A stretch of 64,000 bases of DNA, taken from Allolobophora icterica. Taxonomy: Eukaryota; Annelida; Clitellata; Crassiclitellata; Lumbricidae. The stretch is taken from assembly GCA_963556255.1 (NCBI GenBank), contig OY744614.1, positions 38,529,054-38,593,053 of the forward strand. The letters are read 5' to 3'. A model generated the notes under the pieces. The model searched no databases and was not told where the DNA came from. It saw only the letters and a list, made by a program, of their open reading frames with translations. Made by a program: the position numbers and the translations under genes. Positions 1-64,000 of this stretch are shown piece by piece (position 1 is the first letter of the stretch; each line of letters starts with the position of its first letter).

Positions 1-345
1 GGGGGATGGACGCCCCTGCCTATACCTAAAGCCGGCGCTGATCTTACCCGATCAATTCCTTGAAAAATGAAGAGGGTCGAGACCATACTGTCGCTTTATA
101 AAAAAAATGCGTTTACATTTACATTTACTGCTTGGCGACAAACTTCATATTAAGAATTTCTATTCTGTTCTGATAATATGTAGACTTCGTAGACGAAGGT
201 CTTTAGGTCTAATGCTCCTATTCACAGGCTGACACGATTGTCATCGTTTGCCTGAAATTGTAAATTGAAACGTGCAAGGGACTGATGGATGACAAGCGCA
301 AAGTATCGATCTGCTCAAAGCGTCACTAAGTTGTAGAGTAAGAGC

Positions 346-831
346 CAGGGTGAGAATTGTCGGGGCTTGGGGTTCAACCCCTAACACTGGCGTAAACCTG
401 TTCATAATAATGGGGAATTTGGTCATTCATTCTACACTTGTTGCATTGGGTGTAGGCTACAGTCCATCTCATTTATTGGGGGGCACGTGCCCCGGCTGCC
501 CCCAAGAGTCTATGCCTATGACCCCTAGTCTTTCTTATGACCCCCAGTTAAATCTTCACTGCACACCCCAGGGGATCGTTTTCAACCCCTCAGTTGTGCT
601 AATGTAATTTAGCATTATTTGACTCTGAGTCTCTGACAAAGAGAAAGAATTTCTATGGTGTATCATGTATGCATTTTTGAATTTTTTCAACAAAGAATTG
701 ATTTTGATTCAAGTCTGACTTGCAAAACTGCTAGCGTTGAAATCAGCTGCTTTCAAATTTCGTTGACATCAGTTTGCAAAATAGGGATAAAATGTTCAGC
801 CCTCCAGTCTTTATTCTACAATTCTACACTG
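346..831. mobile_element. MITE family C, copy 1
   Basis: Starts CAGGGTGAGAATTGT and ends ACAATTCTACACTG; flanks GTAAGAGC and ATAAGAGC (one mismatch). Interior matches the copies at 14763, 22113, 38264 and 45475. Confidence 0.75.
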
Positions 832-952
832 ATAAGAGCTGACACTGTGAATAACAAAAACAATAGAGGGATATCGACAAACGATCCAAAATTACTTAGG
901 CCTACCTACCGTAGTCCTGTGTACATTGACTTTATACTGAGAAGTTCTAATC

Positions 953-1243
953 TACATACATACATACATACATACATACATACATACATACATACATACA
1001 TACATACATACATACATACATACATACATACATACATACATACATACATACATACATACATACATACATACATACATACATACATACATACATACATACA
1101 TACATACATACATACATACATACATACATACATACATACATACATACATACATACATACATACATACATACATACATACATACATACATACATACATACA
1201 TACATACATACATACATACACACATACATACATACATACATAC
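953..1243. repeat. (TACA)n microsatellite
   Basis: About 290 bp of almost perfect TACA units. Open in all frames, giving false Tyr-Ile-His-Thr and Met-Tyr-Val-Cys proteins. Confidence 0.97.
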
Positions 1244-1920
1244 ATGCAAATAGATATAATTATACATACATGAATACATATTATGCACACATACACAAAT
1301 TCATACACTAACCGATAGTGCGTATCATGAGAAAGAGAAGACTTGCGACAACGATGATCAGGCGAATGCATCTTCCGACTTCAGATCCTCGGAACAGACA
1401 ACAACGTAAACCTCTTGAGATAAAGCTCAGTCCGTACTTCCTCATCTTTTCCCAGAGCAATTAGCAATTAATTAATTAGCGAGCCTGTTTACCTAAAAAC
1501 TGGGCTGCTGTAACGCTTATCCAACAAATCTTCAACTAAAACCGTCTTCCTGCCGACCTCACAAGCAACTACGAACATCTGCTACGGTAGTCACAGTGCA
1601 CGCATCTTCTTGCGTGGATAAAACGACAAGTTTGTCGACCGACAATATATTAAGAACATTCAATGCATCTTGTGGCCATTCAGGTACCAAATTTAGTCGG
1701 TTATTTTATAGCAATCATACGAGAGTATGTGCTTAAAGACTGTCTATTCCAATCGATCTCTAGTCGAACGCTGCTCTTTATGTCCACACGACTCCGAAGA
1801 GCGAAAAGAATGACGTTAAGAAACCTTTGCATCTGCCAACTGAATATGCTTTATACCTGCGTTCGATCAATAAACCGAAGAAATTTCAGCGTCGTCTCCG
1901 AAGAAGTTATCGACATTTGA

Positions 1921-2530
1921 TGAACAACTGACGATTTGAAGTCGATGTAGGCCTACCAACTTACAGGTAATTTTGTTTAGATGTCAGCGCGTCAGGTGAT
2001 GGCCCAGGTGATGGCCCGGAGCCTAACGCGTCGAGTGAGAGCTGGGTTTGAATCCTGAGTAGTTGATTCGTGTTCAGTGAACGTGGATCGATTTGTTGAT
2101 GACACGAAACGTTCAAATTCATCGATTTAAATCAACCGACGCGATCAAGTCTCGCTTCGTCGCCAATTAGACAGACACGCACGACAGATCAACCGTGACC
2201 TCTGTGAGTGTGTAGGCCTATATGCGTGTACGAAGTGGCTAGACTCAACCGGATCCCGTTGGATCTGATATCCGGAACCTCTGATCTGAGATCCGCCATC
2301 TGACCTATATGAGATTTGTCACTAAAGAGGAGACCCGTCACCTGAATGTATTATTCTTCGCAATTATGCAGTGTCCAAGGATTTTTGATGTATCCGAATA
2401 TTACTATTACTGTTGTTAAATTTGTTACTCGCGCAAGGTCACGTCTAAATGTGAATCTGGGGCGTGGAGGAGCGAGGAGCCCTAAAGGCCTATCAGTAGG
2501 CTATCAGAGTAGAGTCATTAGACCAATGTG
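1921..2530. other. No gene seen
   Basis: Low-complexity-free sequence with a possible degenerate tRNA-like head near 2010-2055 (GAGAGCTGGGTTTGAATCCTG). Open frames are short and unsupported. The interval 1244-1920 likewise shows nothing I can name. Confidence 0.4.
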
Positions 2531-2727
2531 TTATCTTTGTTTCGCGTGCCAGGGCCACTCTGGCTCATCCTAGATCTTTTGTCAATATAGGCCCTCCATG
2601 TGGAATGCTCTTCCTTCCCCTTCTACGTGCAACTATATACTTTCTGGTTATCTTCCTACATCCCTCTCCGTTCTTAAAGCGTTTTTCTTGTCTCTGGGTC
2701 TTTGCACTGGGAATACTACTGAATAAC
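2530..2727 (+). mobile_element. Degenerate LINE C-terminal fragment
   Basis: Reads, with frame changes, as the end of a LINE reverse transcriptase: ARATLAHPRSF, MWNALPSPSTCNY, LSVLKAFFLSLGLCTGN. Matches the position of the RTSLAQSRSF...LWNELPP end in the 19.9-kb copy. Confidence 0.45.
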
Positions 2728-2729
2728 CG

Positions 2730-3177
2730 CAGCTGTGATCTAGGGGGGACGAGGGGGACAAGCCCCCACCTTTAGGAGTGGGGGGACACGCCATACATTT
2801 GTCCCCCAAATTTTGAAGAAACACGAAAAAGGCGAGGAAATGTAATTGCGCGTGAGGGTTTAACCAGCATTTTTGACGAGATGCGGTAAAAAGTCAATGT
2901 TTCAGCAGAAGTGTCCCCCGAAAATTAAGAGAAAGCAAGAAGAAATGCGTAAAAAGTAACGAAATTTATTGGGGAAGAAATGAGCAGGGGACGAAATTTA
3001 GTAGATGAATTCAACAACTTTTTGGAGATGAGTTCGTAGAAAAGTCATCAAGTTTTTGTGGAGATGAATTCCTATAAAAGTTAAGAAATTTTTTGGGACA
3101 CGAATTTCAAAAAAAGGTCATCGACCAGACCGTGGCCGATTTTGTCCCCCACCTCTCAGACAAGATCGCCGCCACTG
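2730..3177. mobile_element. MITE family E-like element
   Basis: Starts CAGCTGTGATCTAGGGGGG and ends CAAGATCGCCGCCACTG; the first 60 bp resemble the 40.6-kb element. No TSD found, so the left boundary is approximate. Confidence 0.5.
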
Positions 3178-3629
3178 ACATAGGCCTATAGTCATCTTTG
3201 TGTAACATCGAGGGAAACGTGTCGAAGTACCCGTGTTAAGCGGAAATAATGGAGAACAATCTGTATCTGGTTAGTAAGCTTATATTATAACCGTCGTAAG
3301 CTGCGTTTATGCATGCATGGCTGGACGTGACATATTGTATAAATCGCTGTCTCTGATTGCCATCTTCATACAGAGACATACCCACTCAGGTGGTAGCTGA
3401 TTGGGTAGTTTGTCTGTGCATGCAATACATACAATACAACAGCTGCTCTGCCTCTCTGGTCTCTCTGGCAACCGGACTCAGACCTCCAGTGGATATCGAC
3501 CTCTGGGCAACCCCTCGGATACCACAAGTGGTGATATCATCTTCTTCAAATATCACTTAGCTTTAAAGTGGCGCTTTAGAAAATTGGAGCTTACGGTTAC
3601 GATTGCATGCAGGTATGCTTACATACATA

Positions 3630-4075
3630 CATACGTGTTCTGAATGCGGCTGCCAGGCTCATTGCCCGTTTTCTCGCTTCTCTCACATAACTACCTTTAT
3701 GACTGATGTACTTCACTGGCTTCCTGTTGCTTCCCGCATCCAATACAAGGTCCTTCTCCTGGTCTCTAGGACTCAACTGGGAAAAGCTCCTAAATACCTC
3801 TGTGACCTAATGCGTAAACCTCTAACTGCTCTCTCTACCCGCCCTCTTCGGTCTGCTGACCGCCTTGATCTACTTGTCCCTCGCGCAAGGACTTCGATGG
3901 CTCAGCATCGTGCTTTTGCCATCCTTGGCCCTTCCTTATGAAATGACCTGCTCTCCGTAGCAAGATATTGCTTAGGATCTCGCCCTCTTCTCTCCTCTGC
4001 CTAAAGACCTTTCTTTTCCCTCGGGACTGACACGCTGGGAGCGCCTCTGAATAGTCTATAGTATAGACTATTCTA
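3630..4075 (+). mobile_element. CR1/L2 LINE 3' fragment
   Basis: Translation in one frame gives NAAARLIARF-like text, then HITTFMTDVLHWLPVASRIQ, APKYLCDLMRKP and SADRLDLLVPRARTSMAQHR, the same family as the 19.9-kb LINE. An in-frame stop follows near 3941 and the terminal stem (GGGAGCGCCTCTGAATAG) is kept. It is followed by the tail (GATAA)n at 4107-4168. Confidence 0.8.
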
Positions 4076-4106
4076 TACTGTGAGAGGTGCTTTATAAATA
4101 ATCATA

Positions 4107-4346
4107 TAAGATAAGATAAGATAAGATAAGATAAGATAAGATAAGATAAGATAAGATAAGATAAGATACATACATACATACATACATACATACATACATA
4201 CATACATACATACATACATACATACATACATACATACATACATACATACATACATACATACATACATACATACATACATACATACATACATACATACATA
4301 CATACATACATGCATACATACATACATACATACATACATACATACG
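4107..4346. repeat. (GATAA)n then (CATA)n microsatellites
   Basis: A LINE tail of about twelve GATAA units (to 4168) followed directly by about 178 bp of CATA units. Confidence 0.95.
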
Positions 4347-4710
4347 TGGGTCATTATCCGAAATATCAGTACTGTTGTGTTGCTAGTCAGCTATCTTTTA
4401 CGGCTGATTGTTTGATTGCCTGTGACACTGACATTTACTTGCTTAAAAAGTTGAAAAGTTAACAAATCATAATATTCGTGGCCAGATTTAAAATTCGTTA
4501 AAATTCGTGAAATATTGACATTCTTAAAATGCGAATTCTTGAACTATAGATATTATTTGATGACCATATCTTGAATATAGTGACCGCATCTATAAGCTAT
4601 TGGCTTTCATTCCACTCCTGTTGCTCGATACTCAGAAGCTTTGATTGTAAATTGTTACTTTTGGGACACTAATTAAACGTCCGTGATTTTAAACAGATTT
4701 TTCGAATGTC

Positions 4711-5878
4711 TCAGATCTGGTAGCCGAGATGCTTGAGAACTCTGAAGCAGTGTTGAGTCATTTCTCGTCTTTCTTCGTCGCTGACTTTCGACCTCCATTT
4801 CGATATGTGTTCTTTACTGTTAAGCCTTCGTATACCGAAGATTCCGTCATAGGTCCCGGCGTTCAGCGTCTCGTTAACCCAACGATCGAATCCTTCCGGA
4901 ACCTCACTCGAAAATTGGCTGTACATCCGCGTCGCTGTTCCATGCGGATTCAAAAGGAAGTCCTCGTATCGGAGGGTTAAGGTAGACCCCGGATATCGTC
5001 TTTCCAAACGCCTCTTCGCTTCCAGATCGTCCCACATGCGCCGACACAGAAACTCAGACTCGTTCACCGCGGTCCAGTTACTGGTCCTGAGGTACGTCTG
5101 CAAGGTAAGAGGATCGGCCCTTGAAACTGCTATTGCCCTAGGGTCTCTGACGTAGAAGACGACGTGGACATCCGGCATCCGTTGGATTAGGGGTTCTAGG
5201 TCAGACATAGATGCCCGATGGATTCCCGCCACCACAAGCTTGGCCTGTGAACATCTGAAGCTGAGAACATCTCGACACGATATCGTGTGCTCGTCGAGAA
5301 AACGCATGTACCAGGCGGCATTGAAAAACTCGAAGAATTTGTCCTGGATGGTTCTACAGCGATTCTCAGACTCGAAATGCGGAGGGCTCGACGTCATCGT
5401 CATAGTCTGAAAGTCATATTCGTCCTCACCCGTTACTTCATCCAAGAATTCCACTTCACTGGCGTTCACTTGTAGTTTCCAGAAGTCTCCACACAATCCC
5501 ATAACGGATCTTCGAAGTTCGCTATCTTCCAACTGGTCAATGTAGCTCTGAAAAATGTCCACCTGTCTTTCGCCTCTAAGCATTTGCGCTGATTCCATCA
5601 TCCGAAGGAACCGGAAGACATCTCGGCATCGGACGATTTTCAGGTCTGACGATTCGGCGTCGAATTCGATTGCCTCACAGGCGGAAGTCGGAAGCAGTTG
5701 TCTTAGGCGAAACATCGAAACGTCTAGGCCCTTCATGCAGTCCCAGAACCCCTTCAAGGCCTTCGACACCGAGATGAACCGATGGCTCAAGGTTTCAAGA
5801 GGCAGGCGCCCCGAGTTGCAGTTTAATAGATCCTCCAGGTAGATCGTCATTGCAAGGCGTTTTTCTTTGTCGACTGTT
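4711..5878 (-). CDS. Sulfotransferase terminal catalytic exon, third tandem copy (4c)
   Basis: An intact third copy of the terminal exon, open from the acceptor cgttgcag above 5878 to the stop at 4711. It carries the same landmarks as 4a: GIHRASM, VFYVRDPRAIAVSR, NWTAVNESE, and C-terminal LGYQI. The entry phase is the same as 4a, so splicing from gene A exon 3 directly to 4c would keep frame and give about 535 residues. No separate copies of exons 1-3 lie between 4c and 4a, so 4c either serves as an alternative last exon of gene A or is a silent duplicate. The open frame reads a few codons past the acceptor into the intron; that extension is not conserved in the other genes and I do not count it as coding. 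Confidence 0.7.
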
Positions 5879-6381
5879 CTGCAACGATAAGATGCTTTAT
5901 GCATGGGTGACGGTGTAAAGACTTCAAGCTACCCCTTTTTTCAAGTTACCCCCGGTAATCTGAAATCGATTTCATATTACCCCATTCTCCCCCAGATAGT
6001 CTGAACACGATTTCAAGTAACCCCAGCGCTGTTCACATCACCCATATCTGATTATCTTACTATTCAAATCGGAACTGCGCCAACATCATGACATTTCTCA
6101 TACATAAATTCACGAGTGAAAGAATCATAGTTAACATAGTATTTTTCACACCGTAAAACACTCACCAGAGCCTGATTATTTAGCCCTACCTACATCACGA
6201 AGTCTGTAGTGATGTAGATATAACTTGATAAACATATCTTAGAATTAGTTACCGGATCTAGTATAAGCTATTAGCTTTCATCACCATTCTGTTTCTGTGT
6301 TCTCAGAAGCTTTGATTGTAAATTGTTACTTTTGGGACAATAATAAAACGTCCGTGATTTTAAACAGATTTTTCGAATGTC

Positions 6382-7532
6382 TCAGATCTGGTAGCCGAGA
6401 TGCTTGAGAACTCTGAAGCAGTGTTGAGTCATTTCTCGTCTTTCTTCATCACTGACTTTCGACGTCCATTTCGATATGTGTTCCTTGCTGTTTAGCCTTC
6501 GTATACCAAAGATTCCGTCATAGGTTCCTGCGTTCAGCGTCTCGTTAACCCACCGATCGAATCCTTCTGGAACCTTCCTCGATAATTGGCTGTACATCCG
6601 CGTCACGGTTCCACGAGGATCCAGAAGAAAGTCCTCGAATCGTCGGGTTAAGATAGACCCCGGATATCGTCTTTCCAAACGCTTCTTCGCTTCCAGATCG
6701 TCCCACATGCGCCGACACAGAAACTCAGACTCGTTCACCGCGGTCCAGTTACTGGAATTGAGGTACGTCTGCATGGTAAGAGGATCTGCCCTTGAAACTG
6801 CTATTGCCCTAGGGTCTCTAGGATGTGGACACTCGGCATCCGTTGGATTAGGGGTTCTAGGTCAGACATAGATGCCCGATGGATTCCTGCCACCACAAGC
6901 TTGGCCTTGGAACAACTAATGTTGACAACTTCTCGACACGACATCGTGTGCTCGTCGAGAAAACGCATGTACCAGGCGGCATTGAAAAACTCAGAGAATT
7001 TGTCCTGGATGGTTCTACAGCGATTCTCAGACTCGAAAGGCGTAGGGCTCGTCATCGTCGTCTGAAAGTCGTATTCTTCATCACCCGTTACTTCATACAA
7101 GAACTCCACTTCACTGGCGTCCATTTGTAGTTTCCAGAAGTCTCCACATAATTCCATAACGGATCTGCGAAGTTCGCTATCTTCCAACTGGTCAATGTAG
7201 CTCTGAAAATGTCCACCTGTCTTTCGCCTCTAAGCATTTGCGCTGAAGGCATCATCCGAAGGAACCGGAAGACATCTCGGCAGCGGACGATTTTCAGGTC
7301 TGACGATTCGGCGTCGAATTCGACTACCTCACAGGAGGAAGTCGGAACCAGTTGTCTTAGGCGAAACATGGAAACGTCTAGGCCTTTCATGCAGTCCCAG
7401 AAGTCCTTCAAGGCCTTCGACACCGAGATGAACCGATGGCTCAAGGTTTCAAGAGGCAGGCGCCCCGAGTTGCAGTTTAATAGATCCTCCAGGTAGTTCG
7501 TCATTGCAAGGCGTTTTTCTTTGTCGACTGTT
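6382..7532 (-). pseudogene. Broken copy of sulfotransferase terminal exon (4b)
   Basis: Middle of three tandem copies of the gene A terminal exon. The splice acceptor (cgttgcag) and the start and end of the coding sequence match 4a and 4c, but a single A is missing in an A-run near 7206, and about 10 nt are missing near 6820, exactly where the working copies encode the VFY-RDP phosphate-binding loop. Both changes shift the frame, so the open stretches 7558-7088, 7187-6801 and 6774-6382 lie in different frames. The copy therefore cannot encode a working catalytic domain as written. Its nucleotide identity to 4a and 4c is high, so the damage is recent or the copy has been homogenised by conversion. 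Confidence 0.85.
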
Positions 7533-8041
7533 CTGCAACGATAAGATGCTTTATGCATGGGTGACGGTGTAAAGACTTCAAGCTACCCCTTTTTTCAAGT
7601 TATCCCCCGGTAATCTGAAATCGATTTCATATTACCCCATTCTCCCCCGGGTAGTCTGAACACGATTTCAAGTAACCCCTGCGCTGTTCACATTAGCCAT
7701 ATCCGATTATCTTACTATTCAAATCGGAACTGCGCCTCTTATCATGAAATTTCTCATACATAAATTCACGTATGAAAGAATCATAGTTAACAAAGTATTT
7801 TTCACACCGCAAAACAGTCACCATGCAGAACCTGATTATTCAGCCCTACCCACATCACGAAGTCTGTAGTGATGTAGATATAACTTGATAAACATATCTT
7901 AGAAATATTTACCGGATCAAGCAAAAGCTATTAGCTTTCATCACAAGTCTCTTTCTCTGTTCTCAGAAGCTTTGATTGTAAATTGTTACTTTTGGGACAA
8001 TAATTAAACGTGTGTGATTTTAAACAGATTTTTCGAATATC

Positions 8042-9206
8042 TCAGATCTGGTAGCCGAGATGCTTGAGAACTCTGAAGCAGTGTTGAGTCATTTCTCGTC
8101 TTTCTTCGTCGCTGACTTTCGACCTCCATTTCGATATGTGTTCTTTACTGTTAAGCCTTCGTATACCGAAGATTCCGTCAGAGGTTCCTGCGTTCAGCGT
8201 CTCGTTAAGCAACCGATCGAATCCTTCCGGAACCTTCCTCGAAAATTGGCTGTACATCCGCGTCACGGTTCCACGAGGATCCAGAACAAAGTCCTCGTAT
8301 CGTAGGGTTAAGATAGACCCCGGATATCGTCTCTCAAGACGCCCCTTCGCTTCCAGATCGTCCCACATACGGCGACACAGAAACTCAGACTCGTTCACCG
8401 CGGTCCAGTTACTGGAATTGAGGTACGTCTGCATGGTAAGAGGATCGGCTCTTGAAACTGCTATTGCCCTAGGGTCTCTGATATAGAAGACGACGTGGAC
8501 ATCCGGCATCCGTTGGATTAGGGGTTCCAGGTCAGACATAGATGCCCGATGTATTCCCGCCACCACAAGCTTGGCCTGTGAACATCTGAAGCTGAGAACT
8601 TCTCGACACGGCATCCTGTGCTCGTTGAGAAAACGCATGTACCAGGCGGCATTGTAAAACTCAGAGAATTTGTCCTGGATGGTTCTACAGCGATTCTCAG
8701 ACTCGAAATGTGGAGGGGTCGTCGTCATCGTCGTATGAAAGTCGTATTCTTCATCACCCGTTACTTCATCAAAGAACTCCACTTCACTGGCGTCCACTTG
8801 TAGTTTCCAGAAGTCTCCACACAATCCCATAACGGATCTTCGAAGTTCGCTATCTTCCAACTGATCAAGATAACTCATAAATATGTCCATCCCACTGTCT
8901 TCTCTATGAAGTTGCGCTGAACGCAGACTCCGAAGGAACCGGAAGACATCTTGGCATCGGACGACTTTCAGGTCTGACGATTCGGCGTCGAATTCGATTG
9001 CCTCACAGGCGGAAGTCGGAAGCAGTTGTCTTAGGCGAAACATAGAAACGCCCAGTTTCTTCGTGCACTCCCAGAACCCCTTCAAGGCCCTCGAAACCGA
9101 TATGTACCGGTGACTCTTGGTTTCAAGAGGCAGACGTCCGGAGTTGCAGTTTAGTAGATCCTCCAGGTAGTTCGTCATTGCAAGGCGTTTTTCTTTGTCG
9201 ACTGCT
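8042..9206 (-). CDS. Sulfotransferase gene A, terminal catalytic exon 4a
   Basis: Last coding exon of gene A, a predicted carbohydrate 6-O-sulfotransferase that would move sulfate from PAPS to a sugar hydroxyl in the Golgi. The acceptor is cgttgcag just above 9206; the first base completes an Arg codon begun in exon 3, and the frame runs open to the stop at 8042. Seen: a Trp/Tyr-rich stretch FNAAWYMRFL-like, then VVAGIHRASM, then the 3'-phosphate-binding motif VFYIRDPRAIAVSR, then NWTAVNESE with N-glycosylation sequons, and a C-terminus ending LGYQI. With exons 1-3 the product is about 534 residues, slightly longer than typical CHST1-7 enzymes. Family assignment rests on the RDPRA motif and the LGY-type end; acceptor sugar is unknown. 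Nearest in the window are exon 4 of genes B and C and two further copies downstream (4b, 4c). Confidence 0.85.
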
Positions 9207-9249
9207 CTGCAACGATAGGATGCTTTTTATGCATGGGTGAGAGTGTAAC

Positions 9250-9940
9250 GTGTGACTTCAAGCTATGCCCCCTCTTTCAAGTTACTTCCCGGTAATCTGA
9301 AATCGATTTCATATTATACCCACTGGGGGTAACTGAACGCGATTTCAAGTTACCTCTGCGCTGTTCAAATTGCCCCCTATCCGATTTAGCTAAAATGATA
9401 AATTCTTATGCTAACAACTCATGAATGTGTTGATCGAATAAAACACGTTAAACATACAAGACTGAAAATCAGTATCAATATCTGAAAAAATAAAACTATA
9501 CCCGGTACGTGTTAGCTGCCCCACTCCATGATAGCACAAATGAATTATTATAAATAAGCATTTATGGCTGATAGGTATCTCAAAACAATAATACAGGCAG
9601 TTACCATAACATTTGGCTAATGTGCAAGATTTGCATGTTTCACAGTTGATGTAAGTGAATCACAGTGAAAGATAACTTATCGTATACATCATGCACTGGG
9701 GGTAATGAGAGTTTAACGATAAATATTGGCAATTACTATTATTTGACATAGTCGAAATGGGTCCCATAAATTTGAGGGAGTAATTTGAAATCGTAGGAGG
9801 TAATCTGAACGCGATTTCAAGTTAGCCCGAGGGTAGGCCTAACTTGAAATGGATCTCAGATCACCTTCCGATGACCTGAACGCGATTTAAAGTTACCGGA
9901 GTGTAATGTGAAGTGGGGTAATCTGAAATTGCTACACCGG
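9250..9940. repeat. Gene A intron 3 element with repeated GGTAAY-TGAAATCG motifs
   Basis: Both ends hold several copies, in both orientations, of TTGAAATCGCGTTCAGATTA and of the palindrome TGAAATCGATTTCA. The middle (9380-9760) is unique. The same block ends a few tens of bases before exon 4 in gene B (24178-24804) and gene C (35235-35855), and truncated versions precede 4b and 4c. It looks like an old transposon with subterminal repeats; class unknown. Confidence 0.55.
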
Positions 9941-10669
9941 CAAGTGATGGATCAGATTATTATTAAGGAACATTTATATAGCGCCCCTTCAAGGCTATCT
10001 ACTCAGGAGCGCTCCCAGTCCAGCCACGGCTAAAAAGAGTAGTCTTTAAAATAGTATAAAAAGTAGTAGAGTGATCCATAGGGACCAAACGGAGCGCCGA
10101 TGGGGCATGCCCCCACAAAAATTCCAGGACAACAGCATCATTACCCCAATTGAGACTTTAATGGTTTCAATTTTAGTGTGCTTGAGTTTTGATTTTGGCT
10201 AAAACGTTTGAGGGACTTGCAAGGAAACAGTGTTAGTGACTGTCTAAAAGTCTACCATAAGCATATATACTCAAGCCGCAGAAACAAAATTTCTCTTAAA
10301 AGATCTTAAGTCATGGAATAATGGAATAATAAAAGTAGCCTAGACGTAAACGAATGCATGAACATCTGGACCGGCCATTGGCTGTCACTCTGTGGCTGTC
10401 ACTCTGAAAACAGTGCCGAACTCTCAATTGGTCTCGAGTGTTGATTGTTCACTAGGGAGGAAACATTCCATAAGCACTTGAAGTGCGATTTGTGTGGAAT
10501 GATGGAACGGCTTCCTAAGTGAATCAGACGATTCCCATTGGGATGCATCTTCCCAGTTATTGTTATGTTCCAGCTGAGAGTCCCACTACCCTATCCAAAG
10601 TATTTCGTTCCTTGAAACCGAAAAAGAATATGCGCGATCGTTTTAGTATTTATACCTCCAGTTGCCTTT

Positions 10670-10805
10670 CCTCACTTCATTATGTATCTTCATTATGTAT
10701 GTTTATTATATATCTTCATTTTGTATCTTCATTATGTATCTTCATTGTGTATCGTCATTATGTATCACCATTATGCATTGTATGCCATATATCATTGTGT
10801 ATCTT
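10670..10805. repeat. AATGAAGATACAT-type array, gene A intron 3
   Basis: Units of CTTCATTATGTAT about 12-13 bp long just downstream of the exon 3 donor. Matching arrays are in genes B and C. Confidence 0.75.
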
Positions 10806-10878
10806 TTAGTTTGTTGCAGTGTCATCTGTACTTTTGGAGAATGAAATTTCCTATACATAAACTTGTATTCATGCATAC

Positions 10879-11099
10879 CTGCGTGTCTGATTGCTGTGGT
10901 AGAGCAAGCGAAGGGGGTTTGAATAGAACGGCATTCCTGAGTAGTGGGCGTGGAATGCATCGAGTGCCTCGTACCAGAGGATCGTTGTTTGGTGTTCGAT
11001 GTTGAAGACGTGTGAGAAGAGAGTGGAACCACCTCTCATGTACGAGAACAGAACGACTTTCGACACACCGTGGTAGTTTGAAACATTATTCAGCAAGTC
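10879..11099 (-). CDS. Sulfotransferase gene A exon 3 (5'-PAPS-binding loop)
   Basis: 221-nt exon, entry phase 0, exit phase 2. It encodes the 5'-phosphosulfate-binding segment VVLFSYMRGGSTLFSHVF, in the position where CHST1-7 enzymes have an R-[ST]-G-S-[ST] loop; here it is RGGST. The acceptor (cgacag, followed by GACTTGCTG) and donor (GCAG, followed by GTATGC) are conserved in genes B and C, and nearly all substitutions between the three copies are silent or conservative. Without this exon the terminal exon would lack PAPS binding, so the long open frame of exon 4 alone is not the whole gene. Confidence 0.85.
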
Positions 11100-11493
11100 C
11101 TGTCGATATAATACTATTTATTTTAAACATAAAACTCAATATTAAATCATGCAATGAACAATATTATTAATAGTTGAATTCCATATGTGTATATATGTAT
11201 TTTGAAATTTTAGCGCTGAAACATCAGATCTAAATGGATGCGATTTCAGATAAGTTAATGTAAGCTTGAGTTTGCATTGACGCGGTGCAAACGTGATGAA
11301 TCAGCAAGTTTTGGACTTCGCTGTAAATAGGGATTCCAATTATATGCCGGCCTATCGATTCGCAATAACACATCCAACAGTCCCTGATCGATGCTCTTAT
11401 CTCTTCAGCTATTTCTGGCTGTAAATTTGGAATATAACTGGAAGATTGTTTAAAAACGAGGTTACAGTATGCTGATTCCTTTCTCCAAGTTAC

Positions 11494-11609
11494 CTGTCGA
11501 ACTTTTATCCAGTTGTCATCTGGTCCGTCTAAGACATCATTGTCTAGTCTTGATTGGCTTTGTTCTTCCTTTATTAGTCGGTCATTCTTTATTTCCAGTA
11601 GCCCCGCAC
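11494..11609 (-). CDS. Sulfotransferase gene A exon 2 (stem region)
   Basis: 116-nt exon, entry phase 1, exit phase 0, encoding an acidic, Gln/Ser-rich linker (GLLEIKNDRLIKEEQSQSR...) between the membrane anchor and catalytic domain. The acceptor is cttactag followed by GTGCGGGG, the donor CGACAG followed by GTAACT. The reading frame is kept in genes B and C although residues differ, which supports coding status. The upstream intron end carries units of a 27-bp repeat. This is the most divergent exon, as expected for a stem. Confidence 0.75.
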
Positions 11610-11611
11610 CT

Positions 11612-11700
11612 AGTAAGTGCCAATTACACAAGACACTAGACAGGTGCCAATTACAACATACACTATGCATGTGCCAATTGCAACAGACATTAAATATGTA
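11612..11700 (-). repeat. 27-bp minisatellite, gene A (three units)
   Basis: Three units (GTGCCAATTACAAC... on the plus strand) next to the exon 2 acceptor, the shortest of the three arrays. Confidence 0.75.
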
Positions 11701-12546
11701 GGTAGTTCGTAGGTCGGCTGACCGATTGTAGGACATAATCCTCCCTAGACATAATCCCCGGACATAATCCCGGACATTATCCCCCGGACTTAATTCTCCA
11801 TGATTTTGGGTAGGACATTATCCCATGGACAAAATACCCCTCTGTGCAATTAGCCTATTTCTACATTTAAATGATAAACCTTAATTGCCATGTTTTCGTT
11901 CGCAGTGTCAGGTTGTTAATGCCGTAAAGTTATAGACTTAAGACTTGTTAATATTATATCATTCAGGTGTAAACTTAAGACTTGTTAGTGTCATTCAGTT
12001 CTAAAGTTAACACTTCTTGTTAGCGTCATTTATAGGTATTAAGTTAAGACTTGTTAACGTCGTTTAGGTCTTAAGACTTGTTAATGTCGTTCAGCCTGAT
12101 GGATCATTGTCACCCTTCGCTGTGGGTACTCATAGGAGTGCTGCAGAAGGATGAGTGCATGGTCAACACAGCGGTATTGCAGGATGCTCGAGGTTAGCTG
12201 CCCAAAAAGCGGGTCAAGCGCAACGTCGAGCAACTGCAGGCATATGTCCTAAAAGGTATTTGATCAGAAAACGAAGTTATACTGCAGAAGGCATATACTG
12301 CTATAGCTGTAGCATTCTCTGAGTGGTGGTGCTTACAGATAGGCTGCGCCTAATCGCCGGGCGATGTAAACCCAACAGGTGCTCGACTGTATACATAGCC
12401 AACACATGTAACGGCTGTCTGTTGGACCTCATTTGGTGGTTTAAGTTCTCACCGTGTTTCGGAATTGTCTGTTTCAGTGCCCCGTTTTCTATTACGATTA
12501 CACTGTGCGCGTTAATTGCATGAGGTAATTAGGTCATATATATCAG

Positions 12547-13097
12547 CAGTGATGGGCACTAAACTATTTTTTTTAGTTAAACTAAAACTATTTTCCAACT
12601 AAAAAAAAGTAGTTAAACTAAAGTTGGCAACTGATTTTGGAAATTAGTTAACTAAACTAAAAAAAGTAGTTAAACTTTTTCCAACTATTTTCCAACTATT
12701 TACGACAAACATTTTTGCAATAAAAGACGTTAAGTGAACTGTAATAATGCAAAGCGTCAATGACAATTTCACCTTCAAACTATGCAATGTGTACTGTTCT
12801 GGCATACAGTTACATGTGCACTGTAAGTAGTGTATGAATTTGAAAACACAGGCTGTAAATGCTAAAACCATGCAGTGTTAAAATGTTTTTTTGCTGACAG
12901 TGTTCAATGTTCACTGTGGAAAAATAGTTGCATATTGCTGATTTTTTTAGTTAAACTTTTTAGTTAGCAACTAAAAATTTTTAGTTAAACTATGGTTTTA
13001 ACTAAACTATTTTTTTTAGTTAAACTTCTTCCTTAACTAAAATTTTTTAGTTAAACTAATAGTTAGCAACTTTTTAGTTAACTATTGCCCATCACTG
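12547..13097. mobile_element. MITE family B (551 bp)
   Basis: Inverted ends CAGTGATGGGCA / TGCCCATCACTG, interior made mostly of AGTTAAACTAA-type repeats in both orientations. Exact 8-bp TSD TATATCAG (12539-12546, 13098-13105). The empty site is seen in the paralogous segment near 31190. Lies in gene A intron 1. Confidence 0.9.
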
Positions 13098-13099
13098 TA

Positions 13100-13402
13100 T
13101 ATCAGCCAGCATTTACAGAGGCTTTAGATTTAACCCATGTGTCTTTTGTCTTTCTCTCTATCTCCTTCACCACCGCTGCCCGTTTCAACGGCTGCCACGC
13201 CATTTAAGGTCCCCTTGTATGGACCGCGCAGCTCTACCTCCTTCCTCTCTCTCTGGTATCTCTGGCAACCGGTCTCGGACCTCCACTGGGCATCGATCTC
13301 TTGCTATACGACGCAGCGCTCGTGAAGAAGCTGGTGCGCTACGCTTGGCTTTAGATTGGCACTTTAGAACTTTGGAGTTTATGGTTACAATACGTTCAGC
13401 AT
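13100..13402 (+). repeat. LINE 3'-UTR-type dispersed repeat, gene A intron 1
   Basis: Contains TCTCTGGCAACCGGTCTCGG, GACGCAGCGCTCGTGAAGAA and an end at TTTGGAGTTTATGGTTACAA. Near-identical to 31190-31493; weaker relatives at 3.43-3.61, 40.9-41.19, 43.68-43.83 and 58.59-58.83 kb, several ending in GATTACGATTACGAT. Confidence 0.7.
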
Positions 13403-13423
13403 AGGCCTATCCATTATACCAGA

Positions 13424-13548
13424 CAAGGGCGGATCCAGGGGGGCCAATCCGGCCATGGCCCCCCATTTGAAATTTATACAGGACGTGGCCATGAAGAATA
13501 GCCCCCATTTGATATTTACAGAGGACGTGTCCCCCGTGACGTTGAGGA

Positions 13549-13585
<37 letters not shown>

Positions 13586-13744
13586 ACTTATTTTTTTATC
13601 TGGAGGTTTTATTTTTCTATCTGGAGGTTAAGGACTAAAAAAAGGTCATCAGTTTTTTTGGCAGATTAAGAGAAAAATTTGGGGGGAAATGAGAAACGAA
13701 TGTATAATTTCCCCCCCCCCATGAACCTTCTGGATCCGCCCCTG
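13424..13744. mobile_element. MITE family D (321 bp)
   Basis: Ends CAAGGGCGGATCCAG / CTGGATCCGCCCCTG, exact 8-bp TSD ATACCAGA (13416-13423, 13745-13752). The empty site occurs near 31506-31513. Contains a TA run at 13552-13582. In gene A intron 1. Confidence 0.88.
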
Positions 13745-13785
13745 ATACCAGATAGGCACTTATGAGATGTTGAACTACAGAACTT

Positions 13786-13849
13786 AGACCTACCTATGTG
13801 AACTTACCTATGTGAACTTACCTATGTGAACTTACCTATGTGAACTTAC
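13786..13849 (-). repeat. Tandem 14-mer of 5' splice sites, gene A intron 1
   Basis: On the minus strand the exon 1 donor GTAAGT begins four to five units of GGTAAGTTCACATA, so several consensus donors lie in a row. Confidence 0.85.
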
Positions 13850-13952
13850 TTAAAACATAGAGAAGACAAAGAACGCCCAGCGCCAGAGTTATCAGCGCTC
13901 GAAGTCTTCGTGTCCTGAAACCCAGCATTCTGCACAACTCCAAAGCGAGCAT
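13850..13952 (-). CDS. Sulfotransferase gene A exon 1 (signal anchor)
   Basis: First coding exon, exit phase 1. Two in-frame ATGs eight codons apart are present (13952 and 13928). The second gives M-L-G-F-R-T-R-R-L-R followed by a run of about 18 hydrophobic residues (ALITLALGVLCLLYVL): a short basic cytosolic tail plus one transmembrane segment, the layout of a type II Golgi enzyme. The donor is TTTTAA followed by GTAAGT. The same exon, length and phase recur in genes B and C. Transcription would start in the 2.3-kb interval shared head-to-head with gene B. Confidence 0.75.
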
Positions 13953-16270
13953 TGAACGAGATTCGATGAAAACTATAGAGTCAACCTATGAAAACCATAG
14001 AATATTCCAACGTTCATGCATCCATGCTGTTGCAGGCTTTCATAAATTCGTTATGTATAGCCTATACACTGGAATTATATAGGCCTATTGTGTAATTATA
14101 TATAATATTATACATATATAACGCGTATTTAACGTATGCCTACTATGCAAATCGAGAGCCATTTTATATAAAATCAAATTACCTATGTGAACAGCCACGC
14201 CCGCCAGCAGCCGTGAGCCCAACGAGCGTGGCTGTCAAGATTAGGCTCGTGGAAGCTGTTCATAAATCGGAAATGTCAATCGGTACATACTACATGCCTA
14301 TCGCATCGATACGTCGACTTTATCAAGGCGTCTTAATTATCGTAGAATGGGGTGAATTGATAATGAATATATATTTATATGGTTCAATATCACGTTTCAT
14401 ATCTACGTTATAAATGTGGAAAAATTTATCACGTTTTTCGATAGCGACCGTGTAGCCCCGACCCTGCTCATTTTTCAATGAATTGATTAGGTGAGATCAT
14501 TCACCACCGCTACCCGTTTGAATGGGTGCCACGTCACTTAAGGTTTACATGTAGGCCTTATATACATAGGCCTACCGTGCTAGCCAGAGATTTAAATCTG
14601 TGAAAAAAGCACGATCGATATGCAAATCGACGCCCTCACTCACAAAGGCCACGGGATGTATGATAATAGGCCCCTTATTGTTGTTGTCTTAATTGGCAAA
14701 GTAAATTTATGCGTTCTATTACGAAGATGGTGTTGATGAATACGAATAGGGGGGAAAAAGCGCAGGGTGAGAATTGTCGGGTTGGGGATTCAACCCCTTA
14801 GTTTTTCTTAGTTGAATCTTCATTGCACACCCCAGGGGTCGTTTCCAACACCCTCAAATGTTTAGTGTGATTTAGCATCATTTGATTGTGAATATCTGAC
14901 AAAGTGAAGACATCTCCATGGTGTATCATGTGTGCATTTTTGACTTTTCTCAACAAAGGATTTGATTTTGATTCGAATTTGATTTACAAAACTGCTAGCG
15001 TTGAAATCAGCTACTTTGAAATTTCGCTGCCACCAGTTTGCAAAATAAGAATAAAATATTCAACTCCACATGGATCAGAGTCTACCCCCAGTTTTTATTA
15101 CAATTGTCACACTGGAATAATTAAGTGCCGGAGTAAATGATTCTCGGTCTCTGCTACTGCCTAAAAGAGGCACGTATCAGCAGCTTCGGCTAACCGGTTG
15201 GCCTATAGCTAATAAGATCGGGTATGCTATAAATCCTCCTTGCTTCATTCGATTTATCAAGCGCTCAATTTCACGAATTCACATTAACATTAACTGTCAC
15301 AATCATCGGTCTGTCCTCTGTCAGCATGCCCACATGGAGCGGAGCCCATGTTTCCATTTGGCCCGTATATAGATCCCATATGAGTTCCATGTAATGCACA
15401 CGGAATTGATGGCACGGTCAGTACAGTATGCGGTAAAATGCATTATATTGTTAGGTAATCAGGTATCTCCAATAGACATACCTGATTACCCGAGAAGCCG
15501 ATAGCAAGTCGCTAAGTCAGTCGATAAGTATAGGCGACTTAGTCAGATAAGCATGCGACTTAGTCGACTGAGTAGCTAAGTCAGTCGCTGACTCATCAAG
15601 TCAGTCGGTAACTCCTTAGCGACTGACTCCGGGTACTATGACCGTACACTGTCATTGGGAAGATTAGACAGCGTGTACATGTTTACTGCTAATTAGTTCT
15701 AACAGAGTAGCCTCTTAAATGTTCTTAATTAACTGAGATCTAGCGGTATGTTCGGTTCCTTGTAACAGAACGGTCGTGGATTTGAATCTACATCAAGGCA
15801 CTGCGTTGTGACTTTGAACAAGTTGTTCACCTACAATTGTCCAGCGCTCATGAATAGGCTGGTGCCGTGCGCTTGGCATTCGAGTGGCGCTTTTGAAGTG
15901 TGGAGATAACAATTAGCCAAAGTAAACTTAAATAAATGCAAAGCAAAGCTTTGTTCGAAGACGTCAGATGAACTTTAAGGACTGCTTTCAGTTTCGGTTT
16001 AGAGCTGATCTAAATTCGCCCAATTCTAGTCATGCTGACTTCTGAGCCAATCACGACCTACGTCGAGACACAGCTAGGCCTGCTTCACGTTATCTATAGT
16101 TTGTGTGTATATATATAATATTATATATATATATAATAGGCCTGTGTAATTGCAGTGTATATACATAAAGAATCTGTGAAAGCCTGCAATAGCATGGATG
16201 CATGAATGTAGGCTTATTCTAAGGTTTCATATGTTGTTGACTGTTTACCTTTTCATACAAATCTCGTTCA
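13953..16270. promoter_or_regulatory. Shared upstream region of divergent genes A and B
   Basis: 2.3 kb between the two first ATGs. Both ends carry a related, inverted 200-300-bp flank (CTATACACTGGAATTATATA near 14060; ATATATAATATTATATATAT near 16115), which also precedes gene C. It should hold both promoters; I cannot place a TATA box with confidence among the TA runs. Contains MITE C copy 2 and a cluster of TAAGTCAGTCG repeats at 15490-15630. Confidence 0.45.
14763..15114. mobile_element. MITE family C, copy 2
   Basis: Starts CAGGGTGAGAATTGT, ends ACAATTGTCACACTG, interior as copy 1. No clear TSD remains. Lies between genes A and B. Confidence 0.7.
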
Positions 16271-16373
16271 ATGGTCGTTTTTGAGTTGTGCGGAATGCTG
16301 GCTTTCAGGACACGAAGATTTCGAGCGGTAACAACTCTGGCGTTGTGCGTCCTTGCTCTTCTCTATGTTATCG
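16271..16373 (+). CDS. Sulfotransferase gene B exon 1 (signal anchor)
   Basis: First coding exon of gene B, exit phase 1, donor TTATCG followed by GTAAGT. ATGs at 16271 and 16295 are in frame; the upstream one adds MVVFELCG. From the second: M-L-A-F-R-T-R-R-F-R, then hydrophobic AVTTLALCVLALLYVI, a basic tail and signal anchor. The donor sequence is the first unit of a tandem array of the 14-mer GGTAAGTTCACATA. Exon length (103 nt) and phase equal those of genes A and C. Confidence 0.75.
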
Positions 16374-16552
16374 GTAAGTTCACATAGGTAAGTTCACACA
16401 GGTGAGTTTGCATAGGTAAGTTCACATAGGGAAGTTCACATAGCTCTAAGTTCACATAGGTAAGTTCACATAGGTGAGTTTATAAGTTCACATAGGGAAG
16501 TTCACATAGCTAAGTTCACATAGGTAAGTTCACATAGGTAAGTTTACATACA
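16374..16552 (+). repeat. Tandem 14-mer of 5' splice sites, gene B intron 1 (block 1)
   Basis: About twelve units of GGTAAGTTCACATA with variants (GGTGAGTTTGCATA, GGGAAGTTCACATA), starting at the exon 1 donor itself. Continues as a second block at 17007-17096 after a LINE fragment. Confidence 0.88.
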
Positions 16553-16555
16553 CTT

Positions 16556-17006
16556 CTCAACCCGCTTCTCTTCTGCCCTAACACTTCTCAGCCCTTCCGT
16601 CACCTCATCACTAAAAGTTGCGAATCGTTCCATAGCCATAGCTGTCCCACCTCTTTGGAACAAACTCCCACCAGTATTACGAGAAATATCAGACCCATGC
16701 TACGAACTCACCAAAACCTCACCTCTTGCTATCTCTCCCCAGGTCTTCCATTCAAAACTGAAAACATTGCTCTTTCACAAGTCTTATCCTGATTCATCCT
16801 CTTCTCCTTACCTCACCCGCCGTTTCGACCCCAAGCACCACCCTCCTTAGCCGTCTGACTGTCTGCCTGACTGACCCTTTGGATCTTGACCTGGAACTGA
16901 TTTCACCCACCCACCCACCCCGCCTAACGATTCTGATTTGATTGAGCGCTTGTGATTAAGCTGGTTCCCGCGACTTCGCTTTTGTAGAAATTTCGAGATT
17001 ACGATT
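16556..17006 (+). mobile_element. LINE 3' fragment inside the intron-1 donor repeat array
   Basis: Reads VPPLWNKLPPVLREIS, FHSKLKTLLFHKSYPDSS, typical of the C-terminal end of CR1/L2-like LINE proteins, followed by a 3' untranslated part ending in GATTACGATTACGAT. It splits the 14-bp GGTAAGTTCACATA array of gene B into two blocks. A related minus-strand copy is at about 26920-27207. Confidence 0.65.
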
Positions 17007-17096
17007 ACGATAGGTGAGTTTACATACGTAAGTTCACATAGGTAAGTTCACATAGGTAAGTTCACATAGGTAAGTTCACATAGGTAAGTTCACATA
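17007..17096 (+). repeat. Tandem 14-mer of 5' splice sites, gene B intron 1 (block 2)
   Basis: Six further units, continuing block 1 beyond the inserted LINE fragment. Confidence 0.85.
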
Positions 17097-17304
17097 ATCG
17101 TAATCATAATCTCCAAACTTCTAAAGCACCACTCGAAGGCCAAGCGCAGGGCACCAGCCTATTCACGAGCGCTGCGTCAAATCAGAGGGGTTTTCCAAAG
17201 AATAGTCCAGAGGAATTTCAAATCCGGTTTCAATGAGGGCAGGTCGAGAGAGGATTGCAAAGCAGCTGCTATGGAGGGTGTCGTTTAGGGCGAGAAGAAT
17301 TGGA

Positions 17305-17336
<32 letters not shown>

Positions 17337-18017
17337 CACATACTTGGGTACAAAACTAATGCCCTTGAAAATGTTGGCTGAGATATATGACCTAATTACC
17401 TTGTGCAATTAACATACTTCTCGCTGTCTTAAGACTTTTCTTTTCTCACGGGGCTCCGCACTGGGAGCGCCTCTGATTAGGTTGTACTGCGAGAGGCGCT
17501 TTATAACTGCATAGATACAATACAATACATAGTGTAATCGTAATAGTGAACTGGGCAATGAAAGAGACAATGACGCAACACGCTGAGAACTTAATACACA
17601 AAATAGGGTCCAGCAGGCAGCCGCTACATGCGTTGGCCATGTACACAGTGGAGCACCTGTTGGGTTTACACCGGCGGGCGATTAGGCACAGCCTATCTGT
17701 AAGCACCCCCACTCAGATAATGCTACAGCTATAGCAGTATAATATGTCTTCTGCAGTATAACTTCATTTTCTGATTAAATAAATGTTTTAGGACATATTA
17801 TGCTGGTCGTTTGTATGTTCGTATGTATTCGCTTATCCGCCTCAGTCTGTCTGTCTGTCTGTCTCAGCGGACTTACCTTCTGGATGTTGACCAGGGTTGA
17901 AGATTGTGCGTCATCGAATGATACCTGTTGCATTAGAAACCGACGCTATAGAAGTGACTGATTGATAATGTATGTATGTACATATATGTGTGTGTATGTC
18001 TGTATGTATTTATGTGT

Positions 18018-19424
18018 GTCACTATATCCTATTTGCTGACGATACAAATGTCTTTCTCTCTAACTCCTCATATGATGAGCTATTTAGAGTCGCAAATAGG
18101 GAATTAAGGTCTGCAAGTGACTGGTTCAGGGCTAACAAGCTCTCTCTCAATCTGACTAAATCAAATTTTATCTTATTCCGATCACAGAACAAGCAAATTC
18201 CAATCTCTTCGACTGACATAGTCATAGATAATAAATCCATCCCCCAGGTTAATTCAACTAAATTTCTTGGTGTTTACATTGATCAACACTTAAAGTGGAG
18301 AGTCCATATTGATGAAATTAATAAAAAAAACTAACCAAGAACATCGGAATACTTAAACGAATTTCATATATAATACCTCCCCACATACTGATTAATCTTT
18401 ATTTCACTCTCATCTATCCTTATCTTACCTATTGCAACCTTATATGGACTTCGACCTATTCTACGAACTTAAACAACCTAAGAATTTCCCAAAAAAAGGC
18501 AATACGAGTGGTCACTAAATCTCCATATAATTCGCATACTCAACCCCTGTTTACCCAATACAAACTACTAAACATTATGCAACTTAGGTTCATGCAAACT
18601 TGTGAACTTATGTACAAATACCACAATAACCTTCTCCCCCCCTTCATTTGCATCCTACTTTATTCGAACTTCACATACAATCAATATGAGAAATAAACCT
18701 GATTATAGAAGTATCTATGCTAGAACAGACATTCGTAAAATGTCTATTAAGTACCAAGGCCCTTACCTCTGGAATAGCCTCCCACCCTGTGTCCGAACTT
18801 CCTTGTATTATAAACAATTTAAATATCTACTGCGTGCACACACAGTAGAGCACATAGTTTAATAGTTTAATTGTTTAGTTAAGAAGTAGTTAAGATTCAT
18901 ATTATGTTTTGCTACTTTATAAAGCAGGCACATGTTGTATACCTAACTCATGTCTAAACCAAACCCCTCAGTGTACTATGTCCTTCTTTACTACACCGTG
19001 AGGCTTACACCTATGTACTTACCTCAGCTATTATTTACCCTCCTCATTTTACTTTGTCCTCCTTACTTCACTCGAACACTCCTACCCATGTACCTATTCC
19101 TGCCTGCATCTATCTACCCCCTTACTGACTCTGGCTATTACTTCTACTCATACATTCTCTGTCATCTTTTTCTACTTTACTTTGAAACACAGGCCCCTCT
19201 TAGCGGGATTAGTCCCTTCTGGGTGCCTATTTGATCTCACCTACAATTTACTATGCAAATGATACGTAAATATGCTTGTCTTAAATAGTTTAGCCGATGA
19301 GAATTTTAATATTTTGTTACCACTTCTCTATGTTAATTTTCTTCTCTCAGTATTACTTGTTTGCTTGTTTTACTGGGATCAATAAAAAAAAAGTTTTTTG
19401 ACTATCAAAAAAAAAAAAAAAAAG
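18018..19424 (+). mobile_element. 5'-truncated poly-A LINE relic (reverse transcriptase, frameshifted)
   Basis: Reverse transcriptase C-terminal half: YILFADDTNVF, ANRELRSASDWF, SLNLTKSNFILF, STKFLGVYIDQHLKWRVHID; then a frameshift near 18330 and continuation IYPYLTYCNLIWTS, KRAIRVVTKSP-like, and YQGPYLWNSLPPCVRTS. The 3' part ends in a poly-A run at about 19407-19423. GTGTG occurs on both sides, a candidate target duplication. The element splits a TG/TA microsatellite in gene B intron 1 that is uninterrupted in gene C. It is a different family from the 19.9-kb element. Confidence 0.8.
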
Positions 19425-19870
19425 TGTGAATGTATTCATGTGTGTATGTATGCATGTATGTGTGTATGCATGTAGGCCTATGTATGTATTCTGCATGTAT
19501 GTATGTGTGTATGCATGTATGTATGCTATAGGAATGACTATGTATGTACATTGTATAATTATGTGTATTTCATATGTATGTATGACACTGTATGTGTGTA
19601 ACTGTGTATGCATGTATGTATGTTATAGGTATGACTATGTATGTATGTATATATGTATTTAATACTATTTATGTATGTATGTATGTATGTATATATGTAT
19701 TTAATACTATTTATGTATGTATGTATGTATGTATGTATGTATGTATGTATGTATGTATGTATGTATGTATGTATGTATGTATGTATGTATGTATGTATGT
19801 ATGTATGTATGTATGCATATATGTTATAGGCATGACTATGTATGTATATACTATATATGTATGTATGTAT
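19425..19870. repeat. TATG/TGTA microsatellite, gene B intron 1
   Basis: Imperfect then near-perfect TATG units with two copies of a TTTAATACTATTTATG interruption. Both LINE copies in this intron were inserted into this tract. Confidence 0.92.
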
Positions 19871-21092
19871 ATGGCGCTATATGATGTCTCCTCAGCCTTT
19901 GACATGGTTGACCACACCATTCTTCTACAGCGCCTTGAGACCTCATGCGGTCTGAAGGGCCCCCCTCTCCAGTGGTTCCGGTCATACCTGTCTGATCGCA
20001 CTCAGATGGTTATCTCTGGTGAATCTAGAACTCTGTGGGTCCCTATCAAACTGGGTGTTCCGCAGGGCTCTGTTCTAGGCCCTCTCCTCTTTATTTTGTA
20101 CACGGCCGGTATCCCATCTCTGCTCCCCATCCATGGGGCTTCAGGCCATCTCTTTGCTGACGATGTCCAGGCTTATGTCCATGGGCCTCCTTCCTCTCAG
20201 CTTCTTCTTGCTCAGCGCATCGAAGCTCTTTCTCATGATCTTCATACCTGGATGTCTTGCAATCGCCTCTCCGTTAATTCGTCCAAAACCCAATATATCT
20301 GGTTTGGCACTCCTCAGCAACTTCTAAAACTCGACTTTGCTGTGCTGTCTCAAAGGTTTCCGCTTTTAACTTTCTCGTCTAGCGTTCGTGATCTAGGAGT
20401 GACCCTTGACAATTCTCTGACCTTTACTGAATACATTTCCAAACTCACTCGCACTTCCTATTTTCACCTAAGGCGCCTCAGAGCTATCCGTCGCTCTCTC
20501 TCATCTCCAATTTTCACTTCAATTGTCCATGCATTTGTCTGCTCTAGACTTGACTATTGCAATTCCCTCCTCATTGGTCTTCCTAAAGTCCGTCTTGCTC
20601 CTCTTCAGTCCGTTCTCAATGCTGCTGCTAGATTAATTGCCCGTCTTCCTCGATTCTCTCATATCACCACCTTTATGACAGAAGAACTCCACTGGCTCCC
20701 GCTGTCTGCCCGCATCCAATTTAAGGTCCTCATCCTTGTGTGTAAGGCTCAACTTGGTTTCGCTCCAAAATATTTATGTGACTTAATACATCGCCCTCAC
20801 TCTGCTGCTTCTCTTCGTCCTCTTCGTTCATCTGACCGTTTGGACCTCCTCGTTCCCCGTGTCAGGACTTCTCTGGCTCAATCTAGGTCTTTTGCCTCCA
20901 TTGGCCCTGCTCTTTGGAATGAGCTTCCTCCGTACGTTCGTTCTTCTATTCTCTCAGGTAACGTCGCTTCCTCTTTTAAGTTTCTTAAAACTTGCTTTTT
21001 CTCTCGGGGTCTCTCGCACTGGGAGCGCTTCTGAATGACCCTCCCGCTAGAAGCGCTTTATAAATATCCAAATACAATACAATACAATATGC
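19871..21092 (+). mobile_element. 5'-truncated CR1/L2-type LINE with reverse transcriptase
   Basis: A single open frame carries most of the C-terminal half of a non-LTR reverse transcriptase: DVSSAFDMVDHTILLQRLE (palm motif A region), GVPQGSVLGPLLFILYTA, HLFADDVQAYVHG (the FADD catalytic motif), VRDLGVTLDNSLTF, SRLDYCNSLLIGLP, and the end GPALWNELPP... with LSHWERF. The N-terminal endonuclease is missing. The 3' end is followed by the LINE-typical GGGAGCGCTTCTGAATG/AGAAGCGCTTTATAAAT stem and an (ATACA)n tail. It was inserted into a TATG microsatellite in gene B intron 1, and the upstream ORF codons there are microsatellite, not protein. Open frame over about 385 codons suggests recent insertion. 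Confidence 0.88.
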
Positions 21093-21409
21093 ATTATGCA
21101 TGTAGGCCATGCAGAGTGCACTTGTGAATGTGTGTATGTAGTGAGACACTTAATATGGCGTCTTTTATGTACGTTTCACAGAAGCACTGCACAAATTACA
21201 ATCAAGCTACCGTAATCTAAACAAGGTGCGTTTTACTCTTCTTTGAACAGAATCAACTGTCTGCCCATGTTGTTCCCGCAACTTCACATAAGTCGTAATA
21301 CCTATAACCATATGCGCGCGTCACTTCTTTGCCACAAGAGTAATCAGTAACCGGCACCGCTGATATTTGTCAGCCTACCTACCTACACGTTTAGTATCTG
21401 TTACAGTTG

Positions 21410-21770
21410 GCACAGTGTCTAGTGTATGTTGTAATTGGCACATGTTTAGTGTGTGTTGTAATTGGCACATGTCTTGAGTCTGTTGTAATTGGCACATGTC
21501 TTGTGTATGTTGTAATTGGCACATGTTTAGTGTGTGTTGTAATTGGCACGTGTCTAGAGTCTGTTGTAATTGGCACGTGTCTAGTGTGTGTTGTAATTGG
21601 CACATGTTTAGTGTCTGTTGTAATTGGCACATGTCTTGAGTCTGTTATAATTGGCACATGTCTTGAGTCTGTTGTAATTGACACATGTCTAGTGTCTGTT
21701 GTAATTGGCACTTGTCTAGTGTATGTGGTAATTGACACATGCTTAATGTCTTGCGTTATTGGCACTTACT
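21410..21770 (+). repeat. 27-bp minisatellite abutting the gene B exon 2 acceptor
   Basis: About thirteen units spaced 27 bp apart, each containing TTGTAATTGGCACATG and then a CTAG or CTTG core. The last unit reads into the exon 2 acceptor (TTGGCACTTACTAG). Because 27 is a multiple of three it reads as spurious nine-residue protein repeats on both strands; it is intronic. Confidence 0.88.
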
Positions 21771-21772
21771 AG

Positions 21773-21888
21773 GTGCGGGGCTACTGGAAATAAAAAATGG
21801 CCGACTGATAAACGAAGAACAAAGCCAATCAAGACGAGACAATGATGTCTTAGACGAATCAGATGACACCTGGATAACAGTCCCACAG
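21773..21888 (+). CDS. Sulfotransferase gene B exon 2 (stem region)
   Basis: 116-nt exon, entry phase 1, exit phase 0. Acceptor cttactag followed by GTGCGGGG; donor CCACAG followed by GTAACC. It encodes AGLLEIKNGRLINEEQ and continues into an acidic stretch ending WITVPQ. The translation is the same as in gene C exon 2. It lies 5.4 kb from exon 1 because two LINE copies and long TATG runs sit in intron 1. The 27-bp minisatellite directly upstream ends in the acceptor itself. Confidence 0.75.
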
Positions 21889-22112
21889 GTAACCTTGAGA
21901 AGGAAGTGGCACTCTGAAACCTCGTCTTTAAACAATCTCATTCTATTCATATTTGAAATTTAGAGCCAGAAAGAGCTGAAGAACACTGTTGGATGCATAA
22001 TGGCGAATCGATGTTCCAATACATAGATTCGCCCGATTTACAGCGAAGGGTTTAATCGAGAAAATACACACAGTATCTAGTTGTTTTCTGTCTTATAATT
22101 ACTGCACACAAT

Positions 22113-22465
22113 CAGTGTGGGAATTGTAGAAAAAAGACTAGAGGGGATTGAACATTTTATCCGTATTTTGCAGACTAATGTCAACGAATTTTGAAAGCAG
22201 ATGATTTCAACGCTAGCAGTTTGCAAGTCAGACTTGAATCAAAATCAAATCCTTTGTTGAGAAATTTCAAAAATGCATACATGATAGGCCTACACCATGG
22301 AAATGTCTTCTCTTTGTCGGAGACTCAGAGTCAAATAATGCTATATCGCACTAGCACAACTGAGGGGGTTGGAAACGACCCCTTTGGGTGTACAATGAAG
22401 ACAACTGCGGGGTCCTAAGAAAGATTGAGGGTTGAACCCCTAACATCCCGACAATTCCCATCCTG
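22113..22465. mobile_element. MITE family C, copy 3 (gene B intron 2)
   Basis: Opposite orientation to copy 1; ends CAGTGTGGGAATTGT and ACAATTCCCATCCTG. Flanks CACACAAT / CACACAGT. The same insertion is present at the matching place in gene C (38264-38635). Confidence 0.8.
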
Positions 22466-23052
22466 CACACAGTAGTTCAATCACAGTCTTGCATTATTAA
22501 TATGCTACTAACTCACTTACGTACGCGGCAGCTACGTTGAAATTAAAACCGATGTAGGGCCTACGTACAAATCTATAAATTCAAACAATATAGACGTTTG
22601 TCTATCTTACCCACTGAATGCTAGGCACACTGATCTCAAACACACTGTTATTGCACACTATTCTCTAAAACACACTGCCTGTTATATAAATTATATAGCC
22701 TCAAACCGCAGAGTCACCTCAAAAAGTCCGGAAACGAATCATTGACTACTTTATCCCTAGTTCTTAGCACTAGGGCGCCCGCCGATCATAGTCAAACGAT
22801 GCATGCGTGCTAGCTAGGCACTCTCGGCCCCGTCCAAAACTTGTTGATTCATCACTTTTCCATCGCGTCAATGCAAGATCGAGCTTTCATTAACTTATCT
22901 GAAACCGCATCCATTTAGATCTGATGTTTTAGCGTTAAAATTTCAAAAGACATAAACACACACATATATGGAATTAAAGTATTAATAAGATTGTTAATTG
23001 AATTATTTAACACTGAATTTTACATCTAAAATAAATAGTATTATATCAACAG

Positions 23053-23273
23053 GACTTGCTGAATACTGATTCAAACTACCACGATGTGTCGAAGGTCGTT
23101 CTGTTCTCGTACATGCGAGGTGGTTCCACTCTCTTCTCACACGTCTTCAACATCGAACACCAAACAACTATTCTCTGGTACGAGGCACTCGATGCATTCC
23201 ACGCCCACTACTCAGGAATGCCGTTCTATTCAAACCCCCTTCGCTTGCTCTACCACAGCAATCAGACGCTCAG
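23053..23273 (+). CDS. Sulfotransferase gene B exon 3 (5'-PAPS-binding loop)
   Basis: 221-nt exon between acceptor tcaacag and donor CTCAG followed by GTAAGC. It encodes DLLNTDSNYHDVSKVV and then FSYMRGGSTLFSHVF, with RGGST at about residues 95-99 of the joined protein, followed by WYEALDAFHAHYSGMPFY. It corresponds to the PAPS 5'-phosphosulfate loop of carbohydrate sulfotransferases. Exit phase 2 joins exon 4 in frame through an Arg codon. Confidence 0.85.
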
Positions 23274-23374
23274 GTAAGCATGAATATAAGTTTATATATA
23301 CACAGGAAACTCCGTTCTCTAAAAGTACAAATGAAACTGCAACAAACTAGAAGATACACAATGAAGATACGGCC

Positions 23375-23645
23375 TACAATACATAATGATGATACATAAT
23401 GAAGATACATATTGAAGATACATAATGAAGATACATAATGAAGATAGAACCTATATAATGACGATTCATAATGAAGATACATAATGAAGATATGGAACGA
23501 AGATACATGTGCATAATGAAGATAGAACCCGCATAATGACGATACATACTGAAGATTAAATGAAGATACACAATGAAGATGCACAATGAATATACACAAT
23601 GAAGATACATAATGAATGAAGATACATAATGCAGATATATAATGA
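23375..23645. repeat. AATGAAGATACAT-type array, gene B intron 3
   Basis: About twenty units of GAAGATACATAAT, the longest of three matching arrays. Confidence 0.8.
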
Positions 23646-24177
23646 AGTGGGGAAACGCAAATGATATAAAACTAATGACGATCACTCATATTCTCTTCCG
23701 GTATCAAGGAGTGAAATGCTTTGGAAAGAGTAATGGGACTCTCAGATGGAGAATGTTTCCTCCCCGGTACACATCAACACACGAAATGTGGTCAAAGGTT
23801 CGGCACGGTTTTCAGAATGACAACCAGCGCATGAAACGCCCGATGTTTAGTCAGACCCCTATATGAGAAAATAAAAGCAAAGTTGTAGGCCTACTACGCC
23901 GACAAATTTGACGACCTTTTCAACGGGAATTGTTTCCCAAGTTTATTTTTTGACAGAGTTAATGCCGGCCCAGATTTTCATGCATTCATTAACGCCAACT
24001 TTATTATTCCACGACATAGATCTGCAAAAAATTGTTTTCCTGCAAGCCCCGACGTTTTCAACCAAAATAAAAACTCAAGCACATCAAAATTTAAATCATT
24101 AAAGTCACAGTTGGGGTTAAGATGCGGTTGCCCTGAAATCTTTGTGGGGCATCCCCCATCTGATCCACCGCTTGCCG

Positions 24178-24804
24178 GTATAGCAACTTTAGATTACCCC
24201 ACTTCACATTACACACCGACGACTTGAAATCGCGTTCAGATTACGATTTCTGATTACCCCTCAAATTAATGGGGCCCATTTTTGACTATCTCATACAATA
24301 CAAGCCAATATTTATAATTAAACTCTCATTAATCCCCCAGTACATGATGCACGATAAGTTATCTTACACTGTAGATCACACTACATCAACTATGAAACGT
24401 GCAAATCTTGCACATTAACTAAATGTTATGGCAACAACCTGTATTACTTTTTAACCTACCAATTAACCATAAATACTTATAATAATTCATTTGAATTAAC
24501 AACCTGTTGTGCTCTCGTGGAGTGGGGCAGCTAACACGTATAGTTTATTTTCAGATATTGGTAGGCCTAACTACTAACTTTCAATCTTGTATGTTTCACG
24601 TGTTTTATTCAATAAACGTATCATGAGTTGTAAGCATAAGAATTTATCATTTTAGCTAAATCAGACAGAGGGCAATGTGAATAGCGCAGGGGTAACTTGA
24701 AATCGCGTTCAGGCTACCCCAGGGGGTATAATATGAAATCGATTTCAGATTACCGGGAATACGTTGAAAGGGGGAGTAGGTCCGAGTAGCTTGAGGTTTA
24801 TGCA
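24178..24804. repeat. Gene B intron 3 copy of the TGAAATCG-motif element
   Basis: Starts GGTATAGCAACTTTAGATTA and ends near GTAGCTTGAGGTTTATGCACC, imperfect inverted ends; same interior as gene A and C copies. Confidence 0.55.
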
Positions 24805-24838
24805 CCGTCATCCATGCGTATGGTTGTTATGGCTACAG

Positions 24839-26015
24839 ATCGGTCGACAAAGAAAAACGCCTTGCAATGACGAAGTACCTGGAGGATCTACTAAACTGCA
24901 ACTACGGACGCCTGCCTCTTGAAACGTTGAGTCATCGGTTCGTCTCAGTTTCGAAGGCCTTGAAGGACTTCTGGGACTGCATGAAGACCCGGGGCGTTAC
25001 GATGTTTAGCCTAAGACAACTGCTTCCGACATCCGCCTGTGAGGCAATCGAATTCGACGCCAACTCGTCATATCTGAACGTCGTCCGATGCCAAGATGTC
25101 TTCCGGTTCTTTCGGAGGATGTATTCAGCGCAAATACGTAGAGGCGAGAGACAGTTGCACATATTTCTGAATTACGTTGATCGGCTGGAAGATAGTGAAC
25201 TTCGAAGATTCGTTATGGAATTATGTGGAGACTTCTGGAAACTACAAATGGACGCCAACGACGTGAAGCTTTTGGATAAAGTAACGGGTGAGGAAGAATA
25301 CGACTTTCAGACGACGATGACGACGACGATGACGACGACCCCTCCGCATTTCGAGTCTGAGAATCGCTGTAGAACCATCCAGAACAAGTTCTTCGAGTTT
25401 TTCAATGCTGCCTGGTACATGCGTTTTCTCGACGAGCACAAGATGCCGTGTCGAGATGTTCTCAGGTACAGATGTTCCAAGGCCAAGCTTGTGGTGGCAG
25501 GAATCCATCGGGCATCTATGTCTGACCTAGAACCCCTAATCCAACGAATGCCGGATGTCCACATCGTCTTCTACGTCAGAGACCCTAGGGCAATAGCAGT
25601 TTCAAGGGCCGATCCTCTTACCATGCAGACGTTCCTCAATTCTGGTAACTGGACCGCGGTGAACGAGTCTGAGTTTCTGTGTCGCCGTATGTGGGACGAT
25701 CTGGAAGCGAAGGAGAGTTTGGAAAGACGATACCCGGGGTCTATCTCAACCTTACGATACGAGGACTTCCTTCTGGATCCTCGTGGAACCGTGACGAAGA
25801 TGTACAACCAATTTTTGATGCAGGTTCCAGAAGGATTCGATCGTTGGGTTAACGAGACGCTGAACGCAGGAACCTATGACGGAATCTTCGGTATACGAAG
25901 GGTAAACAGTAAGGAACACATATCGAAATGGAGGTCGAAAGTCAACGACGAAGAAAGACAACAAATGACTCAAAATTGCTTTATGGTTCTCAAGCAGCTC
26001 GGTTACCAGATCTGA
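24839..26015 (+). CDS. Sulfotransferase gene B terminal catalytic exon 4
   Basis: Last exon of gene B: acceptor ggctacag before 24839, open to TGA at 26013-26015. Joined to exons 1-3 the coding length is 1617 nt, 538 residues from the first ATG. Landmarks: a Thr/Met run (TTMTTTMTTTPP, about residues 305-316), FNAAWYMRFLDEH, VVAGIHRASMSDLEP, VFYVRDPRAIAVSR (RDP at about 394-396), NWTAVNESEFLCRRMWDDLE, NETLNAG, and the end KQLGYQI. Predicted role: PAPS-dependent 6-O-sulfation of a glycan in the Golgi lumen. An AATAAA at 26683 is a candidate polyadenylation signal. Gene C is its inverted near-copy. Confidence 0.88.
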
Positions 26016-26463
26016 GGCATTCGTGGAAGTCTATTTTAAATCACAGACGTCTAATTATTATCCCAAAAGTAACAATTAACAATCAAAGCGTCTGAGAACT
26101 GAGCAACGTGAGTGGAATGAAAGTCAATAGCTTATACTAGACCCGGTAACTATTTCCAAGATATGGTTATCAAGTTATATCTACATCCATTCCATATAGT
26201 TTTCGTGATATGGTTACTCACACTGTCGTAACTGTTTTGGGCTATGAAAAATACTTCGTTAACTACAGGGGCCCGGGAACCTATGGCTACAACTGGTGTT
26301 GGATGTTGAAAGATAGTTTTTCTCCTTGGTCGATCAAAACTGGAGGAGACTTTGATATAGTGACATGCGCAATATATTATCCTACAAGGCTGATGAGAGT
26401 GGTTAGAATTTGGATATCCGATATAGAGATAAGAAACAGGACAACTCATTCTTAAGATAGCTG

Positions 26464-26466
<3 letters not shown>

Positions 26467-26514
<48 letters not shown>
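26467..26514. repeat. (TA)n microsatellite
   Basis: About 24 TA units in the gene B 3' flank. Confidence 0.95.
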
Positions 26515-26518
<4 letters not shown>

Positions 26519-26919
26519 CATAATACAATAATACATATATGTATATACATAATATTTAGTGTGTGGGCTTTCACAGTGGGAGGAGAAAGAAAGTCTAGAT
26601 CAGTCCAACTTGAGATCGCATCACCGTAGGCCCTATTCGAGAACAAAGGATTGTAACTAAATTTTAAATATATGAAATTGATAATAAAGAAAGTGCTTTG
26701 ATGTGTAGCGGTCCGCCATTAAAGTCATTTAAACAGTCTAATCTGTCGTTTTCCAAGTCACCAGCTGAAAGATGTGATGGTACGTACAACTAAACTGTTC
26801 AGACTGCATTTATAAACAATTCGCCAGTGCCTAAATCTGTTCATAAAAGCTGACACACAGCATAGGCGGCCATGTTCCTTAATATTTTGTTTTCTTCCAG
26901 AAAAAAATCCGTTTTGTTC

Positions 26920-27207
26920 CATAATCGCAATCGTAATCTCGCGATTTCTTCAGCGCCCACAAAAAATAAGTCGCGTGAACCAGATTATTCACAGGCGTTT
27001 AGTCAAAACAAAGTGTATGGGCCGGGGTCAAGGTGCAAAGGGGTCAGACAGGTAGACAATTAGACGGCTACGGTGGATGGTGTTTAGAATTGCAGCGGCG
27101 AGGGAGGCAAGTGAAAGAGGAGGAATCAGATTAAGATTTGTGAAAGAGCAGCGTTTAAGTTTTGACTAAGAGACCTGTGGAGAGATGGCAAGAGGTGAGG
27201 TTTCAAT
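26920..27207 (-). mobile_element. LINE 3' fragment, minus strand
   Basis: Reverse complement resembles the 16.6-17.0-kb fragment (ACCTCACCTCTTGC, AACGCTGCTCTTTCACAA, ATCGTAATC-type tail near 26930). Degenerate and without an open frame. Confidence 0.5.
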
Positions 27208-27404
27208 CAGAGGCGTAACTTTGGTCTAAAAAGTGGGGTGTAGGTCCTACTAATTTCTTCTCCATTTACGCTTTTTGCACGGAGACCATCTCTCGGAAGG
27301 CACAACAATAAAATATTGATTGGCATTGTTTAAAAAGTGGAGGGTACGGTACCCCAGTCCAAAAGTGGGGTATCTCTCGTACCTCTTGACAAATTACGCC
27401 TACG
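27208..27404. mobile_element. MITE family F-like copy
   Basis: Starts CAGAGGCGTAACTTTGGTC and ends CAAATTACGCCTACG; similar body (GTGGGGT, TCTCTCGTACC). No TSD seen. Confidence 0.5.
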
Positions 27405-27700
27405 CGTGGAACTGCAAGATCATTCTGCATCGCAAAATGAAGCATCCGGCGATGAAGCTGTGTGGAGATCGGAACACAGAACTCAGTGAGCTCACTGGTG
27501 TATTCGAGGGCTGATCAGTACCAGTCGTGGAACATCGGACAATCATGAGGATCTTGTAGCGTATGCGATTAGCGATTGGCAGACAATGCAGATTATATCG
27601 TATAATACGACGCATTATAATCCGATATATGTGAAAAACGAGGTGGACTGGCCAGTATAGACGAGCAGCTGAGTGCCCCCTAGCCAACTCAGCTATAATG
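27400..27700 (-). mobile_element. Degenerate LINE fragment
   Basis: Minus-strand text IIRYNLHCLPIANRIRYKIL, then TPVSSLSSVFRSPHSF, is a damaged copy of the LINE region that also occurs at 43.2-43.5 kb. It lacks the MITE that interrupts that copy. Confidence 0.6.
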
Positions 27701-28494
27701 AATGCACTGGTAATGGAAATATTAGACGGCGAGGGAAAGGACTAGCTACCCGCCCTCATATGTCGAGGCTAAGAAAATGAAGTTGCTAACACTTCATACC
27801 CGTGGTTGCCTCATGCCTTGGCATTTTGGGACGCTGAAGAAATCCGGAGATTCTGAATGCAGCTATCAACTCAAGTGAATGATCTGAACTTCCAGTGACG
27901 TATTCTAACAGCGTTATATCTTCTTCATCATCGTCGTCGTCGTCGTCATCATCATCATCATCTTAGTCACCACCAAAACTACGACGACGACCACCACCAC
28001 CGTCGATGATATAACCAGTGCTTTTTTCTAGTAAAAGAGGTTCCGGAACTGAACAATAAGTTCCGGAACCGAACAATTATGGAAGGGTTAAAATCCCGAG
28101 AAAAACGGGATTGGGGGATGAGAGGGTCTCAATAAACACTGAAAACAGTTCACAACATTGAAATTAAATTAAAATAACTAAATAATTGTTTTTATTATTA
28201 AAATAATAAAGAAATTATTTATAGTAGCTGAAAAAGGTGTCGGAACGCCGTTCCGGCGCGTTCCGGCTGAAAAAGAGCACTGATGATGACAACTACAAGA
28301 GCAGCAACAACAACAATATTTCACGATATAGAAATATTTCCTATAAACTCATGGTGGGAGAAATGAAATTGAACAAAATCCTCTGTCGTGAAGCTTTCCC
28401 CTGTGCAGTTATTCGGTATAAGTAATTATAGCCTATAAGACATTACTTATGAGTTATAGGATCCTCGTGCATATATAACACGTAGGGATTACAT

Positions 28495-29284
28495 CAGTCT
28501 TGTTGTCAAGACCTTAAACCTCAAGACCAAGACCAAGACCTTGAACCTCAAGACCAAGACCGAGACCAAAACCCCAAAAAATCACAGTCGTATCCAGAAT
28601 TCTATTCCTTACTAAAAATTGTCCAGTCGGACTACTCGTTATTTTAATGAAAACATGAGTCTTTTCTTTTATTCAAGCAAAACAACTCTAAATGGAGACT
28701 GCAGAGAATTCCGAATTTTTTTTTTACAAAAGTCCTTCATGCGAAATGGTATTCCAAATGCCTGTTGAATTTTATAAAAACCAATTTGCTCAGAATTTTC
28801 TGACCAAGACGTGACCTGTGGGACCTCATAAAAATTCTGCCATGTGAAAAAAACACGGTCTACAAGTGCTGAAATCGCTAGCACACAAAGCAGCTTTTCA
28901 AGAACCGGATGTAGGCTAAATGTACAAATTAATCATGAGTCTGTTTTGAAATCTTTCCATGGTAAATAACCGGAAGTAAATATAATTGTTCAAACAACAG
29001 TGAAGCCTCATTCACACTGTGTAAATACTAAAGCAATAACTGTATGAGTAATTATTGGATAAATTTTTAAAATTCTCGCCGTTTGTTTGCCGTCTGTTCA
29101 TATTGACAAAAGTCTTGGTCTTGGTCTTGCAAAACCAAGACCAAGACTTTGAACCTCAAGACCAAGACCAAGACCTTGAACCTCAAGAACAAGACCTTTG
29201 GTCTCAAGACCAAGACCAAGACTTTTAAAAACGAACTCGAGTGCACTCGAGACCAAGACCTTGGTCTCGAGGACAACAAGACTG
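28495..29284. mobile_element. MITE family A, copy 1 (790 bp)
   Basis: Ends are the perfect inverted pair CAGTCTTGTTGTC / GACAACAAGACTG, and both subterminal regions are arrays of CAAGAC/AAGACC units. Interior is noncoding. The flanking 8-mers differ (GATTACAT, CTTTGAAC), so one flank has been replaced, apparently by the 36-bp satellite that begins at its right end. Confidence 0.8.
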
Positions 29285-29625
29285 CTTTGAACTCTATTTT
29301 CATCGTTTATCCAGCTTCTACCATTGAACTATATTTGAACTATATTTTCATCGCTTATCCAGCTTCTAGTAGAAGCTGGATAAGCGATGAAAATATAGTT
29401 CAAACTAGAGGCTGGATAAGCGATGAAAATATAGTTCAAAGTAGAAGCTGGATAAGCGATGAAAATATAGTTCAAAGTAGAATCTGGATAAGCGATGAAA
29501 ATATAGTTCAAACTAGAAGCTGGATAAGCAATGAAAATATAGTTCAAAGTAGAAGCTGGATAAGCGATAAAAATATAGTTCAAACTAGAGGCTGGATTAG
29601 CGATGCGAATGAAGCGAAAATGACA
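29285..29625. repeat. 36-bp satellite with inverted head
   Basis: Seven direct units of 36 bp, each containing GGATAAGCGATGAAAATATA, preceded by one and a half units in the opposite orientation; the switch point is at about 29369. The direct part begins where MITE A copy 1 ends. Confidence 0.85.
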
Positions 29626-29715
29626 ATCGTGGGGGCGCATTTGTCGGGGCGCTTTTGTCATTTATTTAGTGGCGCTTTTGTCGGGGCGCATTTGTCGGGG
29701 GCGCTTTTGACGGGT
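29626..29715. repeat. Short GC-rich repeat
   Basis: Five imperfect units of GGGGCGCWTTTGTCGGGGCG-type sequence following the satellite. Confidence 0.6.
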
Positions 29716-30156
29716 CACCATCCCCGTATTCTCTATTAGAGACTCTTACTAATAGAGCAAACTCTTTCTCTTGTATTTATAATATAGGCCTACCAAGTTG
29801 CGGCATGTCAACTTGTTTTCCTCAACATACGAATATTGTATTGTATTTTAAGTGTTGCTCATGTCCTGCTGCTGATGTCTTCGTCAAATCGAAACTTGGA
29901 TACAGAGATTAGAAGAACATCTATACACATAATATCCATAGAGCGTGTGCCTGTCGATAAACGCTCTGGAATCTATTGTGAAACAGAAAACCGTTTGTAA
30001 AGTCAGTACTGCGGTCTTGACGACGGCGATCAGAACATTTTAACCAACGATACATATGGCCTATATGCACTGCCGTCATAATATGACGGGTAAATACTCT
30101 AGTGTAAAAATGTTAAATGAACGAATTAAGTCGCTAGCAGTCGATAGCTTAGGCTC

Positions 30157-30304
30157 CAGTATGAGAATTGTAGAAAAAAGACTGGGGGGGTTAGACCTTG
30201 ATTCATGTGGAGTTTGTGTGTGTAATGAAGACTTTACTATGGGGTCCTGAGAAAGACTAGGGGGGTTGAACCCCCAAACCCCCCCCCCGACAATTCTCAC
30301 CCTG
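30157..30304. mobile_element. MITE family C, copy 4 (internally deleted)
   Basis: Short 148-bp copy with ends CAGTATGAGAATTGT and ACAATTCTCACCCTG; only the end regions are kept. Confidence 0.65.
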
Positions 30305-30419
30305 AGCTTAGCGAATGGTTTCGACTTGATTGCTTAGCGGCGGCGGCGGTGGATGGCGGCGGCGCCGGGGACTACGGTCAGTGTAGGCCTACTCCTTATA
30401 ACTGAACCACCGACCTTTC

Positions 30420-30755
30420 AGTTGACAGTCCAGCAATGTGAGGCTTATTAGTATCAGCCTTATAGAAGAAGAGCAATCCCTTGAGCTAGCCCTGAGGCAG
30501 CCATGGGTATGGTGTTAGCGACTTCATTTTCTTAGCCTCGGCTTATGAGGGCGCGTGGCTAATCCTCTCCCTCGCCGGCCCGTATCATCTTTCCACTGAC
30601 AGTGTACTGTTAGTGTACTCACTATAGCTGATTTGGGTAGGGAACACAGGTGGAGCAGATATCTCTAAACAAAATTTTGCCCTGGCAGGGATTTGAATCA
30701 CCGACCTCTTGGTTGACAGTCCAACCTACTCACCACTAGACTATCGCAGGATATC
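30420..30755 (-). mobile_element. tRNA-derived SINE, third family
   Basis: Same layout as 42.24-42.56 kb: minus-strand GATAGTCTAGTGGTGAGTAG and GGTGATTCAAATCCC, then the shared body. Confidence 0.65.
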
Positions 30756-30819
30756 ATCGCATATTACTAGAGTTGGCAACATAGTTCTTATCAATCAGTG
30801 CTGACATCGATATTTCTCG

Positions 30820-31080
30820 ACTGAAGGCCTCTGGACGTGGTTCGGGATCTTGGCGTACTCCTTGACGGAGTACTCAACCTAGCTGATCGTGTAAATTCCA
30901 TCCGCAAGTTAACTACCATGAATTGAGGCAGATCATGTTCTTCCAGTATTCGAAGAACGCTGTCTTCGGATACTGGAGGGATGCTGCGGCAGCAGTGGTC
31001 GCACTCCGTTCTCCCTCGTCTTGATCACTGTAACGCAGTCTTCGTTGGCCTCCCACTCTTCCGCAGTAGACAAGTAATGT
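30820..31080 (+). mobile_element. Degenerate LINE fragment
   Basis: Reads VRDLGVLLDGVLNLADRVNS followed by IRKLTT, a stop, then SVLPRLDHCNAVFVGLP: the thumb region of a CR1/L2-type reverse transcriptase. Its first 120 bp are shared with 42.60-42.72 kb. Confidence 0.6.
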
Positions 31081-31084
31081 TTGA

Positions 31085-31540
31085 TGGTTTAAGTTCTCAC
31101 CGTGTTTCGGAATTGTCTGTTTCGTTGCCTCGTTTTCTATTACGAATTTTACACTGTGCGCGTTAATTGCATGAGGTAATTAGGTCATGTATATCAGCCA
31201 GCATTTACAGGGGCTTTAGATTTAACCCATGTGTCTTTTGTCTTTCTCTCTATCTCCTTCACCACCGCTGCCCGTTTCAACGGCTGCCACGCCATTTAAG
31301 GTCCCCTTGTATGGACCGCGCAGCTCTACCTCCTTCCTCTCTCTCTGGTATCTCTGGCAACCGGTCTCGGACCTCCACTGGGCACCGATCTCTTGCTATA
31401 CGACGCAGCGCTCGTGAAGAAGCTGGTGCGCTACGCTTGGCTTTAGATTGGCGCTATAGAACTTTGGAGTTTATGGTTACAATACTTTCAGGATAGGCCT
31501 ATCCATTATACCAGATAGGCACTTATAAGATGTTGAACTA
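31085..31540 (+). repeat. Paralogue of the gene A intron-1 segment without MITEs
   Basis: Matches 12.43-12.54, 13.10-13.42 and 13.75 kb as one uninterrupted stretch, so it lacks MITE families B and D. Placed next to a LINE relic. Confidence 0.85.
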
Positions 31541-31547
31541 GAGAGAA

Positions 31548-31816
31548 CAGGGGCGCAACTTTGGTCTAAAGAGTGGGGGTACCAATTCCTTCACTCACAC
31601 GCACACACACACACTCACACGGCTCGGATATGTTTGACCAAGAACAGTAACTGTTATTGATTCTGAGATTGTGAGGGGACTGAGAAATGAGGAGTCATAT
31701 CAAGGCCGACAAAATGAATGTGGGTCCATATAAACGGATTTGTAACTGATTTTAATTATATACAAGCTAGCGCTTTGACCTTTTGACTTCTCGTACCCCC
31801 ACAAATAACGCCTATG
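31548..31816. mobile_element. MITE family F
   Basis: Ends CAGGGGCGCAACTTTGG and AAATAACGCCTATG; flanks AGAGAGAA / ACAGAGAA (one mismatch). It sits next to the breakpoint of the gene B/C inverted duplication. Confidence 0.65.
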
Positions 31817-31907
31817 ACAGAGAACATTGTTTATAAATGCAGTCTGAACAGTTTAGTTGTACTTACCATCACATCTTAAGGTAGTGACTTGGAAAACGAC
31901 AGATAAG

Positions 31908-32810
31908 CAGTCTTGTTGTCAAGACCTTAAACCTCAAGACCAAGACCAAGACCCTGAACCTCAAGACCAAGACCAAGACCTTGAACCTCAAGACCAAGAC
32001 CAAGACCAAGACCTTGAACCTCGAGACCAAGACCAATACAAAGACCTTGAACCTCAAGACCAAGACCTTGAACCTCAAGACCAAGACCGAGACCAAGACC
32101 CAAAAAGATCACAGTCGTATCTAGACTTCTATTCCTTACTAAAAAATTGTCAAGTCGAAATACTCGTTATTTTAATGAAAACATGAGTTTTTTCTTTTAT
32201 TCAGGCAAAACAACTCTAAATGGAGACTGCAGAGAATTCCGAATTCGTATTTACAAAAGTCCTTCATGCGAAATGTTATTCCAAATGCCTCTTGAATTTT
32301 ATAAAAACCAATTTGCTCAGAATTTTCTGACCAAGACGTGACCTGTGGGCCTAATAAAAATTCTGCCATGTGAAAAAACACGGTCTACAAGTGCTGAAAT
32401 CGGTAGCACACAAAGCAGCTTTTCAAGAACCGGATGTAAATGTACAAATTAATCGTGAGTCTGTTTTGAAATCATTCCACGGTAAATAACCGGAAGTCAA
32501 AATAATTATCCAAAACAACAGTGAAGCCTCATTCACACCGTGTAAATACTAAAGCAATAACTGTATGAGTAATTATTGGATAAATTTTTAAAATTCTTGC
32601 CGTTTGTTAAAATTAATGACTGTTCATATTGACAAAAGTCTTGGTCTTGGTCTTGCAAGACCAAGACCAAGACTTTGAACCTCAAGACCAAGACCTTGAA
32701 CCTCAAGACCAAGACCTTTGGTCTCAAGACCAAGACCAAGACGAAGACTTTTAAAAACGAACTCGAGTGCACTCGAGACCAAGACCTTGGTCTCGAGGAC
32801 AACAAGACTG
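31908..32810. mobile_element. MITE family A, copy 2 (903 bp) with exact 8-bp TSD
   Basis: Same 13-bp inverted ends as copy 1. Flanked on both sides by CAGATAAG (31900-31907 and 32811-32818). The unoccupied homologous site is present in the gene B 3' flank near 26736-26760. TSD length and CAG ends point to the hAT superfamily; no transposase is encoded. Confidence 0.9.
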
Positions 32811-33255
32811 CAGATAAGACTGTTTAAATGACTTTAATGGCGGTCCGCTACACATTAAAGCACTTTTTAAATAGTTATTATCAATTTTCTATATTTAAAA
32901 TTTAGTTACAATCCTCTGTCCTTGAATAGGGCCTACAGTGATGCGATATCAAGATGGACTGATCTAGTCTCTGTTTCTCCTGCCACTGTGAAAGCTCACA
33001 CACTAAATATTATGTATTATTGTATTATGTATTTATATGTATATATATACATATATATACATTACAGCTGCCTTAAGAATTAGTTGTCCTGTTTCTTTTC
33101 TCCATATCGGATATCCAAATTCCAACCACTCTCTCATCAGCCTTGTAGGATAATATATTGCGCATGTCACTATATCAAAGCCTCCTCCAGTTTTGATCGA
33201 CCAAGGAGAAAACCTATCTTTCAACATCCAACACCTGTTGTAGCTTTCAGACCGA

Positions 33256-33596
33256 GAGAGTAAGGTTCCAGTATCCATGCTTCTCTTAGCAGTCGCTTAT
33301 CTTACTGACCATACCCTAAGGTCAGGGCTGACATTGGCCGGATTTCGTTAGGTTCCATTATAGGCCTATACTGTGCTATTTGTTTAGTCACAAAGCTTAG
33401 TGCATCGAGTCTGAAGTTTTGCGTCGTAAAAGCTTTGGCTCTGTTTGACAAAGGCGCTCATATTTTATCTCACTGTTAAAATTTAGGGTGCAAATGATAT
33501 TTTTTTATTGTACTAATGACCAAAAAGTTGTATGAGCATGCGCCTGCCTCGGCGCCACTGAGCCAAAACTAGTGAGAGCATCGGCGCCTTTGGCGC
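33256..33596. mobile_element. Insertion in gene C 3' flank, class unknown
   Basis: About 340 bp present here but missing from the matching gene B flank (near 26285), between GTTGTAGC and CATAGGT. No inverted ends or open frame recognised. Confidence 0.45.
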
Positions 33597-34029
33597 CATA
33601 GGTACCCGGGCCATGTTGTTAACAAAGTATTTTTCATAGCCCAAAACAGTTACGACAGTGTGAGTAACCATATCACGAAGACTATATGGATGTAGATATA
33701 ACTTGATAACCATATCTTGGAAATAGTCACCGGATCTAGTGTAAAATAAAATGTAAATGTTCGTGATTTTCTATAGCGACCGTACATGGCCTCGACCCTG
33801 CTCATTTTTCAATGAATTGATCGGGTGAGATCCTTCACCACCGCTGCCCCCTTGAATGGGTGCCACGCCATTTAAGGTCCCCGTGTTGGGACCGTGCTAG
33901 CCCGAGATTTAAAATCTCTGAAATAAGCCACCTTCCTGTTGCTCTATGCTCGGAAGCTCTGATTGTAAATTGTTACTTTTTGGAGAGTAATTAGACGTCT
34001 GTGATTTTAAATAGACTTTGACGAATGCC

Positions 34030-35200
34030 TCAGATCTGGTAACCGAGCTCCTTGAGAACCCCGAAGCAGTGTTGAGTCATTTGTCCTCTTTCTTCGTCGC
34101 TGACTTTCGACCTCCATTTCGATATGTGTTCCTTACTGTTGAGCCTTCGTATACCGAAGATTCCGTCATAGGTCCCTGCGTTCAGCGTCTCGTTAACCCA
34201 ACGATCGAATCCTTCTGGGACCTGCATCAAAAATCGGTTGTACATCTGCGTCACGGTTCGACGAGGATCCAGAAGAAAGTCCTCGTATCGTAGGGTCATG
34301 ATAGACAACATGTATCGTCTTCTCAAACGCTTCATCGCTTCCAGGTCGTCCGACATACGCCGACATAGCAACCGGGACTCGTTCACCGCTGTCCAGTTAC
34401 CAGAATTGAGGAACGTCTGCAAGGTAAGAGGATCGGCCCTTGAAACTGCTATAGCCCTAGGGTCTCTGACGTAGAAGACGATGTGGACATCCGGCATCCG
34501 TTGGATTAGGGGTTCTAGGTCAGACATAGATGCCCTATGGATTCCCGCCACCACAAGCTTGGCCTGTGAACATCTGTACCTGAGAACATCTCGACACGGC
34601 ATCTTGTGCTCGTCGAGAAAACGCATGTACCAGGCGGCGTTGAAAAACTCGAAGAATTTGTCCTGGATGGTTCTACAGTAATGCTCAGACTTGAAATGTG
34701 GAGGGGTGGTCGTCGTCATTGTCGTCTGAAAGTCGTATTCTTCATCACCCGTTACTTCATCCAAAAGCTTCACTCCGCTGGCCTCCATTTGTAGTTTCCA
34801 GAAGTCTCCACATAATTCCATAACGAATCTTCGAAGTTCGCTATCTTTTAACTGGTCAATGTAGCTCTGAAATATTATGTGCACCTGTCTTTCGCCTCTA
34901 CCCATTTGCGCTGAATACATCCTCCGAAAGAATCGGAAGACATCTCGGCATCGGACGACTTCCAGGTATGACGATTTGGCGTCGAATTCGATTGCCTCAC
35001 AGGCGGATGTCGGAAGCAGTTGTCTTAGGCTAAACATCGTAACGCCCCGGGTCTTCATGCAGTCCCAGAAGTCCTTCAAGGCCTTCGAAACTGAGACGAA
35101 CCTATGACTCAAAGTTTCAAGAGGCAGGCGTTCGGAGTTGCAGTTTAGTAGATCCTCCAGGTACTTCGTCATTGCAAGGCGTTTTTCATTGTCGTCCGAT
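34030..35200 (-). CDS. Sulfotransferase gene C terminal catalytic exon 4
   Basis: Last exon of gene C, acceptor ggctgcag above 35200, open to the stop at 34030. With exons 1-3 the coding length is 1611 nt (536 residues). The catalytic landmarks are intact: VVAGIHRASM, VFYVRDPRAIAVSR, and the end KELGYQI. Differences from gene B cluster after the phosphate-binding motif, where NESRLLCRRMSDDLEAMKRL replaces the gene B sequence, in a part of these enzymes thought to help choose the acceptor. The Thr/Met run is shorter (TTMTTTTPP). The intron above and the 3' flank align with gene B in inverted orientation. Confidence 0.88.
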
Positions 35201-35234
35201 CTGCAGCCATAACAACCATATGCATGGGTGACGG

Positions 35235-35855
35235 TGTATAAACTTCAAGCTACTCCCTATTCCAAGCTACTCCCGTAATCTGAAATCGATTTCATATAAC
35301 CCCCCGGGGTTTACCCTGAACGCGATTTCAAGTTACCCCTGCGCTGTTCACATTGCCCTCTATCTGATTTAGCTAATATGATAAAAATTCTTATGCTTAC
35401 AACTCATGATACGTTTATTGAATAAAACGCGTGAAACATACAAGATTAAAAGTTAGTAGGCCTACCAATATCTGAAAAAAAACTATACGTGTTAGCTGCC
35501 CACTCCATGATAGCACAACAGGTTGTCAATTCAAATGAATTATTATAAGCATTTATGGCTAATTGGTATGTTAAAAAGTAATACAGGTTGTTGCAATAAC
35601 ATTTAGTCGATGTGCAAGATGTGCATGTTTCATAGTTGATGTAGTGTGATCCACAGAGTAAGATAAAAACTTATCGTGCATCATGTATTGGAGGATTAAT
35701 GAGAGTTTAATTATAAATATTGGCAATTATTATATGAGATAGTCGAGAATGGGCACCATTAATTTGAGGGGGTAATCAGAAATCGTAATATGAACGCGAT
35801 TTCAAGTTGTCGGTGTGTAATGTGAAGTGGGGTAATCTAAAGTTGATATACCGGC
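35235..35855. repeat. Gene C intron 3 copy of the TGAAATCG-motif element
   Basis: Inverted counterpart of the gene B block, with the same motif clusters at each end. Confidence 0.55.
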
Positions 35856-36134
35856 ATGCCCCACAAAGATTTCAGGACAACCGCATCTTAACCCCAATTG
35901 TGACTTTAATGATTTAAATTTTGATGTGCTTGAGTTTTGATTTTGGTTGAAAACGTCGGGGGCTTGAAGGAAAACAATTTTTTTAAAGAATAATAAAGTT
36001 GGCGTTAATGAATGCATGAAAATCTGGGCTGGCATTAACTCTGTCGAAAAATAAACTTGGGAAACAATTCCCGTTGAACAGGTCGTCAAATTTGTCGGCG
36101 AAGTAGGCCTACAACCTTGCTTTATTTTCTCACT

Positions 36135-36527
36135 AGCTGGTTTTTTCCCGGCGTTGCCCGGGGAGTTCAGTGAAGTTAATGTGAAGTGAAATCCCTACGG
36201 CTGCGCCATCTGGCGAATCTTTAGAAATGCGTGCCGGTGACAGAGAGTTGGCGGTCAAAGACACAGAATCTTCTCGGGCGGCGCCATCTGGCGAGTGAAA
36301 ATAGGTTGAGTGTAAGTTTTTTACCAGCTAAAAGGCATTGGCCGGGTAGGTTTTGGCCCGGCACACCATGGTAGCGGTGAAAACGGGGGACGCGAAGCCT
36401 CACACTGGGTGTGTCATGCCCACCCCGACACAGTAGTGAAGGTTTTGAGTGAAAAGCTCCAAAACTGTAGAAATGCATCCCGGTCAAAGTCGGTGTGACA
36501 GACAGATTCTTCTCTTTATTTATGTAC
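36135..36527. mobile_element. Insertion in gene C intron 3, class unknown
   Basis: Present in gene C between TTTTCTCA and TATAGGG, absent from the matching gene B sequence near 23861. Contains TTCCCGGCGTTGCCCGGGG and two GCGCCATCTGGCGA repeats. No open frame or clear TSD. Confidence 0.55.
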
Positions 36528-36744
36528 ATATAGGGACCTGCCTGAACATCGGGCGTTTCATGCGCTGGTTGTCATTATGAAAACCGTGCCGAACCTTTGA
36601 CCGCATTTCGTGTGTTGATGTATACCGGGGAGGAAACATTCTCCTGCTGAGAGTCCCATTACTCTTTCCAAAGCATTTCACTCCTTGATACCGAAAGAGA
36701 ATATGAGCGATCGTCATTAGTTTTATATCATTTACGTTTCCCCA

Positions 36745-36990
36745 CTTCATTATGCATCTTCATTATGTATCTTCATTCATTATGTATCTTCATTGTCTAT
36801 ATTCAGTGTGTATCTTCATTGTGTATCTTCATTTACATCTTCATTATGTATCGTCATTATGCGGGTTCTATCTTCATTATGTACATGTTCTTCGTACAGT
36901 ATCTTCATCTTTTATCTTCATTATGAATCGTCATTATGTAGGTGACCTACAGTAGGTCCTATCTTCATTATGTATCTTCATTATGTATCT
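36745..36990. repeat. AATGAAGATACAT-type array, gene C intron 3
   Basis: Same 13-bp unit, inverted, downstream of gene C exon 3. Confidence 0.8.
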
Positions 36991-37063
36991 TTTAGTTTGT
37001 TGCAGTGTCATCTGTACTTTTGATAATTAAATTTCCTATACATAAACTTGTATTCATGCATAC

Positions 37064-37284
37064 CTGCGCCTCTGAGTGCTGTAGTAGAGCAAGCGAAGGG
37101 GGTTTGAATAGAACGGCATTCCTGAGTAGTGGGCGTGGAATGCATCGAGTGCCTCGTACCAGAGAATCGTCGTCTGGTATTCGATGTTGAAGACGTGTGA
37201 GAAGAGAGTGGAACCACCCCGCATGTACGAGAACAGAACGACTTTCGACGCACCGTAGTAGTTTGAGACATTACTCAGCAAGTC
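37064..37284 (-). CDS. Sulfotransferase gene C exon 3 (5'-PAPS-binding loop)
   Basis: 221-nt exon with acceptor cgacag and donor GCGCAG followed by GTATGC; entry phase 0, exit phase 2. Encodes LSNVSNYYGASKVVLFSYM followed by RGGSTLFSHVFNIEYQTTI. The RGGST loop and the following WYEALDAFHAHYSG are identical to genes A and B. Its end (LLYYSTQRR) differs from LLYHSNQT in the others. Confidence 0.85.
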
Positions 37285-37585
37285 CTGTCGATATAATACT
37301 ATTTATATTAAACATAAAACTCAATATTACTAAATGATTCAATGAACAATCTTATTAATACTTTAATTCCATAATTATGTGTGTGTGTGTGTTTATGTAT
37401 TTGGTTATTTTAGCGCTGAAACATCAGATCTAAATGGATGCGATTTCAGATAAGTTAATGAAAGCTCGATCTTGCATTGACGCGATGGAAAAGTAATGAA
37501 TCAACGATCGAGTTTTGGACGGGGCCGAGCGTGCCTAGCTAGCACGCATGCATCGTTTGACTATGATCGGCGGGAGCCCTAGTGC

Positions 37586-37954
37586 CAGGGGCGGCGCTAC
37601 ACCAGGGCGCGCCAGGGCAAATGCCCTGGTAAAAATGCCTTTGCCCTGGTCGATGCCCTGCCAGAATTTTTGCCCTGTCCAGAATTTTTTCGGGCATATT
37701 TGTTATATCCTGAGATAAAATTCACTTAATTAACTGAAATGCTAAAATTTGCTTTACAAATGTCAAAAAACGTTCAACTTCCGGAGGGCTTTGCCCATTT
37801 GACCTGCTAACTATAGACATATAATAGTGCGGGGGCGATTTATGGAAAAGCGCGGTAGCGCGATCTTATATGGTCACCATTTAAGCTCGTCTTATGCACT
37901 GGTTAGTTGTATGACTGCCCTGCAGGTTACAAAAACTGTCTGGCGCCGCCACTG
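37586..37954. mobile_element. MITE family I (369 bp), gene C intron 2
   Basis: Ends CAGGGGCGGCGCTA and CTGGCGCCGCCACTG; exact 8-bp TSD CCTAGTGC (37578-37585, 37955-37962). Gene B has the unoccupied site at 22767-22774. Confidence 0.92.
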
Positions 37955-38263
37955 CCTAGTGCTAAGAACTAGGGATAAAGTAATCATTGATTCGTTTCCG
38001 GACTTTTTGAGGTGACTCGGCGGTTTGAGGCTATATAATTTATATAACAGACAGTGTGTTTTAGAGAATAGTGTGCTTTAACAGTGTGTTTGAGAGCAGT
38101 GTGCCTAGCGTTCAGTGGGTAAGATAGCCAAACATCTGCATTGTTTGAATTTATAGATTTGTACGTAGGCCCCAGATAAGTTTTAATTTCAACGTTGCTG
38201 CCGCGTACGTAAGTGAGTAAGTAGCATATTAATAATGCAAGACTGTGATTGAACTACTGTGTG

Positions 38264-38635
38264 CAGGGTGGGAATTGTCGGGAGTTTAGGGGTTCAACCC
38301 CCAATCTTTCTTAGGACCCCGCAGTTGTCTTCACAGGACCCCGCAGTTGTCTTGTACACCCAAAGGGGTCGTTTCCAACCCCCTCAGTTGTCCTAGTGCG
38401 ATATAGCATTATTTGACTCTGAGTCTCCGACAAAGAGAAGACATTTCCATGGTGTATCATGTATGCATTTTTGAAATTTCTCAACAAAGGATTTGATTTT
38501 GATTCGAATCTGACTTGCAAAACTGCTAGCGTTGAAATCATCTGCTTTCAAATTTCGTTGACATTAGGCCTGGTCTGCAAAATACGGATAAAATTTTCAA
38601 CCCCCTCTAGTCTTTTTTTTACAATTCCCACACTG
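38264..38635. mobile_element. MITE family C, copy 5 (gene C intron 2)
   Basis: Ends CAGGGTGGGAATTGT and ACAATTCCCACACTG. Counterpart of the gene B insertion, so it was in place before the inverted duplication. A short internal duplication (CCCCGCAGTTGTCTT) distinguishes it. Confidence 0.8.
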
Positions 38636-38863
38636 ATTGTATGAAATAATTATAAGACAGAAAACAACTAGAAACTGTGTGTCTTTTCTCGATTAAACCC
38701 TTCGCTGTAAAGCTGGCGAATCTATGTATTTGAATATCGATTCGCAATAATTATACATCCAACAGTGTTCTTCAGCTCTTTCTGGCTCTGAATTTCAAAT
38801 ATGAATAGAATGAGATTGTTTAAAGACGAGGTTTCAGTGTTACACTTCCTTTCTCAAGGTTAC

Positions 38864-38979
38864 CTGTGGGACTGTTATCCAGGTGTCATCTGATTCGTCT
38901 AAGACATCATTGTCTCGTCTTGATTGGCTTTGTTCTTCGTTTATCAGTCGGCCATTTTTTATTTCCAGTAACCCCGCAC
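38864..38979 (-). CDS. Sulfotransferase gene C exon 2 (stem region)
   Basis: 116-nt exon, entry phase 1, exit phase 0; acceptor cttactag followed by GTGCGGGG, donor CCACAG followed by GTAACC. Its translation equals gene B exon 2. It is followed upstream (39.0-39.6 kb) by the 27-bp minisatellite, here split by a MITE. Confidence 0.75.
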
Positions 38980-38981
38980 CT

Positions 38982-39640
38982 AGTAAGTGCCAATAACGCA
39001 AGACACTACACATGTGTCAATTACATCATACACTAGACAAGTGCCAATTACAACATACACTAAACATGTGCCAATTACAACAGACTCAAGACATGTGCCA
39101 ATTACAACAGACACTAAACATGTGCCAATTACGACATACGCTAGACATGTGCCAATTACAACAGATTATAGACATGTGCCAATTATAGCAGACACAACGT
39201 GTGCCAATTACAACAGTCACTAGACATGTGCCAATTACAGTACACACGACATGTGCCATTTACAACAGACACGACATGTGCGAATTACAACAGACACTAG
39301 ACATATGTTCCAATTACAACAGACACTAAAGACATGTGCCAATTACAACATACACTAGGCATGTGCCAATTACCAGTGTTTTAGTTGTCGGGGGGTTTGG
39401 GGGGTTCAACTCCCCTAGTTATCTTTCTAACCGCCTCAGCTAAGTTACTGAAAATTTGTTGGGGGGTTACTTTACTACAAAAAAATTGGTGTTTGGTCTA
39501 TGTGATTATGTGATTTGGTAATCTGCAAATTTTTGACCCCCCCCCCAGTTGTTTTTGGACAACTAAAACACTGCCAATTACAACATACACTAGACACTGT
39601 ACCAACTGTAACAGACACTAGACGTGTAGTTAGGTAAGCT
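38982..39640 (-). repeat. 27-bp minisatellite abutting the gene C exon 2 acceptor
   Basis: Same repeat as in gene B, inverted, with about sixteen units of 24-27 bp, split at 39374-39573 by a MITE. Confidence 0.88.
39374..39573. mobile_element. MITE family H (200 bp) inside minisatellite
   Basis: Perfect 16-bp inverted ends CAGTGTTTTAGTTGTC / GACAACTAAAACACTG and exact 8-bp TSD CCAATTAC (39366-39373, 39574-39581). The target is one unit of the 27-bp array next to gene C exon 2. Confidence 0.92.
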
Positions 39641-39840
39641 GACAAATAGTAGTGCCGGTTACTGATTACTCTTGTGGCAAAAGAAGTGACTCGCGCAGCG
39701 GCGCAGGTGGTATAAGTATTACGATTTATGTGAAGCTCATACGGGAACAAAATACGCAGGCAGCTGATTCTGTTCAGCATACGTGTTCAAAGAATCGTAA
39801 TTAAGCGTATACTTGTTAAGATTAGCTTCATTGTAATTTG

Positions 39841-40265
39841 TACATACATACATACATACATACATATATACATACATACATAGTCATACCTATGACATAC
39901 ATACATGCATATACATACAATGTATATATATATGCATTTATGTATGTATGTCCTACCTATAACATACACACATGTATACATACATACATACATACACACA
40001 CACATACATACATACATGCATACATACATACATACATACATACATACATACATACATACATACATACATACATACATACATACATACATAAATACATATA
40101 CACATACATACATGGTCATACCTATAACATAGAGTATAGACATATAAATACATGCATACATACATACACACATATATGTACATACATACATACATACATA
40201 GTCATACCTATAACATAGAGGCATAAATACATACAGACATACACACATATGTACATACATACATT
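39841..40265. repeat. (CATA)n microsatellite, gene C intron 1
   Basis: Inverted counterpart of the gene B tract, without LINE insertions. Confidence 0.93.
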
Positions 40266-40615
40266 ATTAATCAGTCACTTCTATAGCGTCGGTTTCTAAT
40301 ACATGAGGGATCAGTCGATGACACACCATCTTCAACCCTGGTCAACATCCCGAAGGTAAGTCCGCTGAGACAGACAGACAGACTGAGGCGGATAAGCGAA
40401 TACATACGAACATACACACGACCAGCATAGGTCCTAAAATGTATTTAATCAGAAAATGAAGTTATACTGCAGACATATACTGCTATGGCCGTAGCATTCT
40501 CTGAGTGGGAGTCCTTACAGATAGGCTGCGCCTAATCGCCCGCCGGTGTAAACCCAACAGGTGCTTGACTGTATGTATGGTCAACACATGCAACGGCTGC
40601 CTTCTGGACCCTATT

Positions 40616-40792
40616 CATGGACGGCGATCTAGGGGGTCGAGGGGGACAAGACCCCACCTTTAAGAGTGGGGTGCAGATCCCCCCACACACACATTTTGAA
40701 GAAACACCAAAAAAGATCAACTTTTTTTCCACCTCTCTTAGTTCAAAAGTGTCCCGTGTCCCCCCACCTGTCAAACAAGATCGCCGCCATTG
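40616..40792. mobile_element. MITE family E (177 bp), gene C intron 1
   Basis: Ends CATGGACGGCGATCT and AAGATCGCCGCCATTG, flanks ACCCTATT / ATCCTATT. The uninterrupted site is in gene B intron 1 near 17605-17612. Confidence 0.8.
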
Positions 40793-40894
40793 ATCCTATT
40801 TTGTGTATTACGTTCTCAGCGTGTTGCGTAATTGTCTCTTTCATTGCCCAGTTCACTATTACGATTACACTATGTATGTTAATTGCACAAGGTA

Positions 40895-41195
40895 ATTAGG
40901 TCATGTATCTCAGCCAACATTTTCAAGGGCATTAGATTTGTAACCACGTGTGTGGTCTGTCTGTTTGTTTGTCTGTCTGTCTGTCTGCCTTCCAATTCTT
41001 CTCGCCTTAAACGACACCCTCCTTAACAGCTGCTCTGCCTCCTCTCTCGACCTGCCCCCAAGAAAACCGGACTTGGAATTCCTCTGGTCTACTCTTTGGA
41101 AAAACCCTCTGATTTGACTCAGCGCTCGTAAATAGGCTCGTGCCCTGCGCTTGGCCTTCGAGTGGCGCCTTGGAAGTCTAGAGATTACGATTACG
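40895..41195 (+). repeat. LINE 3'-UTR-type dispersed repeat, gene C intron 1
   Basis: Ends GAGATTACGATTACGATTAT; also present, inverted, in gene B intron 1 (17097-17440). Includes a short (CTGT)n run. Confidence 0.65.
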
Positions 41196-41392
41196 ATTAT
41201 GTGAACTTACCTATGTGAACTTACCTATGTGAACTTACCAATGTAAACCCACCTAGATAAACTCACCTATGTGAACTTACCTATGTGAACTTACCTATGT
41301 GAACTTACCAATGTAAACCCACCTAGATAAACTCACCTATGTAAACTTACCTATGTAAACTTACCTATGTGAACTTACCTATGTGAACTTAC
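41196..41392 (-). repeat. Tandem 14-mer of 5' splice sites, gene C intron 1
   Basis: About fourteen units on the minus strand, beginning at the exon 1 donor; a higher-order block (with CTAGATAAACTC variants) is itself duplicated near 41230 and 41310. Confidence 0.88.
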
Positions 41393-41495
41393 CGATAACA
41401 TAGAGAAGACCAAGGATGCACAACGCCAGAGTTATTAACGCTCGAAATCTTCGTATCCTGAAAGCCAGCATTCTGCACAACTCAAAAACGACCAT
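41393..41495 (-). CDS. Sulfotransferase gene C exon 1 (signal anchor)
   Basis: First coding exon, exit phase 1, donor TTATCG followed by GTAAGT. Starts at 41495 (MVVFELCR) or in frame at 41471 (MLAFRIRRFR), then a hydrophobic run ALITLALCILGLLYVI. It matches genes A and B in length, phase and layout. A 148-bp perfect-type hairpin lies about 170 bp upstream. Confidence 0.75.
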
Positions 41496-41669
41496 TGAAC
41501 GAGATTCGTAAGAAAAAGTATACAGTCAACAACATATGAAACCTTAGGATAAACCTACATTAATGCATGCACGCTATTACAGGCTTTTCACAATATATAT
41601 GTATTTAGACCAGTGTATATATATATTTATATATATATATATATATATATAAAATTGAAAAAAATTGGT

Positions 41670-41736
41670 AAAATTGAAGCGCTGACAAGCCTTTAACGTT
41701 ATCTATAGTTTTTGTAAATATATATATATATATATG

Positions 41737-41772
<36 letters not shown>

Positions 41773-41817
41773 CAAAAACTATAGATAACGTTAAAGGCTT
41801 GTCAGCGCTTCAATTTT
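41670..41817. repeat. Long hairpin upstream of gene C
   Basis: Inverted repeat with arms beginning AAAATTGAAGCGCTGACAAG and running about 56 bases before a TA-rich loop. The arm continues the conserved ACGTTATCTATAGTTT of the gene 5' flank. Confidence 0.9.
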
Positions 41818-42239
41818 AAGCCAGTGATAATGTATCCTATAGCTGTGGGTCGACGTAGGTCATGATTGGCCCAGACTTCAGAATAAATAGAATACTAAGC
41901 TTGGGCGAATTAGATCAGTCCTAAATCGAAAACTTTAAGCAGTCCTTAAAGTTCATCTGACGTCTTCGAACATAGCTTTGCTTTGCATTTATTTAAGTTT
42001 GCTTAGGCTAATCGTCATCTCCAAACTTCTAAAGCGCCACTCGAAGGCCAATTAAGCGCTGGGCACCAGCCTATTCATGAGCGCTGGACAATTGTAGGTG
42101 AGCAAAATCTGTCCAAAGTCGCTACGGATTCGAACCCGCGACCCTGCTGCTGCAAGGCACCGAACACACCACTACACTAGTAGACGACGGCAATAGACTA
42201 CTCTATTAGAACTAATTAGCATTAAACTTTAGTTTGTAT

Positions 42240-42565
42240 ATATCCTGAGCAATGTGAGGTTTACTAGACTGTTAACCTTAGTATCGAAGAGCAGTCCCTT
42301 AACCTGGCCTGAGAGACACCCATGGATACATGAAGTGTTAGCGACTTCATTTTCTTACCCTCGGCATATGATGGCGGATGGATAGTCCTCTCCCTCGCCG
42401 TCTAATCTTCCCATTGCCAGTGTAGGCCTACTGCCAGGGTATTCATAATAGCTGATTTGGCTATGGAAACAAAAATCTCGAAAAAAAATTTGTTCTGGGA
42501 GGGATTTGAACCACTGACGTCTCGGTTGACAGTCCAGCCTACTAACCACTACACTATCGCAGTAT
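42240..42565 (-). mobile_element. tRNA-derived SINE, third family
   Basis: Minus strand begins GCGATAGTGTAGTGGTTAG with a B-box-like GGTTCAAATCC, followed by a body shared with 30.42-30.76 kb and 44.55-44.72 kb (CTCGGCATATGAGG, CCCTCTCCCTCGCCG). Confidence 0.65.
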
Positions 42566-42619
42566 ATAATCGCACATAGCCTAGCTAGAGTTAGCAACAT
42601 AGTTCTTATCAGTCGGTGC

Positions 42620-43560
42620 TGATATCGGCATTTCCGGACTGGTGGCCTCTGGACGTGGTTCGGGATCTTGGCGTACTACAGGCTACTTAATTGACGGAGA
42701 ACTCGTCCTATAGCTGATCGTGTAAATGTCATTTGCAGGGCAAGCTACTATGAACTGGGGCATATCAGGGTCATACGAAGGACATCGTCTTCTGGTGCTG
42801 CGACCACAGTGGTGCACTCCTTCGTGCACTCCTTCGTCCTCTCGCGTCTCGATCACTGTAACGCCGCGTCTTCGTTGGCTCCTTCCGCATTGCAGAATTA
42901 TAATCGGTTCTCAACTCAGCTGCTCGTCTACTGGCCAACCTACCTCGTTTTGCACACAAAAATCGGATTATATACAGTCTTGTTGTCAAGACCTTAATCC
43001 TCAAGACCAAGACCAAGACTTTGAACCTCAAGACCAAGACCAAGACTTTGACCCTCAAGACCAAGACTTTGAACCTCAAGACCAAGACCAAGACTTTGAC
43101 CCTCAAGACCAAGACCAAGACTTTTGGTCTCAAGACCAAGACTTTTAAAAACGAACTCGAGTGCACTCGAGACCAAGACCTGGTCTCGAGGACAACAAGA
43201 CTGATAATATACGACATAATCTGCATTGGCTGCCAACTGCTGACCGCAAACGCTACAAGATCCTTAAGATAGTGCGATGTTCCTTGACTGGTAGTACCTC
43301 AGAATACATCAGTGAGCTGCGCATTCCTGTCTCCACACAGCCTGGTCGCCGAATGCTTTGTTCAGCGATGCAGAACGATCTCGTTGTTCCACACTCTCAC
43401 ACCTCGACACGTGCTCGTCGGGGCTTCTCTGTCGTTGGACCATCGTTATGGAACAGTTTACCTTCTGATATTCACTCCGTTCCACTTATTTCGGACTGTA
43501 ATGCATTTTCTCCAACATTAAGAACACACCTTTCCCATCTGACTGACAGCTGACTGATAT
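42620..43560 (+). mobile_element. LINE fragment interrupted by a MITE
   Basis: Starts with the VRDLGV-like segment, continues SFVLSRLDHCNA, is cut at 42974 by a 229-bp MITE, and resumes at 43204 with HNLHWLPTADRKRYKILKIV, RRGFSVVGPSLWNSLPSDIH and a stop near 43553. The second part is one open frame of over 100 codons. Same family as the 27.4-kb and 30.8-kb relics. Confidence 0.75.
42975..43203. mobile_element. MITE family A, copy 3 (229 bp) inside a LINE
   Basis: Same ends; the middle is deleted so only CAAGAC arrays remain. Flanking 8-mers ATTATATA and ATAATATA differ by one base. Its position is in the middle of a LINE open frame. Confidence 0.88.
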
Positions 43561-43924
43561 ACGCGACTCTGCGAGGCTCTTACGATGCGCTATACTAGTG
43601 TTCTGTTACAGTACGGTATATTACATTGTTAGGGTTGCTATACTGTTCTTAATTTTGGCAGTAATTTTTACAAGTGCATACTAGGTTCCCCACGGTAACC
43701 GGACTCGAACCTCCTATGGACTACTCATTGGAAACCCCTCTGATTTGACGTAGCGCTCGGGAATAGGCTGGTGCCTGTGCTTGGCCTTTGAATAACACTT
43801 TAGAAGTTTGGAGATTATTACGATTAGGTGTGTGAGACAAGATCTCTCCATCCTCAATCTCCTTTGCTAGCTATTCCCCTTATAAATTCCCCTTGAATTA
43901 GCAGTCCAAGATTTTAGTTATCCA

Positions 43925-44165
43925 CAACGTGGGGTGTGGTGGCTCAGTGGTAGGTTCGGCGCCTTGTGACCGGAGGGTTGCGAATCCCACTCTAGCCGCT
44001 GCGTACGGACCTTGGGCAAGTCCCTCACTCGCAATTGCTTGTGGCGCTTCGGCGTGAAAATTCCCGCACAGTATCAAATGCCGTAGTCGGGAGCGCCTCT
44101 GAGTAGTAGTTGACTTCGAGAGACGCTATAGAAATATCCGGAATAAATAAATAAATAAAAATAAA
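43925..44165 (+). mobile_element. tRNA-derived SINE
   Basis: Head with pol III A-box-like TGGCTCAGTGGTAGG and B-box-like GGGTTGCGAATCCC, a middle part with CCTTGGGCAAGTCCCTCACT, then a LINE-like end (GGGAGCGCCTCTGAGTAG, GAGACGCTATAGAAAT) and an AAATA tail. Confidence 0.75.
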
Positions 44166-44549
44166 CGATAACTGGGGATTGGGGTGTGGCATGTTGCTTG
44201 AAACACCATCGGGAGTGCCTCTGAATACAGCCCTGGAAGAGGTGCTATATAAATTCTATGATTGATTGATTGAATGATATTTCAAACTGAAGAAGCAGAT
44301 TGGCTTTTATTTTGTACATTGGTAATTAAATTAAAAAAACACAAGTTTACACACAATAATCAAATTAACAGATATGACAAAATTTACACAAAACTCCATT
44401 AAACTAAAACTACTATGTAGGAAATTTATAATTTCTAATGAGGCTGGAATTACTATCTGCTACTGACTTAGCCTAGTCTAAGATTCCGTATTCATCCAAG
44501 AGTCTACTCTTCCCTGGATAAAAAAGCACTGGAATTGGCTGCCATGCTG

Positions 44550-44725
44550 ATAGGAGAAGAGCAGTCCCTTGAGCTAACCATGAGAGAGCCACGAGTATGA
44601 AGTGCTAGCAACTTAATTTTCTTAGCCTCGGCATATGAGGTCGGGTGGCTAGCCCTCTCCCTCGCCGTCTCATCTTCCCAACGTCAGTGTACTCATTATA
44701 GCTGAGTTGGCTAGGGGCACAAAAG
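44550..44725 (-). mobile_element. Third-family SINE, body only
   Basis: Carries the AGAAGAGCAGTCCCTTGAGC and CCTCGGCATATGAGG body but the tRNA head is missing or replaced. Confidence 0.55.
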
Positions 44726-45474
44726 GGGCAGCAATCTCGAACCAAATTTCTACTGATTATAAGCTACTCAAAACTCTCGTTCATTCAATAAGACATTCAT
44801 ATAGCACCTCTTCAAGAGAGCTACTCAGTAAGAACATATATATATATATATATATATGTATGTATATATGTATATATACTATACCAAAACAATGTACAGT
44901 AAGTGTTACTAGTGGCAGGTCCACACACACCAAACCCGCCCACCCAATGGATTCCCACCTGTACTCAACAGACAGCATCATGTTCAGAGCCTCTGGACAA
45001 AGTTGCATCGATAACGTGAGCTTGTAATACCAGCCGTAGCCACGTATAAAATCCTAGAAAATTCCTATTGATGATTACTCAACTTAACATTGATAATCCA
45101 TAAAAATCCTACACACACACACGCCAATCAGTTCAATCTAGACTGCAATTGTTACGCGACTGAAGAAAATTCGGCATGTGTATATTACAGCAAATAACCT
45201 ATGTAAAACCAGCCACAGCTAAACATAATCTTAGAAAAATCCTGTTGACAATTCATAAATCCAACATGGCCAATGCATCACAGAAAATCCAAAGCAAGCA
45301 CATCAATCAGTTAAATCTTGACCGCAATCTCTTACATGAATCAAACAAATTCGGTATGTACACATGTAATATCGTTTGCGCTTAATGCCAACCATATCTC
45401 TGCAGGATCGATAACACAGCTTCCTGAGGAAACTCTAAAGATACAAATTGCACACTGCTATTCAACGTTTAATC

Positions 45475-45805
45475 CAGTGTGAGAATTGTAGATTAAAGAC
45501 TGGCGAGTTGAATATTTTATCCGTGTTTTGCAAACTAAGTAAATTTAAAAATGCAATGGAAAGCTTAAACTCCTTAAAGTGATGACATTCCCAAATTTAC
45601 TAGTATACAATTCACATGGTCACAAATCTCACAATAAACGAGAGCATTACTTTATTAGTAACCCACAAAGCACTTTGTGAAAGAAAATGCTAAAATATAA
45701 GCACAACATAATCACACCAGCACAACTGGGGGGGATTGGAAACGACCCCCTGGTGTACCATGAAGTCTTATGTGAGGGGTTGAACCCCCAACAATTCTCA
45801 CACTG
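45475..45805. mobile_element. MITE family C, copy 6 with exact TSD
   Basis: Ends CAGTGTGAGAATTGT and ACAATTCTCACACTG are perfect inverted repeats; exact 8-bp TSD GTTTAATC (45467-45474, 45806-45813). Confidence 0.9.
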
Positions 45806-46724
45806 GTTTAATCATTTGCCATTAACAGGCCAAGCTAAACACAAACGTAAACAAACTAACCTGTTATAATTTTTACGATCTAAGTAGTGAGGCGTTAATA
45901 AAATTTTAAAAAGCAGGTTGTTAAATTCTGTGCCCAAATGCTATAAAGTGAGATATATTCCTGCCAGGATGGCCTTATTGGGTGCATCCCCTTATAAAAG
46001 CCATGTAGGTCTCGTCAAATGTTTGCGGTTTGTGATACTCGTTTTGTTTGTTGTAAGAACCTCAATCAACAACATTCTTAAACTGGGTAGGCTTTGGTTT
46101 AGAGAATCTTTTGACTGCAGCATAAACATTGCAACTGCATGAAATTCAAAATCAAAACAAGGCTTAAATAACAAGGCATTAAATAAACTTTTAAAAATGT
46201 AGCTTTTATGTACGATATTCTGTTTTCTATCACAGCACACCTTATGTAATGTACAGAATAGTGGAATACGAAATAAGTAGCATATTAGTAGCGCCACATA
46301 AATGCATGCCTGCACATGCACACACTCACACACACACCACCATCTCCCACATGAAGCTCAACAGTAGCAGCTCACCTCATGGGGGAAGTTTAAACCCATC
46401 TTAAAAGCAACTTCCGTGGCTGCATAGAAAAGGATATCCAGCGGCACTTACAGCCGCATGCCGACAGTTTCCGGTAGAAGGTATTGTCCTTCATTAAACT
46501 TCAAATTACGACGAACACATAACACACACAACAGACAAGTCCACAAACAGTGCTAAAAAATCCGTTCCTACAATAGTCCAGTCTTTGATTTCTCTTCTTG
46601 GCAACTTCATACAATCACAGACATTAATTATTTATTGCAAGGTAATCATACGTCTGCTACACAATTTCCACCAACTACACTGTCGGTGGGGTTTGCAAGA
46701 GCACTCTGCTCATGCAGGTACAGC

Positions 46725-47027
46725 CAGTGGCGTCTAACATCCCCCACCTGGAATGGGAGAACAAACCCCCCACTCTGGCCGACAGACATACGGTAAGAGG
46801 CTCAGAAGTTACTCGGAGCTGTAAATTAATTTATTATATACAATAGCATCATGCACGGTCCATAATAAACAGTTACTACAAGCGAAAAAACTGAAATAAG
46901 AAGTTATTATACTATAAATGTTCATTAAAATTGTGTTCTGACCTAAACGTTAACCCCCCCCACTTCTGGCAACCGTGGGAGATCATTCTCCCAACCACCG
47001 CCCTCCCACCATTGGTAGATGCCACTG
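46725..47027. mobile_element. MITE family G (303 bp)
   Basis: Ends CAGTGGCGTCTA and TAGATGCCACTG, flanks GGTACAGC / GGTACAGT. Interior noncoding. Confidence 0.8.
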
Positions 47028-47130
47028 GGTACAGTCGATGCAAACTGAAAACCACTCCACGTATGATTCATATTTGGAAAACAGAAGATCACCTATTTTA
47101 AACAAGTCAACAAGATTTTAAACTAAAAAA

Positions 47131-47276
47131 TTCATGATGACAGGTGCACAGATGTAATTTTGTTCACAAGATTGCTAATGTATTTCACTTTGGGTTTAAA
47201 ATTCATTTTGTGCACCTGTCATCATGAATTTTAAACCCAAAGTGAAATACATTAGCAATCTTGTGAACAAAATTAC
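47131..47276. repeat. Interleaved inverted repeats (X Y X' Y')
   Basis: X is 47131-47150, Y is 47154-47205; X' (47209-47228) and Y' (47225-47276) are their reverse complements in the same order, not nested order. Confidence 0.9.
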
Positions 47277-47279
47277 GTA

Positions 47280-49490
47280 ATCCGCAATTGTTAATTTAAA
47301 TTGAAAGTCAGAAAAATTTGACTCTACATCATTTGCATATCAATTTGGCATCCAGTAAAACTCGTGCAGGTCTGATTATGGTCACTCGGTCTCAATACAT
47401 TTTCCAGTTAGTTTATTACAACCACTAGCTAGCCTGCTATCATGGCAACCATTGTGCCATTATTTCTTCTTATTCGATCAGTCTTAATTATAAGCCTGAT
47501 TTAATTATGCATCAAACTGATCACAACACCCTTAAATAATTAAACAGCTTTTATGAAAAAACTTTGAAAGACAATTTGATAAAATAAATTAAATAAAACA
47601 ACAGAGAATGCAAATATTTCAGACAACTGTAATGTGTTTGTAGCTAATCTAAAACTTTGACATATCCTTTTGTGGCCGTAGTACACAGTGCGCGCATCTG
47701 TAGTGTCTACAGCACCAGAAAACTATGTCCTGCGTGGGCAGAGACTCCAAAATCAAAATCTTAAGCCAATGGTGACAACACATCATAAAGCGAGAGATCA
47801 ATAAAAACTGGAATGTTAGACTTTCTGTGGTGTTCCAACAATCAATAACGAACCCGCCAAACAACCCGGGGTTATACCATACCACGTAAAAGTTTAACCT
47901 CACAAGTTTAGAGAATCTTTGTGCAGCTACGTTTCATGCTAAAATAATGCTATAATTGCAGTAAAATTTACAATCGGAAACAAACTGCTGTAATATAAGA
48001 GAAATAAATTTAACTCAGAAGCAACCACACTTTAAGAAGTACGTATGTAAAACTGCATTTCATTTGGAAATAACTGATGTAACTCACTGAGCAATTACCA
48101 TATTCATGCAGTGATTACTTAAGTACTTTTCTTAACAATTACACTGCAATAATAATTATAATAATTATAATACGCTACACCAGTAACTACCTTTACAATC
48201 GGGAAAGGTTTCTTTATAATATTGCACTGAAATGCGGTTTATCACCTTCTAGAAAATGCAGCAAATCTGCCTCTACACAACTGCAACAGCACTTAATAGA
48301 AAATCTTCTGCAACCTTCTCAACACATGACACGAGATAAATCAGAAATGTGCAAAAATTCATATAAAATAGAAAGAATTTATATTCGAAATTGTTCTTGC
48401 GTTTCGTCATCCAATCACTGGGTAATGACGAAAGCTAAAATCCGTTACAAAACACTGTTTACAATCTGAAATGTTTCTCTTCAACTAAGAACAGAAATCA
48501 GCTAATGCAAAAACTCTTTCTAGACACAGTGAACTATACTCAGGAAAAAAAGCTTTAAAACACTTTCCCTGCTGCAAAGCATCATAACAACACACAGTAA
48601 ACAAAACAGCTGAAATTTAAAACCTAATCATCATGTGTAATGGAAACAGTTCAGCTCAAGGCAAAAAAGGAGATTTCAAACTAACAAGCATTATAAACGT
48701 TCATATGGTTATTATTACAAATCGGTAGCAATACCCTGTCATAGTAAATAACACAACAGAAATTACCATACATTAACTAGCATGACCAAATTAAAACAAC
48801 TACACTCTCGTTTTGTCAGCATAACTATTAACCTCACAACGAATCTTTACTAATAACTACAACATTGTAATTACTAATAGAATAAAATTATTTCTAAACT
48901 AACAGTACTAGGATCGAGATATTCAAATTTCTCCACAAGTCTTTCACTTTCAAGCTTGGAGATTTCAGGTATTGAAAATAACATTTATCTGCATTACAAT
49001 CATAATATTTAGAAAATTGTGACGATAGTATTAGGAATAAAAATAAAGTGCAATCTAATAAGAATATAGTGCAATCTAACACGATCGAAGTAAGAACCAC
49101 ATCAATGCTTATTATCATCCTATTTTCTGAACCACTTTGTATTTCGTTTTACCATTGAAAGCATATAATAATAATATTAATAATAATGAAAACAATAAGA
49201 ACCTTATGTTTGCAAGTGCTGAGTTTTGAAGGGTATTTGTAAACCCGAATATCAACGTAGCTGCCAGAAATGCAACCAGTTCATCAACTCCACTAATATC
49301 ACAGTCAACCGATACTAAGCTAAAATGCAATGCAAAGGCACAATCATCATCATCATCTAGACTGCAGGAAACTAACTATTGTTGTTACTATCACCATAAT
49401 TATGATCCCTTACTGCTTAACATGCTTCACCCAGTGACCAATATAATTACCGAATTCACATTACTTTACTTGTAACAGCATGCCTAATTA
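47280..49490. other. AT-rich interval, no gene seen
   Basis: Downstream of the gene D stop codon. No supported exon, no recognised repeat; part may be gene D 3' untranslated sequence. Confidence 0.4.
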
Positions 49491-49494
49491 CACT

Positions 49495-49705
49495 ACAATA
49501 CAATACAATACAACTGTATCTGATATTGCCAAAGTTTAGAAGTGTACACGACCATACAACAGTGCATCGATGACACTGAGCAACAGTTATTGAAGGACTT
49601 GCTCCCTACACAGTACCTGAAGTGGGCGAGTCTCGAATTTGTACTCTGTGCATTATAGAATGAGCTCTATACCCAATCGGCCACCATGCCACACCCTGCA
49701 TCTCC
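49495..49705 (-). mobile_element. tRNA-derived SINE, same family, minus strand
   Basis: Reverse complement shows GGTGTGGCATGGTGGCCGAT, a B-box-like region, AGCAAGTCCTTCAATA and a (TTGTA)n tail (ACAATACAATACAATACAAC on plus). Confidence 0.72.
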
Positions 49706-50065
49706 CCAATGACACCAATAACTAGTAACTGGATGTCTAATATGGTCTATTACTATTTCACATGCTTCACCAAGGACCACAATTATCACTAAATTCACTT
49801 GTTACAGTGCAGCTAATTACAGTCTCTTAAACATGCCAAAAATTATCATCAAATTCCCATTATTTGCAACAGCACACAAATTTGATGGTACATTTTGATG
49901 ATAGAGCCTGTATAAATTAAATGAAAAGCTGTTCAACACTGCATCATCGACACCCGTCATTCGAGCAGCAACACAGAACTACATCGACCAAACACTAACT
50001 CAACGACGAAGTGCAATCACGTGAGAATTAACAAAGTCACTGCACTAAATATTTTTAAAGAAAAA

Positions 50066-50532
50066 CTACGAAACGACACAGTCTTTTGGATCATCCAGCA
50101 CATTCTCTAACGTTGCTTCTTGGTTTTCATCAACATCCCGTTGCAACGTCGTCACGTCAGATGTGAGGCCACATGGACTAGCACGGTGCAGGACGAGCCC
50201 CTGATTACGTCGTCTTCTAACCCCACCGCTGAAGCTTAAATTTTGGTTCTTGAACCAAGTTCTTGATTCAGATGTTGGCAAATCTGAAAGTCTGTTCGCA
50301 GATTTGTCGTCTGATTCAAACCAACCAGAATCAGATTCAGTTGAAAGAGACATATCCTGGGCGATAGACAACGACGCCTCCATAGATGAGTAATCAGTAG
50401 TCGTCAGGTCAAAATCGTCCTCTTCGATTTCGGAAAACGATCGCTCCACCTTTACGAAAACATCGGGGACCTCACAACCTCGAATTAGAACACCGGACTG
50501 CGAGCCTGAAATTAGGCCAACTGCGTTCAACC
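50066..50532 (-). CDS. Gene D terminal exon with acidic C-terminus and CaaX end
   Basis: Last coding exon of gene D. Acceptor ctacag followed by GG, entry phase 1; open for 155 codons to the stop at 50066. The product is rich in Asp, Glu and Ser (VERSFSEIEEDDFDLTTTDY, then repeated Ser/Asp blocks), contains a basic patch GGVRRRRNQG, and ends DDPKDCVVS. The last four residues fit the CaaX prenylation rule, with Ser at X favouring farnesylation. No family recognised. The phase fits the exon at 50848-50978. Prenylated coiled-coil proteins exist (for example CENP-E, CENP-F, Spindly), but I see no specific similarity to them. Confidence 0.65.
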
Positions 50533-50847
50533 CTGTAGAAATAAAAATTAAATCAAAATTAACCTGCAATCATTCTGTGTGTGTGACAAGACAAGATGGG
50601 GGCTGCTCGTGACTGATTGCAAGACCATTCCACCCCTATGAGACCTTCAGACCTATGTGGAAACCTTCAGCAAGTTGCTAATGCACAAAACATTGCCTCT
50701 TCATACTATTAATGGTGCCCAGCATTAATATATAGATAGATAAGCAGAAGTTTATGAATTATTTCGATGGAGAAGAGAAGAACCACTCAGGTAAGTAAAC
50801 TCGCTTCGAAAGCATACAAAACGAAGGTAAATGCGATTTCCAGCTAC

Positions 50848-50978
50848 CTTCACAAAATAACTTTTGTCGAGGACGAAGCGTCGACGGTGGTGAATGATGC
50901 ATGGCTGAATGATGCATGGCTGCGGATGAGGGAACGATGGCACTTGACTCTGCCTCTGCTTGAATTCTTTTAGGAAGT
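50848..50978 (-). CDS. Gene D exon, Ser/His/Pro-rich linker
   Basis: 131-nt exon, acceptor gtttag, donor GAAG followed by GTAGCT; entry phase 2, exit phase 1. Encodes LPKRIQAEAESSAIVPSSAA and a duplicated AMHHS, then STLRPRQKLFCE. It is the only stretch between its neighbours that reconciles their phases, which is the main support. Confidence 0.55.
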
Positions 50979-51079
50979 CTAAACAAATACAAAGCCGTGT
51001 CACGATAACAAAAATGAGCAAAACAAACAGCACTAAAGTAAGCATCATGTCACCGGCGTAATCAAATAGAATCATAAAC

Positions 51080-51919
51080 ACTTAGCACTTCAATCAGAAC
51101 ATGTGGATTGCCGACTCTTTCTGAATAGTCAAAATGAATAGAAAAATGAATAGTCAGTACGGATGTTTCACTATTTCACTTGCTCGTTAACTACCAAAGA
51201 TTCTTATGTAGATACTGCCCTGTGACCCGGACATGTCACTACCACTTCCACCCTCGGGCCCATAGTTCCAACCTGCCCCTAAATGATGACCGAAATTTTA
51301 TATCCCCGAGGGCCCTTTACAGAAATGCATATCAGCAGCATTATCTCCTGGACTGAGAATGGCAAAGAATGTGAATTGATCTAACTGCAAATTGTTATGT
51401 AAATAAGTTGCATTCTTGTCAGCTTATAGCCTGAATAAAGGAATATTGATTGATTGAACACATAATTAAGAGATTATTGCAATAACAGTAATAATTTATC
51501 TTCCATCTCTAGGGATACACCACCACCTAAAAATGCAAAGCATGTTCAACAGTATTTTATTACCCAGAGTTTCAAAATAGGGGAAGGGGCAGAGCACTAC
51601 AGATGACATTTGAACAGCCATCTAAATATTGATAAATTAATGATAAACAAAAACACTGATAAAATATTTCTCATAATAATCACTGCTGTTGTTCATATCT
51701 CTTTTGGGCCTTTTGTTACATGGTGCATGTAACAAGTGAGCTATTCTTCTAAATTTTAAAGCCAGATGAAACACACCTTTACTAAATTGCAACATGTAGA
51801 AATAAATGAATTCAGAAAATTAAATAAAGCACATAATTGAATAAATAATTTGTAACACAAAATGACCAAAATCTGTATCGTCAAAAATAAAATGCTACAA
51901 AATCCTGTAAAATTCGAAC
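51080..51919. other. Gene D intron, no further exon seen
   Basis: AT-rich intronic sequence between exons at 50978 and 51920. Contains a LINE-tail-like ATTGATTGATTGAA near 51450. No conserved open frame. Confidence 0.4.
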
Positions 51920-52066
51920 CTTGGAGCAGAAGCATGGCTGTGGAAGGGCAGAGCGAGCTGACTTTCTTCTGAAGTCTTCCATTCCTGCAGCTGTTTTAAT
52001 CGCTTTAGAGCCAATTCCAGGTCCTCAGTTCCAGGTCGACCAGGCTCACCCATTATCAGGCGGCAA
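51920..52066 (-). CDS. Gene D exon
   Basis: 147-nt exon, acceptor gatgcag, entry phase 2, exit phase 2. Encodes CRLIMGEPGRPGTEDLELAL followed by KRLKQLQEWKTSEESQ, a helical, charged stretch, ending HSHASAP. Only one of three frames is open. The donor (CCAAG followed by GTTCGA) is weak; reading on instead gives a stop eight codons later, so an alternative C-terminus here is possible. Confidence 0.55.
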
Positions 52067-52639
52067 CTGCATCAAGAATATCAGAAAATAAACAATATTA
52101 GACAATGTAACAATAACAATAAATCTAAGAAAATATTCTAAGATTTCTCGTGTATGCAAATTCTCCGTTCTTAAAAATGTTATGAAAGAAGTGCAATCTA
52201 CGAGCTGAAATCATCAGATAAGAAAAAACGTTCTCCAAACCCTGAAATTTCCAATCAGAGTTAAAAAAAATAGCAAGTTACCTTAACACCTTAACTACAA
52301 GAGTTTACTAAGAGTGAGTGGGAAACCAATGCAGATTGTCGTTAAAGTGCTAATCAATACTACCTAACCTTACTTTCTTTACTTAATCACAACCAACATC
52401 ATGTTCCATTCCCACATTCAAGTCCCACATACAAGTCTTTCCTTACAGTATCAGCTTTACACCTTTGTGATTGTACTGCGATTCCTGGCACATACTTTTT
52501 GTCTTCTATGCTCTTCAGCTAACATGGAGCCTTCAACTCCACAATACTAGAATATGCTTTTTAAGTAATCTTTGGAAATTTGACACCACTAAAACAACTA
52601 CCATTATTATTAATTACAACACATTTATGAAGCACTGCT

Positions 52640-52800
52640 ACTATCTAACGACTAAGCATCAATCATTGGTGCTGAGCAATTGTGAGTTAAGGACTTGCTC
52701 AAGATCCCTACACAGCAACTACTTAATGGTAGGTTCAAACCTGTACTCTCCGCATTTCAAGGCGAGCACTCTAACCAATCGGCTACCGTGTCCCATGCCA
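52640..52800 (-). mobile_element. tRNA-derived SINE, same family, minus strand
   Basis: Minus strand reads GGTAGCCGATTGGTTAGAG, then GTACAGGTTTGAACC and TTGAGCAAGTCCTTAACTC. Confidence 0.72.
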
Positions 52801-52850
52801 TCAAACCTGCTCCTTTGATGAAATACCAGAAAACTTCAAAATCTACTTAC

Positions 52851-53003
52851 TGTACAAGAAGGCTGTAGTTAATATTGCCATCCACGGAATCCATTTCGGA
52901 GTTACAGTCGGAGATATCATCGCACATAAGAGAACCATTGTCATCAAACATGTTGACAGTCAAAATCGAACTGTACTCTGAAGTGCTGACGTCAAATCCT
53001 GAA
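52851..53003 (-). CDS. Gene D exon, acidic
   Basis: 153-nt exon, acceptor caacag, donor GTACA followed by GTAAGT; phase 2 in and out; single open frame. Encodes SGFDVSTSEYSSILTVNMFD and a further acidic stretch with DDISDCNSEMDSVDG. Resembles a disordered phospho-acceptor region; function unknown. Confidence 0.6.
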
Positions 53004-53159
53004 CTGTTGAAACAAGACAAATTTCACAAAAGTTAAAACTGTAAGAAATAAGTTTATAAAAATTACAGAAAGCACTAAAACACTGAAACAGAGCAAAATA
53101 TGTAATGGTTTTAATTTTTTAAGGGACGTATATTAGATGTTTGCATTATCTCAGCTGGT

Positions 53160-53395
53160 CAGGCTACGTGGGAGCATGGTGGCCAAATGGTTAGAGGGCT
53201 CAGCCTGTAACGCAAAGAGTATGGGTTCGAGCCTTGCCCAAGGCAGTTACGGTGTAGAGACCTTGAGCAAGTCCTTCACTCACAATTGCTCTGCACCACT
53301 GATGTTCTGTCGTATGGTCGTGTGCACTTCTGAACTTTGGAAGGAGGTACATATACAAAAACAGTTGTGTTGTATTGTACTTCTTTAAATAAAAC
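53160..53395 (+). mobile_element. tRNA-derived SINE, second family, gene D intron
   Basis: A-box-like TGGCCAAATGGTTAGAG, B-box GGGTTCGAGCC, then CCTTGAGCAAGTCCTTCACT and CACTTCTGAACTTTGG, ending in a TTGTGTTGTATTGTAC tail. Related copies at 49.5, 52.65, 54.77, 56.07 and 57.2 kb. Confidence 0.78.
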
Positions 53396-53553
53396 TGTCT
53401 GCCATCACCAAAATTAACATAATAAACTATATTTCTTAAAACAGAATATATACAAAATATCGGCAATCAGTGAATATCAGAAGAATCCTTAGCTGTCAGA
53501 AACCTTCCAAACAGCTACAACTACAGAACGGAACGTGATATGAGAGAACCAAC

Positions 53554-53744
53554 CGTTCTCTGTCTCGAAAGACCCTCTCCAATTCACAGGAAATGGAATC
53601 GGGATCTACGTAGGGTGAGTTTGGATTCTGGATGTGTCGAAGAAACTTAGTCTTTGTATTCATTTCTTTGTATATGCCGAGTTGGCACCTTGCGTCCTTC
53701 AACAACTCTCGACATTCAGCATGTTCCGTCTCGGACTTTTCAAA
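53554..53744 (-). CDS. Gene D exon, coiled coil
   Basis: Acceptor tgtttcag, entry phase 0. Encodes FEKSETEHAECRELLKDARC, then KEMNTKTKFLRHIQNP and SPYVDPDSISCELERVFRDR. The donor chosen (GAACG followed by GTTGGT) gives the phase 2 the next exon needs but is weak; if it is not used the frame stops near 53496 after CSCSCLEGF, which would be an alternative protein end. Confidence 0.6.
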
Positions 53745-53754
53745 CTGAAACAAA

Positions 53755-54005
53755 AGCCAAGGTCACGTTAGGTAGGGAAAAAGATCAGGTTAGGCATGGC
53801 AAAAGGTAAGATATAGTAAGACAAAAGGTCAGGTAAGGTCAGGCAAAAGGCCACGTTACGTATGGCAAAAGGTCATGTTAGGTAAGACAACAGGTCAGGT
53901 AAGGTCAGGGAAAGGTCAGGTAACGTAAGGCAAAAGGTTAGGTTAGGTATGGAAAAATTTCAGGTAAGGTCAGGCAAAAGATAAGGTGAGGTAAGGCAAA
54001 AGATC
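53755..54005. repeat. GGTCAGGTTAGGTAAGGCAAAA array, gene D intron
   Basis: Imperfect units of about 20-22 bp built from GGTAAGG and GGCAAAAGGTCA; the array is cut by a SINE-like insertion and resumes at about 54345-54385. Confidence 0.75.
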
Positions 54006-54009
54006 ATAT

Positions 54010-54345
54010 AAGGTCCGTAGAGTAATGGATAGCACACTGGCGTGAAGAGCTGAAGGTACCAAGATCGAACCCCGTAGACCTCCGTAAGGTTTTTTCAGCC
54101 TTCCACTCGCTAGGTGGCAGTGGTGGTTAAATGAATAGTAGGCCATGTTGGCGCCGTGTGGCTGCCGCTTAAATACAGTTATATTCGACTCCTGTAAAAC
54201 TGTTATCATGTGCTTCTACTGTACACATGTATGTCAGGCGCCCTGTGTGGCTGCCGTTTCTACTATATGTATGTTCACTGTACAGCGCAGTGCGTCTGCA
54301 GGCGCTTAATTAAAGAACAAATTATTATTATCGTTATTATTATAA
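54010..54345 (+). mobile_element. SINE-like insertion splitting a gene D intron array
   Basis: tRNA-like head (GTCCGTAGAGTAATGGATAG, AGATCGAACCCCG), body with GTGTGGCTGCCG repeats, and a TTATTATTATCGTTATTATT tail. The GGTAAGG array continues on both sides. Confidence 0.55.
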
Positions 54346-54532
54346 GGTAAGGCAAAAGGTCAGGTAGGTCGTGGTAAGCAAGGCCTTAAATTACAAGCCT
54401 CTATCAACAACAGCCATTAGAAACATGTTCCTTAGGCTCAAGTGCTTTTCAACCAACACACGACTATAACAAACCAGTCCAAACTAATCTGAGAAGTTGG
54501 AATAAGACTAAGTGTGAATAGGATAATCACAC

Positions 54533-54607
54533 CTTTGACTTGTAAACATTCGATTCCAATTTGCTCTTCGCTAACTCTTCCCTGAGTTCCTCAGCGTCTG
54601 TTTCAAC
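54533..54607 (-). CDS. Gene D exon, coiled coil
   Basis: 75-nt exon, 25 codons, phase 0 in and out, acceptor ttttccag, donor CAAAG followed by GTGTGA. Encodes VETDAEELREELAKSKLESN and VYKSK, with clear heptad spacing of Leu. Fits between the flanking coiled-coil exons. Confidence 0.65.
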
Positions 54608-54764
54608 CTGGAAAAAAGACAACATTTTTTAAAATAACTTTTCTGCATAGCTGATCAGCATTAGGAGTTATTTTAATTGTACAGCACAAAACAAGTGAAT
54701 TTGATAATGCCTCTAACAACAGTTAACAGGAGCCATTGCAAAAGGAATGTCACGAGCCAATGTG

Positions 54765-54985
54765 GAGCCAATACTGGGGCAGAGTAACTGAATGGAAAGA
54801 GAGTTCAGACAGTATGGGTTCGAACCTCTACTGAGGCAATCACTGCGTAAGGACCTTAAGCAAGTCCTTTATGTACAACTGGTCAGTCCCATCAATGTTC
54901 TGTCATATGGTTGTATGTACAACATTGTACAATTCTGAACTCTGAAAGGAAGGCAGTATCAAATATACAGTAGTATTTTTAGTGT
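54765..54985 (+). mobile_element. tRNA-derived SINE, same family
   Basis: ACTGAATGGAAAGAGAGTTC, TGGGTTCGAACCTC B-box and AAGCAAGTCCTTTATG. Degenerate. Confidence 0.65.
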
Positions 54986-55328
54986 AACGTACTGAGCCAA
55001 TGGCATAGTGGAAGAGGTGATTATAAGTTTATTATAAAATGACAGACTAAACTATTCAATAAAAATGATGTCAACTTCACACAAATAACTGGCAATCTAA
55101 AATTAATTCCTCACTCGCAAAAGTAAAATGTCTTCAAATCATGTGTACAACATGAATAAATTAATGAATAATATGAGATCTGAATCAGAGACACTGCTAA
55201 TTGCTAACAGGACATGAACTATGCACATTTGCCCACTTCAACTGGCTAGTTTTAATCTCATATGATACAGCTTAACCAGTTTAATCAAGTTCTGGTAAAA
55301 TTAGAAAATAAGATGTGACGATACTCAC

Positions 55329-55590
55329 TGCTCGCAAGCGTCCGTGTAGATGTCTAAGCTCTTTTTTGAAGATTTTCTGGTCATTTTCCAACTTTGTCAC
55401 TTCTGCTTCTTTCGAATAGAGCGACTGTTTGAGCAAAGCGATCGCCTTTTTCATCTTGGCACGTTCCTCGAACAGTTGGTCTTCCCGTAATCTCAGTTCA
55501 GAATGCAGCTCCGAAACTTGACCACCCAACTCCGTATTGTCCTTTTCCAACTCTTTCAGTTTGTCCTGAGTTTCACATGATATTGAAAAA
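55329..55590 (-). CDS. Gene D exon, main coiled coil
   Basis: 262-nt exon, entry phase 2, exit phase 0, acceptor tttgtag, donor GCGAGCA followed by GTGAGT. Encodes a long amphipathic helix: QDKLKELEKDNTELGGQVSE, LRLREDQLFEERAKMKKAIA, SKEAEVTKLENDQKIFKKEL, ending RHLHGRLRA. Heptad-repeat Leu positions and high Glu/Lys content show a dimerising coiled coil. It is the strongest exon of this gene. Confidence 0.8.
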
Positions 55591-56059
55591 CTACAAACAA
55601 AAGAATTATCGGTTGTTGTTAAATGTTGAATCGGTGTATAATCCAATACTGGTTACCGCTTCTGTGATGATTAGCACTGCTATCATTGTCATCCACATGA
55701 TCAGTGACAGTAATCATCATAAAATAACCACTATCATATCAGAAAATGTATTAAATAGAGCTTAAAACCAACCAATCAAAGTAACAAAATGTATAACACA
55801 TGAATTTTCCTCACAGAACTTCTTAGGCCTTTGATAAATAGAACATATACCAATACAATAATAATAATAATATATTCTTTATTATTTCAAACTGAAAGAC
55901 GCAGTAAGATTACATTGAAACATGACAGTACAATCAAGATCTTACTTAAACACACATTATGGCAGCCATGCAAGGCGCCGCTCTAGAAGGGGTACAGGTA
56001 TTGAACCGCAATCTAATGCTCTCCTGCAGCCATGAGTGTTACCATTCATCTATCCCCCT

Positions 56060-56215
56060 CCCCGACAGAACATCGATGGCGCTGAGCAACTGTGAGTGAA
56101 GGACTTGCTCAAGGTCCTTCACAGTGACCATCTGAGTGGAGGCTCGAACCCGTACCCTCCGCATTACAGGCCGAGCACTCTATCTATTCACCTACCCAAA
56201 TGTGGTCATGCAATC
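56060..56215 (-). mobile_element. tRNA-derived SINE, same family, minus strand
   Basis: Minus strand reads GGGTACGGGTTCGAGCC, then GACCTTGAGCAAGTCCTTCA and GCCATCGATGTTCTGTCG. Confidence 0.72.
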
Positions 56216-56269
56216 TAAAAGTAGATTTACATAACATCCTTTTAAGTTACCCAAAGTTGATGCATTTAC

Positions 56270-56391
56270 CTGGAAAGCATTTTGTTGTGTTCGATGAGGT
56301 TTTCTTCATGGTGATCAGCCTCTGCCAGGTCGTTCTCCAGTTTCTTCACATGTTCGCACAGTGAACTGTTACGGTAGTGTAACTGAGTCAC
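56270..56391 (-). CDS. Gene D exon, coiled coil
   Basis: 122-nt exon, phase 0 in, phase 2 out; acceptor cttgcag, donor TTCCAG followed by GTAAAT. Encodes VTQLHYRNSSLCEHVKKLEN followed by DLAEADHHEENLIEHNKMLS, a charged helix. The intron end directly upstream is a 15-bp repeat array. Confidence 0.75.
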
Positions 56392-56395
56392 CTGC

Positions 56396-56475
56396 AAGAC
56401 AACGTAAGAAATTACAATGTAAGAAATTACAATGTAAGAAATTACAACGTAAGAAATTACAATGTAAGAAATTGC
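56396..56475. repeat. 15-bp repeat next to a gene D acceptor
   Basis: Five units of GTAAGAAATTACAAT; on the transcribed minus strand each gives a pyrimidine-rich TTTCTTAC, directly before exon 56391-56270. Confidence 0.8.
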
Positions 56476-56551
56476 CATCCTACAAACAGACTGTAATCAG
56501 CCGTCATATCCAAAGCAATATCATCACAAAATACCTAGAAGGAGAAGGAGA

Positions 56552-56660
56552 ACACATGTTGCACATAAGGAAAACACATGTCACACATAAGGAAAACACA
56601 TGTCACACATAAGGAAAACACAAGTCGCATTTAAGAAAAACACATGTTGCACACAAAGAA
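56552..56660. repeat. 22-bp tandem repeat, gene D intron
   Basis: About four and a half units of AACACATGTCACACATAAGG. Confidence 0.75.
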
Positions 56661-56810
56661 AACACAGATTAAGAACTATTAAATAAGAATAAACTTTATA
56701 ATTTAAGGTGAAATACAAATCTGGAAACATCCAGGAAGGTACGTGAAGCTATCAGACTGAATGGAAAGCGGATTTGGTGTTTAGCATTCAACTACAATCA
56801 ACCCCCTTGC

Positions 56811-56927
56811 CTCTTCCTTCAGGTCATCCACTTCTGGGTTGTACTCGCATTTCTTGGCCTTTTCTCCGTTGTAGAGCTGAAGCAGAGCTGCACTGACTTC
56901 TGCCAACATTTGGATTGTCGACTCTTT
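56811..56927 (-). CDS. Gene D exon with likely GC donor
   Basis: 117-nt exon, 39 codons, phase 0 both sides; acceptor gccacag. Encodes KESTIQMLAEVSAALLQLYN followed by GEKAKKCEYNPEVDDLKEE. No GT donor fits; GAAGAG followed by GCAAGG is a good GC-AG donor and gives the phase the next exon requires. Confidence 0.65.
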
Positions 56928-57164
56928 CTGTGGCAGAAAACAATGAATAGACAGCCAATGGATGTTTCACTATTTCACTTAATCGATAACTACCAAAACT
57001 TCTCATGCTGAACACAGATAATTAATAGATAATTGCAATAACAGTAATAATCTGCCATCTTTGGGAACGCACACTGCCACCTAACAATGAAGGACATGTT
57101 CAACAGTTTTATATTCTTATAAAGTAATGTACGTGCACATTTTTTCCTTAAAGAGATATCATTC

Positions 57165-57400
57165 TCAATACAATGCAACTGTATTTGATATTGCCCTCAT
57201 AAGTTCAAAAGTGCACACGATCATAAGACAGAACATCGATGGCACAGAGCAACTGTGTGTGAAGGACTTGCTCGAGGTTCTTACACAAAGGGGACTCAAA
57301 CCCATACTCCCCGTGGTACAGATCGAGTGAGCAGTTCCGTTGAAGAGGCGCTATATAAATCTACGAAAGAAAGCTCTATCCAATTGACTACTGTGCCACA
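57165..57400 (-). mobile_element. tRNA-derived SINE, same family, minus strand
   Basis: Minus strand has GCACAGTAGTCAATTGGATA, GGTTTGAGTCC-like B-box, CTCGAGCAAGTCCTTCACAC and the GTTGCATTGTATTG tail; a short LINE 3'-stem piece (GAAGAGGCGCTATATAAAT) is inside it. Confidence 0.65.
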
Positions 57401-57554
57401 CACTCAGTAGCTATTGATCACATACTTTGCATGACAGTAACATTTCACAGAGAATATCCAGTTACTTTATAGTCCAATGATATATTCAGACTGAAAAGCT
57501 ATAAGAAATCAAGCAATCCAGTATAACAAGAGACATTGAAACCATTTTATAGTG

Positions 57555-57756
57555 CCAGTATAGGAATAATATCAAGTACCAGATAAAAGCAAAATAGTAC
57601 TGCAATGAGGGTGGGTTTTAAAAATGAATTATATCAAGTATCAGACGAAAACGAGATAGTATTGCAACGAGGTTGTGTTTTAAAAGTGAATTATATCAAG
57701 TACCAGATGAAAACGATATAGTATTGCAATGAGGGAGTGTTTTAAAAGTGAATTAC
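57555..57756. repeat. 62-bp tandem repeat, gene D intron
   Basis: Three units beginning TATCAAGTACCAGA and containing TATTGCAATGAGG and GTTTTAAAA. Confidence 0.8.
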
Positions 57757-57843
57757 ATTAAAATTCACATTTTAATCACGCTATAAGAAGGTTCTCGTAT
57801 ATAGATTATAGAGACGTCCCACATTCTGTTAGTCTGTGCATAC

Positions 57844-57926
57844 TTTGTGTAATCTCTTTCGCAGAACTTCTACGTTATTGCAATCCTCTGACTCATTTTC
57901 AGAATTCTGTCTTTCCATCCAATTTC
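57844..57926 (-). CDS. Gene D exon
   Basis: 83-nt exon, entry phase 1, exit phase 0; acceptor tttctgcag after a T-run, donor CACAAA followed by GTATGC. Encodes NWMERQNSENESEDCNNVEV followed by LRKRLHK. The only open frame of three. Phases match the next exon and, less certainly, the one at 60.7-60.8 kb. Confidence 0.6.
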
Positions 57927-58317
57927 CTGCAGAAAAAAAATAACAGAATATAATCACGATGCAAAAATTTAGAACAGTAGAATCATTTGCATTCAGTGCC
58001 TGCTTCTAATGCTGATGTAAGACTCAACCTGCATGGGCAAGAAATTTGTTATTCTTTCAGTCCTGCAGGAGATCATTATACCTGGATTAAGAAATAATAG
58101 CAACAGTGACAATTTAGGGCCCCTTATATAATTTTCTATTCCATTTTGTTCCAACTTTATTAATTAAATCAAGTCAACTCCAAAGGGTCAGTTCTATAAA
58201 AGAGACTTCAACACAGAACATTTAACTATTACTGAATTAGATTCTTCTTATAAGTCTTTATAATATGAATTTCGACATAATTCACTTATAACCCTTTGCA
58301 CGCTAGATACTGTGATT

Positions 58318-58415
58318 ACTGGTAACCAGCAGGTTAACTGAGTGGTTAACCTGATGGTTTAACCTGAAGGGTTAACCTGAAGGGTTGATCTGAAGGGTTA
58401 ACCTGACGGGTTAAC
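58318..58415. repeat. GGTTAACCTGAAG tandem repeat
   Basis: Six or seven units of about 16 bp, each with GGTTAACCTGA. Confidence 0.75.
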
Positions 58416-58589
58416 CATTGTTGCAAGATATGAAATGTTACAGCACTATAGGTTTTTTCAGATCTCTTGTCAGCACCACCACATTTTCTAGCTGTATTTT
58501 ACAGTTGCCATCCCAGTCTGTAAATTGGGACCTTGATCCATTCAAATGGGTTGTGGTGATAACGGATCTCATATCTATTCATTGCAGAA

Positions 58590-58830
58590 TGAAAAATCCA
58601 TCTGATCCTCCACCTCCCGAGCTTTCTCGACCTCAACAAAACCCGCCTTAGCAGACCTGCTCTGCCTCCTCTTACTGGTCTCTATGGCAACAGGACTCAC
58701 AACTCCTCTGGACATTGCTCTCTGATACGATGCAGCACTCGTAAATAGCCTGGTGCCCTGCGCTTGGCTTTAGAGTAGCACTTTAGAAATTGGAGATTAC
58801 GATTTACGATTACGATGATTACGATTGAAA
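58590..58830 (+). repeat. LINE 3'-UTR-type dispersed repeat, gene D intron
   Basis: Contains CTATGGCAACAGGACTCACA, CGATGCAGCACTCGTAAATA and a (GATTAC)n end. Confidence 0.65.
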
Positions 58831-59164
58831 AGTGAGCAGGGTCTAGGCCAGACCGCTGCCATAGAAAATCGGTTAAGTTTATGTTTAGTCCTTATCTTGC
58901 TGTGCACACATACATGTACAATTCAGCCTTTCTTCTATAACACTACTAAGATTTAAACTAAATTCTTAACCAGAGTGACATGGACACAGATGCCAGAATT
59001 AATTGGGCAAAAGAAAATGATCTCATTATAACAAGAGCTCAGTATAAGATGGTTCTTAATGCACTTGACAAAAACAAAGTTATTAGGAAGACTCATGGCT
59101 CCAGGTCAGTTAAACCTCAACCCCTCTTCCTTATAACATTGTTAATTAAATGAATTAAATACAT

Positions 59165-59184
59165 ACATCAAGATATATTACTAG

Positions 59185-59231
<47 letters not shown>

Positions 59232-59275
59232 TTATATATACCAGTATATGTATATATATCTTGATGTATACATAT
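59165..59275. repeat. TA-rich hairpin in a gene D intron
   Basis: CATCAAGATATATTACTAGT-type arm and its reverse complement (ATATATCTTGATGTATACAT) enclose TA runs. Confidence 0.7.
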
Positions 59276-59879
59276 AATTAATTACTCTCTTTATTGATCC
59301 CAAGTTCCCAACTCCAAAATAAGTGGAAGTGCTAAACAACTGAAGGGGATGCAAAGGGCTGCACACCCAGATGGGACAAAATGTCCTGCTTAATTAGGGC
59401 CACCTACTAATTAACACAGTGGCAGTGCCATAGCCATTAACACAGCCATGAAGAATACACATAAACCCATATATATCTAATTAAATGGGATCTGAATACT
59501 TCTTGAATGCAACCGGAATATAATCAATCCTGTTTCTAATTACGACAGGTGAGCCTGCTCATGCCTAGTAACATGACCCGGGTTGAGCAGGGAATTGGAC
59601 TACAGTATGAAAATACCAGACCCTGGGTCTCCCAATAGACATCTCTATACAGCATTCCGTGTCAATGAATGCAGCTTGACACCTTACATTTCTATGTTTA
59701 CCAGGTACACTGTACCCTACATATGATCCATTTGTGCATTTGTATGAGCAAGGGAGCATACACATTCACATATTAGACCCTCATTGAACTGGTGCCAAGG
59801 AAGCCATAACAAGTATACAGCTTCACAATGCCACAGTCTGCTTTAAGACTAAACTTGGAACTCATGTTGTTCCAGGCAG

Positions 59880-60335
59880 CATTGTCAGAATTCATGCGTC
59901 ATGACATGCATTGTCGGAATTCATGTGCCATGACATGCATTGTCGGAATTCATGTGCCATGACATGCATTGTCAGCATTCACGTGTCATGACATGTATTG
60001 TCATAATTTAGATGTCATGACATGCACTGTCAAAATTCATGTGTCATGACATCTAAATTATGATAATACATGTCATGACACATGAATTCTGACAATGCAT
60101 GTCAGGACATGTGAATTCAAGACATGCACTGTCAAAATTCATGTGTCATGACATGCATTGTCAGAATTCATGTGTCATGACATGCATTGTCAGAATTCAT
60201 ATGTCATGACATGCATTGTCATAATTCATATGTCATGACATGCATTGTCATAATTCATGTCATGACATGCATTGTCATAATTCATATGTCATGACATGCA
60301 TTGTCATAATTTATATGTCATGACGTGCATTTTAC
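59880..60335. repeat. 29-bp satellite with inverted block, gene D intron
   Basis: About fifteen units of 29 bp containing GACATGCATTGTC and AATTCATGTGTCAT; the block at about 60040-60110 is in opposite orientation. Confidence 0.88.
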
Positions 60336-60716
60336 GGAGGGATCCGTTTCTTCACGTGGACAACAAAAAATATGTCACACAAAGAAAAGATCTTAGGGCT
60401 TATCATAATCTCGACATTTCTACTGAGCTCAAAGAAAGCTAAGTCTCCGGAACAGCTTATTCACAGGCACAAAAGGGCTTATTATTAAATAGCATACTGG
60501 TTTTCATGAACCTTGAAAGAAGGAGGTGTGTTCTTACATGACGCGACTATCGCTGTTTTTTTCAGATGACGTTTGTATTAATTTTTTATTTTTGGAAATG
60601 TAAAGGGTTCTTTCAACATGTGCACAACAGTGCATGACGTTATGCAAAATTCCTCTTTAACAGACCACGCACTATCACAGCCAGCCCCCCCCACATCAGG
60701 TGACGAAAAACCTAAC

Positions 60717-60830
60717 CCCTCATACACTCTTCACAAAGCAAATGCTTGTCTGATAAATCGGGCGTGTAAAAGCATTCTGTCCATTGAAAACGAACTTCTT
60801 TCAGGCCACAGCAATCGCATTCAATATGCT
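60717..60830 (-). CDS. Possible gene D exon, Cys-rich zinc-binding-like
   Basis: Open stretch with acceptor-like ctgacttag and possible donor AGGG followed by GTTAGG, which would give the phase 1 that the 57.9-kb exon needs. Encodes HIECDCCGLKEVRF, then a Cys seven residues on, and LLCEECM: paired CxxC-like knuckles resembling a ZZ or treble-clef zinc site. The opposite strand is also open here, so coding status is uncertain. Confidence 0.4.
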
Positions 60831-60899
60831 CTAAGTCAGGTCGAACAGCAACGGTACACAACAGCTCAGCCAACGCGGAGCAACTGGTGGACGTAGTCA

Positions 60900-62560
60900 C
60901 GACTGAGGCATGCGAGCCTCACACGGAGTAAGTCAACTGCTGCTCAGCTGAGCAGAACACAAGCAATGGTATTTCTTCGGTCATGCGCGACAAAATACCA
61001 CAAATCAATGGACACATTACGACCTAACTCGATGGGCTCATAAAAGACAACTTATAATTAAAATGGTCAGACAACCAATTACTAAGCCAATTGCTCTGAG
61101 TAATTTCGCTCAATCCCAATAGTAAACTAGAAAAACTTCTGAAGTGCTGTTAAGTGCATGACACCAGTTTATGCTACGTCAAGTCAGAAGGGTTGATAAG
61201 AACAAAATCCGGTTGACAAGCCATTAAAGTACATTATTAATCTGATCAGCGCTTGCCTTTTGAACAGCAATTAGATATGCTGAGAAGTTGAGTACCATTT
61301 TTAAAAAATCTTAAATTTTTACTAATGCGATATAAGTTAGTCTGCTGAATGGTGAACTTTGAGGCCGTAGTTAAAATCTCAACAGGTACAACTGATAAAA
61401 AGTCAATCCTCTGCTCAATTCAAGTCTTATTAATATCTTTCAGTTTGCTGCTTGTTGAAGTTCAAGTGTTTAAACCAAGTGTGAGTCACAACCTATTCAT
61501 TTATCAAGACATTTAATATGGTGCCATTTAAGTGCCTAAGACAACTAATATTGTGCCTTTTCAAGTGCCTAAGGCACTTAACATGGTGCCTTTTATTCAG
61601 GCCATAACCAAAATCCAGATCGGTAAACCGATTTTGCCGATTTCTGACTATCCGGAATTATCTGGATCCGGAATGTCTAACCTATCGATAAATAACAGTT
61701 GTTTTTGTATGGTTTCGCTAAGGACTAATAAAAATTTATAGGTCACTCACATATAATTATAATTTTAATTGTTACTACTAACTAGGACTGTGAACGACCC
61801 CAGAATAACCAGCCACTCTCTAATGGTCGCACTTGGACCCTTAAATCTAAGTAAGAAAGTAAGTATGTATGTTCTGTTTTTCTAAATCTACCCCCTGTAG
61901 CTCACTCCAAGCCATTAGCCAATGGTGACTAACTTGGAAATTGGCCTTTAATGCATAGATTTATTACTAATAGGAATCACCAAATAGTGCCCTATACTAT
62001 TCCGTATCTGCAAAAAATCGGTTATGCCCTACAGTAAATCCTCAATTTAGGACACTTCCTTCACAGCTTAGTACAACTTAACAGGAAAGCCTTTATTAAC
62101 AGCATCCTTCAAAGGACAGGATACACCTGCCGGCAGACAGGTAAGCATGAACGTGCATGGGTGACTGTCAGTTTACCTGTCATACTTAAGACAGCCTAAA
62201 CCAAAAAGATTTATAGGCCAACCGATCCGGTCAGCGGAAACCAGTCACTGGGACATAGGTTCTGATAAGGAGAGATATTGATAAAATGCACCATTCTGTC
62301 ACTGGTACATGTACTTACTCAAGATTATGTTTTTTTCGTTTCCTATCGGTTTCCTATCGCAGTGTAGGAAGGAGGTCTAAAGTCAAGCCATCTGATAATC
62401 AGTTAGTCAACACTGATCTGCCTACGTGGTAGACCACAGGCAGACATGTTGCTTTCAGACACTGATGTATGAATATCAATGCTCTAACGTGCATGGTATA
62501 TAGAAACTGAGCTAACCCTATTACCACAAAAAATTACTTATACCTGTACAAATCCAGATA
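60900..62560. other. Probable gene D intron or intergenic sequence
   Basis: No exon with good splice sites found. Short CAAGTGCCTAAG repeats at 61.53-61.60 kb. Sequence at 62.64-62.75 kb resembles a minus-strand LINE 3' stem. Confidence 0.35.
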
Positions 62561-62570
62561 TTATGGATAC

Positions 62571-62573
62571 ACA

Positions 62574-62636
<63 letters not shown>

Positions 62637-62637
62637 A
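62571..62637. repeat. (TATC)n microsatellite
   Basis: About sixteen TATC units in a gene D intron, followed by a minus-strand LINE/SINE 3' end (TATATAACGTCCCTTCAAG). Confidence 0.95.
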
Positions 62638-62756
62638 ATAAACTTATATAACGTCCCTTCAAGAAATCTTCTCAGTGGCGCTCCTGACCCAGGCCCGCTC
62701 AAAGAGAAAGGTCTTCAGAAGGCCATATATTATAAACAGCATGCAGTGAAATCAAC

Positions 62757-62906
62757 TGACATGCAGCTGAATTGAAGGAGCAATCTCTCGTAGTCTAATT
62801 TAAACTTTGTTATATCTATGGGGTCTTCAGAATCTACGAGAATGCAATGACATGAATGCTTACACTTGCCACACAGGCCATATACATGTGTGAATTGTTC
62901 AACTGC
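62757..62906 (-). CDS. Possible gene D exon, Cys-rich
   Basis: Open stretch, acceptor-like tacacag, entry phase 0, matching the exit phase of the last exon in the window. Encodes AVEQFTHVYGLCGKCKHSCH, then CILVDSEDPIDITKFKLDYE. The C-G-K-C and H-x-C-H-C spacing suggests a metal site. The donor (TGTCA followed by GTTGAT) is weak, and the link to 60830 does not resolve cleanly, so an exon may be missing between them. Confidence 0.4.
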
Positions 62907-63687
62907 CTGTGTAGCATTACTCAACCTGGGTGTCAACTAATATAGGCCCATAACTATTTTTTTTAAATTTAAAGCAGTGTAGTGTATAAATAGTTGCAAC
63001 ACACACAAAGAGCTTTGCTTGTCATTAAAATAAAGGGCAAACTGGAAGAAAAAAATAAATGCAATTAAGGCCAGGTGCCATTGACTTAATGACTTTTAGT
63101 AAGGGTGCCTTGCTTTGAAAAAGGTTGGAAACAACTGGCATAACTGTTTCGGCTGCACATATCCATTCAAAATGTACTGTACTCTTACTTGTATGTACCG
63201 GTATGTATGTATATATGTATGTATGTATGTATGCATGTATGTACGTATCCCTTAATATCTCACAGGTGGTGTATACTTGCAGGTATTGTGTACGTGACGA
63301 GTTGTATACCTTATACCTAATCTCAGTCCCTGGTACACGGCAGTACAACTTACAAGTCACAGCCACCTACAAGCTGATTGTTTACTTCTGTTACCGTCAT
63401 TGACAGGTAGATAGGTACCTAACTGCACAGGTAATCTGTCCACAGACATCACCAGTTCCAAGTATTGTCTACGAAAGACGGCTTGATTGGCTCAGTGATT
63501 CATCATCCTACCAGAAACGTTGGGTCACAATTCGAATCCAAACCCAGCAAATGTGTGTAGTTGGGTCACCTCAATGTGATCAGAATCATAACGGATAGAA
63601 GAATTGTTGTATGACATATACACTGGCAAATCACCGAGGCTGAGAAAAGGAGGGGGCCAAAGTTTACCATAGTTCAGGCAATGGATG

Positions 63688-63905
63688 ACTACCCCATTTA
63701 GTCAGTTACCCCATTCAGTCATTTGTGTCATTTAGTCATTCATAACCCATTTAGTCATTTACCCCATTTACGTCAATTAGTCATGTACTCCATTTCCCTC
63801 ATTTAGTCATTTACATCATTTAGTCATTTACTCCCATTCAGTCGTTTACCCCATTTAGTTATTTATCCCATCCAGTTATTTACCCCATTTAGTCAATTAT
63901 GCCAT
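63688..63905. repeat. CCATTTAGTCATTTAC tandem repeat
   Basis: About thirteen imperfect units of 16-17 bp near the last exon in the window. Confidence 0.8.
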
Positions 63906-63942
63906 TAATTCATTTAGCTTTCTGAGAACAAACATTACTTAC

Positions 63943-64000
63943 ATGTCCCAAATATTCCTTTGGACTTAGCTTAAAGTCATTTTCCTCTTTCTCATTCATT
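63943..64000 (-). CDS. Gene D exon, partial at window edge
   Basis: Open to the right edge. The only open frame reads NEKEENDFKLSPKEYLGH and ends at a consensus donor (GGACAT followed by GTAAGT), phase 0. The gene continues beyond the window; whether the Met at the edge is the start cannot be told. Confidence 0.5.

Follow-up and report, generated by a model that had tools for sequence, protein, structure and literature searches.

The window analysed here is a 64,000-nucleotide stretch of Allolobophora icterica DNA (contig OY744614.1). It contains three related genes, A, B and C (Table 1), of which A and B lie head to head and B and C tail to tail. Genes B and C are complete, share the build of gene A and have one exon 4 each; in gene A, exons 1–3 are single and the terminal exon 4 is present in three tandem copies, 4a, 4b and 4c. 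When the four exons were compared with the window by tblastn, no further copies were found outside the three genes, the only matches being weak and short (E of at least 0.5). Within the window, the tripling of exon 4 is confined to gene A.

Table 1. Positions of the exons and spacers of gene A and of genes B and C within the window
Feature	Position	Strand	Remarks
Gene A exon 1	13850..13928	-	start codon; matches exon 1 of B and C; anchor-like hydrophobic stretch by eye
Gene A exon 2	11494..11609	-	matches exon 2 of B and C
Gene A exon 3	10879..11099	-	contains SYMRGGSTLF
Terminal exon 4a	8042..9206	-	proximal, open frame
Spacer 4a to 4b	7533..8041	-	509 bp, without AATAAA/ATTAAA
Terminal exon 4b	6382..7532	-	frame broken; compared with 4c, lacks 1, 6 and 10 bp in three places
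Spacer 4b to 4c	5879..6381	-	503 bp, without AATAAA/ATTAAA; 31/503 mismatches to spacer 4a to 4b
Terminal exon 4c	4711..5878	-	distal, open frame
Gene B	16295..26015	+	exons 16295-16373, 21773-21888, 23053-23273; lone exon 4 24839-26015
Gene C	34030..41471	-	exons 41471-41393, 38979-38864, 37284-37064; lone exon 4 35200-34030

The remainder of the window contains introns, microsatellites and reverse-transcriptase fragments. Reverse-transcriptase-like open stretches lie at 19586-21034 (1124 relatives with E of 1e-60 or lower), 17969-18696 and 3567-3959; the last matches the first at 72.5% and sits beyond 4c, where the B-like flank ends. Other genes may have exons in two further open stretches, 50066-50569 and 55281-55652 (minus strand), of which the second is coiled-coil-like; neither has a Pfam match over the cut-off. 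Searches with Rfam (gathering score) and ARAGORN found nothing within the window.

A sulfotransferase-like gene with three terminal exons

The first-pass annotation had described three tandem terminal exons in gene A at a spacing of about 1.66 kb, and the array was recovered as described, the start of 4b lying 1674 bp from that of 4a and the start of 4c a further 1654 bp on. The coordinates, phase and acceptor proposed for the copies are also correct. Exon 3 ends in ..ACGCAG before the donor GTATGC at 10879, leaving two codon bases, and each copy begins right after ..ATCGTTGCAG with the base that completes the codon. The frames of 4a and 4c are open, as had been claimed, running to a common stop (387 and 388 codons), and each exon can be joined in frame to exon 3, giving products of 526 and 527 residues. 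More than one copy can therefore give a full protein, 4b being the broken one: it lacks 17 bases relative to 4c, and the 1- and 10-bp deletions destroy the frame. The missing single base falls within a homopolymer of A and might reflect a sequencing error, an explanation that would hardly do for the 10-bp deletion. Gene A thus presents tandem homologous terminal exons, alike in acceptor and phase, behind common upstream exons.

The likeness among the copies is far above chance: 4a and 4c have 98 mismatches in 1165 positions, plus a single 3-bp gap, and 4b and 4c have 76 in 1151. The encoded stretches of 4a and 4c have RDPRAIAVSR in common and differ at 53 aligned positions, one gap included. 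As read from the genome, products ending in 4a or 4c would have exons 1–3 in common and differ at these 53 positions of exon 4.

Profile matches identify the predicted product of gene A as a sulfotransferase-like enzyme encoded by four exons. The three terminal exons scanned, 4a, 4c and that of gene B, pass the Pfam cut-offs of PF13469 (27 bits) and PF00685 (22 bits) with scores of 37.7/33.1, 32.5/22.3 and 33.3/29.3, respectively, 4c being only just over the second. The matches lie over the later part (second half) of both profiles, those of 4a covering positions 110-211 of PF13469 and 89-250 of PF00685, which fits the earlier placing of the 3'-phosphate side in exon 4. The SYMRGGSTLF motif of exon 3 resembles the 5'-PAPS loop and may be that loop; exon 3 alone had no Pfam sulfotransferase match. 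The hydrophobic stretch of exon 1, judged by eye, is a putative membrane anchor. Some 300 residues separate SYMRGGSTLF from RDPRAIAVSR, which is long for the sulfotransferase family. Sulfotransfer_2, presumably the Pfam profile of the pipe / heparan sulfate 2-O-sulfotransferase family, was not among the families matched by the joined product A-4a when E values as high as 10 were admitted, a search in which the HMMER filters drop most weak matches. Sequence comparison with the PDB brought up three matches, all weak, of which retinol dehydratase was the best (E 0.028), and NCBIfam gave nothing for 4a or 4c. An AlphaFold model of exon 4a, built from 8 sequences, was too poor for use (mean pLDDT 54.1).

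Four protein relatives (P0001–P0004) are 74, 48, 47 and 41% identical to 4a. P0002–P0004 start within a few residues of the exon 3/4 border, which supports its placement. P0001 has 59 extra residues before the border, which look like intron read through. A Strigamia maritima protein is a far relative of exon 4 (25% identity over 47%), and no relative was found in viral contigs.

Origin of the array and the repeats before exon 4

Sequence likenesses around the copies indicate that exon 4 was copied in tandem twice, along with about 180 bp of the preceding intron and some of the 3' flank. The extent of this unit follows from the region upstream of 4a, which is alike to that of 4b over 186 aligned columns (80% identical), from intron sequence common to 4a, B and C that reaches to about 9822, and from the 3' flank of 4a, the first 258 bp of which match the flank of B. 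The two spacers align with three gaps in addition to the mismatches in Table 1.

Changes common to two of the gene A copies, polarised by sites where B and C agree, number 46, of which 26 are in the exon. Sharing between 4b and 4c accounts for 10 of the 12 exon sites before position 330 and for 3 of the 14 after it (Fisher p = 0.005); the split was picked after seeing the data, and a best-split permutation that allows for this choice gives p = 0.013 (20,000 shuffles). This mosaic suggests conversion or unequal exchange among the exon 4 copies. Exon divergence is also uneven among the three genes, suggesting conversion between them: between B and C, exon 2 has 1 difference in 116 bases and exon 3 has 17 in 221, and between A and B, exon 3 has 9 in 221 and exon 1 has 13 in 79. 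The terminal exon of gene C alone alters four otherwise invariant residues (K287M, E291R, P295M and G296L in 4a numbering), and gene C may be relaxed or altered.

The palindrome TGAAATCGnnTTCA occurs without mismatch, on at least one strand, at 13 places in the window (5961, 6002, 7616, 7657, 9298, 9334, 9806, 24225, 24698, 24734, 35281, 35317 and 35791), all of them just upstream of an exon 4 copy. Each of the five copies is preceded by a pair at a distance of 81-128 bp, and 4a and the lone terminal exons of B and C by one more at about 590-600 bp. With up to 2 mismatches there are 38 matches against 7.79 expected. No such motif was seen by eye in the one frame available, that of the 59 residues preceding exon 4 in P0001. 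The repeats invite a reading in which choice among catalytic terminal exons arose independently of pipe, on one pre-mRNA without intervening poly(A) signals, with the TGAAATCGnnTTCA repeats as docking sites and the distal block as selector; we regard it as unlikely. For the gene A distal block paired with the proximal block of 4a, 4b or 4c, the predicted duplex energies (-76.6, -78.3 and -72.3) lie close to the summed energies of the separate hairpins (-71.3, -70.7 and -70.7), though joint folds reach -87.2, -86.9 and -86.1 (no shuffled control), and such pairing was not accepted as evidence of docking. Energies in B and C resemble those in gene A. The same repeats precede the lone exon 4 of B and that of C. 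Their likelier origin is an inserted repeat element, of which they are probably the ends, although they may have a part in splicing.

Signs of constraint on the downstream copies

A codon model was fitted to the five copies (385 codons, one fixed tree); p values are against an omega of 1 and uncorrected for the number of tests. The dN/dS comparison by which the first-pass annotation would have judged 4c came out divided. Taken together, the 4b and 4c tips reject neutrality (omega 0.48, LRT against 1 = 8.18, p = 0.0042), as they do with their stem (omega 0.44, p = 0.0004), which lends some support to past use; 4c alone falls short (omega 0.47, p = 0.061), and the broken 4b is about the same (omega 0.48, p = 0.042). 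Since 4b resembles 4c in this respect, omega bears on the past. The corresponding values are 0.52 for the B and C tips (p = 0.0054) and 0.50 for all A copies (p = 0.0002), and 4a shows no departure from 1 (omega 0.64, p = 0.20). Over codons 1-110, neutrality is rejected in none of three branch sets (4c, p = 0.38; 4b+4c, 0.67; 4a, 0.51). Over codons 111-385, it is rejected in all three (p = 0.048, 0.0048 and, for 4a with an omega of 0.32, 0.011).

These values suggest that the downstream copies evolved under some constraint after duplication, and 4b would have been constrained for much of its life and have broken recently, to judge from its omega. No upstream exons other than those of gene A came to light for 4b and 4c, which leaves splicing to exon 3 as the simplest route by which constraint could act. 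The case is weaker with the spacers as neutral clock, because their divergence (31 of 503) is close to the 4b-4c dN of 0.053 (dS 0.123). Gene conversion among the copies also upsets the single tree of the codon model and can imitate constraint; conversion from a used copy could be the source of what appears in 4b and 4c.

Free drift was simulated with 4000 runs per setting at indel/substitution ratios of 0.1 and 0.2. The 4c branch is about 37 substitutions long by the fitted model (0.096 per codon) and about 60 by the neutral clock (0.16 per codon). At ratio 0.1, 4c stays open in fractions of 0.031, 0.014, 0.0045 and 0.001 of runs at 30, 37, 50 and 60 substitutions, respectively; at ratio 0.2, the fractions are 0.0015, 0.0005, 0 and 0. 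The figures at 0.1 are the fairer guide, since noncoding comparisons give gaps to mismatches of 3:31 between the spacers and 7:75 in the B and C introns. In this model, drift would seldom leave an open 4c.

Residue counts suggest that 4c is kept no worse than 4a. Among 4a, 4c, B, C and P0001, the changes confined to one sequence, at positions where the others agree, number 11 in 4a, 7 in 4c, 6 in B and 14 in C. In an alignment of ten sequences, at positions where all other rows agree, 4a and 4c have one change each (W332L and I298T), C four and B none. Relative-rate counts of 4a to 4c are 17:16 with P0001 as outgroup, 22:16 with B and 27:14 with C (chi2 4.12).

Alternative exons or a partial duplication

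Neither spacer contains AATAAA or ATTAAA, an absence that is not significant in itself in sequences so short. A scan of both for eleven poly(A) hexamers found only CATAAA, once in each, about 22 bp before the next exon. ATTAAA occurs inside 4b (7481) and inside 4c (5827), and the next AATAAA or ATTAAA beyond 4c is at 2970, with weaker hexamers at 4611, 4439 and 4096; in B and C, AATAAA lies 667 and 520 bp past the stop. The missing signals between the copies lean towards one long transcript with competing acceptors, and one long pre-mRNA is for this reason the probable substrate.

The best explanation as a whole, to which we give an even chance, is that 4a and 4c are alternative terminal exons, each joined to the common exons 1–3 of a sulfotransferase-like gene, probably from one long pre-mRNA on which their acceptors would compete. 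Nearly as much weight, though somewhat less than an even chance, goes to a partial tandem duplication without function, in which unequal exchange made the array, only 4a is spliced, and conversion has kept the remnant copies 4b and 4c alike, 4c being unbroken so far. The broken 4b, the mosaic of common changes, the near equality of spacer divergence and dN, and a proximal acceptor equally good in pyrimidine count (10/20 vs 11/20) would all be at home in such a history. It fits poorly with the joint rejection of neutrality by 4b and 4c, with the rarity of an open 4c under drift, and with conserved residues kept in 4c at least as well as in 4a.

The loss by 4a alone of an otherwise invariant tryptophan, its omega over the whole exon and its excess of own changes with C as outgroup could instead mean that the distal 4c is now the main exon and 4a is relaxed. 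We consider this very unlikely, because 4c also loses one invariant residue, the counts with P0001 and B are even, and 4a rejects neutrality over codons 111-385. Slighter still is the chance that alleles or repeats were wrongly assembled in tandem: the copies carry distinct indels besides the mismatches given above, a divergence that exceeds what is usual between alleles, and exons 1–3 of gene A are single. Returning to alternative terminal exons, we see about even odds for 4c being a real one now or in the recent past. The exon choice proposed in the first-pass annotation is possible and in part supported; such a choice might change substrate specificity.

Genes in which common 5' exons are spliced to a single member of a set of homologous 3' exons include insect GST genes and serpin-1, which belong to other protein families than gene A. 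Among sulfotransferases, Drosophila pipe has tandem mutually exclusive terminal exons, and its isoforms are said to have distinct functional specificities. The kind is thus already known among sulfotransferase genes, and a passage of PMC9013439 that treats pipe under UTRs gives it eight clusters of such mutually exclusive exons. Gene A is like pipe in being a sulfotransferase gene with tandem homologous terminal exons. It differs in matching PF13469/PF00685, whereas pipe belongs to the heparan sulfate 2-O-sulfotransferase type, and in having three copies, one broken, known from genomic sequence alone. The same basis sets it apart from the human tandem duplicated exon substitutions counted in a passage of PMC9741552, where 77 of 236 events swap C-terminal regions and the swaps are annotated alternative transcripts. 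Our literature search, over titles and the starts of abstracts with few subscription journals, found no second sulfotransferase gene with duplicated or alternative terminal exons besides pipe.

If 4c is unused, gene A is an ordinary partial duplication. If 4c is spliced, gene A would look like an independent case, since its sulfotransferase family differs from that of pipe, and would add, from a further sulfotransferase family, a second instance in which most of the catalytic portion is exchanged behind a common 5' end. It would also be a system caught young, with one copy freshly broken and the adjoining sister genes B and C, each with a single exon 4, showing the state without copies.
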